NCBI GenBank assembly: GCA_013306675.1 | Contig: JABLUY010000009.1 | Location: forward strand, 1 to 64,000 | DNA: 64,000 nt | Direction: 5' to 3' | Origin: Thraustochytrium sp. TN22 | Taxonomy: Eukaryota > Sar > Bigyra > Thraustochytrida > Thraustochytriidae | Shown here: one piece after another, positions 1-64,000 of the stretch | How the letters are laid out: each line of letters begins with the position of its first letter | How positions within the stretch are numbered: the stretch's first letter is position 1 | Made by a program: the position numbers and the translations under genes | Notes under the pieces: model-generated | Told to the model about the DNA's origin: nothing | Seen by the model: the letters and a program-made list of their open reading frames with translations, nothing else | Database searches by the model: none

Positions 1-27
1 ACGACGACGATGATGGTGATGGCGACG

Positions 28-61
<34 letters not shown>

Positions 62-161
62 CGACGACGACGACGACGACGAGGACGCCAACGGCATGCC
101 CAAGAAGAAGAAGGGTGGCAAGAAGAAGATCGACAAGAAGAAGAAGCACAAGAAGAACTAA
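1..161 (+). CDS. 3' end of a gene with acidic then lysine-rich tail (partial)
   Basis: Codons in the frame beginning at position 3 encode an almost pure Asp run (GAC/GAT), then Glu-Asp-Ala-Asn-Gly-Met-Pro, then clustered lysines, and end at TAA 159-161. The visible 52 residues are the C-terminus of a longer protein that begins outside the window. An acidic block followed by a basic block is common in nucleolar, chaperone and chromatin proteins, but no family can be named from this tail. The Asp run is a GAC microsatellite, so its length probably varies between strains. The frame is supported by uninterrupted coding up to the stop and by the sensible acidic/basic composition; the function is unknown. 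Confidence 0.6.
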
Positions 162-1745
162 CGCGCCGCAATGGTAGTCGCGCCGACCTCAAACAACCCG
201 GACGTCTGCGGGCGCCTGTGGCGCGTCCGTGTGACTTGCACACACGCAATTTCCCATCCGCTCCTTTTCTTTAGAGATGCTAAAGACTAGCCAACTGTCC
301 TCTTGATCCGCCTTGCGAAGCCTCGTTGCGCGCTCGCGAGCTGCGTGCCGTTGCACAGGAACGCATGATTAGATTATGATAACCCCAGTCTGCAAGAGCC
401 ACGATTCGATCGCAGAAACACCTGAACATGGTCCATGAATTCTTCGGTGTTGTTAGCTAGCTAGAGCTAGCCCTTGCACCACTCGCCTGATGAATCTCCT
501 CTTTGCTTGTTTGCTTGCGTGCTGGTGTGCTTAAAATTTGCTTGCTTGCTTCCCTGTTTGCTTTGCTTTCATCAGGCAGCATCGCCGTGTCCTGGTCGCT
601 GCAATGGATCTGCTCTGTGACTGCATACGAGGACGTGGAGGCGGCAGAGCCTTTGTTCGAGATTCTAGCTAGCTAGTTTGTAACCAGCCCCGCGACTTCC
701 ACAGTGCACAAAGGTCAGGAGAAGAAAGATCAGCAGCGCTCAGAGCCGCTCAAACACCATCCCTCGATCGCGAGTCGGCAATGGCTATGGCGCGGCTAAT
801 TCGTCTCGCCGTGTTCTGCTGTTTACCAGCCTCCACCAAGTCACCAACCTCTCCAAGACGCGCTACCCGGCCTCGGCCCCCCGACGCCCGGTGATGAAGC
901 AGCGTCTCAAAACTCCCGCATCAACCCCGCATCGCCTCCTACACCGTGCGTGACAGTTACTGTGGCACGCTGCGGTGCCAAAGCAAGCAGGCATTGTAAC
1001 AGTTGTAAAGACTTCATACCGGACTCCGGGCAGCACCGGTTCCCGGCGCCTTTCGCGCGCCAATTCGCCTGCGCCACGTCCCGACGCAAGTGCTGCCTCC
1101 TAACCGAAACCTTAGGCCCCTAGGCCTCGCGTGGGGCATCGCTGTCGCCGGCGGAGCACGACCACTTGCTCGACTCGACTCGACTCGCCACGATGCTTCG
1201 CAGGCTCGCCGCCCAAGGACGGCACCGAGGCGGCCCTGACAGCCAGGCTACCGCCGCGCAGTCCTCGCGTGCGGCCAGCAGTCCCGGCCTCGAGCTCGGG
1301 TCGGGCCGGGGCGTGCGGCGAAGCCTTCCTTCAAGGGCCCGGGCCTTCAAGGGCCTTCAAGTCTTTGAGGTCAAGTTCCTGCGTGCAACTGCGACGATGC
1401 TCTCGCACGACTTGGAGGGCGACGGCAGCGACGGTGGGGCAGTCCAGTCGCCGTCGCGCGGCGTCGAGGTCGGGCGGGCCGAGGCGAGGCGAGGCGAGGC
1501 CTGAATGTGAGGCACGGCAGGTGGACGGACGAGCCTCGTGATCATCAGCTTCGTCTCGGAGGAGTAGAGCACGAGGCACCGCTCCGAGTCCACGCCAAAT
1601 CCAGATCCAGAGCGCAGCACCGCGCGGCGAGGCGCGGCGAGGCGCGGCGAGGCGAGGCGGCGAGCCGCGAGGGCCAGAGCAGAGCAGGGCGGCGCGGCCC
1701 GGCAGCGCGGCGGCGCAGCGAGGGACAGAGCGAGCGAGTGGCAAG
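162..1745. other. intergenic region without a supportable gene
   Basis: The first 700 nt are less GC-rich and hold two AGCTAGCT palindromes (455-462 and 667-674). The part from about 1440 to 1700 is very GC-rich, with a GGCGAGGCGC-type decamer repeated at 1628-1658. Open frames on both strands here are Arg/Ala/Pro-rich and overlap one another, which is what GC-rich noncoding sequence gives. The region probably holds the 3' UTR of the left gene and the promoter of the next. Confidence 0.5.
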
Positions 1746-2369
1746 ATGCTGGGCGCGAGGATGGGCATGGCGCGCGGCGCGCAGCGCGGCGCGCAGCGCC
1801 GCGCCAGGGGGCTCGCGGCAGCGGCTGGCGGCGGTAAACGGCGGGCGGCGTTCGAGGCCGCGGCGCAGGCGCAGCAGCAGCAGCAGCAGCAGCAGTCGGG
1901 GAACAGGCCCACGCAGCCGAATTTCCTTAATGCGGCGGGCAAGAAGCTGCAGCCGGGCTACGGCTGGGGAGGAAAGACCGTGGCCGCAGAGAGCATGAAC
2001 GAAGAGAAGCTGGCTGCTCTGGAGGCGGTCCGTGGCGACGCCTTCGCAACACGCGCGCGCGAGGCTCTCGACAAGGTGCAGCAGGGCTTCGTGGACCTGC
2101 GCGCCGACAATGCCTCGCTCGCAATGGAGACCGCTGACGAGTGGCGCCTTGTCGCGCACATTGCCGAGAGCGACATCCGCTTCGAGGTTTCCATCGACCT
2201 GGACAAGAACGAGCTCATCTTCATCTCGCCGGAGACCGGCGGCCGCACCTACTTCCTCGACGCGGCTTCCGGCCGTTGGCGCGACCGCCTTGACGGCCAC
2301 GGCTTCGACGGCCTTCTCACGCGCGACGTCATGCGCCACTGCTACGGCGTGCCCAACTTCTCCCTGTAG
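1746..2369 (+). CDS. frataxin-like mitochondrial protein (probable)
   Basis: The protein is 207 residues. Residues 1-32 are rich in Arg and Ala with no acidic residue, typical of a mitochondrial presequence. A Gln tract follows (CAG repeat 1872-1895). Residues about 100-207 fit the alpha-beta-alpha outline of frataxin: an amphipathic helix (EALDKVQQGFVDL), strands with acidic residues (FEVSIDLDKNELIFISP), a TYFLD strand and a C-terminal helix (FDGLLTRDVMRHCYG). Frataxins share helix 1, the W/F-x-S-P-x-x-G turn and a final LL-containing helix, and bind the Fe-S cluster assembly complex in mitochondria. The order and spacing fit, but identity is low and the acidic ridge is weaker than usual, so the call is an inference. 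The ATG at 1746 is chosen because it opens the targeting sequence. Confidence 0.5.
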   Translation: MLGARMGMARGAQRGAQRRARGLAAAAGGGKRRAAFEAAAQAQQQQQQQQSGNRPTQPNFLNAAGKKLQPGYGWGGKTVAAESMNEEKLAALEAVRGDAFATRAREALDKVQQGFVDLRADNASLAMETADEWRLVAHIAESDIRFEVSIDLDKNELIFISPETGGRTYFLDAASGRWRDRLDGHGFDGLLTRDVMRHCYGVPNFSL

Positions 2370-2822
2370 GCTACTAAACCAGCAGTCCCGTTCTTCGAGT
2401 TTGCTTGCCTGCGAGGTTGCCTTGCCTCGCCGGGCCGGGCCGGGCTGGGCCGGGCCGGTCACAGCTGGCCATGCTTGATTTGGCGCGCAAGCCGGAATTC
2501 GATCGCAAGCGAGGGCATGGCCGCGACGACGCCTCGCAGGGGCTTCGAGAGCAGCAACAAGGTCTGGCCCGCACTGCACTACGCTTCCCTCAGGCTGTCC
2601 AGCCCGCTATAATCCTGCGCTCACTGCAAACTGGCTCGCAGGAGGCACGTGCGGCGCGTGAGCGCAAACAAGGAGCAAACGAGGTTGCCGCCCGCGGCCG
2701 CCGCACCGTCCCGTCCAGGAGTCTCTCCGCGCTCGCTGCGTGCTCGCGGCGCGCCCGCGCGACACGCACGCCGCGCCAAGACCGAGCGAGCCGCACCGCC
2801 GCCGCACCGCGCGCGCGTCGCC

Positions 2823-3125
2823 ATGAGCGACAAGCGCCCGGGCTCGGGCCAGTACACGCCCACGGCGGCCGTGCAGGCCGAGATCGAGAAGCGCAAGAAG
2901 GAGGACGAGGAGGCGCGCGAGCAGGCCAAGAAGGACGTCAGCGAGCGCATGCGCAAGATGGCTGGCGCTGGCGGCCAGGCGCCCGGCTTCAGCACGGCCG
3001 CGCTCGGGGCGCAGATCGCCTCCATCACCTCGGGCGCCGGCGACGACAAGCGCAACAAGACCGGCGGGCTCTCCGTCAAGGCCGTCGTCAAGGCTGCCGA
3101 TGATGGCGACGGCGACGACGAGTAG
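2823..3125 (+). CDS. small charged protein of unknown function
   Basis: This is a 100-residue protein starting MSDKRPGSGQYTP. The ATG at 2823 has a good context (CGCCATGAG). The open frame continues 58 codons upstream, but that part is Arg/Pro/Ala-rich and looks like 5' leader. Residues 15-45 form a strongly charged helix (AEIEKRKKEDEEAREQAKK). The middle is Gly/Ala-rich, and the end is an acidic DGDGDDE tail directly before the stop. There is no signal peptide or membrane segment, so it is probably soluble and partly disordered. I do not recognise a family. A CT microsatellite begins 14 nt after the stop. Confidence 0.55.
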   Translation: MSDKRPGSGQYTPTAAVQAEIEKRKKEDEEAREQAKKDVSERMRKMAGAGGQAPGFSTAALGAQIASITSGAGDDKRNKTGGLSVKAVVKAADDGDGDDE

Positions 3126-3138
3126 ACGAAAGCGTCTT

Positions 3139-3175
3139 CCTCTCTCTCTCTCTCTCTCTCTCCCTCTCTCTCTCT
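3139..3175 (+). repeat. CT dinucleotide microsatellite
   Basis: An almost uninterrupted CT run of about 37 nt lies in the presumed 3' UTR of the small charged-protein gene. Its length may be polymorphic. Confidence 0.85.
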
Positions 3176-3777
3176 GCTTTGCCTTGAACAGACTGACTGT
3201 GAGAGCGCGACCTTTCCCAAGCGCAGCGAGCACGAAGTTACAACGTAGCAAATCAGCCGTACCGATTCATTCGCGAGTGCACCGAGTGCAGTGCACCGTA
3301 CCCGGACGAACGAGCAGGCTTACCCCGCGCTTTCGCAACTAAGCTACGCCTTCTTTTGTTGCTTCGTTTTTCTTATCGACTGGCCGAGTCGTGCGCTCAG
3401 CGCTTGTACGTACATTGACCAGGGCGTTTGCGCGGTCTGCAACTCCCTGGCCTTCTTGCGCGGCTTGAGCATCTCAGCCCAGCCATCGGGCCCTCCTCAG
3501 CTCGCCATGTCTGGCTTCCCCGGCCTCGAAGATCGCAAATCATTTTTGAAGGACCACGCGGCTGCGCTACGAACACATCGCTCACTCTCCGCGGATCCGC
3601 TGTCATTGACACTGCTTTGGGCCCTTGCGCACGTGTGCTCCTCGCAACCAGCGAGAGCGGCGGAGAGGCCGCCGCAGGACGACGACGTTCGAGCTCTCTC
3701 CTGTTCCTCTCTCCATGGCATCAAGTTGATGATGAGAGCGAGAGAGGACCGCGACTCGCCTCGCCGCAGAACGGAGG

Positions 3778-3804
3778 ATGCAGCCGTGGGGCGAGGGCGG
3801 CGGC

Positions 3805-3843
<39 letters not shown>

Positions 3844-6800
3844 CGCTCCGCCGCGGCCGGCTCCGCCGCGGCCGGCTGGACAAACGGGGGCGGCGCACCT
3901 TTGGGGGATTCCATCGCGCACGATGGGCTCGCGCTCGACGATGGGCTCGCGCACGACGCCGCCGTGAGCGGGTCGTCCGCGGCCATCCACGACGCGCAAG
4001 GGTTTCTGCACAGCGAACTTCTCGACAAGACACGCGACTCATGCTGGCTCGGCAAGGACGCGGCACGACTCGCTCTCGCGCTCGAGCTGCCGAGGCAGGA
4101 CGGAGGCCACCTGGAGGGCGCCACGGTGTCGACCCAAGACTGGCTCGTCATTTGCCAGCTGCATAGGGAGGCAACACAGCCGCAGGTGCTATGGGCGCAA
4201 CCCATGCCGCCTGGCGAACGCGTCAGACTCGCTGCCTGCGCGGAGGGCAGCATGCTTGTCGTGGCGTGGGGCACCGCGCCGATCCGCGTGCTGCACGCCG
4301 ACCCGGTCTCTGGCGCGCTGCCCATGGCGGCGCTCTGCGCACCGGACCATGCATGTGTCAACGTGCAGGAAATCGACTTGATCCTGGCCGCGACGCGTCC
4401 GGGTGCGCCCGAGCTACGCCTTGCACGCTGGAACGATGCCCGTCACCCAGATCCGGAATCGCAGAAGACGCTGCCCAAAGTCCGGGGACCGCACCGCCTG
4501 CACGTCGACGTCGTGACGCCACGTGGCGTCACCGCGCTCACCCTGGCGCCCAACGCTCGTGTAAGCGACCTCAAGAGCGCATGTGCGGCCTACGAGGATA
4601 TCCCAGCTTCGCGTCTGCGCATCCGTCCTGCCCTCGACCAACCCGACCTGGACGACAGCGAGGCGCTCGCCAGCATCGCCAGGACAGGTGGTGGCGGGAA
4701 CGAAGTCTTGGTGGTCCATGCCGACGCCCACGGCCTGGTCACCGTCGACGCTCTGCATGAGCGCGTGCGACGCCTCCGCCGCCTCTGCGTGCAAAACGCC
4801 TTGCCCACGCCTGCAGCCTGGAAGCAAGCCGCCTTGAGCGTAGATGAATTCTGCTCGATCTTTGCCAAGGCGGATCTGGCCGCGCTCCTCTCAGCAGCTT
4901 GGGAGCTTTCTTCACCCTCGCTCGCGGCCCTAGCGCTCGTTGCTGAGCACGTACGCGTGCAGACCTCTGGGGAGTTCCCCCTGCCAGCAGGCCGGAAACG
5001 AGATGCCCAGAGCCGCGATGCGAAAAACACGCGGGGCCTCGCAAAATGGTCGTCCAAATGCACCGGAACCATGACAACCGTCGGCGGCGGCGCACCGGGA
5101 CAGCAGCCCATCCACGCCAGAGTCACCAGTCGAACGGCGCACGCGGACGAGTCTACGAGCCCTGTTCTGCGCCTGTGTGGCGCGTTTCGCGAAGATACGA
5201 TGCTCACGATGCTCTCGCGCCAGAACAGAGTGCGGCTTGCACGCGACGCAGCTCTCTACGCACAGAGGCGCTTCCAGGGTATCCCCAGCTTTTCGCCGGC
5301 CCTCCTCACCAGTTCGCAGTTCAACGACCTCGCTCCTCTTCGCGACGTCGCCGACCTTTGCTTTGAGGACATCGTCCCAGCGCATATCACCAGGATGGCG
5401 CGCAGCGCTGCTGCAGCTGGATATGCCTCGCAGCGCACAAGCTCTTCGCCAGTCTCGCACCTATTCGGCTCCTCTGACCCAGATGACCCCTACGTCGCCG
5501 TGGTTCGTCTCGACGGCACAGTACACGTATGTGGTGCCGACTACGGGGTGGCGACAATCGCGTCCGGGACCCTGCCCGATCCGAGCACCATCCTGGAGCT
5601 GTCCTTCTCGCTGGACCCCACTCGCCACAAGCGGCCCGGCAAAGCGCTCGCGCCGGGTCAGAAAATGCCTGGCGCCGTCCTCGTGGGCCTGCAGAGCGCG
5701 GCGGGCGCTGCAAACCAGATCGCCGCCGCCTGCGATGCAGGCGACCCGTTTGCACGCCTTTTGGATTCCGCGCTCCCATCGCCACTCCTCAGCCGCAAGC
5801 ACGTGCTCTACGCTGCGCGCCGCGAGCTCACGCACGCTGTCGCTCGCGCCTGCATTCACATCGTGCGAACTGGAGCCTCGGGGAGCGAGGCGCTCGAGGT
5901 CGTGCGGTACGGCTTCCGCCGGGGGCGGCTGGTGGAGCTTAGCTGCACTCAGCTTTTGCCGGAGTTTGCGGGCCACATTTTCGTCAGCCTCGCCTTTGAC
6001 CAGGATCGCGCAGCGCTCTGGGCCGCCTGCGGCGACGGCGAGACGTGCCTCACGGTCATGAAAGTGGCGCTCGTCGACGGCAGCGTGGTGGCGCGCAGTC
6101 CGAGCCTGCCATGGGGTTCAAGCGACGGCCCGCCGAGTCTGCTCGCCACCTTTGGCGGCTTGGTAGTCCATTGCGCTAGCTCGGGCCGAGCCTCGCTTCT
6201 CGATGCGGCGACGCTGTCCCTGTCGCCCCGGTCGCTCCTGCAGCTGCCCCGGGAGCAGACCTCGACGGAGCTCTGCTTCATGCCCGCGGGACCCGATGCC
6301 TGCTTTCTCGCGACGAGTGCGGGCTCGCTTCTTCTTGTTCGGGCCTCTTCGCTCTCAGAGCCGCTTGTGGAGGACGAGATGCAGTCGGATCCCACCGCGT
6401 GGCTCCTGGCAGAGAGTCCGCTCGACGTTTACGAGCACGCAACGCCCGCCCTTCGTTCGCTTCCCGCGGCGCGGGACCGGCACTCGGCCTGGCTGCTCGA
6501 GCCGTCCATTGATACCAAGGGCACCATCACCTTCGAGTTTGAGCCGGACACTATCATCACCAGCCTCTTCGTGCAGGTTCTCCGGGCCGCCTCGGGCAAG
6601 CCCGACGCCAAGGCGTCATGGACGGCCCGCGCGACCATTTATGGCCGCAGCGAGAGCCACGTCCACGTGGATGGGCCTGCGGGAACGCTTCGGCGCGTCA
6701 GTCACTCCCGCAAGGAGCGCGAACGCGATGGGGCATTCTTTGCCTCGCCTTTTCTCGATGTGCCCTCGAGCGCCGGCCACGACGCAGGGCACCGCGCCAC

Positions 6801-9800
6801 CGTGCTCCGTCAGATGTGGCCCGAGTCAACCGAATCGACGTTTCCCAGCGAGTGGGTGGCTGTTCCCGTCTTTGGAGCTCGCACGCGAAGGCTGTCGCTA
6901 GCAGTGGATGCTGCGGGGTGCAGCGCTGCTAGCGATCTCGTCCTTGTGCGGGTGATCCTGAGGGGCTTCCAACGCGCCTCGGGCTTTGGAGCCCTACGTC
7001 TCGACCCTTCCGCCATCGTTCCCGCCCTCCTCGAAAGGTCCGACGATGCCGACCTCCATCTGTTGCATCGATTGCTCCCGTCTTGCTTCGCGCTGGTGCT
7101 CGAAGAACTCAGAAAGGGCGACCGTGTCGAGCGGCTACTGCGCGACGCTGTACTGCGCGGGGGGCCTGCGCGCATCCTCGCCGCATCACAGCTGCTCAAG
7201 GCGGTGATGCACCGTGCCGACGCGCACGGCTTTGAGACGCACTTTCCTCCCATTCTCATGGAACTCAGGCGCCACACAGACCTGTCGGCGTTGGGACTTC
7301 GTTGCTTTGCCAAGCTCGTCTCTGCCTGCTCAGTTAAGGCGCTGAGCAAGGCTTTTCCTTCGCCCGGCACGGCGCAAGTCGTGGCCCTCTTCGACGAGTT
7401 CGGACAGGACCTGGTGCGCTTTGCCGACTGGGACGCAGAGGAGGACCCCGATACTCCGCGGGTGTACGATACCCCTGTCCTTGAGGATCACTTCAGCTCA
7501 CGCATCTTTGCCCACGCGCGGGCCCCAAACAGCAGACAGGGTCTCGCCGTGAGTTCCTTTCTGCTGCATGGGGATGGCGCGAAACGGGAAGAGGTCCTCC
7601 CTTTCCGGGTCCTCCTGGGCGCGCCCCAGCCGTGCGTTGTGCCCACGTTCCACCATAACCAAAAACTCGAGACCGACCCGTTCAATGCACTCGGGGCTCG
7701 CCACGTCTGGCTGCGAGACCTCGACACGAGCCACGATCGCACCGTTGCGTTGGCCCTCCAGATGACGCTAGGGGCCGAGGCCATACCGCAGATTCTCCGT
7801 AGGATCCTGGCGGTTGTGACGATTGAAGACGAGACCAAGGCACGCCTCCTGGCGTACGTATCGGTGTTCGCAACCAACGATGCAGGCGCTGCGCGGACGG
7901 CGTGCGCGCAGGTCACTTCAGCCGCAACGCCTCATGCGTCAGCATCGTTCCCACAGGGCTGCGAAACGTTGTGCAAGGAGCTGCCGTTGCACTTTCGCGG
8001 CCCGCGCAAGAGCGGCGCCAAGGGTCTTCTGGCGCGCGTCGAAGTTGTCCTAGAGAACGCCCCACCATGCCCGCGCTTCCTCATCATCGTAGTGCGCGCG
8101 CCCCCGCCTGCCGGATGTCGAGGACTCCGCATCAACGCTCTCGTTTGTGGTGCCCCCATGGCTGCGGCCGAGGCCCGCGCTCTACGATTGCACCTCCTCC
8201 GCGGGCTCATCGAGCGCCGTGAGGATGCCGACAGGGAGCTTCGACGCAAGACGGGCAAGACGGGCAAGGCGAAGGAAGACCTGGAGCACCTGCAGCTCGC
8301 CTACCTGCAGGCAGAGCTTGAGGGCGCCGCCGCGCCGCCGCTTTCCCGCGCCGATCAGCTGCTGGAGTGCACCATGCTGGTGGGCGACCTCGCGCTCTGC
8401 TTGCAGGATGAAGGTTTAGGCGACCCGACGCACGACCAGTCGGTCCGCATCGTCCACCGCTTTCTCCTGCATGGGCAGCCCGGCCTGTTACGCGACTGCG
8501 CCAAAGACATGGTGTTGGCGAGCCTCCAAAGCAACCCGACGATCCTCTTCCAGGCCGTACAGCTGGATCTCACGGCTGGCAAGATTGACCTCCTCCACGC
8601 TTATACGCCTGCTTTCGCCGCCAAAGACCTCACCGAACTCCTCAGGGTCATCCCTGCAGGCCAGCACGCGGCGGACGTGGCCATGCAGCTGCTCGGCGCC
8701 GCGCGCGACGGCCTGACGCGCCGTGCGGCTCTCGCCACAGTCGCCGCGATTCTCCAGGCTGTTGCGAACGTCCCGCAAGTGTCCTTTGCGACGCCAAAAA
8801 CGTACAATACCGGCAACAAGCAGGTGCCTAGGCTCGTGCGCGAGGCGCTCAAGGTCATCGACGAGGCGCTGCAGCAAGCGGAGCTGCTTTGGGATGATTT
8901 TCTGCATGCGCTCATCTCCTCCGCGGTGGACGTGATTGTCGGCGGGCTCTTGATCTGCTCAGGCCCCACAAACGAGAAAGCGCTCAGTTTTCTCGTTGCG
9001 GACGCCGAATGCTGGGCCACGGTCCGAAGGCTGCTCCTCGCGCATCCCGGCGCGTCCTCTGTGGGTACCTATTCCTTCCACAGCCTTTTACAACTGTTCA
9101 ACTCCGGCGAGCTGACCGTGGCGCAGACAGACCTGTTGCACGACATTGAACAGATGCCAGTGTCGGAGCACAGCCTTGAGCTCATCTACAGGCTGAACGT
9201 CGCCAAGGAGGCGAGCCCAGCAGCGGTTGCGGCCGTGGTGCACTTTGTGAGTCGCACGCATTGCGAAAGGACCTGGTGGGCCGCGACGCGCGTCCTTCTG
9301 GACGTGGACATTGCCGTCCTGGCGCACGCTTCTCCGCAAGACGCCCGTGCGATCGTACGCACGCAAGCGCTGCACCAGGGTGGTGCGGCCCTCGTGAAGC
9401 GTGGCAAGGAATACCCGCAACGCCGATCCACAAAGAGCAACAAGGCTGCAGGGGAGCAAAAGGCAACGACAACGCTGGAGTGTCTCATGCGCTTTTTGCG
9501 CTGCGCCTGCATCAGCAAGGACTTCGGGCTGCTCGTGAGCGACCTGTTGGAGGCGGCCGCAAGCTTCAGCCCTGCGAACGAAGCCGCACTCGGCTGTGTC
9601 GTCCGGGAGCTCCTCAAAGTCTTGCATGAGGAGGAGGTCGGCAAGGCTCTCCTGGATTGCGCAGAGGTGGTCGCCGCACTAGGCACCTTCGCCGATGCAA
9701 GTCTGGGGCTCCTTCGCCAGAGCCTGCGCGCCGAGCTGGACATGCTGAGCCCACCCAAGGTGCCTGCACCTTGGGGGCCTGCCCCCAGCGAGGGCGCGGC

Positions 9801-12800
9801 CAGCGTGGCGTCCCCGCCCGAGGCCAAGGCTGCCCTCGCCTCACCTGCGACGCTGAGCTCGCCCGTGCCGCCTTCAGGCACGGCAGCCATGCCCAAGTCG
9901 TTCTCAACGCCGCCGACGGGCGTGTCAGAAGTGAACTGGAGCACGCTTGCGAAGGGCCCAGGACAGGCACGAACGTCTCCTAGTGAGCGCGGACCCGCAG
10001 CGCTCCCAGTGGTTCATGTGGAACAAGGTCCGGGACCGTCAGGCGCCTCCCACATCATGTCGGCCGCGACCCGAAGCGCGCTCCTCCGGCTCCTTTTGTT
10101 GGAGCAGGGCCACGCTGAGACGCCTTCGTCCCAGGCTGCGAAAGTCTCGCTCGGTCGGCGCTGCGAGATGCTCTGCGCATGTCTGTGTCTCGAGGAAGAG
10201 GCACTGCTTGTGCGCAAGGACCTGCAAGAGTGCATCGGCGACGCAGATTCGCTCCCGATGGAGGAGCGACGCCTGCTGGCGAGCTGCCTGGTGGTCGACA
10301 TGCAAGGGCTCGGCGCCGACCGCCGCGCGCAGACCATCCTCGAAGCCGAGCGCCTCGGCGCTTGGGCAGCACTTCGCGCGCAGCTCACCGCGATTGCGGA
10401 GGCGGCTCCGGAGATGTGCGCGCAGGCCTGCGTGAGGGCCCTCGCGGAGCATACGCACACGCGTGGCGTCGCGGATGTTCTCGTTGATGTGGTTGGTGCG
10501 TATCCGGAAGCTTGTCGCTATGTGGCAACTTCCGGCGCGTGCCAAGTGCTGGCAGGCGTTCTGGGCGAACCTTTTCAGCGTCACATTGTGGTCGCGGACG
10601 GCCCGCTGACGGTGGAGCTTGCCAATGACGCGAAGGCGAAACTAGCACGTCTGGAATTCCAGGCCTATGTCCTGTCCAAGACCCACTCTCGCGCACGCTC
10701 GGCACTTCTGCATTGTTTGGAGAAGTACCTAGCCAGAATCCAGCCGAGCAGGTGTAAGCTACCCCTTGCAGCATGGCCCCAGCAGGACACGCTGGGCGCC
10801 CTTCACCGCTTCGGCAGTAGCGAGGGAGGCAGTGTGGCGGGGCGCGAGTTTGGGGGTTCGGAGGACCAGATGATCCTGGCCTTCCGAATGAGAACGCCGC
10901 TCTGGCCTATTGCTGTCGAGATCACCTTCACAGCTGGCCGCCAGGACGGTAAGGAGTTCTCCGGCCTGCCACCCTGGGTCATTGTGGAAGTCTCCCGGGA
11001 TAGGGACCTGACCAACTTCAAGCAGGTCGGCATGGCGCGCTTCGTGCACGACGCGGCGAGCCCGTCACTGGCACACTGTCGCACGTACCATCGCCACAAG
11101 ATGTTCATTGCGCTGGACGAGGCCTGCCGCACGACGTGGGCGTTGAACATGCGCATTCGCTTCGGCAGGCCACCGCCGAGCGCAGGCGCGACGGACTCGC
11201 TCATTGCAATGGAGGGCATCCACATCTTTGGCAACACGGAGCAGACGCTTACGAGTCTAGGTTCCTACGCCCTGTGCAGTCGTGTACCGCGCAGCGAGGG
11301 CGTCGCAGAGGCGCTCGTCCGAGTCTATGCGTTCGCCCTGGCGGACCCGGAGTGCGCCCCGCAGACTCGCGCGAGCCTGTTGAGCTCCCTCGTGCAGTGG
11401 ACCACCTCGGGGGCCTCCCTCCGCGCTGTCAGCCGCTGCTGGGACGCAAACGCAAAAGTGCTGCGTCCCGACGAGCTTGTGGCAGGGCTCGACGCCATCG
11501 CGGCAGCGGTCGGTACGGCGGCGCGCGATCGGAGCTCCTTGGCCGAGGCGGACGAGGAGGCCCTTCGCCGGAGCGCTCTGGAGGGTGTCGATGTCGCTGC
11601 GCGCCGCGCCGCCGCGGGGCTCTGGGCGTGGCGAGCGCTCCTCGTTCGTGCCGGGCCTGATGTCTCTGTAATCTATCTGCGGCGTGCCGTGGAGGACCTT
11701 TTGGATCGTCTGAGCGCGGGCGGCGAAGTCATGCTCACCTCGGTGGCGGTGGGCAAGCTTTCGGCATGTGCCCAGGCGCTCTGCGTGCACGTGCAATCGG
11801 AGCTGGCGGCGTCGAGTGGGGTAGGGCAAGGCGCGGTGCCACCCCTCTTGGTCGCGCTGAAACGCACAGACGAGCTCTGCGCAGGCGGGGCCTCCGCTGC
11901 GTCTAGTGAGCTGCTGCTGCCTCTGTACGAGCACGCCAAGACGGCCGTGATGCAAGGCCTTGTCCAGGTAATACGTGCCTGCCCGGACGCGCTCGAGGCC
12001 GTCGCGGCACAAGTGCCCGCCCTGTTTGATGCATCCCTCCCTTCCCTCGGGCCCCTTTCAGCAGAGTACGGCGCGGTGCTGTGCTGCGCCGCTGGGCCTC
12101 GGGGCGCGGAGCGCGCGCGGCAGCTCGCGGAGGCTGCCCTGAAGACCGCCCTGAGTGACGCCACAGCGGTGGCGCTGCGTGCGAAGGAAGCTGCCTTGCG
12201 GACGCTTGGCGTGCTCGCTCCGTTTGGCCCGGACGAGGTACAGCGGATGCTCCTTGGCCGCGCTCGCGATCTCCTGCCGCTGGCTACTGGCCCTCACGGG
12301 AATGTCGTGGCTCGCATTCTGGGAGGCATGGCCCGTGCGTCCGAGGGCGGTCTCGGGGCGGAGACGGTTATCGGGCTGGCGTGCGAGTGGGTCGGCAAGA
12401 CCGCCAAGGGCGGTGGGAGCGGCATGCGAGGCGCCGTGGAGATGCTCCTGGTCACGCTCCGCGAGGCCGGGACCTCGTACACATGTCTGTGGCCGGACGC
12501 GGACGCTGGTCCGATGGAGTGGCTGCAGTGCGCCGCTCTGGGGGTGCCGCCACGCCCTGGGCCAAGAGGTGCGTCGCCGCTCTCGATTCTCCGCGATTCT
12601 GGGGAGAGTGCGTCCTCTTCGAGGACGACGGGGCTGTCAAAGGAGGTCCTGGCCTTTGAGAAGGACGGATGTTCGGGACTGGTTGAGGTGAGTCCGAACG
12701 GGGATGAGGCGACGCGCATTGACTCGGGGGACTGGGCCATGGTACGGAGCGCTGTGCCAATGTCTGGGCCCGGCGTGCGCCAGTGGGAGATCGCCTTTGA

Positions 12801-15800
12801 CGTGGAGGACAAGCACGCAAGCATCAGTGTGGGTGTGGTATGCGGCGCGGGACTGAGCGATGCGCCCGTGGAGCTGGGCTCGTGGCTGGGTTCACAGAAG
12901 TCATCTTGGGCGTTCCAGAGCGACGGGACCGTATGGCACGCTTCCAAGGTGACCAACTACGGTCAGCCACTTCGGGCGGCGAGGTTCATCGTTGGCGTGA
13001 CGCTGGACCTGGGCGCGGGCACGCTAAGCTTTTCGTTCAACGGCCGGGACCTGGGTGTGGCCTTTGCAGATATGCCCTGCGACTGCGTGTACTACGCGGC
13101 CGTGGGGTTTGGCCCGATGTACATGCCGGCGCGACAGGCCGCGCGCTCGCTCGGTCTGCGCGGGGGCTCGTCCTGGCCCTCGGTGCCTCGCGACGAGGTC
13201 CTCCGGCAGCCGCTCATGGAGGTGGCGCTCTGGCAGTGGTGGTCGACGCACGAGGCAGTCACGGTCGAGGCGCTCCTGGGTCCGCAGAGCGGCGCGCAGG
13301 CGGCCGTCGGATGCCGGCAGGCCGCCGTAGAGGGTCCGCAGCGGGCTGCAGCGGCCGCCGAGGCGAAGAACGTGACAACGGCCTTTCGCGACGGGCGATT
13401 GGCGAGCCTGCGGCTGGGGCACGCAATCCTGGCGGGTTGCGACGGGGCGAGTGAGCAGACGGTGGACGACCTCGTGCCGGTCGTGCTGCCGTGGAAGGAC
13501 GCGGCGGACCTTGCGTGGGCGCTGCGGCCATTCCCGGTGGTGCGCATATCGTCACGGCTACCAAGCGAAACGCGGCGCGCGCTGCTGGCGTGCAGGTTGG
13601 CTGCGAGCCGAGTGCTGGCGGAGTCGCAACAACGAGCGGCCCTGGGTCGCGCGCTGGCGTGGGCGCTCGTGCCGGGGCTGACGGGCCCACTGGCGACTGC
13701 CTCGGCGATCGAGGTGGCCGGCACCGTCGCGCTGGAGTGCTCATTCGTAGACACGCACGAGCACTTTGTGACGCAGGTCTGGTTCCACTGCAAGACGTGC
13801 GGGCTCACGAACAGGAAGGGTTGCTGCGCGTCATGCGCGCTGGTGTGCCATGCCGGCCACGAGATCATCTGCACGGACCGCACGAGCTTCTACTGTGACT
13901 GCGGCTGCTCGCTGGTGTGCAAGTGTCTGAGCGACGGCCGCCTGGCGCTGCCGTGCCCCACGGCGGCCACTGCAACCAGCCAAGGGGCCTTGAGTGATGT
14001 TCGTGTGCGCTGGAAGGTGGAGCCCGCCATGGCGGCAGAGGCCCAATCCTCGCGCGACGCGGAGACGCTCATGCAGCTCGCTAGCGCACCGACCTCGCAC
14101 GATGCGCTGCCGGACCTCGTAACTGGCGTGGTCGACAATGTTTCGGTGTTGGCAGCGGCGCTTGAGGGCGACCTGCTGGCGACGTATAGCTCGCGCGAGG
14201 CGAGCGCCGCGGACCGCCTGCCGCGGGTCCAGTGGCGCGAGCTGGCGCTGTGCGACTGGACCAAGTACCTTTTGCTCCTGCGCGCCTCGGGCAGGGTGCC
14301 GGGCTTTTGGGCGTCGTTAGGCGCGTCGAGTACGGCACAGGGCGTCTTCGCGAGCTTGCTGTTTGCCCGATTTGCGCGCACGAGGCCTGCGACCGCAGTG
14401 CTGGCGAGCTGCCAAGAGGACCCGGGCGGGCCGATCGTGGATGCGCTGGTCCCGCTAGCTGCTGCACGCGCCGGCGACCTGTTCGAGAGCGGCACTCTTG
14501 CTATTCTGTTGGCGCGTCTGGCGGACCTGGACGGCACGGCGGACGCAAGCGAGGCGTTCTTGGCTAGCGAGGTGCTCGAGCGCGAGGACCCGCGATACGG
14601 CGAGGTCCGGCGGCGATTTGCTGGAACGAGCGCGGAGGCCGCGGAGGTGGAGAGCGACAAGGAGAAGGAGACGGAGAAGGCGAAAGCGAAAAGTATGGGA
14701 GCAGCAACGGCTGCTGAGAAGACGGAGGAAGACGATGAGGAAGACGAGGACGAGGAAGAAGGAGGCTTCGAGCAAGACGGGACGTGGGGCGGGCTGGGAG
14801 AGGACGAACAGGAGACGTCTGCGACATTCTGGCAGCCTGGGTTCGGCGCAGGTGCAAGCGACCAAGCAGCCGCTGATGCGAAGCGCGAGCAGGCGCAGGC
14901 GCAGCGACGCAAGGCCGTGCTGCAGGTGCTCGAGGTGGTGATCGCGGTGGTGGAGAATGTGGCAGCGGCCCAGGAGGCGGCTCTGAGCCGCACGCTGGAG
15001 GCGTCATGTGTCCCTTACATTCTACATGAGTACCTCTTTGGCAACTCCCTCAAGACGCTGCTCGAGGACGGCGAGGTGACGCTCCGGCTGCTGCGGCTGT
15101 GCACAGCCATCCTCGGGCGACCGGGGCTGGTCCAGCTGCGGTCGGCTGCGGCGCCGGGGCGCTGGCCCTTGACTCGGCTCTTGCGGACCATGTTGGACGA
15201 GTTCCGCGAGGAGCTGCAAGAGGCAAGCGACACCGACGCCCTGATGCAGCTAGGGCATCAGCAAGAGCAGGAGCAGCAGGAGCAGCCGCAGCCGCAGCCG
15301 AGGACGCTTCCGGTCGCCGAGCAGCAGGCGCAAGCGCAGGCGAGGGAGGAGGCGGCCATGGCGCGGCAACTGCTGGAAACCCTGGAAGGCGCTGCCAGTC
15401 TCCTGTCGGGCAAGTACGTGGACGAAGCGGGGCGGGAAAGGGCAAGTCACGTGGAGGGAGTCGGGGAGGACGAGGCCAGGGAGGACGGCGCCGAGGCAAG
15501 CGAGAGCGCGGCAGACGGCGAAGGTGCAACCGGGGCGGGCGGCGCTGGCGCTGGAGATGCGTACGAGCGGGCGGTGCGCGAGCTCATCTTTGGGACGGCG
15601 GACTTTCGGGTCGCCGGCGTTGCGCACCATTTCGAGGCGAGTGCGGAGCGAGAGGCCTCGCAAGGCGGCGCGACGCGCGGTCGCGCTGTCCGGCTGAACC
15701 GCGAGCTGCGGTCGCTGCGCAAGACGCTGCCGGTACACGTGGGCTCCACGATCGCGGTTCGCGTGGACGAGCGGCGGCCCTTTCTGCTGCAAGCGCTGGT

Positions 15801-16395
15801 GCTGGCGCCGGAGGGCACGCCCTACGACTCAGGGTGCTTTCTGTTCGACATTTACATGCCTCCGGAGTACCCTTCGGTGCCGCCGCGCATCCACCTGAGG
15901 ACGACGGCGTCTGGCACGGTGCGGTTCAACCCAAACCTGTACACGAGCGGCAAGGTGTGCCTCTCGCTGCTCGGCACGTGGCGCGGCGGCGCGACGGGCA
16001 ACGAGACGTGGACCAAGAAGTCGACGCTGTTGCAGGTGTTGGTCTCCATTCAGAGCGCCATCCTCGGGTCTGAGTTCCCATACTTTAACGAGCCTGGCGC
16101 CGAAGCCGAGTGGGGCACGCCCACCGGCGACCTCGCGCGGCGAGTCAGCGACAACGGCGGCTACGAGTACCTGCGCGAAGCAACTCTGAAGCACGCTGTC
16201 CTGGAGCAGCTACGGGCGCCGCCGCCGCTTTTCGCAGACCTCGTGCGCGTCCACCTGCGTCTCAAGCGCGCACACATCCTCAGTGTTGCGCAGACTTGGC
16301 TGCTTGAGGCGGAAGCCTCCGACACGCGTGGCCATCACGCTGCGCTCCTCGCCATCAAGCAAGAGCTCGTCACGAGCCTCGGCGAGCTGGCCTAG
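3778..16395 (+). CDS. giant UBR-box / SPRY / E2 ubiquitin-conjugating protein, BIRC6-like
   Basis: The product is 4205 residues in one exon. A polyGly run sits at residues 8-20. Residues about 240-315 resemble a ubiquitin-like fold, and further regions resemble a WD-type propeller (about 500-900) and a discoidin/DOC-like beta sandwich (about 2355-2465). A SPRY domain spans about 2975-3110 (VRQWEIAFDVEDKHASISVG). A UBR box starts at Cys3321 with the full Cys/His ladder (HCKTCGL, CASCALVCHAGHE, FYCDCGC). An acidic linker follows (about 3620-3665). The C-terminal E2 domain (about 3979-4115) has its catalytic Cys at residue 4061 in GKVCLSLLGTW and the PYFNEPG motif typical of BIRC6/UBE2O-type E2s. 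UBR boxes bind N-degrons, so the protein could select and ubiquitylate substrates by itself. No BIR domain was found. The UBL and propeller calls are weaker than the UBR, SPRY and E2 calls. Confidence 0.9.
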
Positions 16396-17035
16396 CACAC
16401 AACCAGGAACGAGATGTGGCTGGAAATGCCCGAAATGCCGAGCAGTTTGTTGGCAAGGTCGGCAACTTGCTTGCCGTCTGCCTTGTTGCGTTGCGCTAGG
16501 AGCAAGCCGAGATCTTGCCATTGGTGCTTCTCCTCCAAGCGCGTCGCGGCCGTGCCCAAACATCCTCTCCGACGGCGCGTGGCGCGTGGCCGAGGTCTCC
16601 GTGCTCCTCCTCCGCGCACGCCGTCGGCCTCTATCAAGCTACTTTTAGGCCTAGCTAGCTAGAGAAGAAGCAGCAAGCGGTGCAAGAAGTTGCGAAAGCA
16701 GTACGTGTCATCCGATTTCCGTGCGCGTGCTCGCGCGTGCCTTGCGCACCATGCGTTCCATGGTGCCACCATCCCACCCAGGAGGAGGCCACTTCGCTTC
16801 GCTTCGCGCGCGGCGTGCGTCGTGTGCCCTAGCGACGGACTGCACACGTCAACTTCAAGTTGAGACATGGCTTGGAAACCTCGTGGCGTCCCCACTGAGG
16901 TTCGCCTTCGTCCCCGCCTCGATGATGCGCCACGTGCACCGCTCGCTGCGCGGGTCCAGACCTCGGCAGCGAGGCGAGGCGAGGCCGCGGCCTCCCGTCG
17001 CTCGCGCCGACTCGCGCCGCGCCCGCGCGCTTGTG

Positions 17036-17070
17036 TTGCGTTGCGTTGCGTTGCGTTGCGTTGCGTTGCA
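17036..17070 (+). repeat. TTGCG pentanucleotide array
   Basis: Six perfect TTGCG units and a seventh variant (TTGCA) lie in tandem in a noncoding stretch. Confidence 0.9.
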
Positions 17071-18165
17071 GCGGCCGCCGCGCGCATTGCACAAATCACA
17101 GGTGCGAGCTGGAGCTCTGGGACGGCGCCTGATTGCTGATGGCGGTGCGCAGCATGATGGCCGTGGCCACGGCCGGCCCGGGCCGCGCCGCCGCGGGCGG
17201 CCGCGGCGGGCGGGCCAAAGATGCGCTTGGCTGCGACGGCTTGGTCGGCGCGGTACAAGGGCCGCGAACCGGCGCACGTCCGCGAACCTGGACCGCCGAT
17301 CCGTCTCGTCTCCGTCTTTGCTGCTCTTTGCTCCGTCTTGCTGCCTCACCGCGTCAAAGTCCAGCGCAACCCGGCAGTAGTAGTCCGGCCGTGCGTGAAG
17401 CTTGACTCACGAGGAGCACGTGAGCACACGAGCGAGTTTGATGAAGCGATGAAGCGCGTTGAAGCGCGATGAAGCTTGTTCGCTACGACCGAGACTCGAC
17501 CCGCTCAGCTCGGCGACCCGGCCGCGGTTCAGGCTCAGGCTCAGGCTCGCGAGTTTCGACGGGAAATGCACTCGCCTTGGAGGACCGACTTGTCCGACAG
17601 GGGGGCCAGGCCTGGTCGCCTGCTGGCTGCTGGGGCCACGGCCTCGGCAGCCGGCCGCGACGCCCCTCGCGAGGGCTTAAGCCGGGCTTGCTGGCGACTC
17701 CTGGCGCTGGCCGATGCGCACCAGGCCCCCGGAGTCTTGCTTTTAGTGCTAACGTTACTTCAAGTTGGCTTGGCTCTGCGCTTCGAGGAGGGCGACGACG
17801 AAATAACGCGAGCAAGCTTCCTCCTCTTGGGCGAACAGGCACAAGCTGCTTGCTTGCCCTGCGCCACGGGTGATGATGCACCCAGCTTGTGCCAGCTCGA
17901 GCCTGGGGGGCTCGTCGGCACTGTCCTCCCCAAGCGGCCTTCACTACACTGGCTGCTGGGCGCAAATTTCGTGGGCGTTCGAGCTCTGTGGAAGCTTCTC
18001 AGTAACGCAGCCAGGCATGACACGAGAGAGACCCATGCCACTGGTCCACTGGCAGGCCACGACTTTCTACAACAGCCGCCGGCTGAAGAAGCTTTGGCTT
18101 CTCCTTGCTACATGCTCAAGCAACCAAGCAGCTCAGCAGGCTGCCTGCTTGGGCTGTCGTTGCAT

Positions 18166-18263
18166 GATACGCGACGCGAAGATGCTGGTGCGATGCCCGG
18201 GTACTTCCTGTGCAGATACGCGACGCGAAGATGCTGGTGCGATGGCCGGGTGCTTCCTGTGCA
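18166..18263 (+). repeat. 49-bp tandem duplication
   Basis: Two adjacent 49-nt copies (18166-18214 and 18215-18263), both starting GATACGCGACGCGAAGATGC, differ at only a couple of positions, so the duplication is recent. Confidence 0.85.
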
Positions 18264-20134
18264 GATGGGTTGCGCGCAGCTCAGTTTGAGACGCTGGGAA
18301 GCCATGCCGCCCGAGTCTCCTCCGAGAGCTGTGAGGTCGCGGTGAGTGCTGGCTGCTGCGTGAGTCAAGCCAAGGAAGCACGTCACGTCACGTGGCACTG
18401 CTTGCTAGTGCCGCCACCTGCCACCCTGCCACCGCCCCGCCTCGCCGCGGCTCGTCTCTCGTCAAGTTCTTCCACTTTCCAGCAGAGCTGCCCCCTAGCT
18501 GCGTCGGTCAAGGCCACGGCAGCCGTCGGCAGCCTGGCAGGTACTACCCGACGTTTGCGCGGAGAGAGCGTACGAGGCAAGGCAGGAGGCCAGGCCAGCC
18601 GCTGCAGCCGGTCCGCTACTAAGGCTTTGTAGACAGGCAGGCAGTCCAAAGTCGCGCTCTGGCGGACGCACTCGCCGCGATGACCCGGCCGCGGCCAGCC
18701 GGCGATGGGTAACGTGACAGACGGACGAGCTGCAGTGGCTACGGGGCCTACGGCACAGGCTTGCGGGCGGGCTGGCGGGCGGGCAGGCAAACCGTGCGCC
18801 CGCCGGCGCTTCGCGGGCTCAGACGAGCGAGGAACTTAGCTTCAGCTAGTAGAGTAGTACCTGCCGGGTGATGAAGGCGCGTGCGTGCGTATACGGTGAT
18901 GGTACGGCCGATTTGCGGGTGCAACGACGGCGCGCCCGGCCGGACCCCCACGGGACCGGTGCACAAGCTGCTAGCTCAGCACAGACGCTTACATCTGGTC
19001 CGGCCGGCGGGGCCACTGTGGGCGCCGCGCGGTGCTGCGCATCTGGTCGCGTCAGATGTCAGTATCAGCTTGAACTTGAAGCAGTGCAGTGGCAGGCAGG
19101 AGGAGCGCGGCCACGCCGTGGTTCCGCGCCAGCGCCCGCGCCCGCTCCCGCGCCCGCGCCCGCGCCAGGCCGCGCGTCGGGGCGGCGTCGGAGGGTGGCC
19201 GGACCGCCGGCTGACTGGCCGATGGAACAAGCGCCCGCCTGCGTCGGCCAGCAGGAGGGAGGGAAGCGCGACCCAAGACGTGCGAGGTACGCAGCCGAGG
19301 CCGGCCGCAGCCGCAGCGCGACGCAGCGCACCCCCAGACTGCAGGTGCCTGCTTGGCCGCAGGACTCCAGCGCCGCTTGCATCCGACTCAGGACTTGTCC
19401 TCTAGATGTTAGTTCCAAGCGGCGGACGGGCGGTACGAGTTCAAGTGGCTGGCCGCAGCCGCCGCACGGCATGGCGCGCGCCTGACCAGCTCCAAGACGA
19501 ACATCTGCCAGCAGCCTGCCTGGCCGCCATGCCCGGTCCTCGTCAAGGGCGGGCGGCCGCACTGCGTGGCGGTGGCCAGCCCGACGCCGGCGGAGCTGAG
19601 CGAAGAACTGCATCCTTCAGATCTCCAACTGCAAAAGCGATAAGATTGCCTGCCTGCAGTGGATTTTGTAGACGGGCGCCGCCGTCGCGTCGCCACGAAC
19701 TCAGGGGCGACCAACGGCAGCTGTGCACGAAGCCGCGCCCCAGCCGGCCAGCCGCGCACCAGCGGCAGGCTGCAGGCGGCTGCAGGCGCGCCTGGCTGGT
19801 CTCGGGCCTGCGGAGCACGACTGCCTCCGCGTGGGACGCACCACCAGCTCGGCGTCGGGGGCCGGCCACGAGCCGCGCGCGGGTGCCTCCAGCGCGCAGC
19901 TCTCGCTTGCTTCGCCGCAGTGCAGCACCAAGCCACCCACCACCTGAGACAGCCAGCCAGCCAGGCCAGGCACGAGCGACCCCCCAGGTCGCTCGACCTG
20001 AAAGCTAGCTAGCTGGTGCAATAGCGAGAGCTAGCTTAGCGAAAGGCGGCGAGGGCGGCCAAGAGCAAACCCAAATCGATCCCCCGTGCTCGCTCGCCCG
20101 CTCGCGCAGGCTCGCAGCGACGTGCCAGGGCCTG

Positions 20135-20171
20135 CTGCGCTGCGCTGCGCTGCGCTGCGCTGCGCTGCGCT
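20135..20171 (+). repeat. CTGCG pentanucleotide array
   Basis: About seven CTGCG units in tandem, with a short second run to 20190. It is the reverse-complement family of the CAGCG array at 57281. Confidence 0.9.
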
Positions 20172-20952
20172 CAGGCTGCGCTGCGCTGCCAGGCCAAGGC
20201 AGGCCAGGCCCAAGCCACGCCAAGCCACGCCAAGCCAGGCGGGCGAGCCCAGGCTTGGCGCAGCTTCCGGCGGGAAGCAGAGCCGGGAAGGCGCGGCGAG
20301 CGGGTCTCCTCTTCGTCCAGGTTCGCGGGTGCCGGCGGGCGCGGGCTGCCGCAAAGGCCGCGCGAGGCGAGCGGCTCGGCGAGGCGCCGCTCCCGCGTCG
20401 CACGGCGTGGCGCCGGGAGTGCCGGCACGGGCGCAGACCAGCTGCGCAGCGGCGCGGGGCTTGCCGGCCGACCGCAGCGGACTCGGAGGCAACGCGGCGT
20501 GGTCCGGCCAGCCGGCCAGCCAGGCCGCGAGCGAGCGCACGGACGGCGCCTAGGCGGTGGGGGTCAGCCTCGAGAGCGGGCGCGAGCGCGAGGGCCAAGG
20601 CGAGGGGAGAACCGCTCAAGGCTGGCTGCCTTGCCTGCCTGCGGCTGCTGACATATTTTTGTGCAGGTGGTCGGCCAGGTCGCCGCGGTGACGCCGCTTC
20701 CTTGCGCAGGTGGAGGCGCAGCGAAGCTACCTGGACCAGGAACTGCAGCTTGGAACCGGCAGAGGCAGAAAGGGGGGCTCGTCAGTGAAGCGCGGGCGAG
20801 TGTGAGTCTGCGAGCGAGCGAGAGACACACACAGAAGCAGGCTAGGCCACTGGCAAACCGCGAGGCGGCATCCTGGCCCGGTCCGGGCGCGGCGTTGGCG
20901 GATTTTGGTTACTTGAGAGGCTGCGGTTATTTTCGCTCGTCTCTCGCCGTCC

Positions 20953-21805
20953 ATGCCCATGGCCCAGATGCAGAACGCCAAGGCGCTCCTGGACGACCTC
21001 GCGCAGCACCAGGCCTGCCAGTGGGCCATGCCCATGGCGCGCCCGGGGTCCAAGATCGAGGAGCTACTGCACGGCATCCGCGTCGTCGAGAGTCTCAAGG
21101 CGCAGGCCAAAGCTTCTGCGGAGCACCAGCAGAACCACCAGCACCAGCACCAGCACCAGCACCAGTACGCCGCCGCCGGCCCGGCGCGGCTCGACGCCAG
21201 GGTCAGCCCGTTCCTAGCCCCCAAGGCGAAACTCGACGCCAACAATAATGTGGCGCCACCGCCAGCCCACGACGGCGCGCTCAACGCCTCGCGCAGCGTA
21301 AGTCTCGACGGAACCGAGGGCGCACCTGCGCTGCCCTCGCTGCGCGAACTCGAGTCGCTGCCGCGCGACGAACTCGAGGTCGTCTGCGAGCACCTCGGCG
21401 TCGACACCGACGGTAGGCCCTCTCGCGACCTCGTCGCGCTCGTCGCGCTGCGCGGCAGCTACGGCAAGGAGGGCAAGATGCTCGCGGTTCGTGAGGTACG
21501 CAGCCTCGTACAGTCCGTCGACTGTCTGCTGCGCGAAATGGGCCTTTTGCGTGAGGATGGGCCCGCTGTCATGGACTTGCTCAACGCGCGCTTCAAGAAC
21601 CTCAAGCGCGCCACCGCCGCCAGCAAGAAGCGCCCTCGCGCTGCATTGATGGCCAACCCCAAGCCCGTACCCGCAAAGAGCCACCTGCGCCACCAGCGAA
21701 ACAGTGACAACGAAGACAACAACAACAACAACAACAACAACAATAACCAACTCAACGCCACCTCGGTGCCGAACCGCGCCTCGGGTATGACGCCGCCTCC
21801 CAAGA

Positions 21806-21854
<49 letters not shown>

Positions 21855-22215
21855 GCAGCCCGAGGAGACTAGCTCGGACGTGACGGACCAGGACGCCGAT
21901 GCTGTGCGCGAGGGGTGGCAAGCGGCCGCCAAGAAGCGCCGCACCTCCAACCTTCTCCCGCCACTCGCACAGGCGCCGCCCGTCTCCTTCGGCACGACCA
22001 CGACCACCATGCCGGCGGCGACCTTTTTGGCCAGCCTTTCCGCTTCCAACAACAACAACATTCCCGCCAGCGACAGCCGCAGCAGCAAGAACACTGGCGA
22101 CAAGAATGGGAGCGAGGCCGCCTCGCAGCTCCCCTCACTGCAGTCGCTTCTCACCAACCCGGCTCTCCTCCCCTGGCTGCAGCAGCACCTGCAGCAACAG
22201 CAGCAGAACCAGTAG
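20953..22215 (+). CDS. Q/N-rich protein with SAP-like helix pair, probable nuclear regulator
   Basis: The protein is 420 residues. The N-terminus (MPMAQMQNAKALLDDLAQ) is helical and followed by a Gln/His tract near residue 60. Residues about 118-165 resemble a SAP motif: SLRELESLPRDELEVVCEHL, then a Gly turn and LVALVAL. SAP motifs bind A/T-rich or scaffold DNA and are common in nuclear proteins. A basic patch (KKRPR, about residue 225) could be a nuclear localisation signal. Long Asn (nt about 21718-21745) and Gln (about 21809-21850) tracts follow, and the C-terminus is again Gln-rich (LQQHLQQQQQNQ). Low complexity of this kind is frequent in transcription and RNA factors. No enzyme motif is visible. 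The ATG at 20953 is the first in frame after a GC-rich leader. The role is inferred. Confidence 0.65.
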
Positions 22216-22226
22216 CCCAACAGCGG

Positions 22227-22316
22227 GTCGCTCCGGCTGTCCGTGTCGCTCCGGCTATCCGCGTCGCTCCGGCTGTCCGTGTCACTCCGGCTATCCGCGT
22301 CGCTCCGGCTGTCCGC
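22227..22316 (+). repeat. 18-bp minisatellite right after the stop codon
   Basis: Five 18-nt units built on GTCGCTCCGGCTGTCCGT begin 12 nt after the stop of the 20953 gene. Units alternate GTCC/ATCC, giving a 36-nt higher-order period. The repeat lies in the presumed 3' UTR. Confidence 0.85.
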
Positions 22317-22620
22317 GCCGCTCGGGCTCCTCTCCACGTCGCCTATGTAACGTACGCCTCTCGGCGCCTTTTCGGTCGGCGGTCTCAAAACTTGCCTCAA
22401 AAAGACCGCGTCCTCCAAACACACACATGAACGGTACTTAATCTCCACAGGTACAATAAGATCAAGGTTCGTAATTCACGTTGCGTCCTTGTGATTCACT
22501 TTGCGTGTCCTCATATTTACATGATCAGGCCTTCTGGACGTATCAGCACGTGCTAAAGGACACATCCCAGTTCACCACGTCACCAGCACGTCCTTCAAGC
22601 TCTACCAGCTGCTAGTAGCT

Positions 22621-22642
22621 CTCTCTAGTAGCTACTAGAGAG
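22621..22642. terminator. 22-bp perfect palindrome between convergent genes (possible 3'-end signal)
   Basis: The 22 bases from 22621 to 22642 (centre AGTAGCTACT, arms CTCTCT/AGAGAG) equal their own reverse complement. They sit between the 3' ends of the 20953 gene (ends 22215) and the minus-strand Furry-like gene (ends 22692), within a stretch dense in TAGCTA and AGCT motifs. A shared 3'-end signal is a guess; the symmetry is seen directly. Confidence 0.35.
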
Positions 22643-22691
22643 CGAGAGCTCTAGCCAGTAGCTAGTAGCCAGCCAGCGCACCAGCAAACCA

Positions 22692-25218
22692 TCAGCGCAT
22701 CAAATTAGCCTCGAGCTGCGCCCGGCAATGAGCGAGACCCTTGACGAGGAGGCGCTGCTTGAGCGCTTGCTCGCGAGTGTCGGCGTGGACAAAGTTGAAG
22801 GAGGACGTCGACTTGAGCGGGAGCGCCGCCATCACCTCCAGCACCTCGGCGCGCCGATTGCGCGGCCAGAGCTCCAACGCCAGGACCATGGCATCCATGA
22901 TGGAGTCCAAGAGCGTATCGTCCGGCTCTAGTAACAGGCGTATGACCTCCTGATGACGCAGCGACTCGCGCAAGAAGCGCAGCGCGGCCGGGGCCCAGGC
23001 CTGTGTGCCCACCTCGAGCACCTGCACAAAGAAGCGCAGCACTGCACGCCGGTCCTCGTCGCGCAGACCGGCGCCCCGGAGCAAGGCCGGCGCGAAGCTC
23101 TCCACGAGCTCGGCGGGCGCCGAGAAGAGCACCAAGGAGGCCTCGCTACCCCTGGGGCTGCCCAAGCTGCTGCCGCCCGCACAGCTGCCACTGCTCCTGG
23201 GGCTCATGAGCGCCGCGCGCGGGCTGCCCACGCCGCCAGTGCCCATGGCCATGGCCATGACGCCGCTGCCGACGGTGCCCACGCCAGCCTCCGACAAAAT
23301 GTCCACCAAACGCCGCGCCTGAGGCCGCTCGTCCAGCTGTGCGCGCACGAGCACCATGAGGCGGTTTGCCAGGTCCATCGCCTGGCCTTCGTGCACCTCA
23401 GCACCGAGCGCCGCTGGCTCGCGCGCGCACACCACGCTCAGGGCCGCGACGAGCAGCACAAAGACTGCCGGCTCGAGCGTCCCGATGGCACGCTGTTGCG
23501 CGAGCAGCAGCTCGCTCGCGAGCGGCGCAACCTCACGGTGCGCGAGGCAGCCCACCAGGTGGTCCTGCAGGACCGGGTCGTCGGCGCAGCGCGCCGCCGG
23601 GCCCACAGCGCGCAAAATGCCGAGTGCCGAAACGCGGATGCGCTGGAACGGGTTCGGCCGAATCACCACCGGGATGGACAGCACGCAGGTGGCCAAAATG
23701 ACCAGATCCTCACGCAGCCGCAGCTCCAGCTCCGGCGCCGCCGCAATCCACTCCGCCAGGACCAGAATGTGCTCCAGCGAAGCCAGCCGCGCCGGCGTCG
23801 CATCGTTGCCTCGCCCCAGCTCCAGCAACTTGACCACGTACGTGCAGCGCGACGCGACACGTGCCACGAGCTCGCGCAGGAAACCTGGCTCCAGGCATGA
23901 GGTCGTGCAGTCCTGCAGCACCAGAAACGCGCGAGAGCGCTTGTGCGCCTCGGCGCAGTACAGCGCGCAGTGCGCGGCGGTAGCCGCCAGGCTTGACGCA
24001 GTCTCGGGGCTGTGCTCCGAGAGCACCCCAAGCCACCTGCCGCCACGGTCCGTGCTCCCATCCGCGACGCCGTTCGCCACCGGTGTGCGCGCCGGCGCCT
24101 CGCTGCTCACCGAGTCCCCGTCCTCGGTCTCCACCTCAGGCGCTGAGGCGGTCTCTGCGACCGCCGAGAGCTGATGCTGCCGCAGCGCCGCGAAGGACGG
24201 CCGCGCCACCGCAAACTCTTCGTTGACAGCGCGCAAGGCCTGCTGGCTCTCCGCGCGCTCGATGCCCACCTCGACAAAGACAAAGTACAGCACGCGGCCC
24301 AAGTCAGTCGGGCGGAAGTTGCGCGTGAGGAAGGGCGCGTGCGCGACCAGACGCAGCACAGCACTCACGCGCTTGTGCTCCGCGTCCGGACGCAGCTCGC
24401 CCGATGCCTGGCCCTCGTGCGCCTGCGCCTGCGTCACCGAGGCTGCCTGCTGCGCAAAGTCCTCCGGCGCCGACCACGTCAGCGCTGGTAGCGAGCGCAC
24501 CAGCGCGGCCAGCGTGTCCGCGGGCGCCTGCCCGAGCTGCTGCGGGTTCGCAAAGAGTTGGCTCAGGGCGTCGCGCGCCGCGGAGGCCTGCCGCTCCGTC
24601 TCAGCCGTCATGAGAAACTCCACCATGGCGTCCACTGTCACGTCGAGGGCCCGCTCAAGGCTCACAGCGTGCCACATGCGCCACGCCGCGTCGGCGCCAC
24701 CGGGCTCCAGCCGCGTGCTCAGCCGGAGGAGCCGCGTCACCAGGCGCCCCGGGTGCGTCGCGCTCTGGGGGTACTGAAAGCGTACCCAAGGCTCCAGCAC
24801 GCGCAGCACGTGGCTGATATGCGCATCCTGCAAGTACGGCGACACCCTGGCCGCACCCTGCACGATATCGTCCACGGAGCACACCTCGGCACGTTCAGCC
24901 AGAAAGCTCGACACCAGCACGGCGCGCTCCAATCCTGGTAGCTTTGCCGACACGAGCGCGGGCGAGAAGCCGGCCTGGGGTAGGCCCAGGAACGCGCTGT
25001 GCGGCACCCATCGTGACACAAGGTCGCGCATCTCGTGCAGTGGGTGAATGAAGAGGAGCGAGACCAGGAGCGCCATTTGCGGCTGCAGGCCCGGCGCCAG
25101 CTCTTTCTCGCTCGTCGCGGACGCATCTAGGGCATACAAAACGGCAGATGTCACATGCACCAGGAAGAGCGGGCCTTGCTGCTGTTCCACTTGCTGCTGC
25201 TTGAGTTCTTGCTGTTGC

Positions 25219-25251
<33 letters not shown>

Positions 25252-28200
25252 CGACGCTGCTGCTGCTGCATTTGATGCTGTTGTAGGCGGCGCTGCTGCT
25301 CAGGAGTCAGAACCTCCAAGGACCGCGCGCGCGCAAGGGGAGGCGCGTTGGCTGTGGTGGCCAACGACGGCGAAGATGACGATGACGAGGAGGACGAGGA
25401 GGACGAGGAAGACGAGGGGGGGCGCGAAGGCAGCCGAGAGCCGGCCTTGAGCTGCTGTTGCGCCTGCTGCGCCTGCTGGCGCTGCATCTGCATCTGCATT
25501 TGCATCTGCATTTGGCGCTGGCGCTGGCGCTGCGCTTGCATCTGCTTCTGCATCTGGGCTTGCATTTGCACGTGCATCTGGCGAGCGCGCGCGTCGTTGG
25601 CGTGCTGCGGGTCAATTCGTTCTGTGGCCCAACGTGCAGGGTCGAAAGAGCGTAGGACGGCCTCATAGTAGTGCTTGAGCATGGCGTCCAGATTCTGGCC
25701 CAGGAGGGCGCGCAAGCCGAGCTCCTGGTAGCGCTTGGAGCCGGCGGAGGAAGCGGAGAGCAGCTGCAGCGCGGCGGACTGTGCGTCGGCAGACTTGAGG
25801 TTGCCCGACTCGAGCACCGTCACGAAGGCGTCCGAGACCGCGGTGAGGCGCGGCTTGCCCTCGCGCGCCCGGCGCCAGGCCCGGATGAGCAGGACGGCAC
25901 GGTCGCGCGCCTCGTCCGGGTACGTGAAGGTGTCGAGTTGGCCGTGCAGCACGTACATGCGCAAAAGACGGGCCGCCGCCTCGAGCACAGCCGGCGCCCA
26001 GCGCGACATGTGCAGCTGCGTGACTTCGTCCATGGCACCTGTGAGCCACGCACGCACGGTCTGATGCACGCGCTGCTCGAGCTCGCCGCCCTGGTAGCAG
26101 TCGCGCAGCGAGGCGAGCAGGCGGATGATGACGCCATTGAAAACAACGTTGCGCGCCTGCAGCGACTGAAGCGCAATCTGCTTCTCGACAACGCCGTGGC
26201 AATCCCGCAGGTGGCCGAGCGCCGTGAGGGCCGCGGCGCGCACGTTGCGGTCGGACGCTGTCAAGTACTCGTGCACGAGCGCGCGAACGAACGGCGGCTT
26301 GTTGCCATGATCGACGCGGGCCGCGCAGACGAGCGTGCACTGGTTGCGCCACCAGGCGATGAAGTCGCAAAAGCCCGGTTTGCGCCCCACGGTGCGCGCC
26401 AGCTCCTGCACGCGCGCGCCGCCGCATGAGTCAGCCGTCACGCTGGCGCCGAGCAGGCCAAGGAGCAGCTTGTCCAGCGCACGGCGCAGAAACGGGCTCT
26501 CCGCCGTGGGCAGGTCCGGCCCCTGGATACGCGCCAGCGCGTGGCGCGCCATGGCTTCCACCCTTTCGTGCGGGTAAGTGGCGGCAAGAAGCAGCGAGGC
26601 GCCCGCCTCGGCCGTCAAATCGGCGCTCTCGAAGCCTTTGTCAAGCGCCGCGCACAGCACGCGTTCGAGCGTGCTGACGTTGTTGCAAACCTGCGCAGTG
26701 TCCTGTGGGTCCTTGGTGTGTTGCATCGTGCAGACCAGCTGCAGGCTGGGCGACTCGACCGTGACCATGATGGCCTTCTCCGCGTGCATGTGGCCGAGCT
26801 GGCAGAAGCGGATGAGCGCGTCGCGCCCGGCGTCGACGAGCGTCATGTCGAAGCCAAAGGCGCGGTCCACGCAGTTGCGCAGGAGCTGTTCGCTCTGCTC
26901 GCCCAGCATCGGGAAGCAGCTGAGCGCCTCGGCCACCGTCACGGCGGGCGAATCGCGGCCCGAGAGGTGCACGACGAACTTGGCGTAGCCCCGGAGCGGT
27001 GAGCGCTCGCCCTGCGGCACGCGCTGCGCGACCTTGGCGAGCGCGTTCAGACAGACGGCGCGCTGTGCACTCGTGGCGCGCGCGCCGGTGAGACCGCGCG
27101 CCAGCGACTCGTCAAAGACGCGCGGAAAGCAGCGCGCCAGCTCCGCAACCGCCGCGCTCACGAGCGCCGCCTCCTGCGCGCGTGGGATGGCGTCGTCCAA
27201 GAAGAGCGCGCGCGGCGCCTCCGCCAGCGCCTCGAGACCCAGTGCCGGGCACGGCGCGGGCAGGCCGCCGAGGTACTTTTGCAGGTGGTCCAGGCCGGAG
27301 ATGCGCGTGTCCGGGTTCTGCACGCGCCGCAGCAGCTCCCCGCAGAGCCGCGCATGCTGGGAAGGGAGGTTCTTGTCCGAGGCAGCCGCGCGCGCACGCC
27401 AGGCCACGAGCGCCTCCATGGCGTCGAGGGACGATGGCAGGTGCTTGCCGCGGCTCGCGTATTGAAATGCATACCCGAAGATGACCTCTACTGCGCCGTC
27501 GCCCTCGGCCTCAAGGCCCACCGGCGTGCCCTCGGCGGCGCTACCGGGGATGGCCTCGGGCTCGCCTGAAGCGTCTTCGTCCGCGCGCGCCTCGCGCCGG
27601 AATCGGTCCGTCATGTGCACGACGCAGCGGAAGCTCTCCTCGATGAGCTCCGCGCAGTTGGTCGTGTTGAGTAGCTTGGCAAGCGCCTTGAAGAAGGACT
27701 CGCAGGCCGCGCGGCACGCCTCGTCGCGTCGCAGCGAGAACTTGACACGCCGCGCAAGCACGCGCATGAATGGCACAAACTCCAGGGCGCTCGCGTTAAA
27801 GTACACCTTGCCCATGCGCTGAGCGAAATTGTCAAGCGTGCGGGGCAGCGAAAACCAGGAGAGCCGGCCGATGAGCGCCGCGCATGGCTCGAGCGCTTTG
27901 GGCTCGAGCGTCTTGCTGTGCTGCGCGAAGTGCGCGAACGCGATGTCGACGAAGGTGTCGACTGTCGCCTGGCCGGCCTCGTCCAGCGGCTCCACGACGG
28001 CGGCCGCTGAGACGCCTGCCAGCAGCTCCAAGAGCGTGCTGAAGAGCAGCGTCTCGGTGGCAACCCCGGCCTCGGACGCGAGCGCCTCGGCCCGCCGCCG
28101 GCTCTGCTGCGGCGCCATGGTCACGGCCTGCTCGCGCACGCGCAGCAGCACCTTGCACACTGGGACGACCGTACCGGTGCGGTCGCGCAGCAGTATGGCC

Positions 28201-28796
28201 AGGTACTGGAGCACTTGCTCCAGGCCGCGTTCTAGGTCCTCGATGGCAACCTCCTGCAGGGAAGCCACGCGCCGTGCCGGGAAGCCTGCCTTGACCAGCT
28301 CCGCGGCGCCTTCCGCCGTGGGCCACACCAGCCCAAACATGCGGCCCACGTGCGCCGTGTGCAGAAGCTGCAGCTGGAGGAGCGCATCGTTGAGCGGCTT
28401 GTCCTCGCAGACCGCCGCGCTGGGCGGCTTGGGCTGCGGCGGAGGCGACGGGGCCTTTTTTGGCGTCGCCACCGCCGTATCCTCTTTGTCTTTGGTCCTC
28501 TCGTTGCCCTTGGACTCCTCCGCCGGATCGCTCAACTCTGGCGTGGGCTTTGGCTGCTGCTGTTCTAGCTGCTGCTGCTCCTGCTGCTGCTCCTGCTGCT
28601 CCTGCTGTTGCTGTTGCTGTTCCTGCTCCTGCTGTTGCTGCTGCTCATCAACATCGTCCCCGTCCAGCGCCACGTCCTCCAGCGCCGCCGGTGAGGCCGT
28701 CTCCGCCGTCGCCGCGCCGCTAACGGCGCCGCGCAGCTTGCGGTCGTCCTCCTCCTCCGCAGCGTCGGGCCGCTCCTCGGCTGGCTCGGCCGCCAT
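22692..28796 (-). CDS. Furry/Tao3/Mor2-family scaffold for NDR kinase signalling
   Basis: This is a 2034-residue alpha-helical (HEAT/ARM-like) protein in one exon. Residues 1-130 are acidic and Gln/Glu-rich (CAG-type tract nt 28540-28650). From about residue 235 the pattern matches the Furry cell-morphogenesis N-terminal domain: TLLFSTLLELLAGVSAAAVV, then VDIAFAHFAQH and LIGRLSWFSLPRTLDNFAQRM, and further on FIAWWRNQCTLVCAARV, aligning with the conserved LWRNYLILCFGVA of animal Furry. Residues about 1080-1215 are a low-complexity insertion (Gln/Met/Arg, then polySer, then polyQ). Helical repeats resume to the C-terminus. Furry, Tao3 and Mor2 are scaffolds that activate NDR/LATS-type kinases in polarised growth and spindle organisation; usual lengths are about 2200-3000 residues. 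The ATG at 28796 lies in a good context (CCCATGG). Confidence 0.75.
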
Positions 28797-28893
28797 GGGC
28801 GCTGGCCCCCGGCGCGCGGGGCCCGGCCGCCTGCCCAGCCGCCCCTTCGCCCGCCCGCCCGCCCGCCTGCCCGCCCGGCCCCCCCGCCCGCCT

Positions 28894-28925
<32 letters not shown>

Positions 28926-28934
28926 GATCCCGCT

Positions 28935-28942
28935 CTAGCTAG
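28935..28942. promoter_or_regulatory. CTAGCTAG palindrome upstream of the Furry-like gene
   Basis: This is one of 16 intergenic occurrences of the CTAGCTAG/AGCTAGCT octamer pair. It lies 139 nt upstream of the minus-strand ATG at 28796. A promoter role is inferred only from recurrence and position. Confidence 0.3.
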
Positions 28943-29951
28943 CCGCGCGGAGCCGAAGCGAGGAGGGCCCAAGCAAGCGGCACTGCACGGCCACGACAGG
29001 CCACGTCGCGCTCGCCCGTTCCCGTTCGAGCTCGGCTCGGTCCAGCGCGCGCCAGCTCGACACGGCGCGGCGGCCCGCGAGCCGCGCTGCCGCGGCCGCG
29101 CGGCGCTGCACTGCTCGCCTCGGCACGCACGGCAGACGAGGGCTTGTGCATGTCCACGTCCATGTCGAGCTTGGCACAGGTACGGGTCCAGCACAGCTAG
29201 CTCCTGAGCATGGTCTCGTGGAGCCAGGTTAGGTTAGCTCTGGGCCTAGCATGATTCAGAGGGTAGTGTCGGGCCTGCCAGACCCGCCACCGCACGCCGC
29301 ACGCGCCGCGCCGCTTGAACTGCTGCGCCGTGACCTCGGCAGCTTGTACAAAGGATCATCTCGCACGGATACGATGATGTAGTAGCGTTCTCCCACGCAA
29401 GAGCTAACTTACTTAGCCGGAGCAAGGGGAGAGTCGGTCTCCCTGGCTAACCCGCCGGACCCGCCTCTGTGTCACGACGCTCGCGCCGCTTGCGCCGCCA
29501 GCGCTGCTTGCGCCGCAACATCGTGGGCATTAGCGTCTTGTCCGAGGACCTTCTGTTCTGGCAGTTGTCCGGCAGAGTCTGGGCAGACGCAGCCTGAGCC
29601 GCAGCAGCGTAGGCGCTCGTGCGCAACAGGTCGAGACTCTCTCTCTCTAGCTAACTTAGAGGCAGCCCGCCACGTGCGCCGCGCGCCTGCGCCTCGACCG
29701 CATTGTGCCTGCCCTGCATGTCATCAAGAGATTCCGCTGCACGTGCACTGGCGCAGGTGCTCGCCCAAGCCAAGTCAAAGTACGACTTGGGCTCCGCGAC
29801 CTGCCGCGCTGCCGGGCTGCCGCAGACCGGCCTCGCAGTCTCGCGCCGCGAGCCCGCGGCTCTTGGCTTCCTGGCCAGCGAGTCAGCGCGCGGGCGAGGA
29901 GCGAGGCGTGGGTTCGCTGCCGATGCAGCGCGCAGGTGCTCGCCCGCGACG

Positions 29952-29971
29952 TAGCTAGCTAGCTAGCTAGC
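29952..29971. promoter_or_regulatory. extended TAGC tetranucleotide palindrome
   Basis: A 20-nt run of TAGC units, the longest example of the window-wide AGCTAGCT motif together with 63263-63278. It is in the divergent spacer between the 28796 (minus) and 30528 (plus) genes. Confidence 0.35.
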
Positions 29972-30465
29972 CCGCCTCCAGAGCTCGAGTCGGCCCGGCG
30001 TCTCGCGAGACGCGCCCGGCCGTGCATCCGCTCGGCCGAGCCGGCCGGTCGCACCTGCGAGTCGTGGCGCGCGGAACGCCGCGCGCGCGCTGCGCAGTCG
30101 CGGGCTTGCGGGTCGGGCTGGCGGCGCCCTCGCATCGCAGGAGCGTGGGCAGGTCGGCCCGACGAGAGTCTGGGTCGGCGAGCCCCGCGCGCGCGCCCCG
30201 GGCGACAGAAGCGCGGTCTTCCTGGCAGAACGAGAACCGCCCGGCGAGCGCGCGCGAGCGGCGGCACGCGCGCTGCGTTGGGCGGCCGACGGCGGCGAGG
30301 CACGGCGGCGCGAGCACTCGTGCGCTCGCTAGCGCGCGCGCGCCTCTGCTCTGCTCTCTGCACGCCGCTCGCCCGCTCGCACCCGCGTGTGCTCGCTTCG
30401 TGGCGGCACTAGCTGAGCATCGGCGCGCTCGTGCCGCTCGTCGTTGACGTGGAGTTGTCCTACTA

Positions 30466-30491
30466 GCTCGCTCGCTCGCTCGCTCGCTCGC
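30466..30491 (+). repeat. GCTC tetranucleotide run
   Basis: About six CTCG/GCTC units in tandem lie just upstream of the AGCTAGCT octamer and the ATG at 30528, so probably in the 5' UTR or core promoter of that gene. Confidence 0.85.
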
Positions 30492-30506
30492 TTGCTACAA
30501 GGCAAG

Positions 30507-30514
30507 AGCTAGCT
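30507..30514. promoter_or_regulatory. AGCTAGCT palindrome 13 nt before a start codon
   Basis: The octamer sits between the GCTC run and the ATG at 30528. This very close spacing would place it in or beside the 5' UTR. Its function is unknown. Confidence 0.35.
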
Positions 30515-30527
30515 CATCTGGGCCATC

Positions 30528-31766
30528 ATGGGCCAGGGGTGCTGCGGGCTGGCGCGTGAGGGCGATCCGGAGCCCAGCGCGGCGGCGCCTGTGGACGTGA
30601 ACGCGTGGCGCGAGGTGGAGTTGTTCGGATTGAAGCAGCGTGGTGACCTGAATGGGCGCAGCGGCGTGCTGCGCAGCGCCACAAGGAGCACTACAACCGG
30701 CGAGGTCCGTTTTGTCGTGGAGGTTGGCAGGAGCGCCATCAAGGTGAGGCCGCAGAACCTCGTCTTTCGGCAGGAGCTAGCGCCCGGCCATACTGTCGCC
30801 TTGCGTGGGCTGAAGGACACCAAGGTCCTGCTGCAGCCCAGGGACAAGCCCCCAGTACTCGAGCCGCAGAGCCTGGAGGGCATTCTGGCGCGCGTCGTGA
30901 GTGTGCAGGAGGACGGCCAGGTCGTCGTGAGCGTGCTAGACGACGTCGGGAGGACGCTCCTGCGCGTTACGCGCGACCAGACCGAGGTCGTCCCGGATCT
31001 GGTCGTCCCGGATCCCAAGCCCAGGTCGCGCGCGCGCACAAACACATATACGAAGACGAGAGCCCCACAGGCACGGGCTAGAACACGGGGCCGAACCTGC
31101 TCCGGGGCGAGGGAGCACGAGGACGAGCTGGATCGTGAGGAGCACGATGCCTCGCGGCCCGAGGAATGGGATACACTGCGTGAGGAAGGCCCCGAGTTCT
31201 CCGTGCCGGAGGCCACCGTGCTGGGCGCCGAGTGTGGCGCTTTGGCCTTTGCGGACTTTGCCGAGCTGGCGGCCTGGCACCCGGGCGAGACGACCACGTT
31301 GCGCGGTCTGCGGACCAAGGAGCTCAACGGCACCACCTGCCTCGTGGTGGGCTACGCCCCTAAGGACGCGTCTGAGCCCAACAAGTCGCCCCGCGTCATC
31401 GTGCGCGTTCTCGACCCGCGTCATCCAGACAAGGGACTGCGTGAGATCTGCGTGAAGCAGGAGCGGCTCTGCCCACGTTCCGCCTGCGCCGCCCTCTTGT
31501 GGGAGCGCGGTGCTGTTGCCATTCTGCAGGGGCTGTCCTCGCCGAGGCTCAAGCACCTCAACGGCGTGGAGTGTTTGGTCGAGGACCGTGCTGCGACAGC
31601 CGACCTGATGCGCGTCGTCGTCGCCGTGCGCGACCCCGAGCAGGCATTTTCACGCCGCACGCTCACGGTCGACCAAAACAATCTCAGGTGGCCTTACGCC
31701 AACACGCTGCCGCCCATTGCCACCAATATTACGGCCCTTGACTCTGCCGTACTCGTCGCCTCCTAA
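30528..31766 (+). CDS. probable dual-acylated membrane-attached protein with LNG (SH3-like) repeats
   Basis: The protein is 412 residues. The N-terminus MGQGCCG has Gly2 for N-myristoylation and Cys5/Cys6 for palmitoylation, so a plasma-membrane or endomembrane inner-leaflet location is likely. Repeated modules have the form hydrophobic-x-GL-x(3-7)-LNG-x-x-x-x-h-V followed by beta-strand-like segments: near residues 33-50 (FGLKQRGDLNGRSGVL), 255-278 (TLRGLRTKELNGTTCLVV) and 325-350 (LQGLSSPRLKHLNGVECLV). A degenerate copy lies near 88-125. Such LNG modules recur in algal and protist proteins, often beside MYND or ankyrin domains. Between modules is a charged Arg/Thr-rich linker (about 165-215). 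No catalytic motif is visible, so it may be an adaptor. The start codon choice is firm because it creates the acylation signal. Confidence 0.65.
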   Translation: MGQGCCGLAREGDPEPSAAAPVDVNAWREVELFGLKQRGDLNGRSGVLRSATRSTTTGEVRFVVEVGRSAIKVRPQNLVFRQELAPGHTVALRGLKDTKVLLQPRDKPPVLEPQSLEGILARVVSVQEDGQVVVSVLDDVGRTLLRVTRDQTEVVPDLVVPDPKPRSRARTNTYTKTRAPQARARTRGRTCSGAREHEDELDREEHDASRPEEWDTLREEGPEFSVPEATVLGAECGALAFADFAELAAWHPGETTTLRGLRTKELNGTTCLVVGYAPKDASEPNKSPRVIVRVLDPRHPDKGLREICVKQERLCPRSACAALLWERGAVAILQGLSSPRLKHLNGVECLVEDRAATADLMRVVVAVRDPEQAFSRRTLTVDQNNLRWPYANTLPPIATNITALDSAVLVAS

Positions 31767-31775
31767 GAAGCGTGG

Positions 31776-31783
31776 CTAGCTAG
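31776..31783. promoter_or_regulatory. CTAGCTAG palindrome just after a stop codon
   Basis: This octamer lies 10 nt downstream of the TAA of the LNG-repeat gene, so the motif is not confined to 5' ends. A 3'-end processing role is possible but untested. Confidence 0.3.
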
Positions 31784-31790
31784 AGCTAAG

Positions 31791-32057
31791 CTACTCCGGG
31801 TGAGAGAGACAATCTTTGACCATTGGAACAAGGCCAGGCTGACTGGCACTGTGACTCACATCGATTGCCAGATTTTTCCCGCTCCTACGCCGACGGCACC
31901 GAGAGGACACATGCAATATGTCTAGGAGCGCGTTGTTGCAAAACGGCTTCGTCTGATCCAAACTGCCGTCTTTGCCCTTGGGGTCGAGGTACGTTAATAA
32001 GAGTTTGTTTTTGATGTTCTTGGGCAAAGAAAGGTCGGGGCCAAGGTACTCGCTCAA
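31791..32057 (-). pseudogene. coding-like fragment, 5' end missing, origin unknown
   Basis: This minus-strand open frame reads as a natural protein for about 48 residues (LSEYLGPDLSLPKNIKNKLL, then LTYLDPKGKDGSLDQTKPF). Its composition is rich in Lys, Asn and Leu, unlike the Arg/Ala/Pro noise of neighbouring frames, and the DNA is visibly less GC-rich. There is no ATG: the frame opens at TTG 32057 and is open a little further upstream. After residue 48 it degenerates into an Arg-rich stretch. It could be an exon of an unrecognised gene, a decayed gene, or a piece of a mobile or foreign element. I cannot assign a family. Confidence 0.25.
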
Positions 32058-32463
32058 GTCTCTTGCTCGGCGTGCCCAGGCAAGCTAGCTTCCTTCGCGC
32101 TCAGCTTGTCTTTGCGTGTCGAACGCAGACTTTGAGCTACCACTCACTTTCGAAGAAGAAGCTCTACCGAAGGCCTAACGTTGGACCAGGTGTGCCGGCC
32201 CGACGTGCTTTCGCGTGCGCGCGCGCGCAACTTGAACTTGGGCTTGACCTGGAACGGTCTCTCGAGCTGCTTGCTGTCTGTCCCTCGTCGCGCCTTGTCC
32301 GAGTCCTGCCGTCTGCGCTCCCTGGCAAAGTTCAAACCGCGGGTGGCGGGAGCGCAGGGGCGCGCGCTCGCGTGCGGGCGGGCGGCGGGCGGCGGGCAGA
32401 GCGCGCGCGTGGGCAGAGGCGGCGCAGCACAGGCCGCGAGCGCCTGCTGCCGAGCAGGCAGAT

Positions 32464-32474
32464 AGCTAGCTAGC
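32464..32474. promoter_or_regulatory. AGCTAGCTAGC motif upstream of topoisomerase III
   Basis: The palindromic motif ends about 90 nt before the ATG at 32564. Same family as the other intergenic octamers; function inferred. Confidence 0.3.
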
Positions 32475-32563
32475 TGGCCGCGTGAGCGGGCGTTGAGGCC
32501 CGCGGCGGATCCGCGGGGATCCGCGCCGTGGTGGTTGGGCTGGGCTGCTTGCTGGGCGCCGGC

Positions 32564-35500
32564 ATGGTGGTCGTGCTGAATGTGGCGGAGAAGCCGTCGA
32601 TCGCAAAGCGCGTAGCGGAGGTGCTCTCGCGCAACCAGTTCGCGTCGCGAGCTGGTTTCTCGCAGTACAACCGGTGCTTCGACTTTCCGTGCGCGTTCGC
32701 GATCCCGCCGCAGTATGCGGCGCAGCAGCAGTTCGAGATGGTGGTGACCTCGGTGTCGGGCCACCTGATGGAGCTGGACTTCTCGGACGAGTTTCGCGGC
32801 TGGCGCAGCTGCCAGCCGAGCGCGCTCTTCGACGCGCCCGTGGTGCGCAAGGTGAGCGCGCAGGGGGAGAACATCGCAAAGACGCTGCGACGCGAGGCGC
32901 GGCGAGCGCGTGTGCTCATCATCTGGACCGATTGCGACCGCGAGGGCGAGGCGATCGGCGCGGAAATTGCAGAGACGTGCCGCCAGGTGCAGGCCAATCT
33001 GGTGGTGAAGCGCGCGCAGTTTTCAGTGGCGAACGATGCGAACCTGTGGCAAGCGCTGGCGCACCTGCGCGACCTGAACAAGCGCGAGGTGGACGCAGTG
33101 GAGACGCGGAGCGAGATTGACTTGCGTATTGGATCGGCCTTCACGCGCTTCCAGACCATGGACTTGCAGGAGAACATGGGGCTAGAGCAGCGCTTGGTGA
33201 GCTTTGGGCCGTGCCAGTTTCCGACGCTCGGGTTCATCGTGGAGCGCGCCGAGGAGATCCGGCAGTTCGTCGCGGAGGACTTTTGGACCATCCGGATGGC
33301 GGTCAAGCAGGGCGAGGATGCCGCGTGCGACTTCCGTTGGGCGCGCGGCCAGGTCTTCGACCACCTCACGACGCTGGTCCTGTACGAAATGTGCGTGGAA
33401 GCCGGCGAGGCGCGCGTGGAGCGCGTGCAGCAGCGCCCCACGTCCAAGTGGCGGCCGTTGCCGCTGTCGACGGTGGAGATGCAAATCCGGCTCTCGCGTG
33501 CGCGCGGGCTCGCGTCGGAGACCACGATGCATGTGGCCGAGGCGCTCTACCAGCGCGGCCTTATCAGCTACCCGCGCACAGAGACGGACATCTTCGACGC
33601 GAGCTTCAATCTGCAGGAGCTCGTTGAGGTACAGCGCGCGCACGGCACCTGGGGCGGGTATGCTGCCTCGCTCTTGGACGCGGGCGGCTTTCAGATGCCG
33701 CGGCCGGGTCGCAACAACGACCAGGCGCACCCGCCCATCCACCCGACTGCGTGCGTGCCGCTGGAACAGCTGCAGGGCCCGGAGCGCACCGTGTACGAAT
33801 TCGTCGTGCGCCACTTTCTCGCCTGCTGTAGCCAGGACGCGCGCGGCAGCAAGAGCTCCGTCACGGCCAGCATGGGTGGCGAGGTCTTTCGTACGGACGG
33901 TCTCGAGGTTCTGGAGCGCAACTACCTGGACGTCTACCCGTACGAGCGCTGGTCGGAGCGCAGCCTGCCGCGCTTTGAGGAGGGTGCGGTCTTTGTGCCG
34001 ACGGTACTGGAGATGCACGCAGGCCGCACGTCGCCCCCTGATCTGCTCTCGGAGCCGGAGCTCATCCGACTTATGGACCGCCACGGCATTGGCACGGACG
34101 CCACGATCCAGGACCACATCAAGACCGTGCAGGACCGCTCGTACGCGACCAAGGTAGGCCATGGCGTCAAGCGCTTTCGACCCGAGCCACTCGGCTTTGC
34201 GCTCATCCAGGCGTACAAGCGTATTGGCCACGAGCGCGAGATCTCCGGGCCGACCTTGCGCGCCTACATGGAGCGTCAGCTCAAGGACATTTGCACGGGC
34301 CAGCGCACCAAGGCCGACGTTGTGCAGGCGCTCGTCGTGCGTTTTCGCAACATTTTTCGCGCCACGCTTGACCAGGTCGACCTGCTGCACCGGGCGGTTG
34401 CGGAGAACCTCGCTGGGTATGAGGAGTTCGCAAACAACCTGGCGGCCGCTGAGGGAGGCGGCGCTGGCGGGGGAGGAGGAGGAGGAGGAGGTGGTGGAGG
34501 AGGAGGTGGTGGTGGTGGTGGTGGAGGAGGAGGAGGAGGAGGTGGTGGTGGTGGTGGTGGAGCTCCGGGTGGCGGCGGGGGCGGCCCTGATGGGGGCGGG
34601 CGGAACAGCATCAACAGCAACGAAAACAACGGGAACAACGTGGACGCAGTGCAGCGGCTCCTGCAGCGCGGTCAAAGCCAAAAGGTGGAGCAGATCCGAC
34701 GCGAGTACCGGCTGAAAAAGCGCGGGATGGCCAAGTGCGGCAAGTGCGGCAAGCAGGCCATGGACCACTTCTTCAAGACGGTAGACGGAAAGCCGGGGCC
34801 GCGCGGCGGTAAGACAACCGCGCAGCTCAACTGGCTCATCTGCTCCACATGTGATGAGGGCTCGGAGATGCCGCGCGGCACGCTGACGGCCTCTGAGCAC
34901 TCGTGCGCACTGTGCCAGAGCCAGGTGGTGAGCGCCAAACCGAACGAGTGGGCGTTCTTCGTGTGCCCGCGCTGTTACCAGCGGCCGCCCAAGTCCACGG
35001 ACATCGAAGACATGCTCATCCGGCGCACCATGACATGCCGTGACTGCGGCGAAGAGCGCTGCCCGCTCTCGGGCAAGGTGGCCGGCAGCGACGTGGACAT
35101 TATGCCGTGTGGCAGCGCCTCGTGCGAGGGGGGCGCGCTGCGCCTCGTAAAGTTCGCCGCCAACCAACCCGGGGACGCGCCGCAGTTCCAGCTCCGCTGC
35201 AAGAGCAAGGCCTGCAAGGCGCGCATCTACCTTCCGCGCAGCGTGACGCGCGCTTCGGTCCCGACACCCGCGCGGCCCTGTCGCGCCTGCGGTGCCAAGC
35301 AGGTCAGTTTGGAGTTCAAGCCCACCGCGCTGCCGCCTGGCTGGCTCTCGCCGCTCGTCGTCTGCGTTTCGCCCACGTGCAAGGACCGCTCCACAGAACT
35401 GGATTGCATCCTGGAGTCCTACGGCGGCCGAAGCCGAGGCGACGCTGGGGGCGGCGTCTCGACCTCGTCCTCGTCTGCGCCCAAGACTTCTGCTCGACGG

Positions 35501-36079
35501 GTTCGGGCAGATCCGCCCATCGATGCTGGCTTCGGTGGTGTCGCAGCTGTCGGTGGCGGCGGCGGCGGCGGCGGCGGTGGTGGTGGAACTACGATCTCGT
35601 GCTATTCATGCGGAGAAGAAGGGCATTTCTCGAGCAACTGTCCGAACAGAGCTGGCGGCTCCAGGAGCATGGACGGCTTCGGCGGCGCCGGAGGGGGCAC
35701 GAGCACGATCACGAGCGCCGCGGCCAATGCCACATGCTATTCATGCGGAGAGGCAGGGCACTTTTCGAGCAGCTGCCCGAACAGAGCTGGCGGCTCCAGG
35801 AGCATGGACGGCTTCGGCGGCGCCGGAGGGGGCACGAGCACGAGCACGAGCGCCGCGGCCAATGCCACGTGCTATTCATGCAACCAAGTCGGTCATTTCG
35901 CCAGCAGCTGCCCGAACAAAACGGGCGGCTCCAGGAGCATGGACGGCTTCGGCGGCAGCGGAGGGGGCGCGAACACCAGCGCAGCGGCGAATGCCACGTG
36001 CTATTCGTGCAACCAAGTTGGCCATTTCGCTAGCAGCTGCCCAAACAAGGCGGGTGGTGGCGGTGGCGGTGGCGGTGGC

Positions 36080-36113
<34 letters not shown>

Positions 36114-36622
36114 TCTTCGGACGTGCTGGTCCGATTAGCAATGCAGCGGCAAATGCCACGTGCTACTCTTGCAACCAGGTCGGGCACTTTTCAAGTAGCT
36201 GCCCAAACAAAGTCGGTGGTGGCGGCTCTGGCGGCTATGGTGGAGGCTATAGCGGCATGAATGGCAATGTCAGTGGTGGTGTTGGCGGCGTTGGCGACGG
36301 TGGTGGCAGCAATGTGTGCTTTTCGTGCGGCCAGCCGGGGCACTTTGCAAGCAGCTGTCCCAACAAGGGCAACGGCAGCAGCTACGGTGGTGCTGGCGGC
36401 GGCGGTGGCAGTAGTAGCTACGGTGGCAGTGGCAGCGGCGGCGCTGGCGGCGGCTATGGAAGCCGCAGCGGCCGGTCAAGCAGCAGCCGAGGGCGCGGTG
36501 GCAAGCGGTCACGATCGTCTGGGTCCAAGGGCTGGAAGCAGTCAAAGCAACGCTTATGCCCGACGTGCAACACGCCACTGGAACCGCGCAAGCGCAAGTG
36601 CAGGGCGTGCGACGGGGCCTGA
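32564..36622 (+). CDS. TOP3: DNA topoisomerase III (type IA) with zinc-ribbon and six CCHC zinc knuckles
   Basis: The protein is 1352 residues. The open frame begins 12 codons earlier at a GTG, but the ATG at 32564 gives the family-typical start MVVVLNVAEKPS. The TOPRIM domain has Glu9 (EKPS) and the metal-binding DCDREGE beginning at Asp123. The catalytic tyrosine is Tyr336 in LISYPRTETD. After the core, residues about 633-675 are polyGly, followed by Cys4 zinc-ribbon motifs (CGKCGKQ, CSTC, CALC, CPRC). From residue 1013 on there are six zinc knuckles (C-x2-C-x4-H-x4-C, e.g. CYSCGEEGHFSSNCP), and a last Cys pair set lies near the end. Plant TOP3alpha also carries CCHC knuckles, whereas vertebrate TOP3A carries GRF fingers. 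The enzyme is expected to act with BLM/Sgs1- and RMI-type partners in dissolving double Holliday junctions in the nucleus, possibly also in mitochondria. Confidence 0.93.
34460..34577 (+). repeat. GGA/GGT trinucleotide tract encoding polyglycine in TOP3
   Basis: The tract is about 118 nt of GGN codons in alternating GGA and GGT blocks, inside the topoisomerase coding sequence. It separates the catalytic core from the zinc-binding tail. The purine-rich strand asymmetry makes it prone to length change. Confidence 0.85.
35600..36050 (+). repeat. tandem 135-bp coding repeat: zinc-knuckle plus Gly/Ser linker
   Basis: Knuckles begin at 35600, 35735, 35870, 35999, 36161 and 36317. The first three are exactly 135 nt apart and nearly identical in DNA, including the linker (SRSMDGFGGAGGGTS). 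This points to recent tandem duplication or gene conversion. The 129-nt and 162-nt later spacings reflect linker contraction and polyGly expansion. Confidence 0.85.
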
Positions 36623-36836
36623 GAATGGAGGCACCTCTCCCACTCTTGGTATCCCTCTTTCCCTCTCGCTCGCATCGTGGGCCACCTCTGAAGATGATGA
36701 TGATGCTCACGGTACTTGCTCTTTATTTTTGCTTCTGTGCAGTGGCATGTGTTCCGCTGGTGACGTTTCTTGACAGGGATCGCTCTGTGAGCTTTGGAGG
36801 GCACTCGCGAGGGCGCCTCTGCGTGTGATGCAGCGA

Positions 36837-37410
36837 TCACTTCTTGAGCACCGTCGCAGCATCCGCCAGCACGAGCGCATTGACGGCCGGGAGCACGCCA
36901 AAGACGAAGGCACCAGTCCTGGTATCAAGCTTGGGCGCGAGATACGCCTCGTTGGCGAAGAAGAGATACTCTATGAGATGCACGACGACGAGCATGCGCT
37001 TGGCGTCGCGGGACGCGTCGGGTCCCGCACACATGCACCGCGTCGCGGAGAGCGAGAGCAGAAATACATAGTAGAGACGGCGGTACGTCGGGTCGTGGGC
37101 GAGCTCTGGGCGCAAGAAGGGTTGCACCTCGGTCGTTGGCGTGGCCGGGCTCGCAATGAGGCGGCTGTACTCCGCGTCCTCGACCTCCAAGTCGTCCTTG
37201 TTAGTGGCCAGGTCCGTCTTTTCGCTGATGAGCGAGCGAGGTAGTAGTCGCTACCTAGCTAGCCCGCGTGCGCGCGCGCGAGCGAGCGACCGCGCAGCGG
37301 CGGCGCACAGCCTGCGCGCCGCAGGCGCGCGCAGAGACTTACGCGACCTGGGCGAGCTCGAGAACGCCCAAGGCCTGGAGCAGGCGCGTGCGCAGGTTGG
37401 CGGGCTCCAT
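36837..37410 (-). CDS. small predicted membrane protein, two exons
   Basis: The long frame at 36837-37190 has no ATG near its start (it opens at TTG) and remains open to a pyrimidine-rich CAG at 37225-37226. Joining exon 1 (37410-37343, ATG to GTCGC) to exon 2 (37224-36837) across a 118-nt GTAAGT...CAG intron keeps the frame and gives 151 residues beginning MEPANLRTRLLQALGVLEL. Residues about 85-150 hold two or three hydrophobic segments (YYVFLLSLSATRCMCA, MLVVVHLIEYLFF, GAFVFGVLPAVNALVLADA) and end with a Lys-Lys pair, as in some ER-retained proteins. The RCMCA...H...E...G...P pattern loosely recalls ERG28, a sterol-enzyme scaffold, but the first ERG28 helix is absent, so I leave the function open. 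The start overlaps that of the plus-strand neighbour. Confidence 0.55.
37255..37262. promoter_or_regulatory. CTAGCTAG palindrome near the 37.4 kb head-to-head gene pair
   Basis: The octamer lies inside the inferred intron of the minus-strand gene and about 147 nt upstream of the plus-strand ATG at 37409. It could serve the plus-strand gene. Confidence 0.25.
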
Positions 37411-37933
37411 GGACTTCGTCAGGGATTTGATCGGCCTCGTCCCCGAGCGAGGCCGCTTCGTTGCTCGGCACCTGGGCGAGGCGACGCTCCTGAGTCTGGC
37501 CTTTGGCATCACCGGCGGCTGGGCTGGCGCCAATCTGCTGCCGAGCAGCGTCGGCCCTCTGGTGCCATACCTGTGCGGCACGGTGGCAGGGTTCTCGCTG
37601 AGCTCTTTTATCCTATGGCACACGGAGAGCAAGAGCGCCCTACGAAACGCTGAGCTGTACCCGGACCTCATCCAGCTACGGCTTGCAAGCTCCTTCACAG
37701 GCCTGGACCTTCCCGAGTCGCTGCTCCACCTCGGCGAGCCTGGCTTCACGGCGCGGAAGCATTCGCTGGCTGCCAAGACTTGGCTCATCATTGCCTCACA
37801 TGGGATCGCCAGCGAGATCAAGCAGATCGAGAGCCGTCTTGTGGATGGCGTTGTGGATGCATACATCCAGCAGGCTATACATGGGACTCACGACAAGGGC
37901 CAGATTGTCTTGGCCAAGAAGTCCTCTCGCTAA
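37409..37933 (+). CDS. small predicted membrane protein of unknown function
   Basis: The protein is 174 residues starting MDFVRDLIGLVPERGRF. The frame is open further upstream but only from a GTG, and the upstream part is Arg-rich leader sequence. Residues about 22-42 (LGEATLLSLAFGITGGWAGA) and 45-70 (SSVGPLVPYLCGTVAGFSLS) are hydrophobic and probably form a two-helix hairpin with a Gly-rich face. The rest is soluble and amphipathic (QLRLASSFTGLDLPESLLHL), ending in basic residues (LAKKSSR). The two-helix plus soluble-tail layout resembles small mitochondrial or ER proteins, but I recognise no family. An upstream exon joined at the CAG near 37395 is an alternative to the ATG at 37409, which overlaps the divergent neighbour's start. 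Confidence 0.55.
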   Translation: MDFVRDLIGLVPERGRFVARHLGEATLLSLAFGITGGWAGANLLPSSVGPLVPYLCGTVAGFSLSSFILWHTESKSALRNAELYPDLIQLRLASSFTGLDLPESLLHLGEPGFTARKHSLAAKTWLIIASHGIASEIKQIESRLVDGVVDAYIQQAIHGTHDKGQIVLAKKSSR

Positions 37934-38169
37934 GCTAGGTAGCTACGAGAAGCTCTCGCTGGAGCAATGACATTTGAACAAGCGAACGCGTATGAATCGA
38001 TCGATGACATCCGAAGTAGAACTCGAGAGATTGAAGAAAAGAGCAGAGGGAAGCGAGCGTACGGCAGCGAGCGGCGCGCGGAGATTTTTAGGTTACAAGG
38101 TAGCGTTCAAAGTGGGACACAGGCAAGGCAGGCGAGGCTGGCCCAGCGGTCTGGGCTTGAGTAGCAGCT

Positions 38170-38961
38170 TCAGACTTGCAAGCCGGCCACGAGGCGTTGA
38201 AAGTCCGCGTCAAGCGCAGCGAGCGTGTCGCGCGCGCGCTGCAGGCTCTGGCCAGCAGCGTGGGCGTCGCCGGGCAGGTCGTGGTAGGGGCGGAGCGCGG
38301 CGCGCAGCTGGTCATTGCGCGCGCGCGCGGCGTCGAGATCCTGACGCTTGCGCAGGAGCGCCGCGTGCGAGAGGCGGTCGAGGTCTACGTTGTGCAGCGG
38401 CGCAAGCGCCGCTCGACGCGCCTCGGCGTACTCGGCGCGCTTGAGCTTGAAGGCGGCGGCGTCCTGCTCGGCGTCCTGCACGACGAGCGAACGCGCCTCG
38501 TCCTCGGCCTGCACCTCCCCGAGCTGCGCCTGCAGGCGCCTGCGCGTGTCGTCTGCCGCTGCCACCTGCTCCTGCAGGCGCGCGCGCCGCGCGCGCGCGG
38601 CCGCGAGCGCCGCGCGCAGCGCCTCGTCGCGCGCCCCGGCGTCGGCCCAGGCCGCCCAGAACGCGGCGTCGCCGCCGGCGCCGCCGGCGTCCACCCGAGC
38701 GCCAGCGCGCCCGCGCCAGCCGCGCGCCCGCGCCCGCGCCCGCGCCCGCCGCGCCGCCGTGTCTCGCCGCCCATGCCGAGCGCCCGCTGCCGTGCCGGCC
38801 GGCTCGGCCGTTGTCGCTCTGCGCAGGGCTCGTACACTGCACGGGTCACCGCCGGCGGGGTCAGGTCCGCCGCGACGCCGCGGCGCCGGCGGCCGGGCAG
38901 AGCGCGGCCAACGTCGAGGCGGCGGCGCGGCGGCGCGGCGGCGCGGCGCGGCGCGGCGCAT
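38170..38961 (-). CDS. augmin subunit HAUS1/AUG1-like coiled-coil protein
   Basis: The product is 263 residues if started at the ATG at 38961; human HAUS1 has about 280. Residues 1-100 are Arg/Pro/Ala-rich and of uncertain authenticity. From about residue 105 a continuous coiled coil runs to the end (ALRAALAAARARRARLQEQV onward). The C-terminal part matches plant AUG1 and animal HAUS1 in order and spacing: LSHAALLRKRQDLD, then LRAALRPYHDLPGDAHAA, aligning with AUG1's ISHGVL...LRSYQDLPPD...A. Augmin recruits gamma-tubulin to existing spindle microtubules to nucleate branches. The frame is open further 5' into the divergent O-fucosyltransferase gene, so the upstream limit is set by that neighbour. 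A 5' intron would change the N-terminus. Low-GC codons are absent, as in the neighbours. Confidence 0.6.
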   Translation of the reverse strand: MRRAAPRRRAAAPPPRRWPRSARPPAPRRRGGPDPAGGDPCSVRALRRATTAEPAGTAAGARHGRRDTAARRARARARARGWRGRAGARVDAGGAGGDAAFWAAWADAGARDEALRAALAAARARRARLQEQVAAADDTRRRLQAQLGEVQAEDEARSLVVQDAEQDAAAFKLKRAEYAEARRAALAPLHNVDLDRLSHAALLRKRQDLDAARARNDQLRAALRPYHDLPGDAHAAGQSLQRARDTLAALDADFQRLVAGLQV

Positions 38962-39041
38962 GCTGCGCGCGGCGCGCGGGCTGCAGGCCGCGGGCGCGGC
39001 GGGCGCGGGCTGCGCGGGCGCGGCGCGCGGGCGCAGCGGGT

Positions 39042-39091
<50 letters not shown>
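39042..39091 (+). repeat. GGGCGC hexanucleotide array
   Basis: About eight GGGCGC units end 25 nt before the ATG at 39116, in the spacer between the divergent HAUS1-like and O-fucosyltransferase-like genes. Confidence 0.9.
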
Positions 39092-39093
<2 letters not shown>

Positions 39094-39115
39094 CGGCTGC
39101 CGGCGGCTGCGCAGC

Positions 39116-40723
39116 ATGGGGCTGCGCGCGCTGGCGCTCGCGGTGCTCGCGCTCACGACAGCCATGGTCTGGCGGGCGTGGCTCCTGAGCGGCGTCATGA
39201 ATGCATCGCTCGCAGTCGAGCCGCCACCGCCGCAGATGATGCAGCAGATTGGGCCGCTGCGGGTGGGCCGTGAGGACGCAGGGGTCCACTCACACGAGGA
39301 GGAGGAGGAGGCGGAGGAAGAACCTACCGGTCGCTCCGGCGACGGCGACAGTGGAAACGACGGCGACAGCGATGCCGACGGTGTGGATGGACCGCTGCCG
39401 GCGCACCAGCGCGTCTCGGTGCTGGTGACGCGCGATTCGATGGAACGCATAAATGAGCGCGAGCAGCGCGCAAACGAGAAGCTGCGCGACCAGAACGAGC
39501 TGGTGTCCTTGTGGGCCAAGAGCAAGGCGCCGGTGAGTGAGGCGCTCAAGCTTAAAAAGGACCTCATCGTGGAGCGGCACTTCACGAGCACCAGGTGGTT
39601 CGAGGAGGGCCACAAGTACTTCGTGTATCAGCCGTCCGGCGGCATGAGCAACCAGCGCATCATCTTGGAGGATGCGCTGCTCGTGGCGCGCGCCCTGGGC
39701 CGCACGCTCGTCGTCCCGCCCGTGTGCCCGCATACGAGCATGTTCTGGAACTACAACAAGGTCGACTGGGACCGCACCGTGGAGGGCTTCCAGGTCTTTG
39801 ACCAGGCGCGCATGTCGCGCGCCGTGCGCACGATGGGGCTAAGTAACATCATTCTGCGTCGCTTTGTCGAGTCCAACGAGCCACGCACCTTCCCGCGCTT
39901 CCATCGTGTCGAGCTCCCGTACAAGATGGCGGACCGCGAACCGCCCTACACGACGCAGGACCTGCAGCGCCTCTACGGCGACGATGAGTCCGAGATCCTC
40001 TTCTTTGCCAAGTACTCCATGTGGAAGCGCTTCGCCTTCACTGAGGAGGAAATGTCCTTTGCGCGCCGCCACGTGCAGCTGCACCCCGAGCTGCGCCGCG
40101 TGGCCCGCGTCGCCGTCGACCGCCTCTACGCCCACCGCCCCTTCGTCTCAGTGCACGTGCGCTTCCAAGACCGCGACACGCAGCTGCTCACCGACAAGCT
40201 TGGCCCAGCCTCCAGCTTCGTGCGCCGCCTCGCGCAGCACAACGCTACCGGCGCCTCCAAGGAAATGTATGTGGCCACGCAGCCCACACGCTCGAAGTCT
40301 ACCTTCTTTGAGGCCTTCCGCAAGGCCGGCTTCACTCTCAACTTTAGCTCCGCGCTCGCCGACGTGCCCGAGGTCGGCCTCTTCCTGGCGCGCTTCTCTC
40401 AATCCGACATCCAGGCCAGCCTCCTCGGCCTCATCGAGCAGCTCATCTGCGCGCGTTCCACCATCTTCCTAGGCACCGGCTTCTCCACCTTTTCGCGCTA
40501 CATTCGCATCAAACGCAATGACCCGGTGCTCTTCTACGACCTCTCCCTCCTCCCAATCCACTTACAGGAGGACCCGGACTTTGTTGACAACAGCGACACC
40601 CCCGCCATTCGCGAAGCGCTCGCCATGGCTGCGCCCACGTCCAGCGCCGCACGCCACGAGTTAGCGCTCGTAGCACGTCCTGCGCTTTGTGAAGATGCAG
40701 TGGTTTCGCTCGCCCCCTGCTGA
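39116..40723 (+). CDS. O-fucosyltransferase-like type II membrane glycosyltransferase
   Basis: The protein is 535 residues. The ATG at 39116 begins MGLRALALAVLALTTAMVW, a signal anchor of type II Golgi/ER enzymes; the frame is open 256 codons further upstream, but that part is Gly/Ala/Arg low complexity antisense to another gene. An acidic stem follows (about residues 60-100). The catalytic domain starts with QPSGGMSNQRIILEDAL and RTLVVPP (about 172-205), the signature of GDP-fucose O-fucosyltransferase superfamily proteins (GG-x-x-NQ...). FVSVHVRFQDRD (about 342) supplies the conserved HxRxxD-like donor-binding segment, and TIFLGTGFSTFSRYI (about 455) matches the C-terminal loop. Predicted role: transfer of fucose or a related sugar to secretory proteins in the lumen. 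Donor and acceptor are inferred from the family. A tRNA gene starts 178 nt after the stop. Confidence 0.75.
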   Translation: MGLRALALAVLALTTAMVWRAWLLSGVMNASLAVEPPPPQMMQQIGPLRVGREDAGVHSHEEEEEAEEEPTGRSGDGDSGNDGDSDADGVDGPLPAHQRVSVLVTRDSMERINEREQRANEKLRDQNELVSLWAKSKAPVSEALKLKKDLIVERHFTSTRWFEEGHKYFVYQPSGGMSNQRIILEDALLVARALGRTLVVPPVCPHTSMFWNYNKVDWDRTVEGFQVFDQARMSRAVRTMGLSNIILRRFVESNEPRTFPRFHRVELPYKMADREPPYTTQDLQRLYGDDESEILFFAKYSMWKRFAFTEEEMSFARRHVQLHPELRRVARVAVDRLYAHRPFVSVHVRFQDRDTQLLTDKLGPASSFVRRLAQHNATGASKEMYVATQPTRSKSTFFEAFRKAGFTLNFSSALADVPEVGLFLARFSQSDIQASLLGLIEQLICARSTIFLGTGFSTFSRYIRIKRNDPVLFYDLSLLPIHLQEDPDFVDNSDTPAIREALAMAAPTSSAARHELALVARPALCEDAVVSLAPC

Positions 40724-40900
40724 CCACGCAGACAACAAGGATGCCCGCATTGTAGCATAAAATGAGAGCTGGTACCCCTACGAGAACGCAATGCTGGCAT
40801 GTAGTAGCCAGGGACCGTGCCGAACGTGCTTGCCGGAGCGAAGCCTTGATGGAGCAATATCATCAATATAAACTCCAACAGAGCAAGTGGAGTCAACGCA

Positions 40901-40995
40901 GTTCGAATAGCTCAGTGGCAGAGCGCGACCTTGACAATGCCCTTACGGGTCAATTAGATCGGTCGAGGTCGGGGGATCGTAACCCCCTTCGAATA
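40901..40995 (+). tRNA. intron-containing tRNA-Val(GAC)-like gene, copy 1
   Basis: Folding by eye gives a complete cloverleaf: acceptor GTTCGAA (40901-40907) with TTCGAAT (40988-40994, one G-U pair), T8 A9, D arm GCTC/GAGC with G18G19, anticodon stem CGACC/GGTCG, variable loop AGGTC, T arm GGGGG/CCCCC and discriminator A. The loop reads TTGACA, so the anticodon is GAC (40933-40935). A 23-nt insert lies at the canonical intron site after position 37 (40937-40959, or one base later). The mature length is 72 nt without CCA. A35, C36 and A73 are the usual valine identity elements. The T loop is ATCGTAA instead of TTCGAAN, an A54/T58 swap. The A box (TAGCTCAGTGG) is good; the B box (GATCGTAAC) differs from consensus at one key base. 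A ten-T terminator follows. Confidence 0.75.
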
Positions 40996-40996
40996 C

Positions 40997-41006
40997 TTTT
41001 TTTTTT
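40997..41006 (+). terminator. pol III oligo-T terminator of tRNA copy 1
   Basis: A run of ten T starts two bases after the discriminator base, as expected for RNA polymerase III termination. Confidence 0.75.
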
Positions 41007-41131
41007 CATACCATGGAGGTTCCAAAAGTTCCGGTCCCCAGAAATTGGGTGGCTCCAGCAGGCCCGGCAGGCCCTTGCTGGAAAGCCACAGCCCAGTCGT
41101 AAGCTCTCTTGGACTACTCGCTTGCTCTAGC

Positions 41132-41139
41132 CTAGCTAG
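41132..41139. promoter_or_regulatory. CTAGCTAG palindrome between tRNA copies 1 and 2
   Basis: The octamer lies about 108 nt upstream of tRNA copy 2. It belongs to the window-wide intergenic motif. Confidence 0.25.
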
Positions 41140-41247
41140 TAGGGAGTCGGGTGGCACGGCCTCGCGCAACATCGGGGTTGCGCCGCCATCAGCGCAGGCG
41201 TGCGCTTACAATGTCCTGCGGATGCCCCGCCATCACGCTCGAATTTC

Positions 41248-41344
41248 GTTCGAATAGCTCAGTGGCAGAGCGCGACCTTGACAATGGGCCCCTACGGGTC
41301 ATTTAGATCGGTCGAGGTCGGGGGATCGTAACCCCCTTCGAATA
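41248..41344 (+). tRNA. intron-containing tRNA-Val(GAC)-like gene, copy 2
   Basis: The mature part (72 nt) is identical to copy 1, including the GAC anticodon (41280-41282) and the ATCGTAA T loop. The intron is 25 nt and differs from copy 1 mainly in the stem (GGCCC...GGGTC), which still pairs, while the CTAC loop and the TTAGATC tail are kept. An eleven-T terminator follows. A 16-nt element GGTTCCAAAGGTTCCG lies 34 nt after the gene and has a near-identical partner 23 nt after copy 1. Confidence 0.75.
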
Positions 41345-41345
41345 A

Positions 41346-41356
41346 TTTTTTTTTTT
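41346..41356 (+). terminator. pol III oligo-T terminator of tRNA copy 2
   Basis: A run of eleven T directly follows the tRNA copy 2 discriminator base with one A between. Confidence 0.75.
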
Positions 41357-42582
41357 ATTTTGTGCCAGCCAATCAGGGGTTCCAAAGGTTCCGTCGTGGG
41401 CGGGCTACTAGAAGTAGTGACGAAGCCTGAGCTCCGGTCGCGGCGTCTTCAAGTTGCCAGTCGCTGCCTGGTCGGTCGCCGGCGGGCGCGCACCAAGTGC
41501 CACCAACCACTGCAGTGACTGCACGACGTGCGGATAGCGAGCCAGCACGATTCTGTCGCCGGGTCGCGACGCGCGTACTCTTTTGCCTCGGCGCCACGAC
41601 GCGCGGCGTCCTGGACGCCTGCGCTAGTGGGCCGCACGAGGCCGCCGCGGCCCGGTCCGGGTGCGGCGGGTGCCGCCGACGTGACCAGCGGCCAACGTTA
41701 CTACTACTAGTACACTGCACTGGCAATGGTGGACGACGTGCTGGAATAGCCGGTTCCGTGGTTTCCCACTGGCCAATAACAACAACACCTCTGCGCTGTG
41801 CGCTGCGCAGGCCTGTGCAGTACGAGCCTGCCGAAGCTGGCAGCCGCAGCGGGTCGCCAGCCAGCCAGCACGTGCTTTGCCAACCTTCGACACGTCGTCC
41901 GCCGCGCGCGCCGCGGGCCCTCGCGCGGCTCGCACGGCTCCGGGCGGCGGCGGCCGTGCGTCGGTGACTATGCGCGTCGGTCCCGGTCCAGACTCGCCGC
42001 GCGACCCCTCGCACACGGGCCAGGACCTCGCAGCGCGAGCCGCGCCGGGGGGTGCTCAGCGAGTCTCGTCGCGGCACCCGCCCTTTGCGCGCTCGCTGGC
42101 CGGTCATCGCGTGCCGCCTCGCGCGTGCCGGCGGGCGGCGGCGCGGCGCGGCGCGGCACGATGCCGGCGCGATGCGGCGAGCGCGAGCGACGTGCCGGCG
42201 GGCGGCGGCGAGGGCAGACCCGCGCGGGCGGCGGCGAGCTGCGCGGCCTCGGCGACGGGAGGCGGCGGCCGTGCAGCGCGTGCAAGAGCACGTGCTGGCG
42301 GCGCAGCGGGGCGTGGCCGCGGCATAAGTAAGCTTAGGCCTTAGTTGTTGGCCTTAGTTGTTGTCAAGTTGTGCGTGCACGCTTTCTTTCTTTCCAGCGC
42401 AGGCAGTCCAGCAAGTCAAGTCCGAGGGCGCTGCCCCGGCGCGCCTCGCGCCCTTTGCGCGCGGAGGGCCGCACGCGGCGGCGGCGGCGGCGGCGGCGCG
42501 CCTGAGCGCGCGGCGAGCGCGGCGAGCGCGGCGAGCGCGGCGAGCGCGGATGTGGATGCAGGATTTTGAAATTCACAACAAC

Positions 42583-45500
42583 ATGGGCCTCGGCGGCATG
42601 ACCGGGCGGCGGCAACCGCGCTCGTGGCCGCACCGCGCCGCGTTGACGGCGGCGCTGGTGGTGCTGGCGCTGACCGCGGGCGCGGCGCGAGGCCAGTGCA
42701 GCTCGGACGAGGAGGGCATCCTGCTGACCGACTGCCCTTTGAACGAGGTACGGCTGGAGGACGGCGACTACATGGACTTGGGCTTTGGCACGGTGGACGT
42801 GCGGCTGCCCTTTCTGATACAAGGCGCGACAAACGACGCCTACACGCGCGACGGGTCCATCACGATGACCGGAAAGGGCTACAGCATGGACGGCGGCGCG
42901 CGCACGGTGCCGGGCCCTGTGCTGCGCATGGCCAAGGGCGCCTCGGTGCAAGTGCACTTTCATAACGAGCTGCCGGACGACGGCACCGGGTACCTGAAGA
43001 GCAACATCCACACGCATGGTCTTCATGTGTCGAGCCTTGAGGACGACGTCTCCGTCAAGGTGGGCCCCTCGGACTCGCATCTGTACAACTATACGCTGCC
43101 CACAGACCATGCTGGTGGCACGCATTGGTACCACCCGCACATGCACCCAATGGCAGTGGCGTTCACGGGCTCGGGCGCCGCCGGAATGCTCATCATTGAT
43201 GATGCCGACGACGGCAGCGAGGTGCCACAGGAGCTGCTTGACACGCAGGAGCAGATTCTCTTCTTCCAGCATGTGGACCCGGCGCGCCTGCTGGCCATCT
43301 CGGACGGCCTCACCGTGGAGGAGGCGCCCCAGAGTACACATCGCCGCGATGTGACGGACTCGACGTTTGCACTTGACGCGACCGAGGTTGGCTACGAGGA
43401 CCCGGCCGAGGCCATGGCCGTCTACCGCGCAGACGGCTTGTACCTGGTGAACGGCCTGTACCGGCCCCGCCTCGAGATGCAGCAGGGGGTCTGGTATCGT
43501 TGGCGGCTAGCCCAGGTTGCGCCAGTGCGCGACCTGATGCTCAATATCTACGATGCGGTCGAAGGCAGCGGAGGCCAGTGCGAGGCGCGCCTGCTTTCGC
43601 GGGACGGCGTCTACCTTCCGGACGGCCCTCGCGCTCTCGACTTTGACGCCAACACGCTCGTACACCTTCACCCGGCGAGCCGGGCAGACCTGCTCGTGCG
43701 GTGCAACGGCGAAGTCGGGTCCAAATCGGAGGTATACGACAACTTTGGCGGCTTCGGTGACAACGGCCTGCTCGACTGGGACCCGAACGGCATCAACAAT
43801 TACGCGGACCCGCGCTCGTGGAAGCGCGAGGTGCTCTTGACGCTGGACATCATCGCGGCACCTGCGGCTTCGAGCCTGCCGGCCGAGTTTCATTTCACGC
43901 CGTGTATGCCGTTCTACCTGGAGAGCCTCATGAACCGCGAGGCGAAACCGTACAGCGGCTGGACGGCCGCGGAGGTAAACGCCATCGCCGGCACCACGGC
44001 GCGGGAAGACTTTGCGGAACGCTGGAGCAACGGCAACACCGAGTTCACCATTGCCATCTCTCCCTGGGGCATCAACGGCGTGGAGTTCTACAAGGAGTGG
44101 ATCACGGCCGCTGACACGATTTACCCTGACTATTACAACGTCTCGGTGATGCTGCTCGGCGAGGTGCAGGAGTGGGTCCTCACCGAGTCGAGTCGCAACC
44201 ACCCGCTGCACATCCACGTGAACCACTTTCAGCTCCTGGACGATGGCTTTGACACGACGCTGCAGGCCTACGACTTCACGAACTACAACAGGGCGGGCGA
44301 TTGGGTCGATACGGTGCGTCCGCAGCCCGGTCAGACGCTGCACTTCCGCTTTGAGCCAGATACATTCACGGGCCGCATTGCGCTGCATTGCCACAACATG
44401 GAGCACTCCGACGATGGCGCCAAGGCGGAGGCCTTCGTCATCGGCAACCCGGACCTGGCCCCGGATAGCATCGTGGCCTCTCTCACGCGGCCTTGGTCAG
44501 GCTACTGCCCGGACCCTGTCGAGCTCATCGTGCCAACGCCAGCGCCCACGTTCTTTCCCACCACTGCGGAGCCGACTGTCTTCGTGCCGCCGCCCACACG
44601 GCAGCCCACGGCTCGGCCGACGGCGGAGCCCACAACAGGGACGCCGACAGCCGCGCCCACGCCGGGTCGCCTGCGCATCGCCTTCAACAACATCGCCAGT
44701 GACACTTTTGCGCACGAGGGCGTCGTCGTATCAACGCGCGTGCTAGAGGCGCGCTCCGACAAGGTCATCCAGTACTGCTGGCGTCGAACGAGGGGCGCGT
44801 TTCTGGATGAGCTCGAGGACGAGCTGGGCGAACTTCTCGAGCAGGACAGCTGTGACCTGAGCGCCGAGAACCTGACCCGTCTTGAGGCGGTCTACGCCAC
44901 CTCGCTCACCAAGCCCAGCTTCGCCATCCGACCGTACGTGGTGGCGTCGAGCGCATCCGGGTCGCCCATCACCTTCATGTACAAGCTCACGGCGCGCCAA
45001 GACAACGTCGTGGACTTTGTCGGCGAGGTCTCGTTCCGTGTCTACGGTTTCCCAGACGCGCCCGAGCTTACGCTCTCGGAGACGCGCGGCACAGCCGGCG
45101 TCACGCGCTTCACGCTCGCGGCCTCCGTGCCGGAAGGCGATGCCACCGGCTACGAGTACAAGTTTGCGTTGGAGCGCGACACGCTCGGCGCGGAGCCTGT
45201 CTCCATCTCGGAGTGGAGCTCCTCGCCCACCCTCGCCGACATCGTGCTGCCCTTCACGCAGGACACGGAGACGGTCTCCTACACGGCCGTCGTTGCCTTC
45301 GTGCGCGACCCGTACAAGGCGGTCTCCAAGAAGTCCGCCGCGGAGTACGTGCGACTCGCCGTGCCGTCCTCTATCGACGATGTGGACGTGCAGACCGCCC
45401 TTGATACCGAGGATCCGGCCGGCGGCCTGCGCAACCAGCTCGCCTTCATCTCGGTCGTCACGCGCGCACAGCAGGCCGTCTCGGACGAGGCACTTGCCGC

Positions 45501-48500
45501 CTACAAGGCCGACATCGCCACGCAGCTCGAGCTCACGCTGGCGCTCCTGCACGAGACGGCCTTTACCACGGAGCTGGGCGAGCTCGTCATGTTTGTGCTC
45601 AAGGAGATCGCGCTCAGCCTTGACGATGACGATACCGCGCTCGCGCGCCGCGTTGCTGACATGTACGAGAGTTCTCTCCTGCTTTGGCGCAACGCCATTC
45701 TGCGCGTCATTGCCGAGGCCGCCGACGCCAATGTTGAGCCCAATCTGGCCTTCGAGGTGCCGGAGGGCGCCATCGGTGTTGCCGCCGAGGTGCTCGAGGA
45801 GCTCGTCTCGCTGCCGCAGCTCTGCCAGTACAACTTCTCGCTGACCTCGTTGCACGCAGACATCGTAGAGACGGTCCTCTCGCCACGGCTGGCGAGCCAG
45901 AGCGCCTTCCAGGTGGCGCACACGCTGGTCAACTCCTTGTCGCGCAAGGAATACTCGCACGATGTCGCCGGCCGCTACGTGCCCTCGGACAGCACCACGA
46001 GCAGCTTCCTCGATCTTCCCGCCAGCCTCTTCGACCCGGGCCTTGCGCCGATCTACGACGAGGTCGTCGTCTCGGTTGTGCTCTCGCAAGCTGCCGCCTT
46101 TTGCGCGCAGGACGTCCTCCTTGGCACGTCCTCGAGGCGAGCCCTCGATGTGCAGGACGAGGAGGGCTACGACCAAGACGGCAACCCGCTCGCGCGCGAC
46201 ATCGCTCTCGTCAAGGCATCTGCGCCTGTGCTGGACGTGCAGCAGACAGTGGCCACCGGCGTTTTGTCCATCTCGCTCACGCATTCGTCGGTGGTCTTCG
46301 CCGCCTCTGCCAAGCGCGTCAACGTGAGCCTCGAAGTTCTTGAGGACGCCCTTGCGGCCGATGGCAGCGGCTCCGCAGTCGAGGTCGCCGATCTTTCGTG
46401 CGGCATGTGGACCGGCACAGCCTGGAACGCCGGCAGCTGCACACTTCTCAGTGCCATCGAAGGCGTCCTCACGTGCGAGTGCGGTCCGATCGAGGACGGG
46501 TCTCGCTTCGCCGGGTTTTACGAGTTCGACATCCTCGGCGAGCTCGAAGAGGTCACGGCCCGCGTCGACGGCGCGCTCCTGGCCCGTCTGGGCGTCGGCC
46601 TGCTGGGCAGCTGGCTGCTGCTGTCCATGTGGTTGTACAAGCGCGACCGCCGCGACGCCACGCGTGTGCAGCGCGGCGCCGTGTTGGCCTTCTTGGCCGT
46701 GCGCCATTTCCGCAAGTACGAAGCGAGCCTGCCCTTTTTGCGTCGTGACGCCTTCGGCAAGCTCAAGGCAAATGCGCGGCAGCCCGAGTCGCCCGCCAAG
46801 TCGCCGAGGGACCTCCTGCGCGACGTTGGCCGCGCGCACTCGGTGTTCGGGCTTTTCACCTTTAACGCTGAGATGAGCCGCGTCACGCGCAGCTTCGTGC
46901 TGCCCCTAGCCGCGCTCACCGCCCTGGCCGGCGTCTATTTCATGCACCGTGTCGAGGCGCAGTTGGCGGGGTTTGCAGGCCAGGTCGGCGCAAACGTCTC
47001 CGAGCTGGCTGTCGCCTTCAACACGCTGCTTGTTGCCTTTGTCGTGCTCACGTACAGGTATGCCCTGCGCTCGCTGGCTACCTCGGACCGCCGTGTCCTG
47101 CGCGCCGTGCCGCACCTACAAGCTCAAGCGTTGGCGCTCGTGCCGTCTCCCTGGCATCCGGCCCGCCCGGTAGGCCTCTCGCGCCGCGCTCGCCGCGCGC
47201 GCGAGCGCCAGATGCGCGAGAATTGGCAGGACGGCCTCGAGGGGGCGGAGCAGCAGCAGCAGCAGCAGCAGCAAGATCAAGATTCGAGGCGGGGCTTAGA
47301 CCTTGAAGCGAACCCGGCGGATTCGGACAAGCTCATGTCGCAGCTCGCCAAGCCTGAGCTGGAGCGCCTGCGCAACCGGCAGATGCAAGTCTTCCTCAAG
47401 CGCGGCCAGCTCGCGCACATGAAGGGCCAGCATGACTTTGTGCTGCATTCCAAGTACTGGCGGCTCGCACAGGGCGTGCTGAGCTCCGTCTGGTTTCTGC
47501 GGCTCTTCAACGACGGCATGAACCGCATCTACGGCGGCAAGGCCTACGTGTCTACGGCTCTTGCGCGCCACGAGCGCGCGCTCAACAAGCTCGAGAAAGG
47601 GTACGGCCTGCGTCCGCGGGTTCTCTCGTTCGCGCGCCTGCTGTGCGCGATCCTCGTGCTGGCAGTGCTCGGCTTCGGCGTCTTTGGTGTCTATTTGGGG
47701 GCGCAGGGCTTCGCGGCGCCCGCCGACTGGGCCGTTGACGCCATTGTGGCGCTCGCTGTCGCAATCTTTCTCGTCGAGCCGCTCGTTCTCTTCGTGCTCT
47801 TCTTCGCGCTCTTCCCGCGTCACCAGCGCAAGCATATCCCGCCCATCTTCAAGGTGCGCGGCCCGCGCTACTCGTGGGACAGCCGCGTATCGGCGGGTTC
47901 TGCGGTCAACCGCGACCGCCTGCTCGACCACGCGGATGGCGAGGACGCCGCTGGTGCTCTCTCCAGCACGGCCGCGACCGTAGCCCGCCTCAAGGGCGCC
48001 ACCAATCTCCCGCACATGGACTCTTCAGCGCAGCGGCACCACCAGGAGCAGCGCGACCTGCGCAAGCTCGAAAAGCAACAGCGTGATCAGGTGCGGCAGC
48101 GCGACACTGAGGACATGCCGCACCTGGGTCGACGCCTCGCGGGCTCCGACTACGGCGGCAAGTCTTACTTGGGCCGCGCTACGACAGCCACGACGCACTC
48201 CGAGCGCTCCATTGGCTCGGGCACGTCCAGCGGCCGCGGTGTGGGCCTCCTGCGGCTCTTTTCGCCAGCCGCGCCGGCCGCGAGCACGGTCGCGACGGAC
48301 GATCTTTACACGGAGGCGGAGGACGAAGACTACGAGGATTCCGATGACGGCTACGAGACCGTTGGCTCGGACCGTACGGGCCGACCCTCACTTGCAGCCC
48401 ACCGCCGTCCTACACGCCACCGCCGCACTTCCACAATTTCAGCCGTCTTCAATCGCGCGAATTCGCGTCGGAATTCCGTCTTTAAGAATGACGATGAGGA

Positions 48501-48546
48501 CGAGGACGACCCGGATTTTCGCCCGGATGACGTCGACTTTGTCTGA
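42583..48546 (+). CDS. multicopper oxidase fused to REJ-like, GPS-like and multi-pass membrane region
   Basis: The frame is open from 42358, but the ATG at 42583 (or 42550) opens a signal peptide ending near TAGAARG-Q, giving about 1987 residues. Copper ligands of a multicopper oxidase are present in order: THGLH (about 142), HWYHPHMH (184), HPLHIHVNHF (540) and HCHNMEHS (602). A Pro-Thr stalk (PTPAPTFFPTTAEPT; about 647-692) links to a beta-rich REJ/PKD-like ectodomain (about 700-1230). A Cys/Trp cluster (CGMWTGTAWNAGSC...CECG; about 1270-1315) resembles a GPS box but lacks the HL-S/T cleavage site. Five hydrophobic segments follow from about 1330 (LGVGLLGSWLLLSMWLY; LVLAVLGFGVFGVYLG; VALAVAIFLVEPLVLFVLF among them) and a long Ser/Arg and acidic cytoplasmic tail. 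The likely role is a plasma-membrane metallo-oxidase, perhaps for iron or phenolics, with a sensor-like ectodomain. The substrate is unknown. Confidence 0.85.
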   Translation: MGLGGMTGRRQPRSWPHRAALTAALVVLALTAGAARGQCSSDEEGILLTDCPLNEVRLEDGDYMDLGFGTVDVRLPFLIQGATNDAYTRDGSITMTGKGYSMDGGARTVPGPVLRMAKGASVQVHFHNELPDDGTGYLKSNIHTHGLHVSSLEDDVSVKVGPSDSHLYNYTLPTDHAGGTHWYHPHMHPMAVAFTGSGAAGMLIIDDADDGSEVPQELLDTQEQILFFQHVDPARLLAISDGLTVEEAPQSTHRRDVTDSTFALDATEVGYEDPAEAMAVYRADGLYLVNGLYRPRLEMQQGVWYRWRLAQVAPVRDLMLNIYDAVEGSGGQCEARLLSRDGVYLPDGPRALDFDANTLVHLHPASRADLLVRCNGEVGSKSEVYDNFGGFGDNGLLDWDPNGINNYADPRSWKREVLLTLDIIAAPAASSLPAEFHFTPCMPFYLESLMNREAKPYSGWTAAEVNAIAGTTAREDFAERWSNGNTEFTIAISPWGINGVEFYKEWITAADTIYPDYYNVSVMLLGEVQEWVLTESSRNHPLHIHVNHFQLLDDGFDTTLQAYDFTNYNRAGDWVDTVRPQPGQTLHFRFEPDTFTGRIALHCHNMEHSDDGAKAEAFVIGNPDLAPDSIVASLTRPWSGYCPDPVELIVPTPAPTFFPTTAEPTVFVPPPTRQPTARPTAEPTTGTPTAAPTPGRLRIAFNNIASDTFAHEGVVVSTRVLEARSDKVIQYCWRRTRGAFLDELEDELGELLEQDSCDLSAENLTRLEAVYATSLTKPSFAIRPYVVASSASGSPITFMYKLTARQDNVVDFVGEVSFRVYGFPDAPELTLSETRGTAGVTRFTLAASVPEGDATGYEYKFALERDTLGAEPVSISEWSSSPTLADIVLPFTQDTETVSYTAVVAFVRDPYKAVSKKSAAEYVRLAVPSSIDDVDVQTALDTEDPAGGLRNQLAFISVVTRAQQAVSDEALAAYKADIATQLELTLALLHETAFTTELGELVMFVLKEIALSLDDDDTALARRVADMYESSLLLWRNAILRVIAEAADANVEPNLAFEVPEGAIGVAAEVLEELVSLPQLCQYNFSLTSLHADIVETVLSPRLASQSAFQVAHTLVNSLSRKEYSHDVAGRYVPSDSTTSSFLDLPASLFDPGLAPIYDEVVVSVVLSQAAAFCAQDVLLGTSSRRALDVQDEEGYDQDGNPLARDIALVKASAPVLDVQQTVATGVLSISLTHSSVVFAASAKRVNVSLEVLEDALAADGSGSAVEVADLSCGMWTGTAWNAGSCTLLSAIEGVLTCECGPIEDGSRFAGFYEFDILGELEEVTARVDGALLARLGVGLLGSWLLLSMWLYKRDRRDATRVQRGAVLAFLAVRHFRKYEASLPFLRRDAFGKLKANARQPESPAKSPRDLLRDVGRAHSVFGLFTFNAEMSRVTRSFVLPLAALTALAGVYFMHRVEAQLAGFAGQVGANVSELAVAFNTLLVAFVVLTYRYALRSLATSDRRVLRAVPHLQAQALALVPSPWHPARPVGLSRRARRARERQMRENWQDGLEGAEQQQQQQQQDQDSRRGLDLEANPADSDKLMSQLAKPELERLRNRQMQVFLKRGQLAHMKGQHDFVLHSKYWRLAQGVLSSVWFLRLFNDGMNRIYGGKAYVSTALARHERALNKLEKGYGLRPRVLSFARLLCAILVLAVLGFGVFGVYLGAQGFAAPADWAVDAIVALAVAIFLVEPLVLFVLFFALFPRHQRKHIPPIFKVRGPRYSWDSRVSAGSAVNRDRLLDHADGEDAAGALSSTAATVARLKGATNLPHMDSSAQRHHQEQRDLRKLEKQQRDQVRQRDTEDMPHLGRRLAGSDYGGKSYLGRATTATTHSERSIGSGTSSGRGVGLLRLFSPAAPAASTVATDDLYTEAEDEDYEDSDDGYETVGSDRTGRPSLAAHRRPTRHRRTSTISAVFNRANSRRNSVFKNDDEDEDDPDFRPDDVDFV

Positions 48547-49033
48547 GACTTTCAATTTGTGTGACTTCTCCTCGCCCAATACCAACCCCAAATCATGTTT
48601 TGTACTTTTTCCTTTTGCAGTCCGCGTCAACTTGATTGGCAAGAGAATCTGACAGTCTCACAGTGAGCTGAGGTGAGCTGCATGACCCTGGGCAGGTTGC
48701 AGCGGCGCAGCCACGGGCGACCATTCCCGGTTGCACAACTTGAGCACTGCGGAGACAGGAGAACGGTGGGGAGCGCTCCTCTTCTTCTTTTTTTTTTTGC
48801 AGAGCTGGCGGCAGCCTTTCGCAGCCTTTTACAGCGTTTTTGCGAGATTGCGCAAAGCGCGGGCCTTCTCCGAGTCGCTTCTCGCCAACAAGGCTGCTGC
48901 TTCCGCGCACTTCCGCCGCAGAGCGCGAAAGCACCTGGCTGCCAGGACAGGCGAACAACCTCGAAGACCGCACGGGCGCAGGGCGCGGAGCCGCGGGGGG
49001 GGGCGGGTGCAGCGGGGCGGCCTGGCGGGCGCG
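48547..49033. other. intergenic region and possible 5' leader of the LRR gene
   Basis: A pyrimidine tract ending TTTTTTGCAG near 48785-48801 resembles a 3' splice site, so an untranslated or short first exon of the LRR gene may lie here. The frame upstream of the ATG at 49034 is open but not repeat-like. Confidence 0.4.
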
Positions 49034-52000
49034 ATGCCTTCCTCGAGCCTTATGGAGCAGGCGCTGGACCTGGTCCGAGAAGATGGCATCGTCAAAGTGG
49101 AGTAGGTGGACGCCCACCCCCTTCCCCCGCACACACGCATGGAGGGAGGCACGGACAGCCAGCCGACTGACGGAGAAGCGAGGCAGCTTGCGCAAAGAGC
49201 GGATGCCGCTAGCGGAGCTGAGCGAGCTGCTGCAGCTTCTGCAGCGCAGCAAGCACGCCCGCAAGCTTGCGTACGTGGAGCGAGAGACGAAAAGTCACGA
49301 CTAGCATGCACACGACCCCATCCCATACTCACGCACGATTTTCGTCCGTGCACAGCTTGCGCGACTGCGCACTCACGCCTGCAGCCGGCGTGCACCTACG
49401 CGACATGCTCCTGGTCAACACTAGTCTATGCAAGCTCGAGTACGTACTTCTACTCGCCTGGATGACCGCGCTCGACGCTAACCCCGGGTCTCGCACAGCC
49501 TCATGGAAAACGCGCTGGGCCCAAGCGGCGCGCAGCTTCTGGCAGCCGGCCTCGAGAGAAACGGGATCCTCGTCGAGCTCAAGTGGGTTCCACGCAGGCA
49601 GCTTCCCGCACAAGGAAGATAGCACGGCACGTCAAACTCACGAGTCTCGCACAGCCTCTCGCAGAACAAGATCGGGGCCGACGGCGCGGGCGCGCTCGTG
49701 GGTGCACTCATGCACAACTCGAGTCTACGGAAGCTCGCGTAGGTTGCCTCGCTCTGGTCGAAAAGGATCTCGATGGCTGACGAGCCAGATGTGCCCCCAC
49801 ATGCGTCCCAGGCTGGCGACCAACCGTCTCAGCGACAGCGGCGCGCGTCTCGTGGCTCCCCTGCTGAGTGGCAACGCGACGCTGCGCATTCTGGATCTCA
49901 ATGCGAATCGCTTCACGAGCGCTGGCGCGGCGGCCCTCGCCGAGCACATGCAGCACAACACAACCCTGCGCGACCTCGAGTACGTTGGTTTCTTGTCTTC
50001 CCTTGCCGGCATTGGGAAAGAGGGGACCCGCTTGATGCTGACACGTGCGTCACATTCAGCCTCGGAATTAACTCCATCGGCGAATGCGAGGAGCTCGAGC
50101 TCTTCCTGCGCGGCACCGGCCTCGTCGTGCTTCGTCTCGCGCGCAACGGCATCCAGGGCAAGGGCGTGCGTGCGCTGGCCCGCGGGCTGGAGGCCAACAA
50201 GACGCTCAAGGAGCTCAAGTACGTGACGCGATTGATGTCGACGCGGGCGGCCTTTCCTGCTCACACTAATTCGTGGCGTGGCACAGCCTGGTGCACAACC
50301 GCTGCGGCGTGGAGGCCGCGTGCGCCCTGGCGGAGGCTCTCGAGAGCAACCCTGCTCTGAATGGGTTCTTGTACGTGCAGATGCGCTGCTTGTTCGAGCA
50401 GCACGACGAGCTGACGGTGAGCGAATGGTCCTGCAGTCTCAACATGGAGCACAGTGACGTTGGCGACGTTGGCGCGGCGGCGTTCGCGCGCGTCGCCGCC
50501 TCGACCTCCGTGCTGCAAAAGATCGCGTAGGTTGTGCGAACTGCCTGGATAGCTGCCAGGCGGCTGGCTGCCTTGTGACCTCCGTCGCTGACCCAAGACG
50601 GTCACGTACAGCTTCAAGGGCAACGGGATTCGCGGCGCCGGCGTCAGAGCTCTGGCGAAGGCGCTCGAGACCACGACGGCACTCCGGGAGCTCGAGTAGG
50701 TTTGCGTGCGCAGGGCCGCGCCCGCCTATTTGATGCAAAGATGGACCTCGGTCTGACACCTCCGCTGCGCAGCCTCTCATGGAACCGTGTGGAGGGCTAC
50801 AGCGCGCATCAGCTCGCCAAGGCGCTGCGCTCAAATGCCACCTTGACGTGGCTGGAGTACGTTAACTTGGCTTGTTTCGCCTGACGCATTCGCATGGCTC
50901 CAGGTAGAGACTCACGCGCGCACGTGCAGCCTGCAAGAAGCAGAACTCGGCGCGGCGGGTGCCAAGTTCATGGCGGAAGCCCTCAAGACGAATGATACCC
51001 TCGAGTACCTCAAGTGCGTGCATAGCGCGCCACCTTCGCAGCTGCTTTCGGGCGGAACTGACATTCGTACGCCCCACTTCGCACAGTTTGCACCGCAACA
51101 ACATCAGCTCGGAGGGCATTGAGGCGCTTGCCGAGGCGCTTCTCGTGAACGATGCGCTCACGATACTCATGTACGTGAGACACGGCGGCGTACACAGCGG
51201 AAAGTCCTTTCGTTCGGGAGGAAGCAAGGGGTCGCTCACCAGACGTGCTTGCACAGCCTCAGTACGAACGGAATCGATGACTCGAGCGTCTCAGCCCTCG
51301 CCGAGGCGCTCAAGGGTAACACCACGCTTGCCAAGCTCGAGTACGTTGGCCAGAATAAGAGACCATGGCGGTACCTGGCGCGTGACGCCTGACGTTCATA
51401 TATTGCCCTGTCGGGACAGCCTCTCCAACAACCAGATTCACGACGAGGGCCTTGCCGACATTGCAAGCATGCTCCGGGTGAACAAGGGCCTGCGGTACAT
51501 CAGGTACGTGAGACGATCAGCGCGGTCGGTGTGCTCAGATTGAGCTGACGCGAATCGGATTCGGCAATCTACCTTTTACTCTTTAGCCTCGGGCTGAACA
51601 GGTTCGAGAACCCGGGCGTGGAGGCTTTGGCCGACGCGCTCGCGAACGACAACATGACGCTGCGTCTTCTCCGGTACGTGCGCCTGCCTGTTTGCAGGCT
51701 CAGTCAGGACTCTTGGGGCTTTGGGGCAGGAAGCGCTGACTGACCGTGGTGAGTGTGTGCAGGCTGGACTACTGTCGGTTCGACCTGGCGGGCATCGAGG
51801 CGCTCGCGCATGCGCTCAAGACCAACGAGACGATTGTCTACATTGAGTAAGTCAGGCAGGCGCTCTCGCGCGCGCTCTCTCATCTTGGAAAATAGCGGCT
51901 GACCTCCGGCTGGGCTGTCACGTCTCGTCTCCTCACAGTCTGGACGGCCAGATGCAGACCTCGGATGAGCTAGAGGCGGAGTTGGATCTGAACAACGGCA

Positions 52001-52290
52001 TCGACATTCTCAAGACGGAGCTGGAGGAGCTTGAGCCCCTTGCGACAGAGGTGTACTACGCCGCGCTGCTGTCCGTTCGGTACGCGCTGCCGGCGACGCG
52101 GGACGGCACGACAGTGCTGGCTGCACGGGGCGCCCGACCGCCGTCGGAGATGTACGAGATGGATTGCGCCAAGTCGCGGCGTATCATCGAGCTCGACGAG
52201 CAGGTGACGGCGGCGTACCACACGATCAACGGATACGCAACGACGGCGTCGCTCTTCACTCCGTTTCTTGTGTCTTCGGGCTACACGTGA
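49034..52290 (+). CDS. leucine-rich-repeat protein encoded by about 18 short exons
   Basis: No long open frame exists here, but exons bounded by GT/AG join in one frame: 49034-49101, 49163-49270, 49356-49439, 49499-49582, 49655-49738, 49812-49979, 50060-50218, 50287-50370, 50437-50526, 50612-50695, 50773-50856, 50930-51013, 51087-51170, 51257-51340, 51420-51503, 51587-51673, 51763-51846, 51939-52290. The sum is 1956 nt, 651 residues. Most internal exons are 84 nt and encode one 28-residue RNI/NLRC-type repeat (LSQNKIGADGAGALVGALMH, then NSSLRKL). All 17 introns are phase 2, 59-92 nt long, and mostly begin GTACGT or GTAGGT. The last exon adds a helical C-terminal domain (MQTSDELEAELDLNNGIDIL). 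RNI-like repeats form a horseshoe for protein binding; partner and location are unknown. The first exon and the 49163 acceptor are the least certain parts. Confidence 0.8.
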
Positions 52291-52435
52291 GTGACGACAA
52301 CTCCAGGAGCGAGAGCAAAGAGCGAGAGAACAACAAAGAAGATTTGGATCACTTTAGGCCGTCAATTTGAAAGAAAGCGGGGCCAGGCCTCCGCGCTGCT
52401 CGCGGGGCGCGAAACACACACATAAAAGACAACGA

Positions 52436-55400
52436 TTACACGAGGTGGTCGACGACCTTGGTGACCTGGGCGAAGGCGCGGGCGCGGACCGTGGTGGCAT
52501 TCGGGATGATCCCGTCGCAAAGACAGACGGCGCCGGGCTCCATGTAAGCGGCAGCGCCGACGCGAGACGGGCCAATCTGGAAGGCGCCATTGGTGAATTG
52601 ATGCCCGGCGAGGAAGGCGCCGGTGTCGACGATGGCGTTCTCCTCGACGGTGACGAGCTGGTGCTCACGCAAGGTGGTAGTAAAGAAGAGGGCGCCATCA
52701 CCAACGGCGCACCCCATGAAACGCGCGAAGCTATTGTAAAAGGGCGTGCCGTGCAGGACGGGCGTGAGGAGGTTCTCGATCCAGGCGGTGAAGAGCTGAT
52801 AGGTGCAGTAGGTGCTGTGGCGGCACGGCAGCTCGTGGAGGCGGTCGCCGAAGCCAAAGGTCCAAAGCGCGACAAGACGCTGCACGAGCATGAGGGTAAG
52901 CATGGCGAGCAGGAAGGAGAAGGCGAGCAGCAGGATGGCGATGTTGCGGTTGATGTCGAGGTCAAAGAGCACGAGCTGCGCGAACTCGTAGGCCGGCACT
53001 AGGGCGAAGGTGATCATGGTCATGATGATGAGGCGCGTGAGCAGCATGACAATCTCCTCGAGCACACCCCAAGGTGCGTTGCGCAGGCCCTTGGCGACCT
53101 TGAGCTCCTCCTCGAAGTTGGTGGGGAAGGTGGCGCCGCGAAACTTGCGGTGGTTGGACGGGAGCACCTCGCCCTCGCCCATGATACTGAGGCTTGCGAG
53201 GCTGGCGAAGGGCTCGAGCTCGCAGTCGCGGGCCAAGACGGACCAAAGGCCGGCCTCGCTGCGCTTGCCCATGGTGACGTAGCCGCGCCGGTCGGCGATC
53301 TCGGTTTCAACAAAAATGAGGCCGGCCATGGCGCCGGGGCCCATGTGCACCATGTCTGCGTTGGAGGGGACGATCCACTCGGCGGCGGAGAGAAAGGCGG
53401 AACTCGAGATGTTGGCGCCGAGTGCCCACTTGTACAGGAGGATGCTGCGCGACTCCTCGATGAAGTAGACCCAGAGCTCCTGGGCAAGCGTGTTGAGGTA
53501 ATCGACTGCCCAGGTGCGAATGACACGGCCCTCGGGAACGTCTCCCGGATACAGGCGGCCGAGGATGGTCCACTTTGCGAGGGGTACGAGGAAGGAGACC
53601 GAGAATGCGACGGTGAGGAAAGCAGAGACCCAATAGACGAGGTCCGCGTAGCGAAAGTCGGTCGGGTAGCCGCAGGCGTCCCAAATGAGCTCATTCACGA
53701 CCGCGAGGTTGGCCATGCATGCCACCATGAGGAACTGAAAGGAGAGTTTGGCGACGAGCTCCCAGAGCGAGCGACGTACGCTGGCCTTTTCGACGTAGGT
53801 GTCGGGTTCTGCGTTCGCCGTCTCGCCCTCGTGTAGGACCGCCAGTGGGGCAAGCTCCGCGCCGCGGCCCACGAAACAGCCGGGCATGACAACGGAGCCG
53901 ACGCGCGTGTGCGAGCCGGCACCGAGGATCACGCGCCGGAAGCGGAGCGTGCGCGTGCGCGGGTCGAAGGCACGGCAGACGACCTTGGCCTTGATTTTGG
54001 CCCCGGGTCCGACGTGTACGAGGTCGACGTCGCGCAGGAGAGTCTTGACCTTGGCGGTGAGCGGGAGCTCGGCGCCCATGAGAATGTAGATGACGTTGAG
54101 CGTGGGCGTGTCGACGAGCCAGCGGCCGACAGAGATCTCCCACATGCTGACGAGGCGGTCAACGAACCACCAGCGCAGGTAGGGCATGGAGTTGATGTCA
54201 ATCTCGCGCGGGCCCCAGCGGCCGAGCACGAGCCACTTGACAAGGATCATCTCTATGGTGAAGGTGACGAGCCACATTGGGATGACCGGGAAGAGCAGCA
54301 GGCCGAACATGTGCACTGAGTCAGTGACCTTGTAAGACGTCCATGGCTCGCCAAGGCCCGACTCAAAGCGCAACCAGTAGCCGTAGTGGTAGGGTGGCAG
54401 GATTGCGGCCGCCATGAGAAAGAAGATGGCGAGGACGCCGAGCAGCTGGATCGCGGCCGCGAGCGAAGCGGGGAGTGGCGGGCGGCGCAGGTGACGCAGC
54501 TGGTCGAGCTTGACGTGCGTACTGCGCTTGGCCTCGACGGCCTCGGCGAGACGACGCACGGTGCGGTGAGTAGCGATGAAGTCGGGCTCGAGCGGCTCGA
54601 TCAGGTCCTCAGGGTCGGAAAAGCCGATCTTGCCGGGCGAGGCAGACTCGGCGGCGCCAGCCTCCAGAATCTGCTCAAGGTAGCTCTGCACGTCCACCAT
54701 GGCGACGGAGCTCATGCCGGCCTCGAAGAGGTCCTCGTCGGCTTGGAGCGTGTCCATGCCGATGGCCTCGCGCACGTTCTCGAGGAGCCAGGCAAGGCGC
54801 GCCTCGGGGGTCTCGCCGACGTAGAGCTCGTCCGGTTCGTCGTCGGGTTGGAAGCTGGACACGTTGACCGGCACAGAGATGGCAGAGAGGGGGCGCGAGC
54901 GGGCCGTGAGGTTGGTGGAGGCGCGGATGCGACGCGTGTTGCTGACGGCCTCGGCCACGACGGAGAGGGCGTCGGCGAGGTAGGCATCGCGTGTGGCACG
55001 GCGCTGGATCTTGCCGCTGGTGGTCTTGTGGATGGAGCGCGGAGCGATGAGCACGACGGCAAAAGGCATGAAGCCGTGCTCGCTGGCCACGGCGGCGCGG
55101 ACTTGCTCGGCGAGGGCCTGCGCACCCTTCATCTTGGCGTCCCGCACCTCGGCAACGATAACGACTTCGTCGTTCTCCACAAGAGAAAAGGCGGCGCAGC
55201 ATCCAGGGCGGATCGAGGTGCTGGTCTGGTCCACGGTGAGCTCGACGTCCTGCGGGAAGATGTTGCGGCCGCGCACGATGAGCATGTCCTTGATGCGGCC
55301 GCAGATGAAGATCTCGCCGTGCATGATGAATCCCATGTCACCAGATCGCAGGTACGTTGTGCCGTCAGACGGAACGAGCTCTGCGTTGAGACGCTCCGCG

Positions 55401-56734
55401 GAGACCTCGGGGCGATTCAGGTAGTCGCTGGCCTTGGCGGGACCACCGATCCAGATCTCGCCGACGTGCTCGTTGGGGACCTCCTGACAGGTGTCCGGGT
55501 GCACGATTTTGAGGACAGCAAGCGGGCTGGGCCTGCCGTTGCCAACGAGGTCCTGGCCGAGCTCGTTAAAGTGCGCCTCCTGGACGCGCGTGCCGGGCTC
55601 CCGAGAGTAAGTGGCGCTCAGGCGGACCATGGCGGGCACGCACGGGGGATAGTGCGAGGCAACCAGCAGGGTGTTTTCAGCGATGCCATAGGCAGGGTTG
55701 ACGTGCCACATCTCGACACCCTGCGGAGCAAAGGTCTCCACGAAGCGCTCCATGGTGTCACGGCGCACGGGCTCGGCCCCGTTGATGTAGCGCTCGCAGC
55801 AGGAAAGGTCGAGCTTGGCACGCTGGGCGGGCGTGGTCTTGCGCACAGCGAGCTCGTAGGCGAAGTTCGGCGCTGCTGTGAGGGCGGCGCGGTAGTCGGA
55901 GATTGCCTTGAGCCACAGGTACGGTTTGCGCAGGAAGCCGACGGGCGACATCAAGACGGTGGTGTTGCCGTTCATGAAGCCGTGCAGAATACTCCCGATG
56001 AGGCCCATGTCGTGGTAGAACGGGACCCACGTCATGGCGGTGTTCTCCTCCTTCCAATCGAAGGTGACGCGGAGCATGCCCAAGTTGTGATTGATGTTGG
56101 AGTGCGTGATGCAGATGCCCTTGGGGTCACCGGTGCTCCCACTGGAGAACTGCACGAAGGCGAGCGCCTCCGGATCCGATTCTGGCACATCTTCCACCTC
56201 CGCCAGGGCGGGCGCCTTGTTCACGTCGTGCCAGGAGAGGCCCTGGGGGAACTTCTTGACGCCGATGAGCAGCTTGCGCGCGCGCAAAAACTTGCCATGC
56301 GTCAGCACGTGCTTGAGCCGGGTCACCTCGACGGCCTTGGCCACCTTGGCCAGGCCGGCCTTGGGGTTGTTCGGGTCCGGCGGAAAGGTGGGCACCGCCA
56401 CGAAGCCGCCTGCCAGGCACGCCATCATGGACATGATGAACTCTACGCCCGGGAAGAACATCATGAGCACCATGTCTCCGGGCACCATGCCCCACTTCTC
56501 GCGCATCGTCTTGGCGATGCCCAGCGCGCCGCGCACCATCTCGCTGCGCGTCGGCCGGGACACCTCCTTGCCCTTGTCATCGAGCCAGATATAGAGCGGC
56601 CTATCTGGCTTCTCCCGCGCAAGCCGCACGGCGGCCTGCACGAGCCCTTCGCTCGCCACCTTTGCCACGAGCGCCTCCTCTTGGCGTCGACTGTCCACCT
56701 CGCCTTGCGGCTCGTCCCTCCCTTGCCGCCCCAT
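52436..56734 (-). CDS. fatty-acyl-AMP ligase / carrier protein / membrane hexapeptide (Pls-type) enzyme
   Basis: The protein is 1432 residues. Residues about 20-610 form an adenylate-forming domain with FSSGSTGDPKG (about 195-205), GLIGSILHGFMNG, YLRSGDMGF and GRIKDMLIVRGRNIFPQD, closest in style to fatty-acyl-AMP ligases. A carrier domain follows with DLFEAGMSSVAMVDV; Ser676 is the likely phosphopantetheine site. The C-terminal half has several membrane segments (LLGVLAIFFLMAAAILPPYH; MFGLLLFPVIPMWLVTF; others near 1010-1070 and 1280-1340) alternating with left-handed beta-helix hexapeptide blocks (GAGSHTRVGSVVMPGCFVGR). This order resembles the terminal part of bacterial Pls-type single-module synthetases that join and export an amino-acid or acyl product. 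It probably activates an acyl or amino acid, loads it on its own carrier and transfers it at a membrane. Substrate and location are unknown. It ends 145 nt from the convergent LRR gene. Confidence 0.82.
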   Translation of the reverse strand: MGRQGRDEPQGEVDSRRQEEALVAKVASEGLVQAAVRLAREKPDRPLYIWLDDKGKEVSRPTRSEMVRGALGIAKTMREKWGMVPGDMVLMMFFPGVEFIMSMMACLAGGFVAVPTFPPDPNNPKAGLAKVAKAVEVTRLKHVLTHGKFLRARKLLIGVKKFPQGLSWHDVNKAPALAEVEDVPESDPEALAFVQFSSGSTGDPKGICITHSNINHNLGMLRVTFDWKEENTAMTWVPFYHDMGLIGSILHGFMNGNTTVLMSPVGFLRKPYLWLKAISDYRAALTAAPNFAYELAVRKTTPAQRAKLDLSCCERYINGAEPVRRDTMERFVETFAPQGVEMWHVNPAYGIAENTLLVASHYPPCVPAMVRLSATYSREPGTRVQEAHFNELGQDLVGNGRPSPLAVLKIVHPDTCQEVPNEHVGEIWIGGPAKASDYLNRPEVSAERLNAELVPSDGTTYLRSGDMGFIMHGEIFICGRIKDMLIVRGRNIFPQDVELTVDQTSTSIRPGCCAAFSLVENDEVVIVAEVRDAKMKGAQALAEQVRAAVASEHGFMPFAVVLIAPRSIHKTTSGKIQRRATRDAYLADALSVVAEAVSNTRRIRASTNLTARSRPLSAISVPVNVSSFQPDDEPDELYVGETPEARLAWLLENVREAIGMDTLQADEDLFEAGMSSVAMVDVQSYLEQILEAGAAESASPGKIGFSDPEDLIEPLEPDFIATHRTVRRLAEAVEAKRSTHVKLDQLRHLRRPPLPASLAAAIQLLGVLAIFFLMAAAILPPYHYGYWLRFESGLGEPWTSYKVTDSVHMFGLLLFPVIPMWLVTFTIEMILVKWLVLGRWGPREIDINSMPYLRWWFVDRLVSMWEISVGRWLVDTPTLNVIYILMGAELPLTAKVKTLLRDVDLVHVGPGAKIKAKVVCRAFDPRTRTLRFRRVILGAGSHTRVGSVVMPGCFVGRGAELAPLAVLHEGETANAEPDTYVEKASVRRSLWELVAKLSFQFLMVACMANLAVVNELIWDACGYPTDFRYADLVYWVSAFLTVAFSVSFLVPLAKWTILGRLYPGDVPEGRVIRTWAVDYLNTLAQELWVYFIEESRSILLYKWALGANISSSAFLSAAEWIVPSNADMVHMGPGAMAGLIFVETEIADRRGYVTMGKRSEAGLWSVLARDCELEPFASLASLSIMGEGEVLPSNHRKFRGATFPTNFEEELKVAKGLRNAPWGVLEEIVMLLTRLIIMTMITFALVPAYEFAQLVLFDLDINRNIAILLLAFSFLLAMLTLMLVQRLVALWTFGFGDRLHELPCRHSTYCTYQLFTAWIENLLTPVLHGTPFYNSFARFMGCAVGDGALFFTTTLREHQLVTVEENAIVDTGAFLAGHQFTNGAFQIGPSRVGAAAYMEPGAVCLCDGIIPNATTVRARAFAQVTKVVDHLV

Positions 56735-56789
56735 GGCCGCGCCGCCCTGGTCGCTCGATCGGGGTCTGCCAGCCGTGGCTCGCGCCTCG

Positions 56790-56797
56790 CTAGCTAG
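56790..56797. promoter_or_regulatory. CTAGCTAG palindrome upstream of the acyl-ligase gene
   Basis: The octamer lies 56 nt upstream of the minus-strand ATG at 56734. It belongs to the recurrent intergenic motif; function inferred. Confidence 0.3.
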
Positions 56798-57280
56798 GCC
56801 TCCTGCGCTTTACTAATTCGCTAAACTTGTGTTGCGAAGTGGTCGTTCAGCAGCGCTGTGCACTCACTGCCTTGCACAACTCTGCCTGCGCCATTAGCGC
56901 GTGCTGTGCTGGCAGCCAGGTAGCCCCGGCCCGGGCCGCGGCGCACCTCCGCTTTCGACTCGGCCGCTACCTCCGACCAGACCGTAACTCAGGTCCCTGT
57001 CAGGCTGCAGTCACGTGCAGTGGCAGTACGAGTTGCCGGCGCCGCGCCGCCCGCCGCCGCGCCGCGCCGCGCTGCTCCAGGCGGCGCAGCTGGTGCCGTG
57101 GCACGCGCGCAGGCGCGCTCAGGCGGGCGGGGGGAATTCACCGCGGCGCCCAGTGGCCGGGCGGCCAGCCGCCTCGGTCGCGTCACAACCACCACGCACC
57201 ACCACCGTGTCTGCCGAGCTGTGGTCCCACTCGGCGCCCTCTGCAGCGCAGCAGCAGTCACCGTTCTCAGGCCAATCTCG

Positions 57281-57320
57281 CAGCGCAGCGCAGCGCAGCG
57301 CAGCGCAGCGCAGCGCAGCG
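57281..57320 (+). repeat. CAGCG pentanucleotide array
   Basis: Eight perfect CAGCG units lie in tandem. On the other strand this is the same repeat as the CTGCG array at 20135. Confidence 0.9.
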
Positions 57321-58943
57321 CGGGGCGACCGCCGAGGCCCGAGGTGAGCGCGCACGAGCAGCTGCTGCGGCGGCAGCTGCGCCGCGAAGTTGGCAGAACT
57401 TCCGCAGAAGAGCAGTGGGCCGCCCCGGCAGAGGCGGCGCCACGGCACGCGAGGCGGAACGCGGCGGGGGCACTGCGGGCAGTGCGGTGCCGACCGCCCG
57501 AGCGGCACGCGCCGCGCCGCCGCGCCGCCGCGCCGCGCCGCGCTGCGCGGCGCCGTAGTCGTACCGCGCCCAAGCCTCGCTTCGCTTCTTGTGTTCCTTG
57601 ATCAGACGCGCGGCGCGCGAGCGAGCGAGGGCGACGGGCACGGGCAGTGGCGGCCGGCCGGTCGCCTGGGTTTGACTCAGCCTGGCAGGCAGGCATTCGA
57701 CCTTCGAGCGTCGCGAAAAAGCATGCACGAGGAGCAGTAACGTCTACGAGTAGGAGCAGGCTGCGTTCTGCCGCCGTCGCCGCTACGATGACAGTGAGTT
57801 GACCGTACCGCGGCCGCGGCCCGCCGGCGCAACGAGTGCGCGAAGGTTGACTCACGACTGTGCAGGACGGCCCGGCAACTCAGCCTGAGGCTGGCTGCAG
57901 TGCCCAACGACGGGCCTCCGGACGGCCACGGCTCGCCAGTACGTGCAGCCAATTCCGCAGCACGGTCTCCGAGACTTCCAATCTCTCCCCCGCTGCTTGA
58001 GCAATTCTCACATTGTCTCACACCTAGTCGACTCCGCGCCGTGATGTCTCGGGAGACAAAGAGAAGGTACGAGCGTCAACGCGAGGTTCCGACGCGCCGC
58101 CACGGCCCGCCAGCCATGGCAGAAGCGAAGCCACGAGCGAAGCGAACTCGAAGCGAAGCGAGGTGCGTTGCCACTGGCAGATTGGTCCTTGATTGTGCAG
58201 CCAGGTCAGCGGCAGCACGGCCCAGCAGCCGCAACAGGCACGGCACCTGACTGCGAAGGTGAAGGGCCTGCGATGAGCGAGCGCAATGCACCGCAGCTCC
58301 GCGGCACTGGCAGGCGCGCGCAACGGCGCAGCGGCGTCGCCTTGAGAGGGCGCGAGCGCGCGCCCACTTGTGGCGGAGCAGCCTGAGCGACGACTGTGAA
58401 TCGCTGAGCATCTTGCTCGACTTGCGTCCGGGCTAGGGGCTCGGCCCGGCGGGCCGGGCCAACCCCGCGGCCCGGTCAGTTGCGAGTCTTGCGACGTTGA
58501 GACTAGCTAGAAGGCAGTGGAAGCGCCGCCGCAGCGCGCCGCCGGCGGGGCAGCGCCGCAGCATGATAGGCTTACTGTTAGTACCAAGGAGGCGTCGCCC
58601 GCCCTGGAAAACCTTCACATGTCCGAAGACGAGAGTCTCCTGCGTTGCGTTGCGCTGCTTGCGCAGCCCCCAACTCCGACCCCGAGCGCGAGCATCGACT
58701 CGTGGCGAGCATCGTGGCAGCAAACCCGTGACAATGTGGTCCTTGAGGTCACTATCGTGGCGAGCATCGTGGCGAGCATGGAATCGTGGCGAGCCTCGTG
58801 GCGAGCCTCGTCACTGTCGCTGACGAAGGGCCTGCTTGTGGTCCCATGAGTCATACGACCTCACATACGTCGCACGCACACCGTCTGCTTGGCTGCTTCT
58901 TTAGAAGACGCCCGGCGCTTGCTCCACGCCATGTGTGAAGAAT

Positions 58944-59008
58944 GATGACCCGGCCTCGTACAGAAAGCGTGGCTGCAGCCAGATGACCCGGCCTCGTACA
59001 GAAAGCGT
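58944..59008 (+). repeat. 27-bp direct repeat, 38-bp period
   Basis: A 27-nt sequence beginning GATGACCCGGCCTCGTACAG occurs at 58944-58970 and 58982-59008 without a mismatch, immediately before the larger duplication. Confidence 0.85.
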
Positions 59009-59017
59009 TGCAGCTGG

Positions 59018-59575
59018 CTGCAGCGCTAGCGACAAGAGTAACGTTACCTAGCCAGCAAGTGTCAAGCAAGACAACCTCAGCGCTTCAGTCGTCGTCAAGG
59101 CATTCATGTCAGAGTGGATTATGCGCCCGCCCCGTACATTGTCAACCTGCACTAGAGCGCCTGCAGCAAGAGTACGATGTCTCAGCGCGCTTCTTGCCTT
59201 GCCTCCTGCCTTCTTGGGCATGACAAAGTCGCTCTGGGCCTCCTCTCATCCACATCTCCCATAATCGCCTCATCCACTCGTGGCAGCTAGCTCAGCTGCA
59301 GCGCTAGCGGCAAGAGTAACGTTACGATGCCTCTTCGCAGCCAGCAAGTGTCAAGCAAGACAACCTCGTCGTCGTCATGGCATACATGGCAGAGTGGATT
59401 ATGCGCCCGCCCCGTACATTGTCAACCTGCGCGCTGGAGCGCCTGCAGCAAGAGTACGATGTCTCAGCACGCTTCTTGCCTTGCCTCCTGCCTTCTTGGC
59501 CAAGACGCGGCATGACGAAGTCGCTCCGGGCCTCCTCTCATCCACATCTCTCATCGTCGCCTCATCCTCTCACCC
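59018..59575 (+). repeat. tandem direct duplication of about 260 bp
   Basis: Copies 59018-59280 and 59296-59575 both begin CTGCAGCGCTAGCG and share long blocks (for example GAGTGGATTATGCGCCCGCC and GCAAGAGTACGATGTCTCAG). Small indels and substitutions separate them, so neither keeps a common reading frame. An AGCTAGCT octamer sits at the junction (59285-59292). Neither copy looks coding. Confidence 0.85.
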
Positions 59576-59947
59576 ATCGTATCATTGTGCCAGCAGGTCG
59601 CCCGCTCAGCTCTCCTTCGACGATCCAGTCTCTCTCCCTCGATTCAGATGATGTGCTCTCTCTGTGCTTGCCTCGGCCTCGCGCAGCAAGTTCCCCGCGC
59701 GACGCGCCCGCCGTGAACGGCGTGGCTGGCGGATGATGTGCCACTGGCAGTGCAGGCAGTGCGATGTGGGCCGGGCCCCCGGCCTTGTGGGCCTCGTAGT
59801 TGGAGACCGCGGCGCGTCCCGTGGCGCGGCGGCGGCAGTTCCTGGCGCGGCGGGATCCAAAGAACGCAAAGCCGCAACGCGCGAGCCCCGCGGCAGCCAG
59901 CGAGCGAGCGAGAGCGCGGGAGAGAGCAGGCGCGTGTCATAGGCGAG

Positions 59948-61198
59948 ATGATGATGAGCGCGGGCGCCCGCGGCGCTGCGCGGCCGCTGTCAACGGCGGC
60001 GCGCGCGTCGCTGTCGGCGCGGTTGGAGGAGGAGCTGAGCGCCATGCGCGAGGGCGGCACCTACAAGTCGGAGCGCGTGCTGACGGGGCCGCAGGACCGG
60101 CGCGTCAAGGTGCAGGGCTGGGACGGGAGCGTGCTCAACTTCTGCGCCAACAACTACCTGGGGCTGTCGGACCACGAGGAGGTGGTGCGCGCGGCGCACG
60201 CGGCGCTTGACTCGCACGGCTTCGGCATGAGCTCGGTGCGCTTCATTTGTGGCACGCAGGACCTGCACAAGGAGCTCGAGTCCAAGATCGCACGCTTTCA
60301 CGACATGGAAGACTGTATTCTCTTCCCGTCCTGCTTTGACGCCAACGCCGGCATCTTCGAGGCGATCCTCGGCCCGGAGGACGCCATCATCAGCGACGCG
60401 CTCAACCACGCCTCCATCATCGACGGGGTGCGCCTCTGCAAGGCGCGCCGCATGCGCTTCCAGCACATGGACATGGCGGACCTCGAGGCGCAGCTCGTCG
60501 CAGCCAAGGACGCGCGCACGCGTCTCATCGTCACGGACGGCGTCTTCTCCATGGACGGCGACGTCGCGCCGCTGCGCGAGATCTGCGACCTGGCCGAGCG
60601 GCACGACGCGCTCGTCTTCATCGACGAGTGCCACGCCACCGGCTTCTTCGGCGAGACAGGCCGCGGCACCATCGAGCACTGCGACGTGCACGGCCGCGTC
60701 GCCATCATCAACTCGACGCTTGGCAAGGCTCTCGGCGGCGCCACTGGCGGCTACACCGCCGCCTCCAAGCCCATCGTCGACCTCCTGCGCCAAAAGGCGC
60801 GCCCCTACCTCTTTAGCAATGCCGTGGCGCCCGCCGTCGTCGGCGCCTCGCTCAGGGTCTTTGACATGCTCATGCAGCCCGACAACCCTTTCGTGGCCCG
60901 CGTGCGCGCCAACACCCACCTCTTCCGCGACCGACTCTCCAAAGCTGGCTTCACGCTCTCCGGCGACTACGACCACCCCATCGTCCCTGTCATGCTCGGT
61001 GACGCCCGGCTCGCCGCGGACTTCGCCGATGACATGCTCAAGCGCGGCGTCTACGTCATCGGCTTCTCCTTCCCCGTCGTCCCGCGCGGCCAGGCTCGCA
61101 TCCGCACGCAGATGTCCGCCGCCCACACCGAGGACGACGTCAACTTCGCCGCCGACGCCTTCATCGAGGTCGGCAAGGCTCGCGGCGTCATCTCTTGA
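59948..61198 (+). CDS. KBL: glycine C-acetyltransferase (2-amino-3-ketobutyrate CoA ligase), mitochondrial
   Basis: The protein is 416 residues, the normal family length plus a short N-terminal extension (MMMSAGARGAARPLSTAARA) typical of a mitochondrial presequence. It belongs to the alpha-oxoamine synthase group of PLP enzymes: NFCANNYLGLSDHEEVV, GFGMSSVRFICGTQDLHKEL, FPSCFDANAGIFEAIL, FIDECHATGFFGETGRG and the PLP lysine at Lys260 in STLGKALGGATGGY. The GTQDLHKELE and NHASIIDG blocks favour glycine C-acetyltransferase over serine palmitoyltransferase or ALA synthase. It cleaves 2-amino-3-ketobutyrate with CoA to glycine and acetyl-CoA, the second step after threonine dehydrogenase. The frame is open 70 codons upstream without targeting character, so the ATG at 59948 is preferred. 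Confidence 0.93.
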   Translation: MMMSAGARGAARPLSTAARASLSARLEEELSAMREGGTYKSERVLTGPQDRRVKVQGWDGSVLNFCANNYLGLSDHEEVVRAAHAALDSHGFGMSSVRFICGTQDLHKELESKIARFHDMEDCILFPSCFDANAGIFEAILGPEDAIISDALNHASIIDGVRLCKARRMRFQHMDMADLEAQLVAAKDARTRLIVTDGVFSMDGDVAPLREICDLAERHDALVFIDECHATGFFGETGRGTIEHCDVHGRVAIINSTLGKALGGATGGYTAASKPIVDLLRQKARPYLFSNAVAPAVVGASLRVFDMLMQPDNPFVARVRANTHLFRDRLSKAGFTLSGDYDHPIVPVMLGDARLAADFADDMLKRGVYVIGFSFPVVPRGQARIRTQMSAAHTEDDVNFAADAFIEVGKARGVIS

Positions 61199-61437
61199 TC
61201 AAGCTTGTAGGAATCCGTGGGATCCAAGCCTGCTGTGCAGCGAGTCACCACAATGAATCAATGTTCCATGCGAACTTGTGACGGACCGCCCGCATACCGA
61301 GGCGCCGAGGTGGCGCCCGTTGCCTGAACAAGACAAACACCTCAGCTGTCTGTCTGCTGGAGTGGGCCACAGTGGCCTCGATGCAGCAGACTCCCAGCGA
61401 GCCTCCGAGTCAGCGGCCTCGTTCTGGGCCAAAAAAG

Positions 61438-61445
61438 AAAAAAAA
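61438..61445 (-). terminator. pol III oligo-T terminator of tRNA copy 3
   Basis: On the minus strand eight T follow one base after the discriminator, then a C and six more T (61431-61436), a strong pol III terminator. Confidence 0.75.
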
Positions 61446-61446
61446 G

Positions 61447-61545
61447 TATTCGAAGGGGGTTACGATCCCCCGACCTCGACCGATCTAATTGGTCTCATAA
61501 GAGGCCTATTGTCAAGGTCGCGCTCTGCCACTGAGCTATTCGAAC
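61447..61545 (-). tRNA. intron-containing tRNA-Val(GAC)-like gene, copy 3
   Basis: The mature 72 nt are identical to copies 1 and 2 on the opposite strand 20 kb away, including the GAC anticodon (61513-61511) and the ATCGTAA T loop. The intron is 27 nt. Its hairpin stem is different in sequence (GGCCTC...GAGACC) but pairs at five of six positions around a TTAT loop, and the AATTAGATC tail matches copy 1. The 5' and 3' flanks are unrelated to those of the other copies apart from the T run. Confidence 0.75.
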
Positions 61546-62068
61546 AATCCTCATTGCGTGCTCCTTGCGAGGGAACACGGGGGAGGTGAGTTTGCAATCT
61601 ATATCTATTAGTCATAAAAAGTGTCCCGCATTCGCGTTGGCTTCGTGTCGCTGTCACGCTGTGGTGTCGTGCGCAAGCCTTCGATCATCGAGGTACGTCG
61701 ACGCTGTCGACAAGCCTCATGACCTCCCAGAGCCCAGGAGCGACAAGGCAGCCAGTCACATTGCATTGCCACTGGTGAGCTGTCCCTGGCAGTGGGTGAC
61801 GGCTACGCGCTTGGCTGCCGGCTGGCCTCATCACGACAACCGTTTTGGGATTCCTGTTGCCGTCCCTCCACCTGAACGCTACTTTATACCGCGCGTGAAC
61901 CGCACAAGAGGTCACTTCGCGCTCATCGCACCGCGCATGACGCGTACCTGTCTTGCCTGCCAGTACTGCCTACTCGGCCTACTGCACCTCGTGCAGCTCG
62001 CTCGTCTCATCAAGGCATCTTTTGAGTTGGAAAATGTGGCCGGAGCGGCGGAAAGCATCATCCTGCTT

Positions 62069-63241
62069 TTACTGTTTGCTCTGTGCAATCCACGCAAAGA
62101 CGGGCTGCAGCGCGAGGAGCGGCAGCCAGATCCCGTTGCTGGCAAGGTGCCAAGATGTGGAACTTTTCAGCATTGGCGTAGAGGTTGGCGTAGAGGTTGG
62201 CGTAGAGATTGGCACAGAGGTTGGCGTAGAGATTGGCGCAAAGGTTGGCGTAGAGATTGGCGCAAAGGTTGGCGTAGAGATTGGCGCAGAGGTTGGCGTA
62301 GCGATCGAGCACGCTTGCGACGCCAACATGAGCAGGTCCTCGCTCCCCTGAGCCTCGAGCTCCGCGAGGTACAACGTGCCGCAGCTCTCCAAGGAGCAGA
62401 GGATGCATTGAAGATAGGCGTAGCCGGTGTCCAGCTGGACCATTTCAGCAAGCGTGTCCATATGCGTAGCGTTGAGGGCCTCGCCAGCCGGCGGGAGGCT
62501 GTCTTTGAGGCTCCCGCACGCCGAGTCTTGCTCGCACGCCGAAATCTCGGGTCCACAGGTGCTCTCGATGGCGTACCGCGTGCACTCGCTGCATGACGTC
62601 TCCGCGACTGCCAGCAGCTCGGTAGCGCCAGCGTTTTCAAACTCCGCGCGGTACGCGGTACCGCAGGACTCTATGGAGCAGAAGACGCACGAGAGATACG
62701 TGTAGCCGACGTCCAGCTGGACCATGTCAGCAAGCGTGTCCACATCCGTAGCATTGAGGGCCTCGCCAGCCGGCGGGAGGCTGGCTTGGAGGCTCGCGCA
62801 CGCCGAGTCTTGGTCACACGCCGAAACCTCCGGTCCGCACGTGGCCTCGACGGCGTGCCAAGTGCACTCGCTGCATGACGCCTCGGCAGTTGCCAGCGGC
62901 TCGGTAGCGTTCAGTCTCTCCAGCTCAGAGGCGTAGAATTCACCGCAGCCCTCCACGAAGCAAAAGACGCACGAGATGACAGCGTACCCGTCATCCAGCT
63001 CGAGTAAGCTAGCAATCGTGTCCACATCCTCAGCAGAGAGGGGCCAGTTGCTATTTGGGAGGGTTACTAGCAGGCTGGCACACGCTGAGTCAGATGAGTC
63101 AGATGACCCTCGGCATGCATCGAATTCCGCCTCGCACGCATCCATCATACCGTCAATGGTGCAGGTCTGTGCCCTTGTGACCACCGCAAGGGTCTGGAGC
63201 ATGGCCAACAGCACCGCAAGGCTCTGGGGACGCATTCTCAT
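62069..63241 (-). CDS. secreted Cys-rich three-repeat protein with Pro/Thr stalk
   Basis: The frame is open to a GTG at 63256, but the first ATG is 63241, giving 390 residues with a signal peptide (MRMRPQSLAVLLAMLQTLAV). Three modules of about 95 residues follow: C-x-x-C, then AC-x-x-DSACASL, LPPAGEALNATDVDTLADMV, QLDVGYTYLSCVFC and ESCGTAYRAEFE. Modules 2 and 3 are the most alike; module 1 is more divergent. NAT sequons suggest N-glycosylation. A Ser/Thr/Pro stalk (ATPTSAPISTPTFAPISTPT) is encoded by a 24-nt minisatellite (62173-62301). A hydrophobic C-terminus (WLPLLALQPVFAWIA) could be a GPI signal or membrane anchor. The layout fits a cell-wall or surface protein. I recognise no named family. 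Confidence 0.7.
   Translation of the reverse strand: MRMRPQSLAVLLAMLQTLAVVTRAQTCTIDGMMDACEAEFDACRGSSDSSDSACASLLVTLPNSNWPLSAEDVDTIASLLELDDGYAVISCVFCFVEGCGEFYASELERLNATEPLATAEASCSECTWHAVEATCGPEVSACDQDSACASLQASLPPAGEALNATDVDTLADMVQLDVGYTYLSCVFCSIESCGTAYRAEFENAGATELLAVAETSCSECTRYAIESTCGPEISACEQDSACGSLKDSLPPAGEALNATHMDTLAEMVQLDTGYAYLQCILCSLESCGTLYLAELEAQGSEDLLMLASQACSIATPTSAPISTPTFAPISTPTFAPISTPTSVPISTPTSTPTSTPMLKSSTSWHLASNGIWLPLLALQPVFAWIAQSKQ
62173..62301 (+). repeat. 24-bp minisatellite encoding the Pro/Thr stalk
   Basis: Alternating 12-nt units of the GTTGGCGTAGAG / ATTGGCGCAAAG type run for about 130 nt inside the Cys-rich protein gene. On the coding (minus) strand they specify the ISTPTFAP-type stalk. 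Confidence 0.9.
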
Positions 63242-64000
63242 CGTGTCTTCCTGCACTGCCTCTAGCTAGCTAGCTAGCCCGCTGATTAAAAGATTTTGCT
63301 CTGCGTGCATCACCGCCCATCGCGCCGGCGGCGGTGCCAGCCTGATTGCGCTAGCGAACGCCCACGCTCGCCCCGTCGCACACGCTGGCCGAGTGGCTGC
63401 AGCCAGGCTGCTTGCCCGACTGTGAGACCGACCACCCATCTGGCAAATGCCAGGAAGTTGGAACTGGCCGCAAAGCGCCTGGCAGCGCCTGGCACGCCTG
63501 CGCTCGCCTGCGCTCGGACTCGGACTCGAACAACCGCGAACAACCTTCGTTGCGACGCTTACGTTGCGCAGCCCTGGAAGGCCGCGGCAAGCATCTCGTG
63601 CCATGACTTGCCCATGAGCGCGCAGCACGAGCTGGATGCGCCTGCCGAAGTGCGGGGTGCAGGCTGCCTGTCGCTGGTAGCGGCCACTGGCAGGTGAAGT
63701 TGGCCACTGCCAGTGTGCACGCCGCGAGGACCGGTGGCACGCGGCGGCCCGAGCCTTCAAGCGCCTTCAAGTTGACAGTACGGACTCCGGAGGTCTCGCC
63801 AGCCAACCAGCAAGCAAGCCACCATGATCAACGCCACGCCGGCCTGGTCCAGCCTGCTGGCGGCCGCCCGAGCCTCAGCGAAGATTTGATGCTCGGACCG
63901 TCTGCAGTGCGCGGTGTCGCGCGGCATAGTCGGTGGCGCGGACACACATCATGATGCGTACTGTGCGAGCTCGGGCTCGGGTATTGGCGGTCTCCGCGCT
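63242..64000. other. right-end intergenic region, no supportable gene
   Basis: It contains the upstream region of the Cys-rich gene. Short overlapping frames on both strands show no recognisable feature. A gene may start beyond the window edge. Confidence 0.5.
63263..63278. promoter_or_regulatory. CTAGC repeat palindrome 22 nt before a start codon
   Basis: Sixteen nt of CTAG/AGCT units lie just upstream of the minus-strand ATG at 63241. With 30507-30514 it is among the closest motif-to-start spacings in the window. Confidence 0.4.

Follow-up and report, generated by a model that had tools for sequence, protein, structure and literature searches.

A giant thraustochytrid protein combining a UBR4-type UBR box with a BIRC6-type UBC domain

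In Thraustochytrium sp. TN22, one continuous open frame encodes a protein of 4205 residues in which a UBR box of the UBR4 type and a UBC domain of the BIRC6 type reside in the same polypeptide, a real and unusual architecture that is confirmed by sequence comparison. In the N-degron pathway, this labour is usually divided, with a UBR-type E3 reading the substrate and a separate E2 conjugating it. We lean modestly towards the view that the thraustochytrid protein is an E2/E3 hybrid of the BIRC6 type that captures free N-termini with its UBR box. The frame lies on contig C453 of a eukaryotic assembly of 37.9 Mb in 453 contigs, within the stretch of 64,000 nucleotides that was analysed as a whole and is called the window here; the positions of its features are given in Table 1.

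Table 1. Features of the 4205-residue protein and their positions in the window.
Feature	Residues	Position	Strand	Basis
Giant BIRC6-type E2 with UBR box, 4205 aa		3778..16395	+	single open reading frame
Probable ubiquitin-like domain (UBL)	235-322	4480..4743	+	
SPRY domain	about 2960-3112	12655..13113	+	Pfam PF00622, E 2e-15
UBR box, UBR4/BIG type	3321-3384	13738..13929	+	sequence matches to UBR4/BIG
Probable BIRC6-type C-terminal helical (W-x-x-G-x-G) segment	3683-3820	14824..15237	+	via the paralogue on C439
BIRC6-type UBC with C-terminal extension	3929-4204	15562..16389	+	Pfam, PDB matches
UBC core	3972-4095	15691-16062	+	
Codon of catalytic Cys4061		15958..15960	+	aligned with the BIRC6 GKVCLS cysteine

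The original prediction had placed a UBR box and an active-site UBC domain in one uninterrupted frame, which Pfam, matches to PDB sequences and GC3 bear out. GC3 stays between 0.69 and 0.85 in all 21 full 200-codon bins, marking the frame as coding throughout by composition, and the remaining five frames over 3778-16395 hold 43-92 stops. A gene of this size is not unusual for the genome, as several further uninterrupted frames of 4100-7500 residues were found in it.

Other giant frames of the genome include one of 4137 residues with a SPRY domain (C400, 2720 residues scanned) and one of 5313 residues with SPRY, UBA and HECT domains (C63, 1687 residues scanned); a 3044-residue frame for a polyunsaturated fatty acid synthase of the PfaA type (C124:26703-35603) reached 2540 bits with neighbours and, along with genome size and GC, hints at a thraustochytrid. 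Within the window itself, a type IA topoisomerase with Toprim and Topoisom_bac domains and six zinc-knuckle stretches, presumably a TOP3 with an expanded CCHC tail, occupies 32528-36622. Ordinary neighbours are an O-fucosyltransferase frame (38348-40723), a multicopper oxidase frame (42358-48546), an AMP-binding/DIP2-like frame with PP-binding (52436-56734) and a class I/II aminotransferase frame (59738-61198).

The best PDB match of the UBC domain is BIRC6 (3ceg, E 1e-57), in agreement with the subfamily named in the original prediction. Among PDB sequences, BIRC6 scored 198.8 bits, UBE2O 122.9 at best and UBE2Z 109.2, and a chain labelled 'BIR repeat containing ubiquitin-conjugating enzyme', which we take to be the Drosophila protein, scored 175.4; with UBE2O 76 bits under BIRC6, the domain is not closest to UBE2O. 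By these scores, the UBC is of the BIRC6 type, ahead of UBE2O and UBE2Z. It is 45% identical to human BIRC6 over 223 positions and 61% identical over 247 positions (57-61% across comparisons) to that of a paralogue on C439, and a profile of the UBC regions of both giants matched BIRC6 along 293 residues with 255 bits, reaching beyond the UBC core. With the whole protein as query, BIRC6 was matched in the UBC stretch only.

A search with UBR, SPRY, UBC and BIR profiles, suggested as a check together with the original prediction, gave a divided answer. In the whole-protein scan, UBC and the predicted SPRY domain were recovered well above the Pfam cut-off, neither BIR (PF00653) nor the BIRC6 domain PF12356 appeared at E values up to 1, and the UBR box fell below its cut-off; zf-UBR did pass when a 170-residue piece was scanned alone (26.8 bits against a cut-off of 25.2). 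A search of PDB sequences with the box retrieved UBR4/BIG with an E value of about 1e-12, FBXO11, presumably itself a UBR-box protein, with 6e-8 and UBR5 with 2e-6, and a profile built from four other UBR boxes of the genome scored the box at 25.4 bits, while 2000 shuffled regions reached at most 10.9. Two other identities for the box, a BIR scored wrongly and a zinc finger of a generic kind, were rejected, all 17 PDB rows at E<=0.01 being UBR4, BIG, 'UBR-type domain-containing', FBXO11 or UBR5; a BIR-like spacing pattern picked up the UBR box alone and no BIR.

The box aligns gap-free to human UBR4 from residue 1662 and keeps nine of nine cysteines and two of two histidines of the UBR zinc pattern, by our reading the same letters as the nine cysteines and two histidines that bind the three zincs of UBR4 (PMC10687169). 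According to the available part of that study, D1715 of UBR4 holds the amino group of the substrate, and F1671 is unique to UBR4 among seven aligned UBR domains; the residues aligned with these are Asp3374 and Phe3330. The other key phenylalanine, F1713, is Tyr3372 in the box, so that one of the two is kept, and K1708 is Asp3367. At Val3380 the box lacks the Arg-selecting Asp153 of UBR1/2, with which D1721 of UBR4 has been equated, a residue that UBR4 does not need for Arg (PMC10687169, as available). In vitro, the box of human UBR4 accepts both aromatic and Arg N-termini (PMC10687169); a preference similar to that of UBR4, not identical with it, is expected here. The box is 46% identical over 61 residues to that of the genome's own UBR4/BIG; that the protein might itself be the genome's UBR4 was rejected, UBR4/BIG being encoded on C266.

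The paralogue at C439:100452-123065 is a second giant BIRC6-type E2, a continuous open frame of 7538 residues with Laminin_G, two SPRY domains, two ZZ fingers, MIB_HERC2 and UBC. Both giants run collinearly from SPRY (35% identity at the same relative place) through a helical segment to UBC, and in pairwise alignment the UBR box stands out as an extra block whose immediate flanks align weakly. A third BIRC6-type UBC sits in an 828-residue frame at C79:41463-43946 and is 52% identical to human BIRC6 over 212 positions, compared with 45 and 46% for the two giants. The presence of a UBR box in these other two proteins was considered and rejected: with a five-row UBR profile, the C439 protein scored -2.7 bits and the C79 protein was unlisted.

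The segment common to the two giants (E 2e-10) covers the stretch from about 290 to about 150 residues ahead of the UBC core. Its C439 copy matches BIRC6 4283-4418 at E 8e-4, five of six rows being BIRC6. In shuffle controls, the scores for C439 against BIRC6 and for the two giants against each other were reached by none of 1000 shuffles each, and that for the 4205-residue protein directly against BIRC6 by 4 of 1000, a marginal result. Since the segment links the protein to C439, and C439 to BIRC6, its C-terminal chassis would by transitivity be of BIRC6 type beyond the UBC domain. Towards the N-terminus, what had been put forward as a possible UBL is now a probable one; Foldseek with a model of this domain returned nothing with an E value of 0.001 or lower. 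The N-terminal 1241 residues gave no convincing PDB sequence match, including for a WD40 propeller, and a single-sequence AF2 model of residues 60-1121 had a mean pLDDT of 36 and no usable fold. Possible jelly-roll stretches seen by eye at about 900-1090 and 2390-2600 had no Pfam match with pieces covering both, and an NCBIfam scan gave nothing.

The genome holds at least 28 UBC matches and at least six UBR-type boxes (in the 4205-residue protein and on C266, C404, C130, C255 and C154), lower bounds in both cases as introns split matches; among these UBC matches, that of the 4205-residue protein is the one case in which a UBC and one of the six boxes occur in a single frame. The C266 frame combines a UBR box, a ZZ domain and the E3 module PF13764 (E 2e-119), which Pfam does not find in the 4205-residue protein. 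Three frames have a UBR1-type box, and in each a winged helix like that of UBR1 is matched, in one case below the cut-off (2138 of 2532, 2240 of 2461 and 1763 of 2375 residues scanned). A frame of 5140 residues at C154:12269-27688 carries ankyrin repeats, a C-terminal HECT domain and one or two weak UBR-like boxes, at about 3777-3822 (14.5 bits) and 4022-4061 (11.5 bits). E1 is represented by three full-length matches and one fragment. The arginyl-transferase ATE1 was not found in the genome with either of its Pfam domains, where introns could hide it or the assembly lack it, which makes arginylation doubtful as a source of Arg N-degrons. A six-frame search of the genome at E values up to 1 gave no BIR, with the qualification that a copy split by introns could be missed and that no control genome gave a signal; PF12356 was likewise absent from the genome, again with no signal from a control genome.

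Based on these comparisons, one can picture how such an enzyme might operate. The large middle of the protein would form a helical scaffold, as in BIRC6, and the UBR box would capture substrates with an exposed N-terminus, probably aromatic or Arg, with Asp3374 taking the free amino group and Phe3330 and Tyr3372 the side chain. SPRY and UBL could provide further receptor or E1-recruiting surfaces. Once E1 has charged Cys4061, ubiquitin would pass from this cysteine straight to the held substrate, as in BIRC6, with no need for a RING or HECT. The outcome would be, as a hypothesis, a one-protein N-degron pathway in which E1 is still required. The original prediction went further in letting the UBR box stand where the BIR would be, and this did not hold: the BIR of BIRC6 interrupts the N-terminal WD40 domain between its blades 2 and 3 (PMC10827748, as available), and the box lies about 300 residues before the C-terminal helical segment. 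As the positions differ, any 'replacement' of the BIR would be purely functional, the box doing the job of a reader of free N-termini from another position in the chain.

Our confidence in capture of N-termini by the box is kept modest by what is reported for human UBR4, where, in the available part of the study, no obvious targets were enriched once the UBR domain had been deleted, and the ZZ-DZB module of KCMF1 was a major receptor (PMC7618180); boxes of this type may thus be weak readers in cells. The same findings speak for a serious, if less probable, alternative, in which the architecture is as described, the box acts as a structural zinc fold or as a surface for binding partners, and substrates are taken up by SPRY, UBL or a cavity of the scaffold. 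Two residues near the pocket that differ from UBR4, and the failure to find ATE1, point in this direction too. However, the box has retained the alpha-amine Asp and the UBR4-specific Phe along with the full set of zinc-pattern Cys and His, which is more than a bare fold needs.

An improbable variant makes the protein an E4-like chain extender, or a partner of the separate UBR4/BIG, with the UBR box marking shared clients and not acting alone. It draws on the similarity of the two boxes within this genome and on the description of UBR4 as a chain-extending E4 that works alongside BIRC6 and others (PMC7618180, as available). It is not in keeping with the animal enzymes, whose BIRC6-type UBCs are known to act without a further E3. 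Finally, the whole construct could be two genes read as one, or a chimera of the assembly, a very unlikely explanation that draws on the absence of a paralogue of residues 60-2000 elsewhere in the genome; the frame, however, is uninterrupted and even in GC3, and both flanks of the UBR box are common, in order, to the paralogue on C439, whose own frame is also continuous.

For the enzyme as we favour it, with the UBR box as reader, there is a precedent of a kind in the BIRC6 family. In pull-downs, free N-terminal peptides retain BIRC6 and N-acetylated ones do not (PMC12152192, as available), so that the family already works as a reader of N-termini coupled to an E2. ZZ domains can read N-termini as well: that of Arabidopsis UBR4 binds peptides starting with Arg, and human KCMF1 ZZ-DZB binds an RT N-terminus (both PMC7618180, as available), which makes the ZZ fingers of the C439 giant candidate readers by analogy and led us to put forward the idea of a swap of readers. 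More tentatively, and with doubt prevailing, the BIRC6 chassis might be an all-purpose machine that joins a reader of free N-termini to an E2, the reader varying between lineages: a BIR (animals), a UBR box (the 4205-residue protein) or ZZ fingers (C439). On this view, BIRC6 would be an older enzyme for the surveillance of N-termini, with its role in cell death as one of the uses, and the 4205-residue protein would hold N-degron recognition and conjugation in one chain.

If the UBR box works, reading and conjugating would be united in one natural, E3-independent N-degron enzyme, and N-terminus reading by BIRC6 would appear to predate its role in apoptosis. The protein also makes it testable whether a box of the UBR4 type, of doubtful weight as a receptor in UBR4 itself, decides which substrates are chosen once it is joined to an E2. 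The original prediction knew of no characterised protein with this architecture, and no paper on a UBR-UBC fusion was found in the open-licence literature, among the matches listed; in the available part of a survey of apicomplexan ubiquitin genes, zf-UBR occurs in a figure legend and no UBR-UBC fusion was seen (PMC2408969). The same architecture may well occur among uncharacterised database entries; no relatives were confirmed in viral and prokaryotic contig collections.

Compared with known systems, the 4205-residue protein shares separate features with each. UBE2O is a large, E3-independent E2/E3 hybrid with a related UBC, whose score lies well below that of BIRC6 and which, to our knowledge, is not joined to a UBR box. 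The C439 giant repeats the order SPRY, helical segment, UBC, but differs in its two ZZ fingers, Laminin_G, second SPRY and MIB_HERC2, and in having no UBR box. With UBR4/BIG, the protein has in common the subfamily of the UBR box, the zinc pattern and most pocket residues; it is unlike UBR4/BIG in lacking PF13764 and in having a built-in UBC, and the genome's own UBR4/BIG is a separate frame. To BIRC6/BRUCE/Apollon it is tied by the UBC subfamily with its C-terminal extension, probably, via C439, by the upstream segment, by giant size and by the probable UBL, which lies near the N-terminus here and within C-terminal armadillo repeats in BIRC6 (PMC10827748, as available), while it has neither BIR nor PF12356 and instead a UBR box and SPRY. 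By its domain content, with no BIR, PF12356 or PF13764, the protein is neither BIRC6 nor UBR4.
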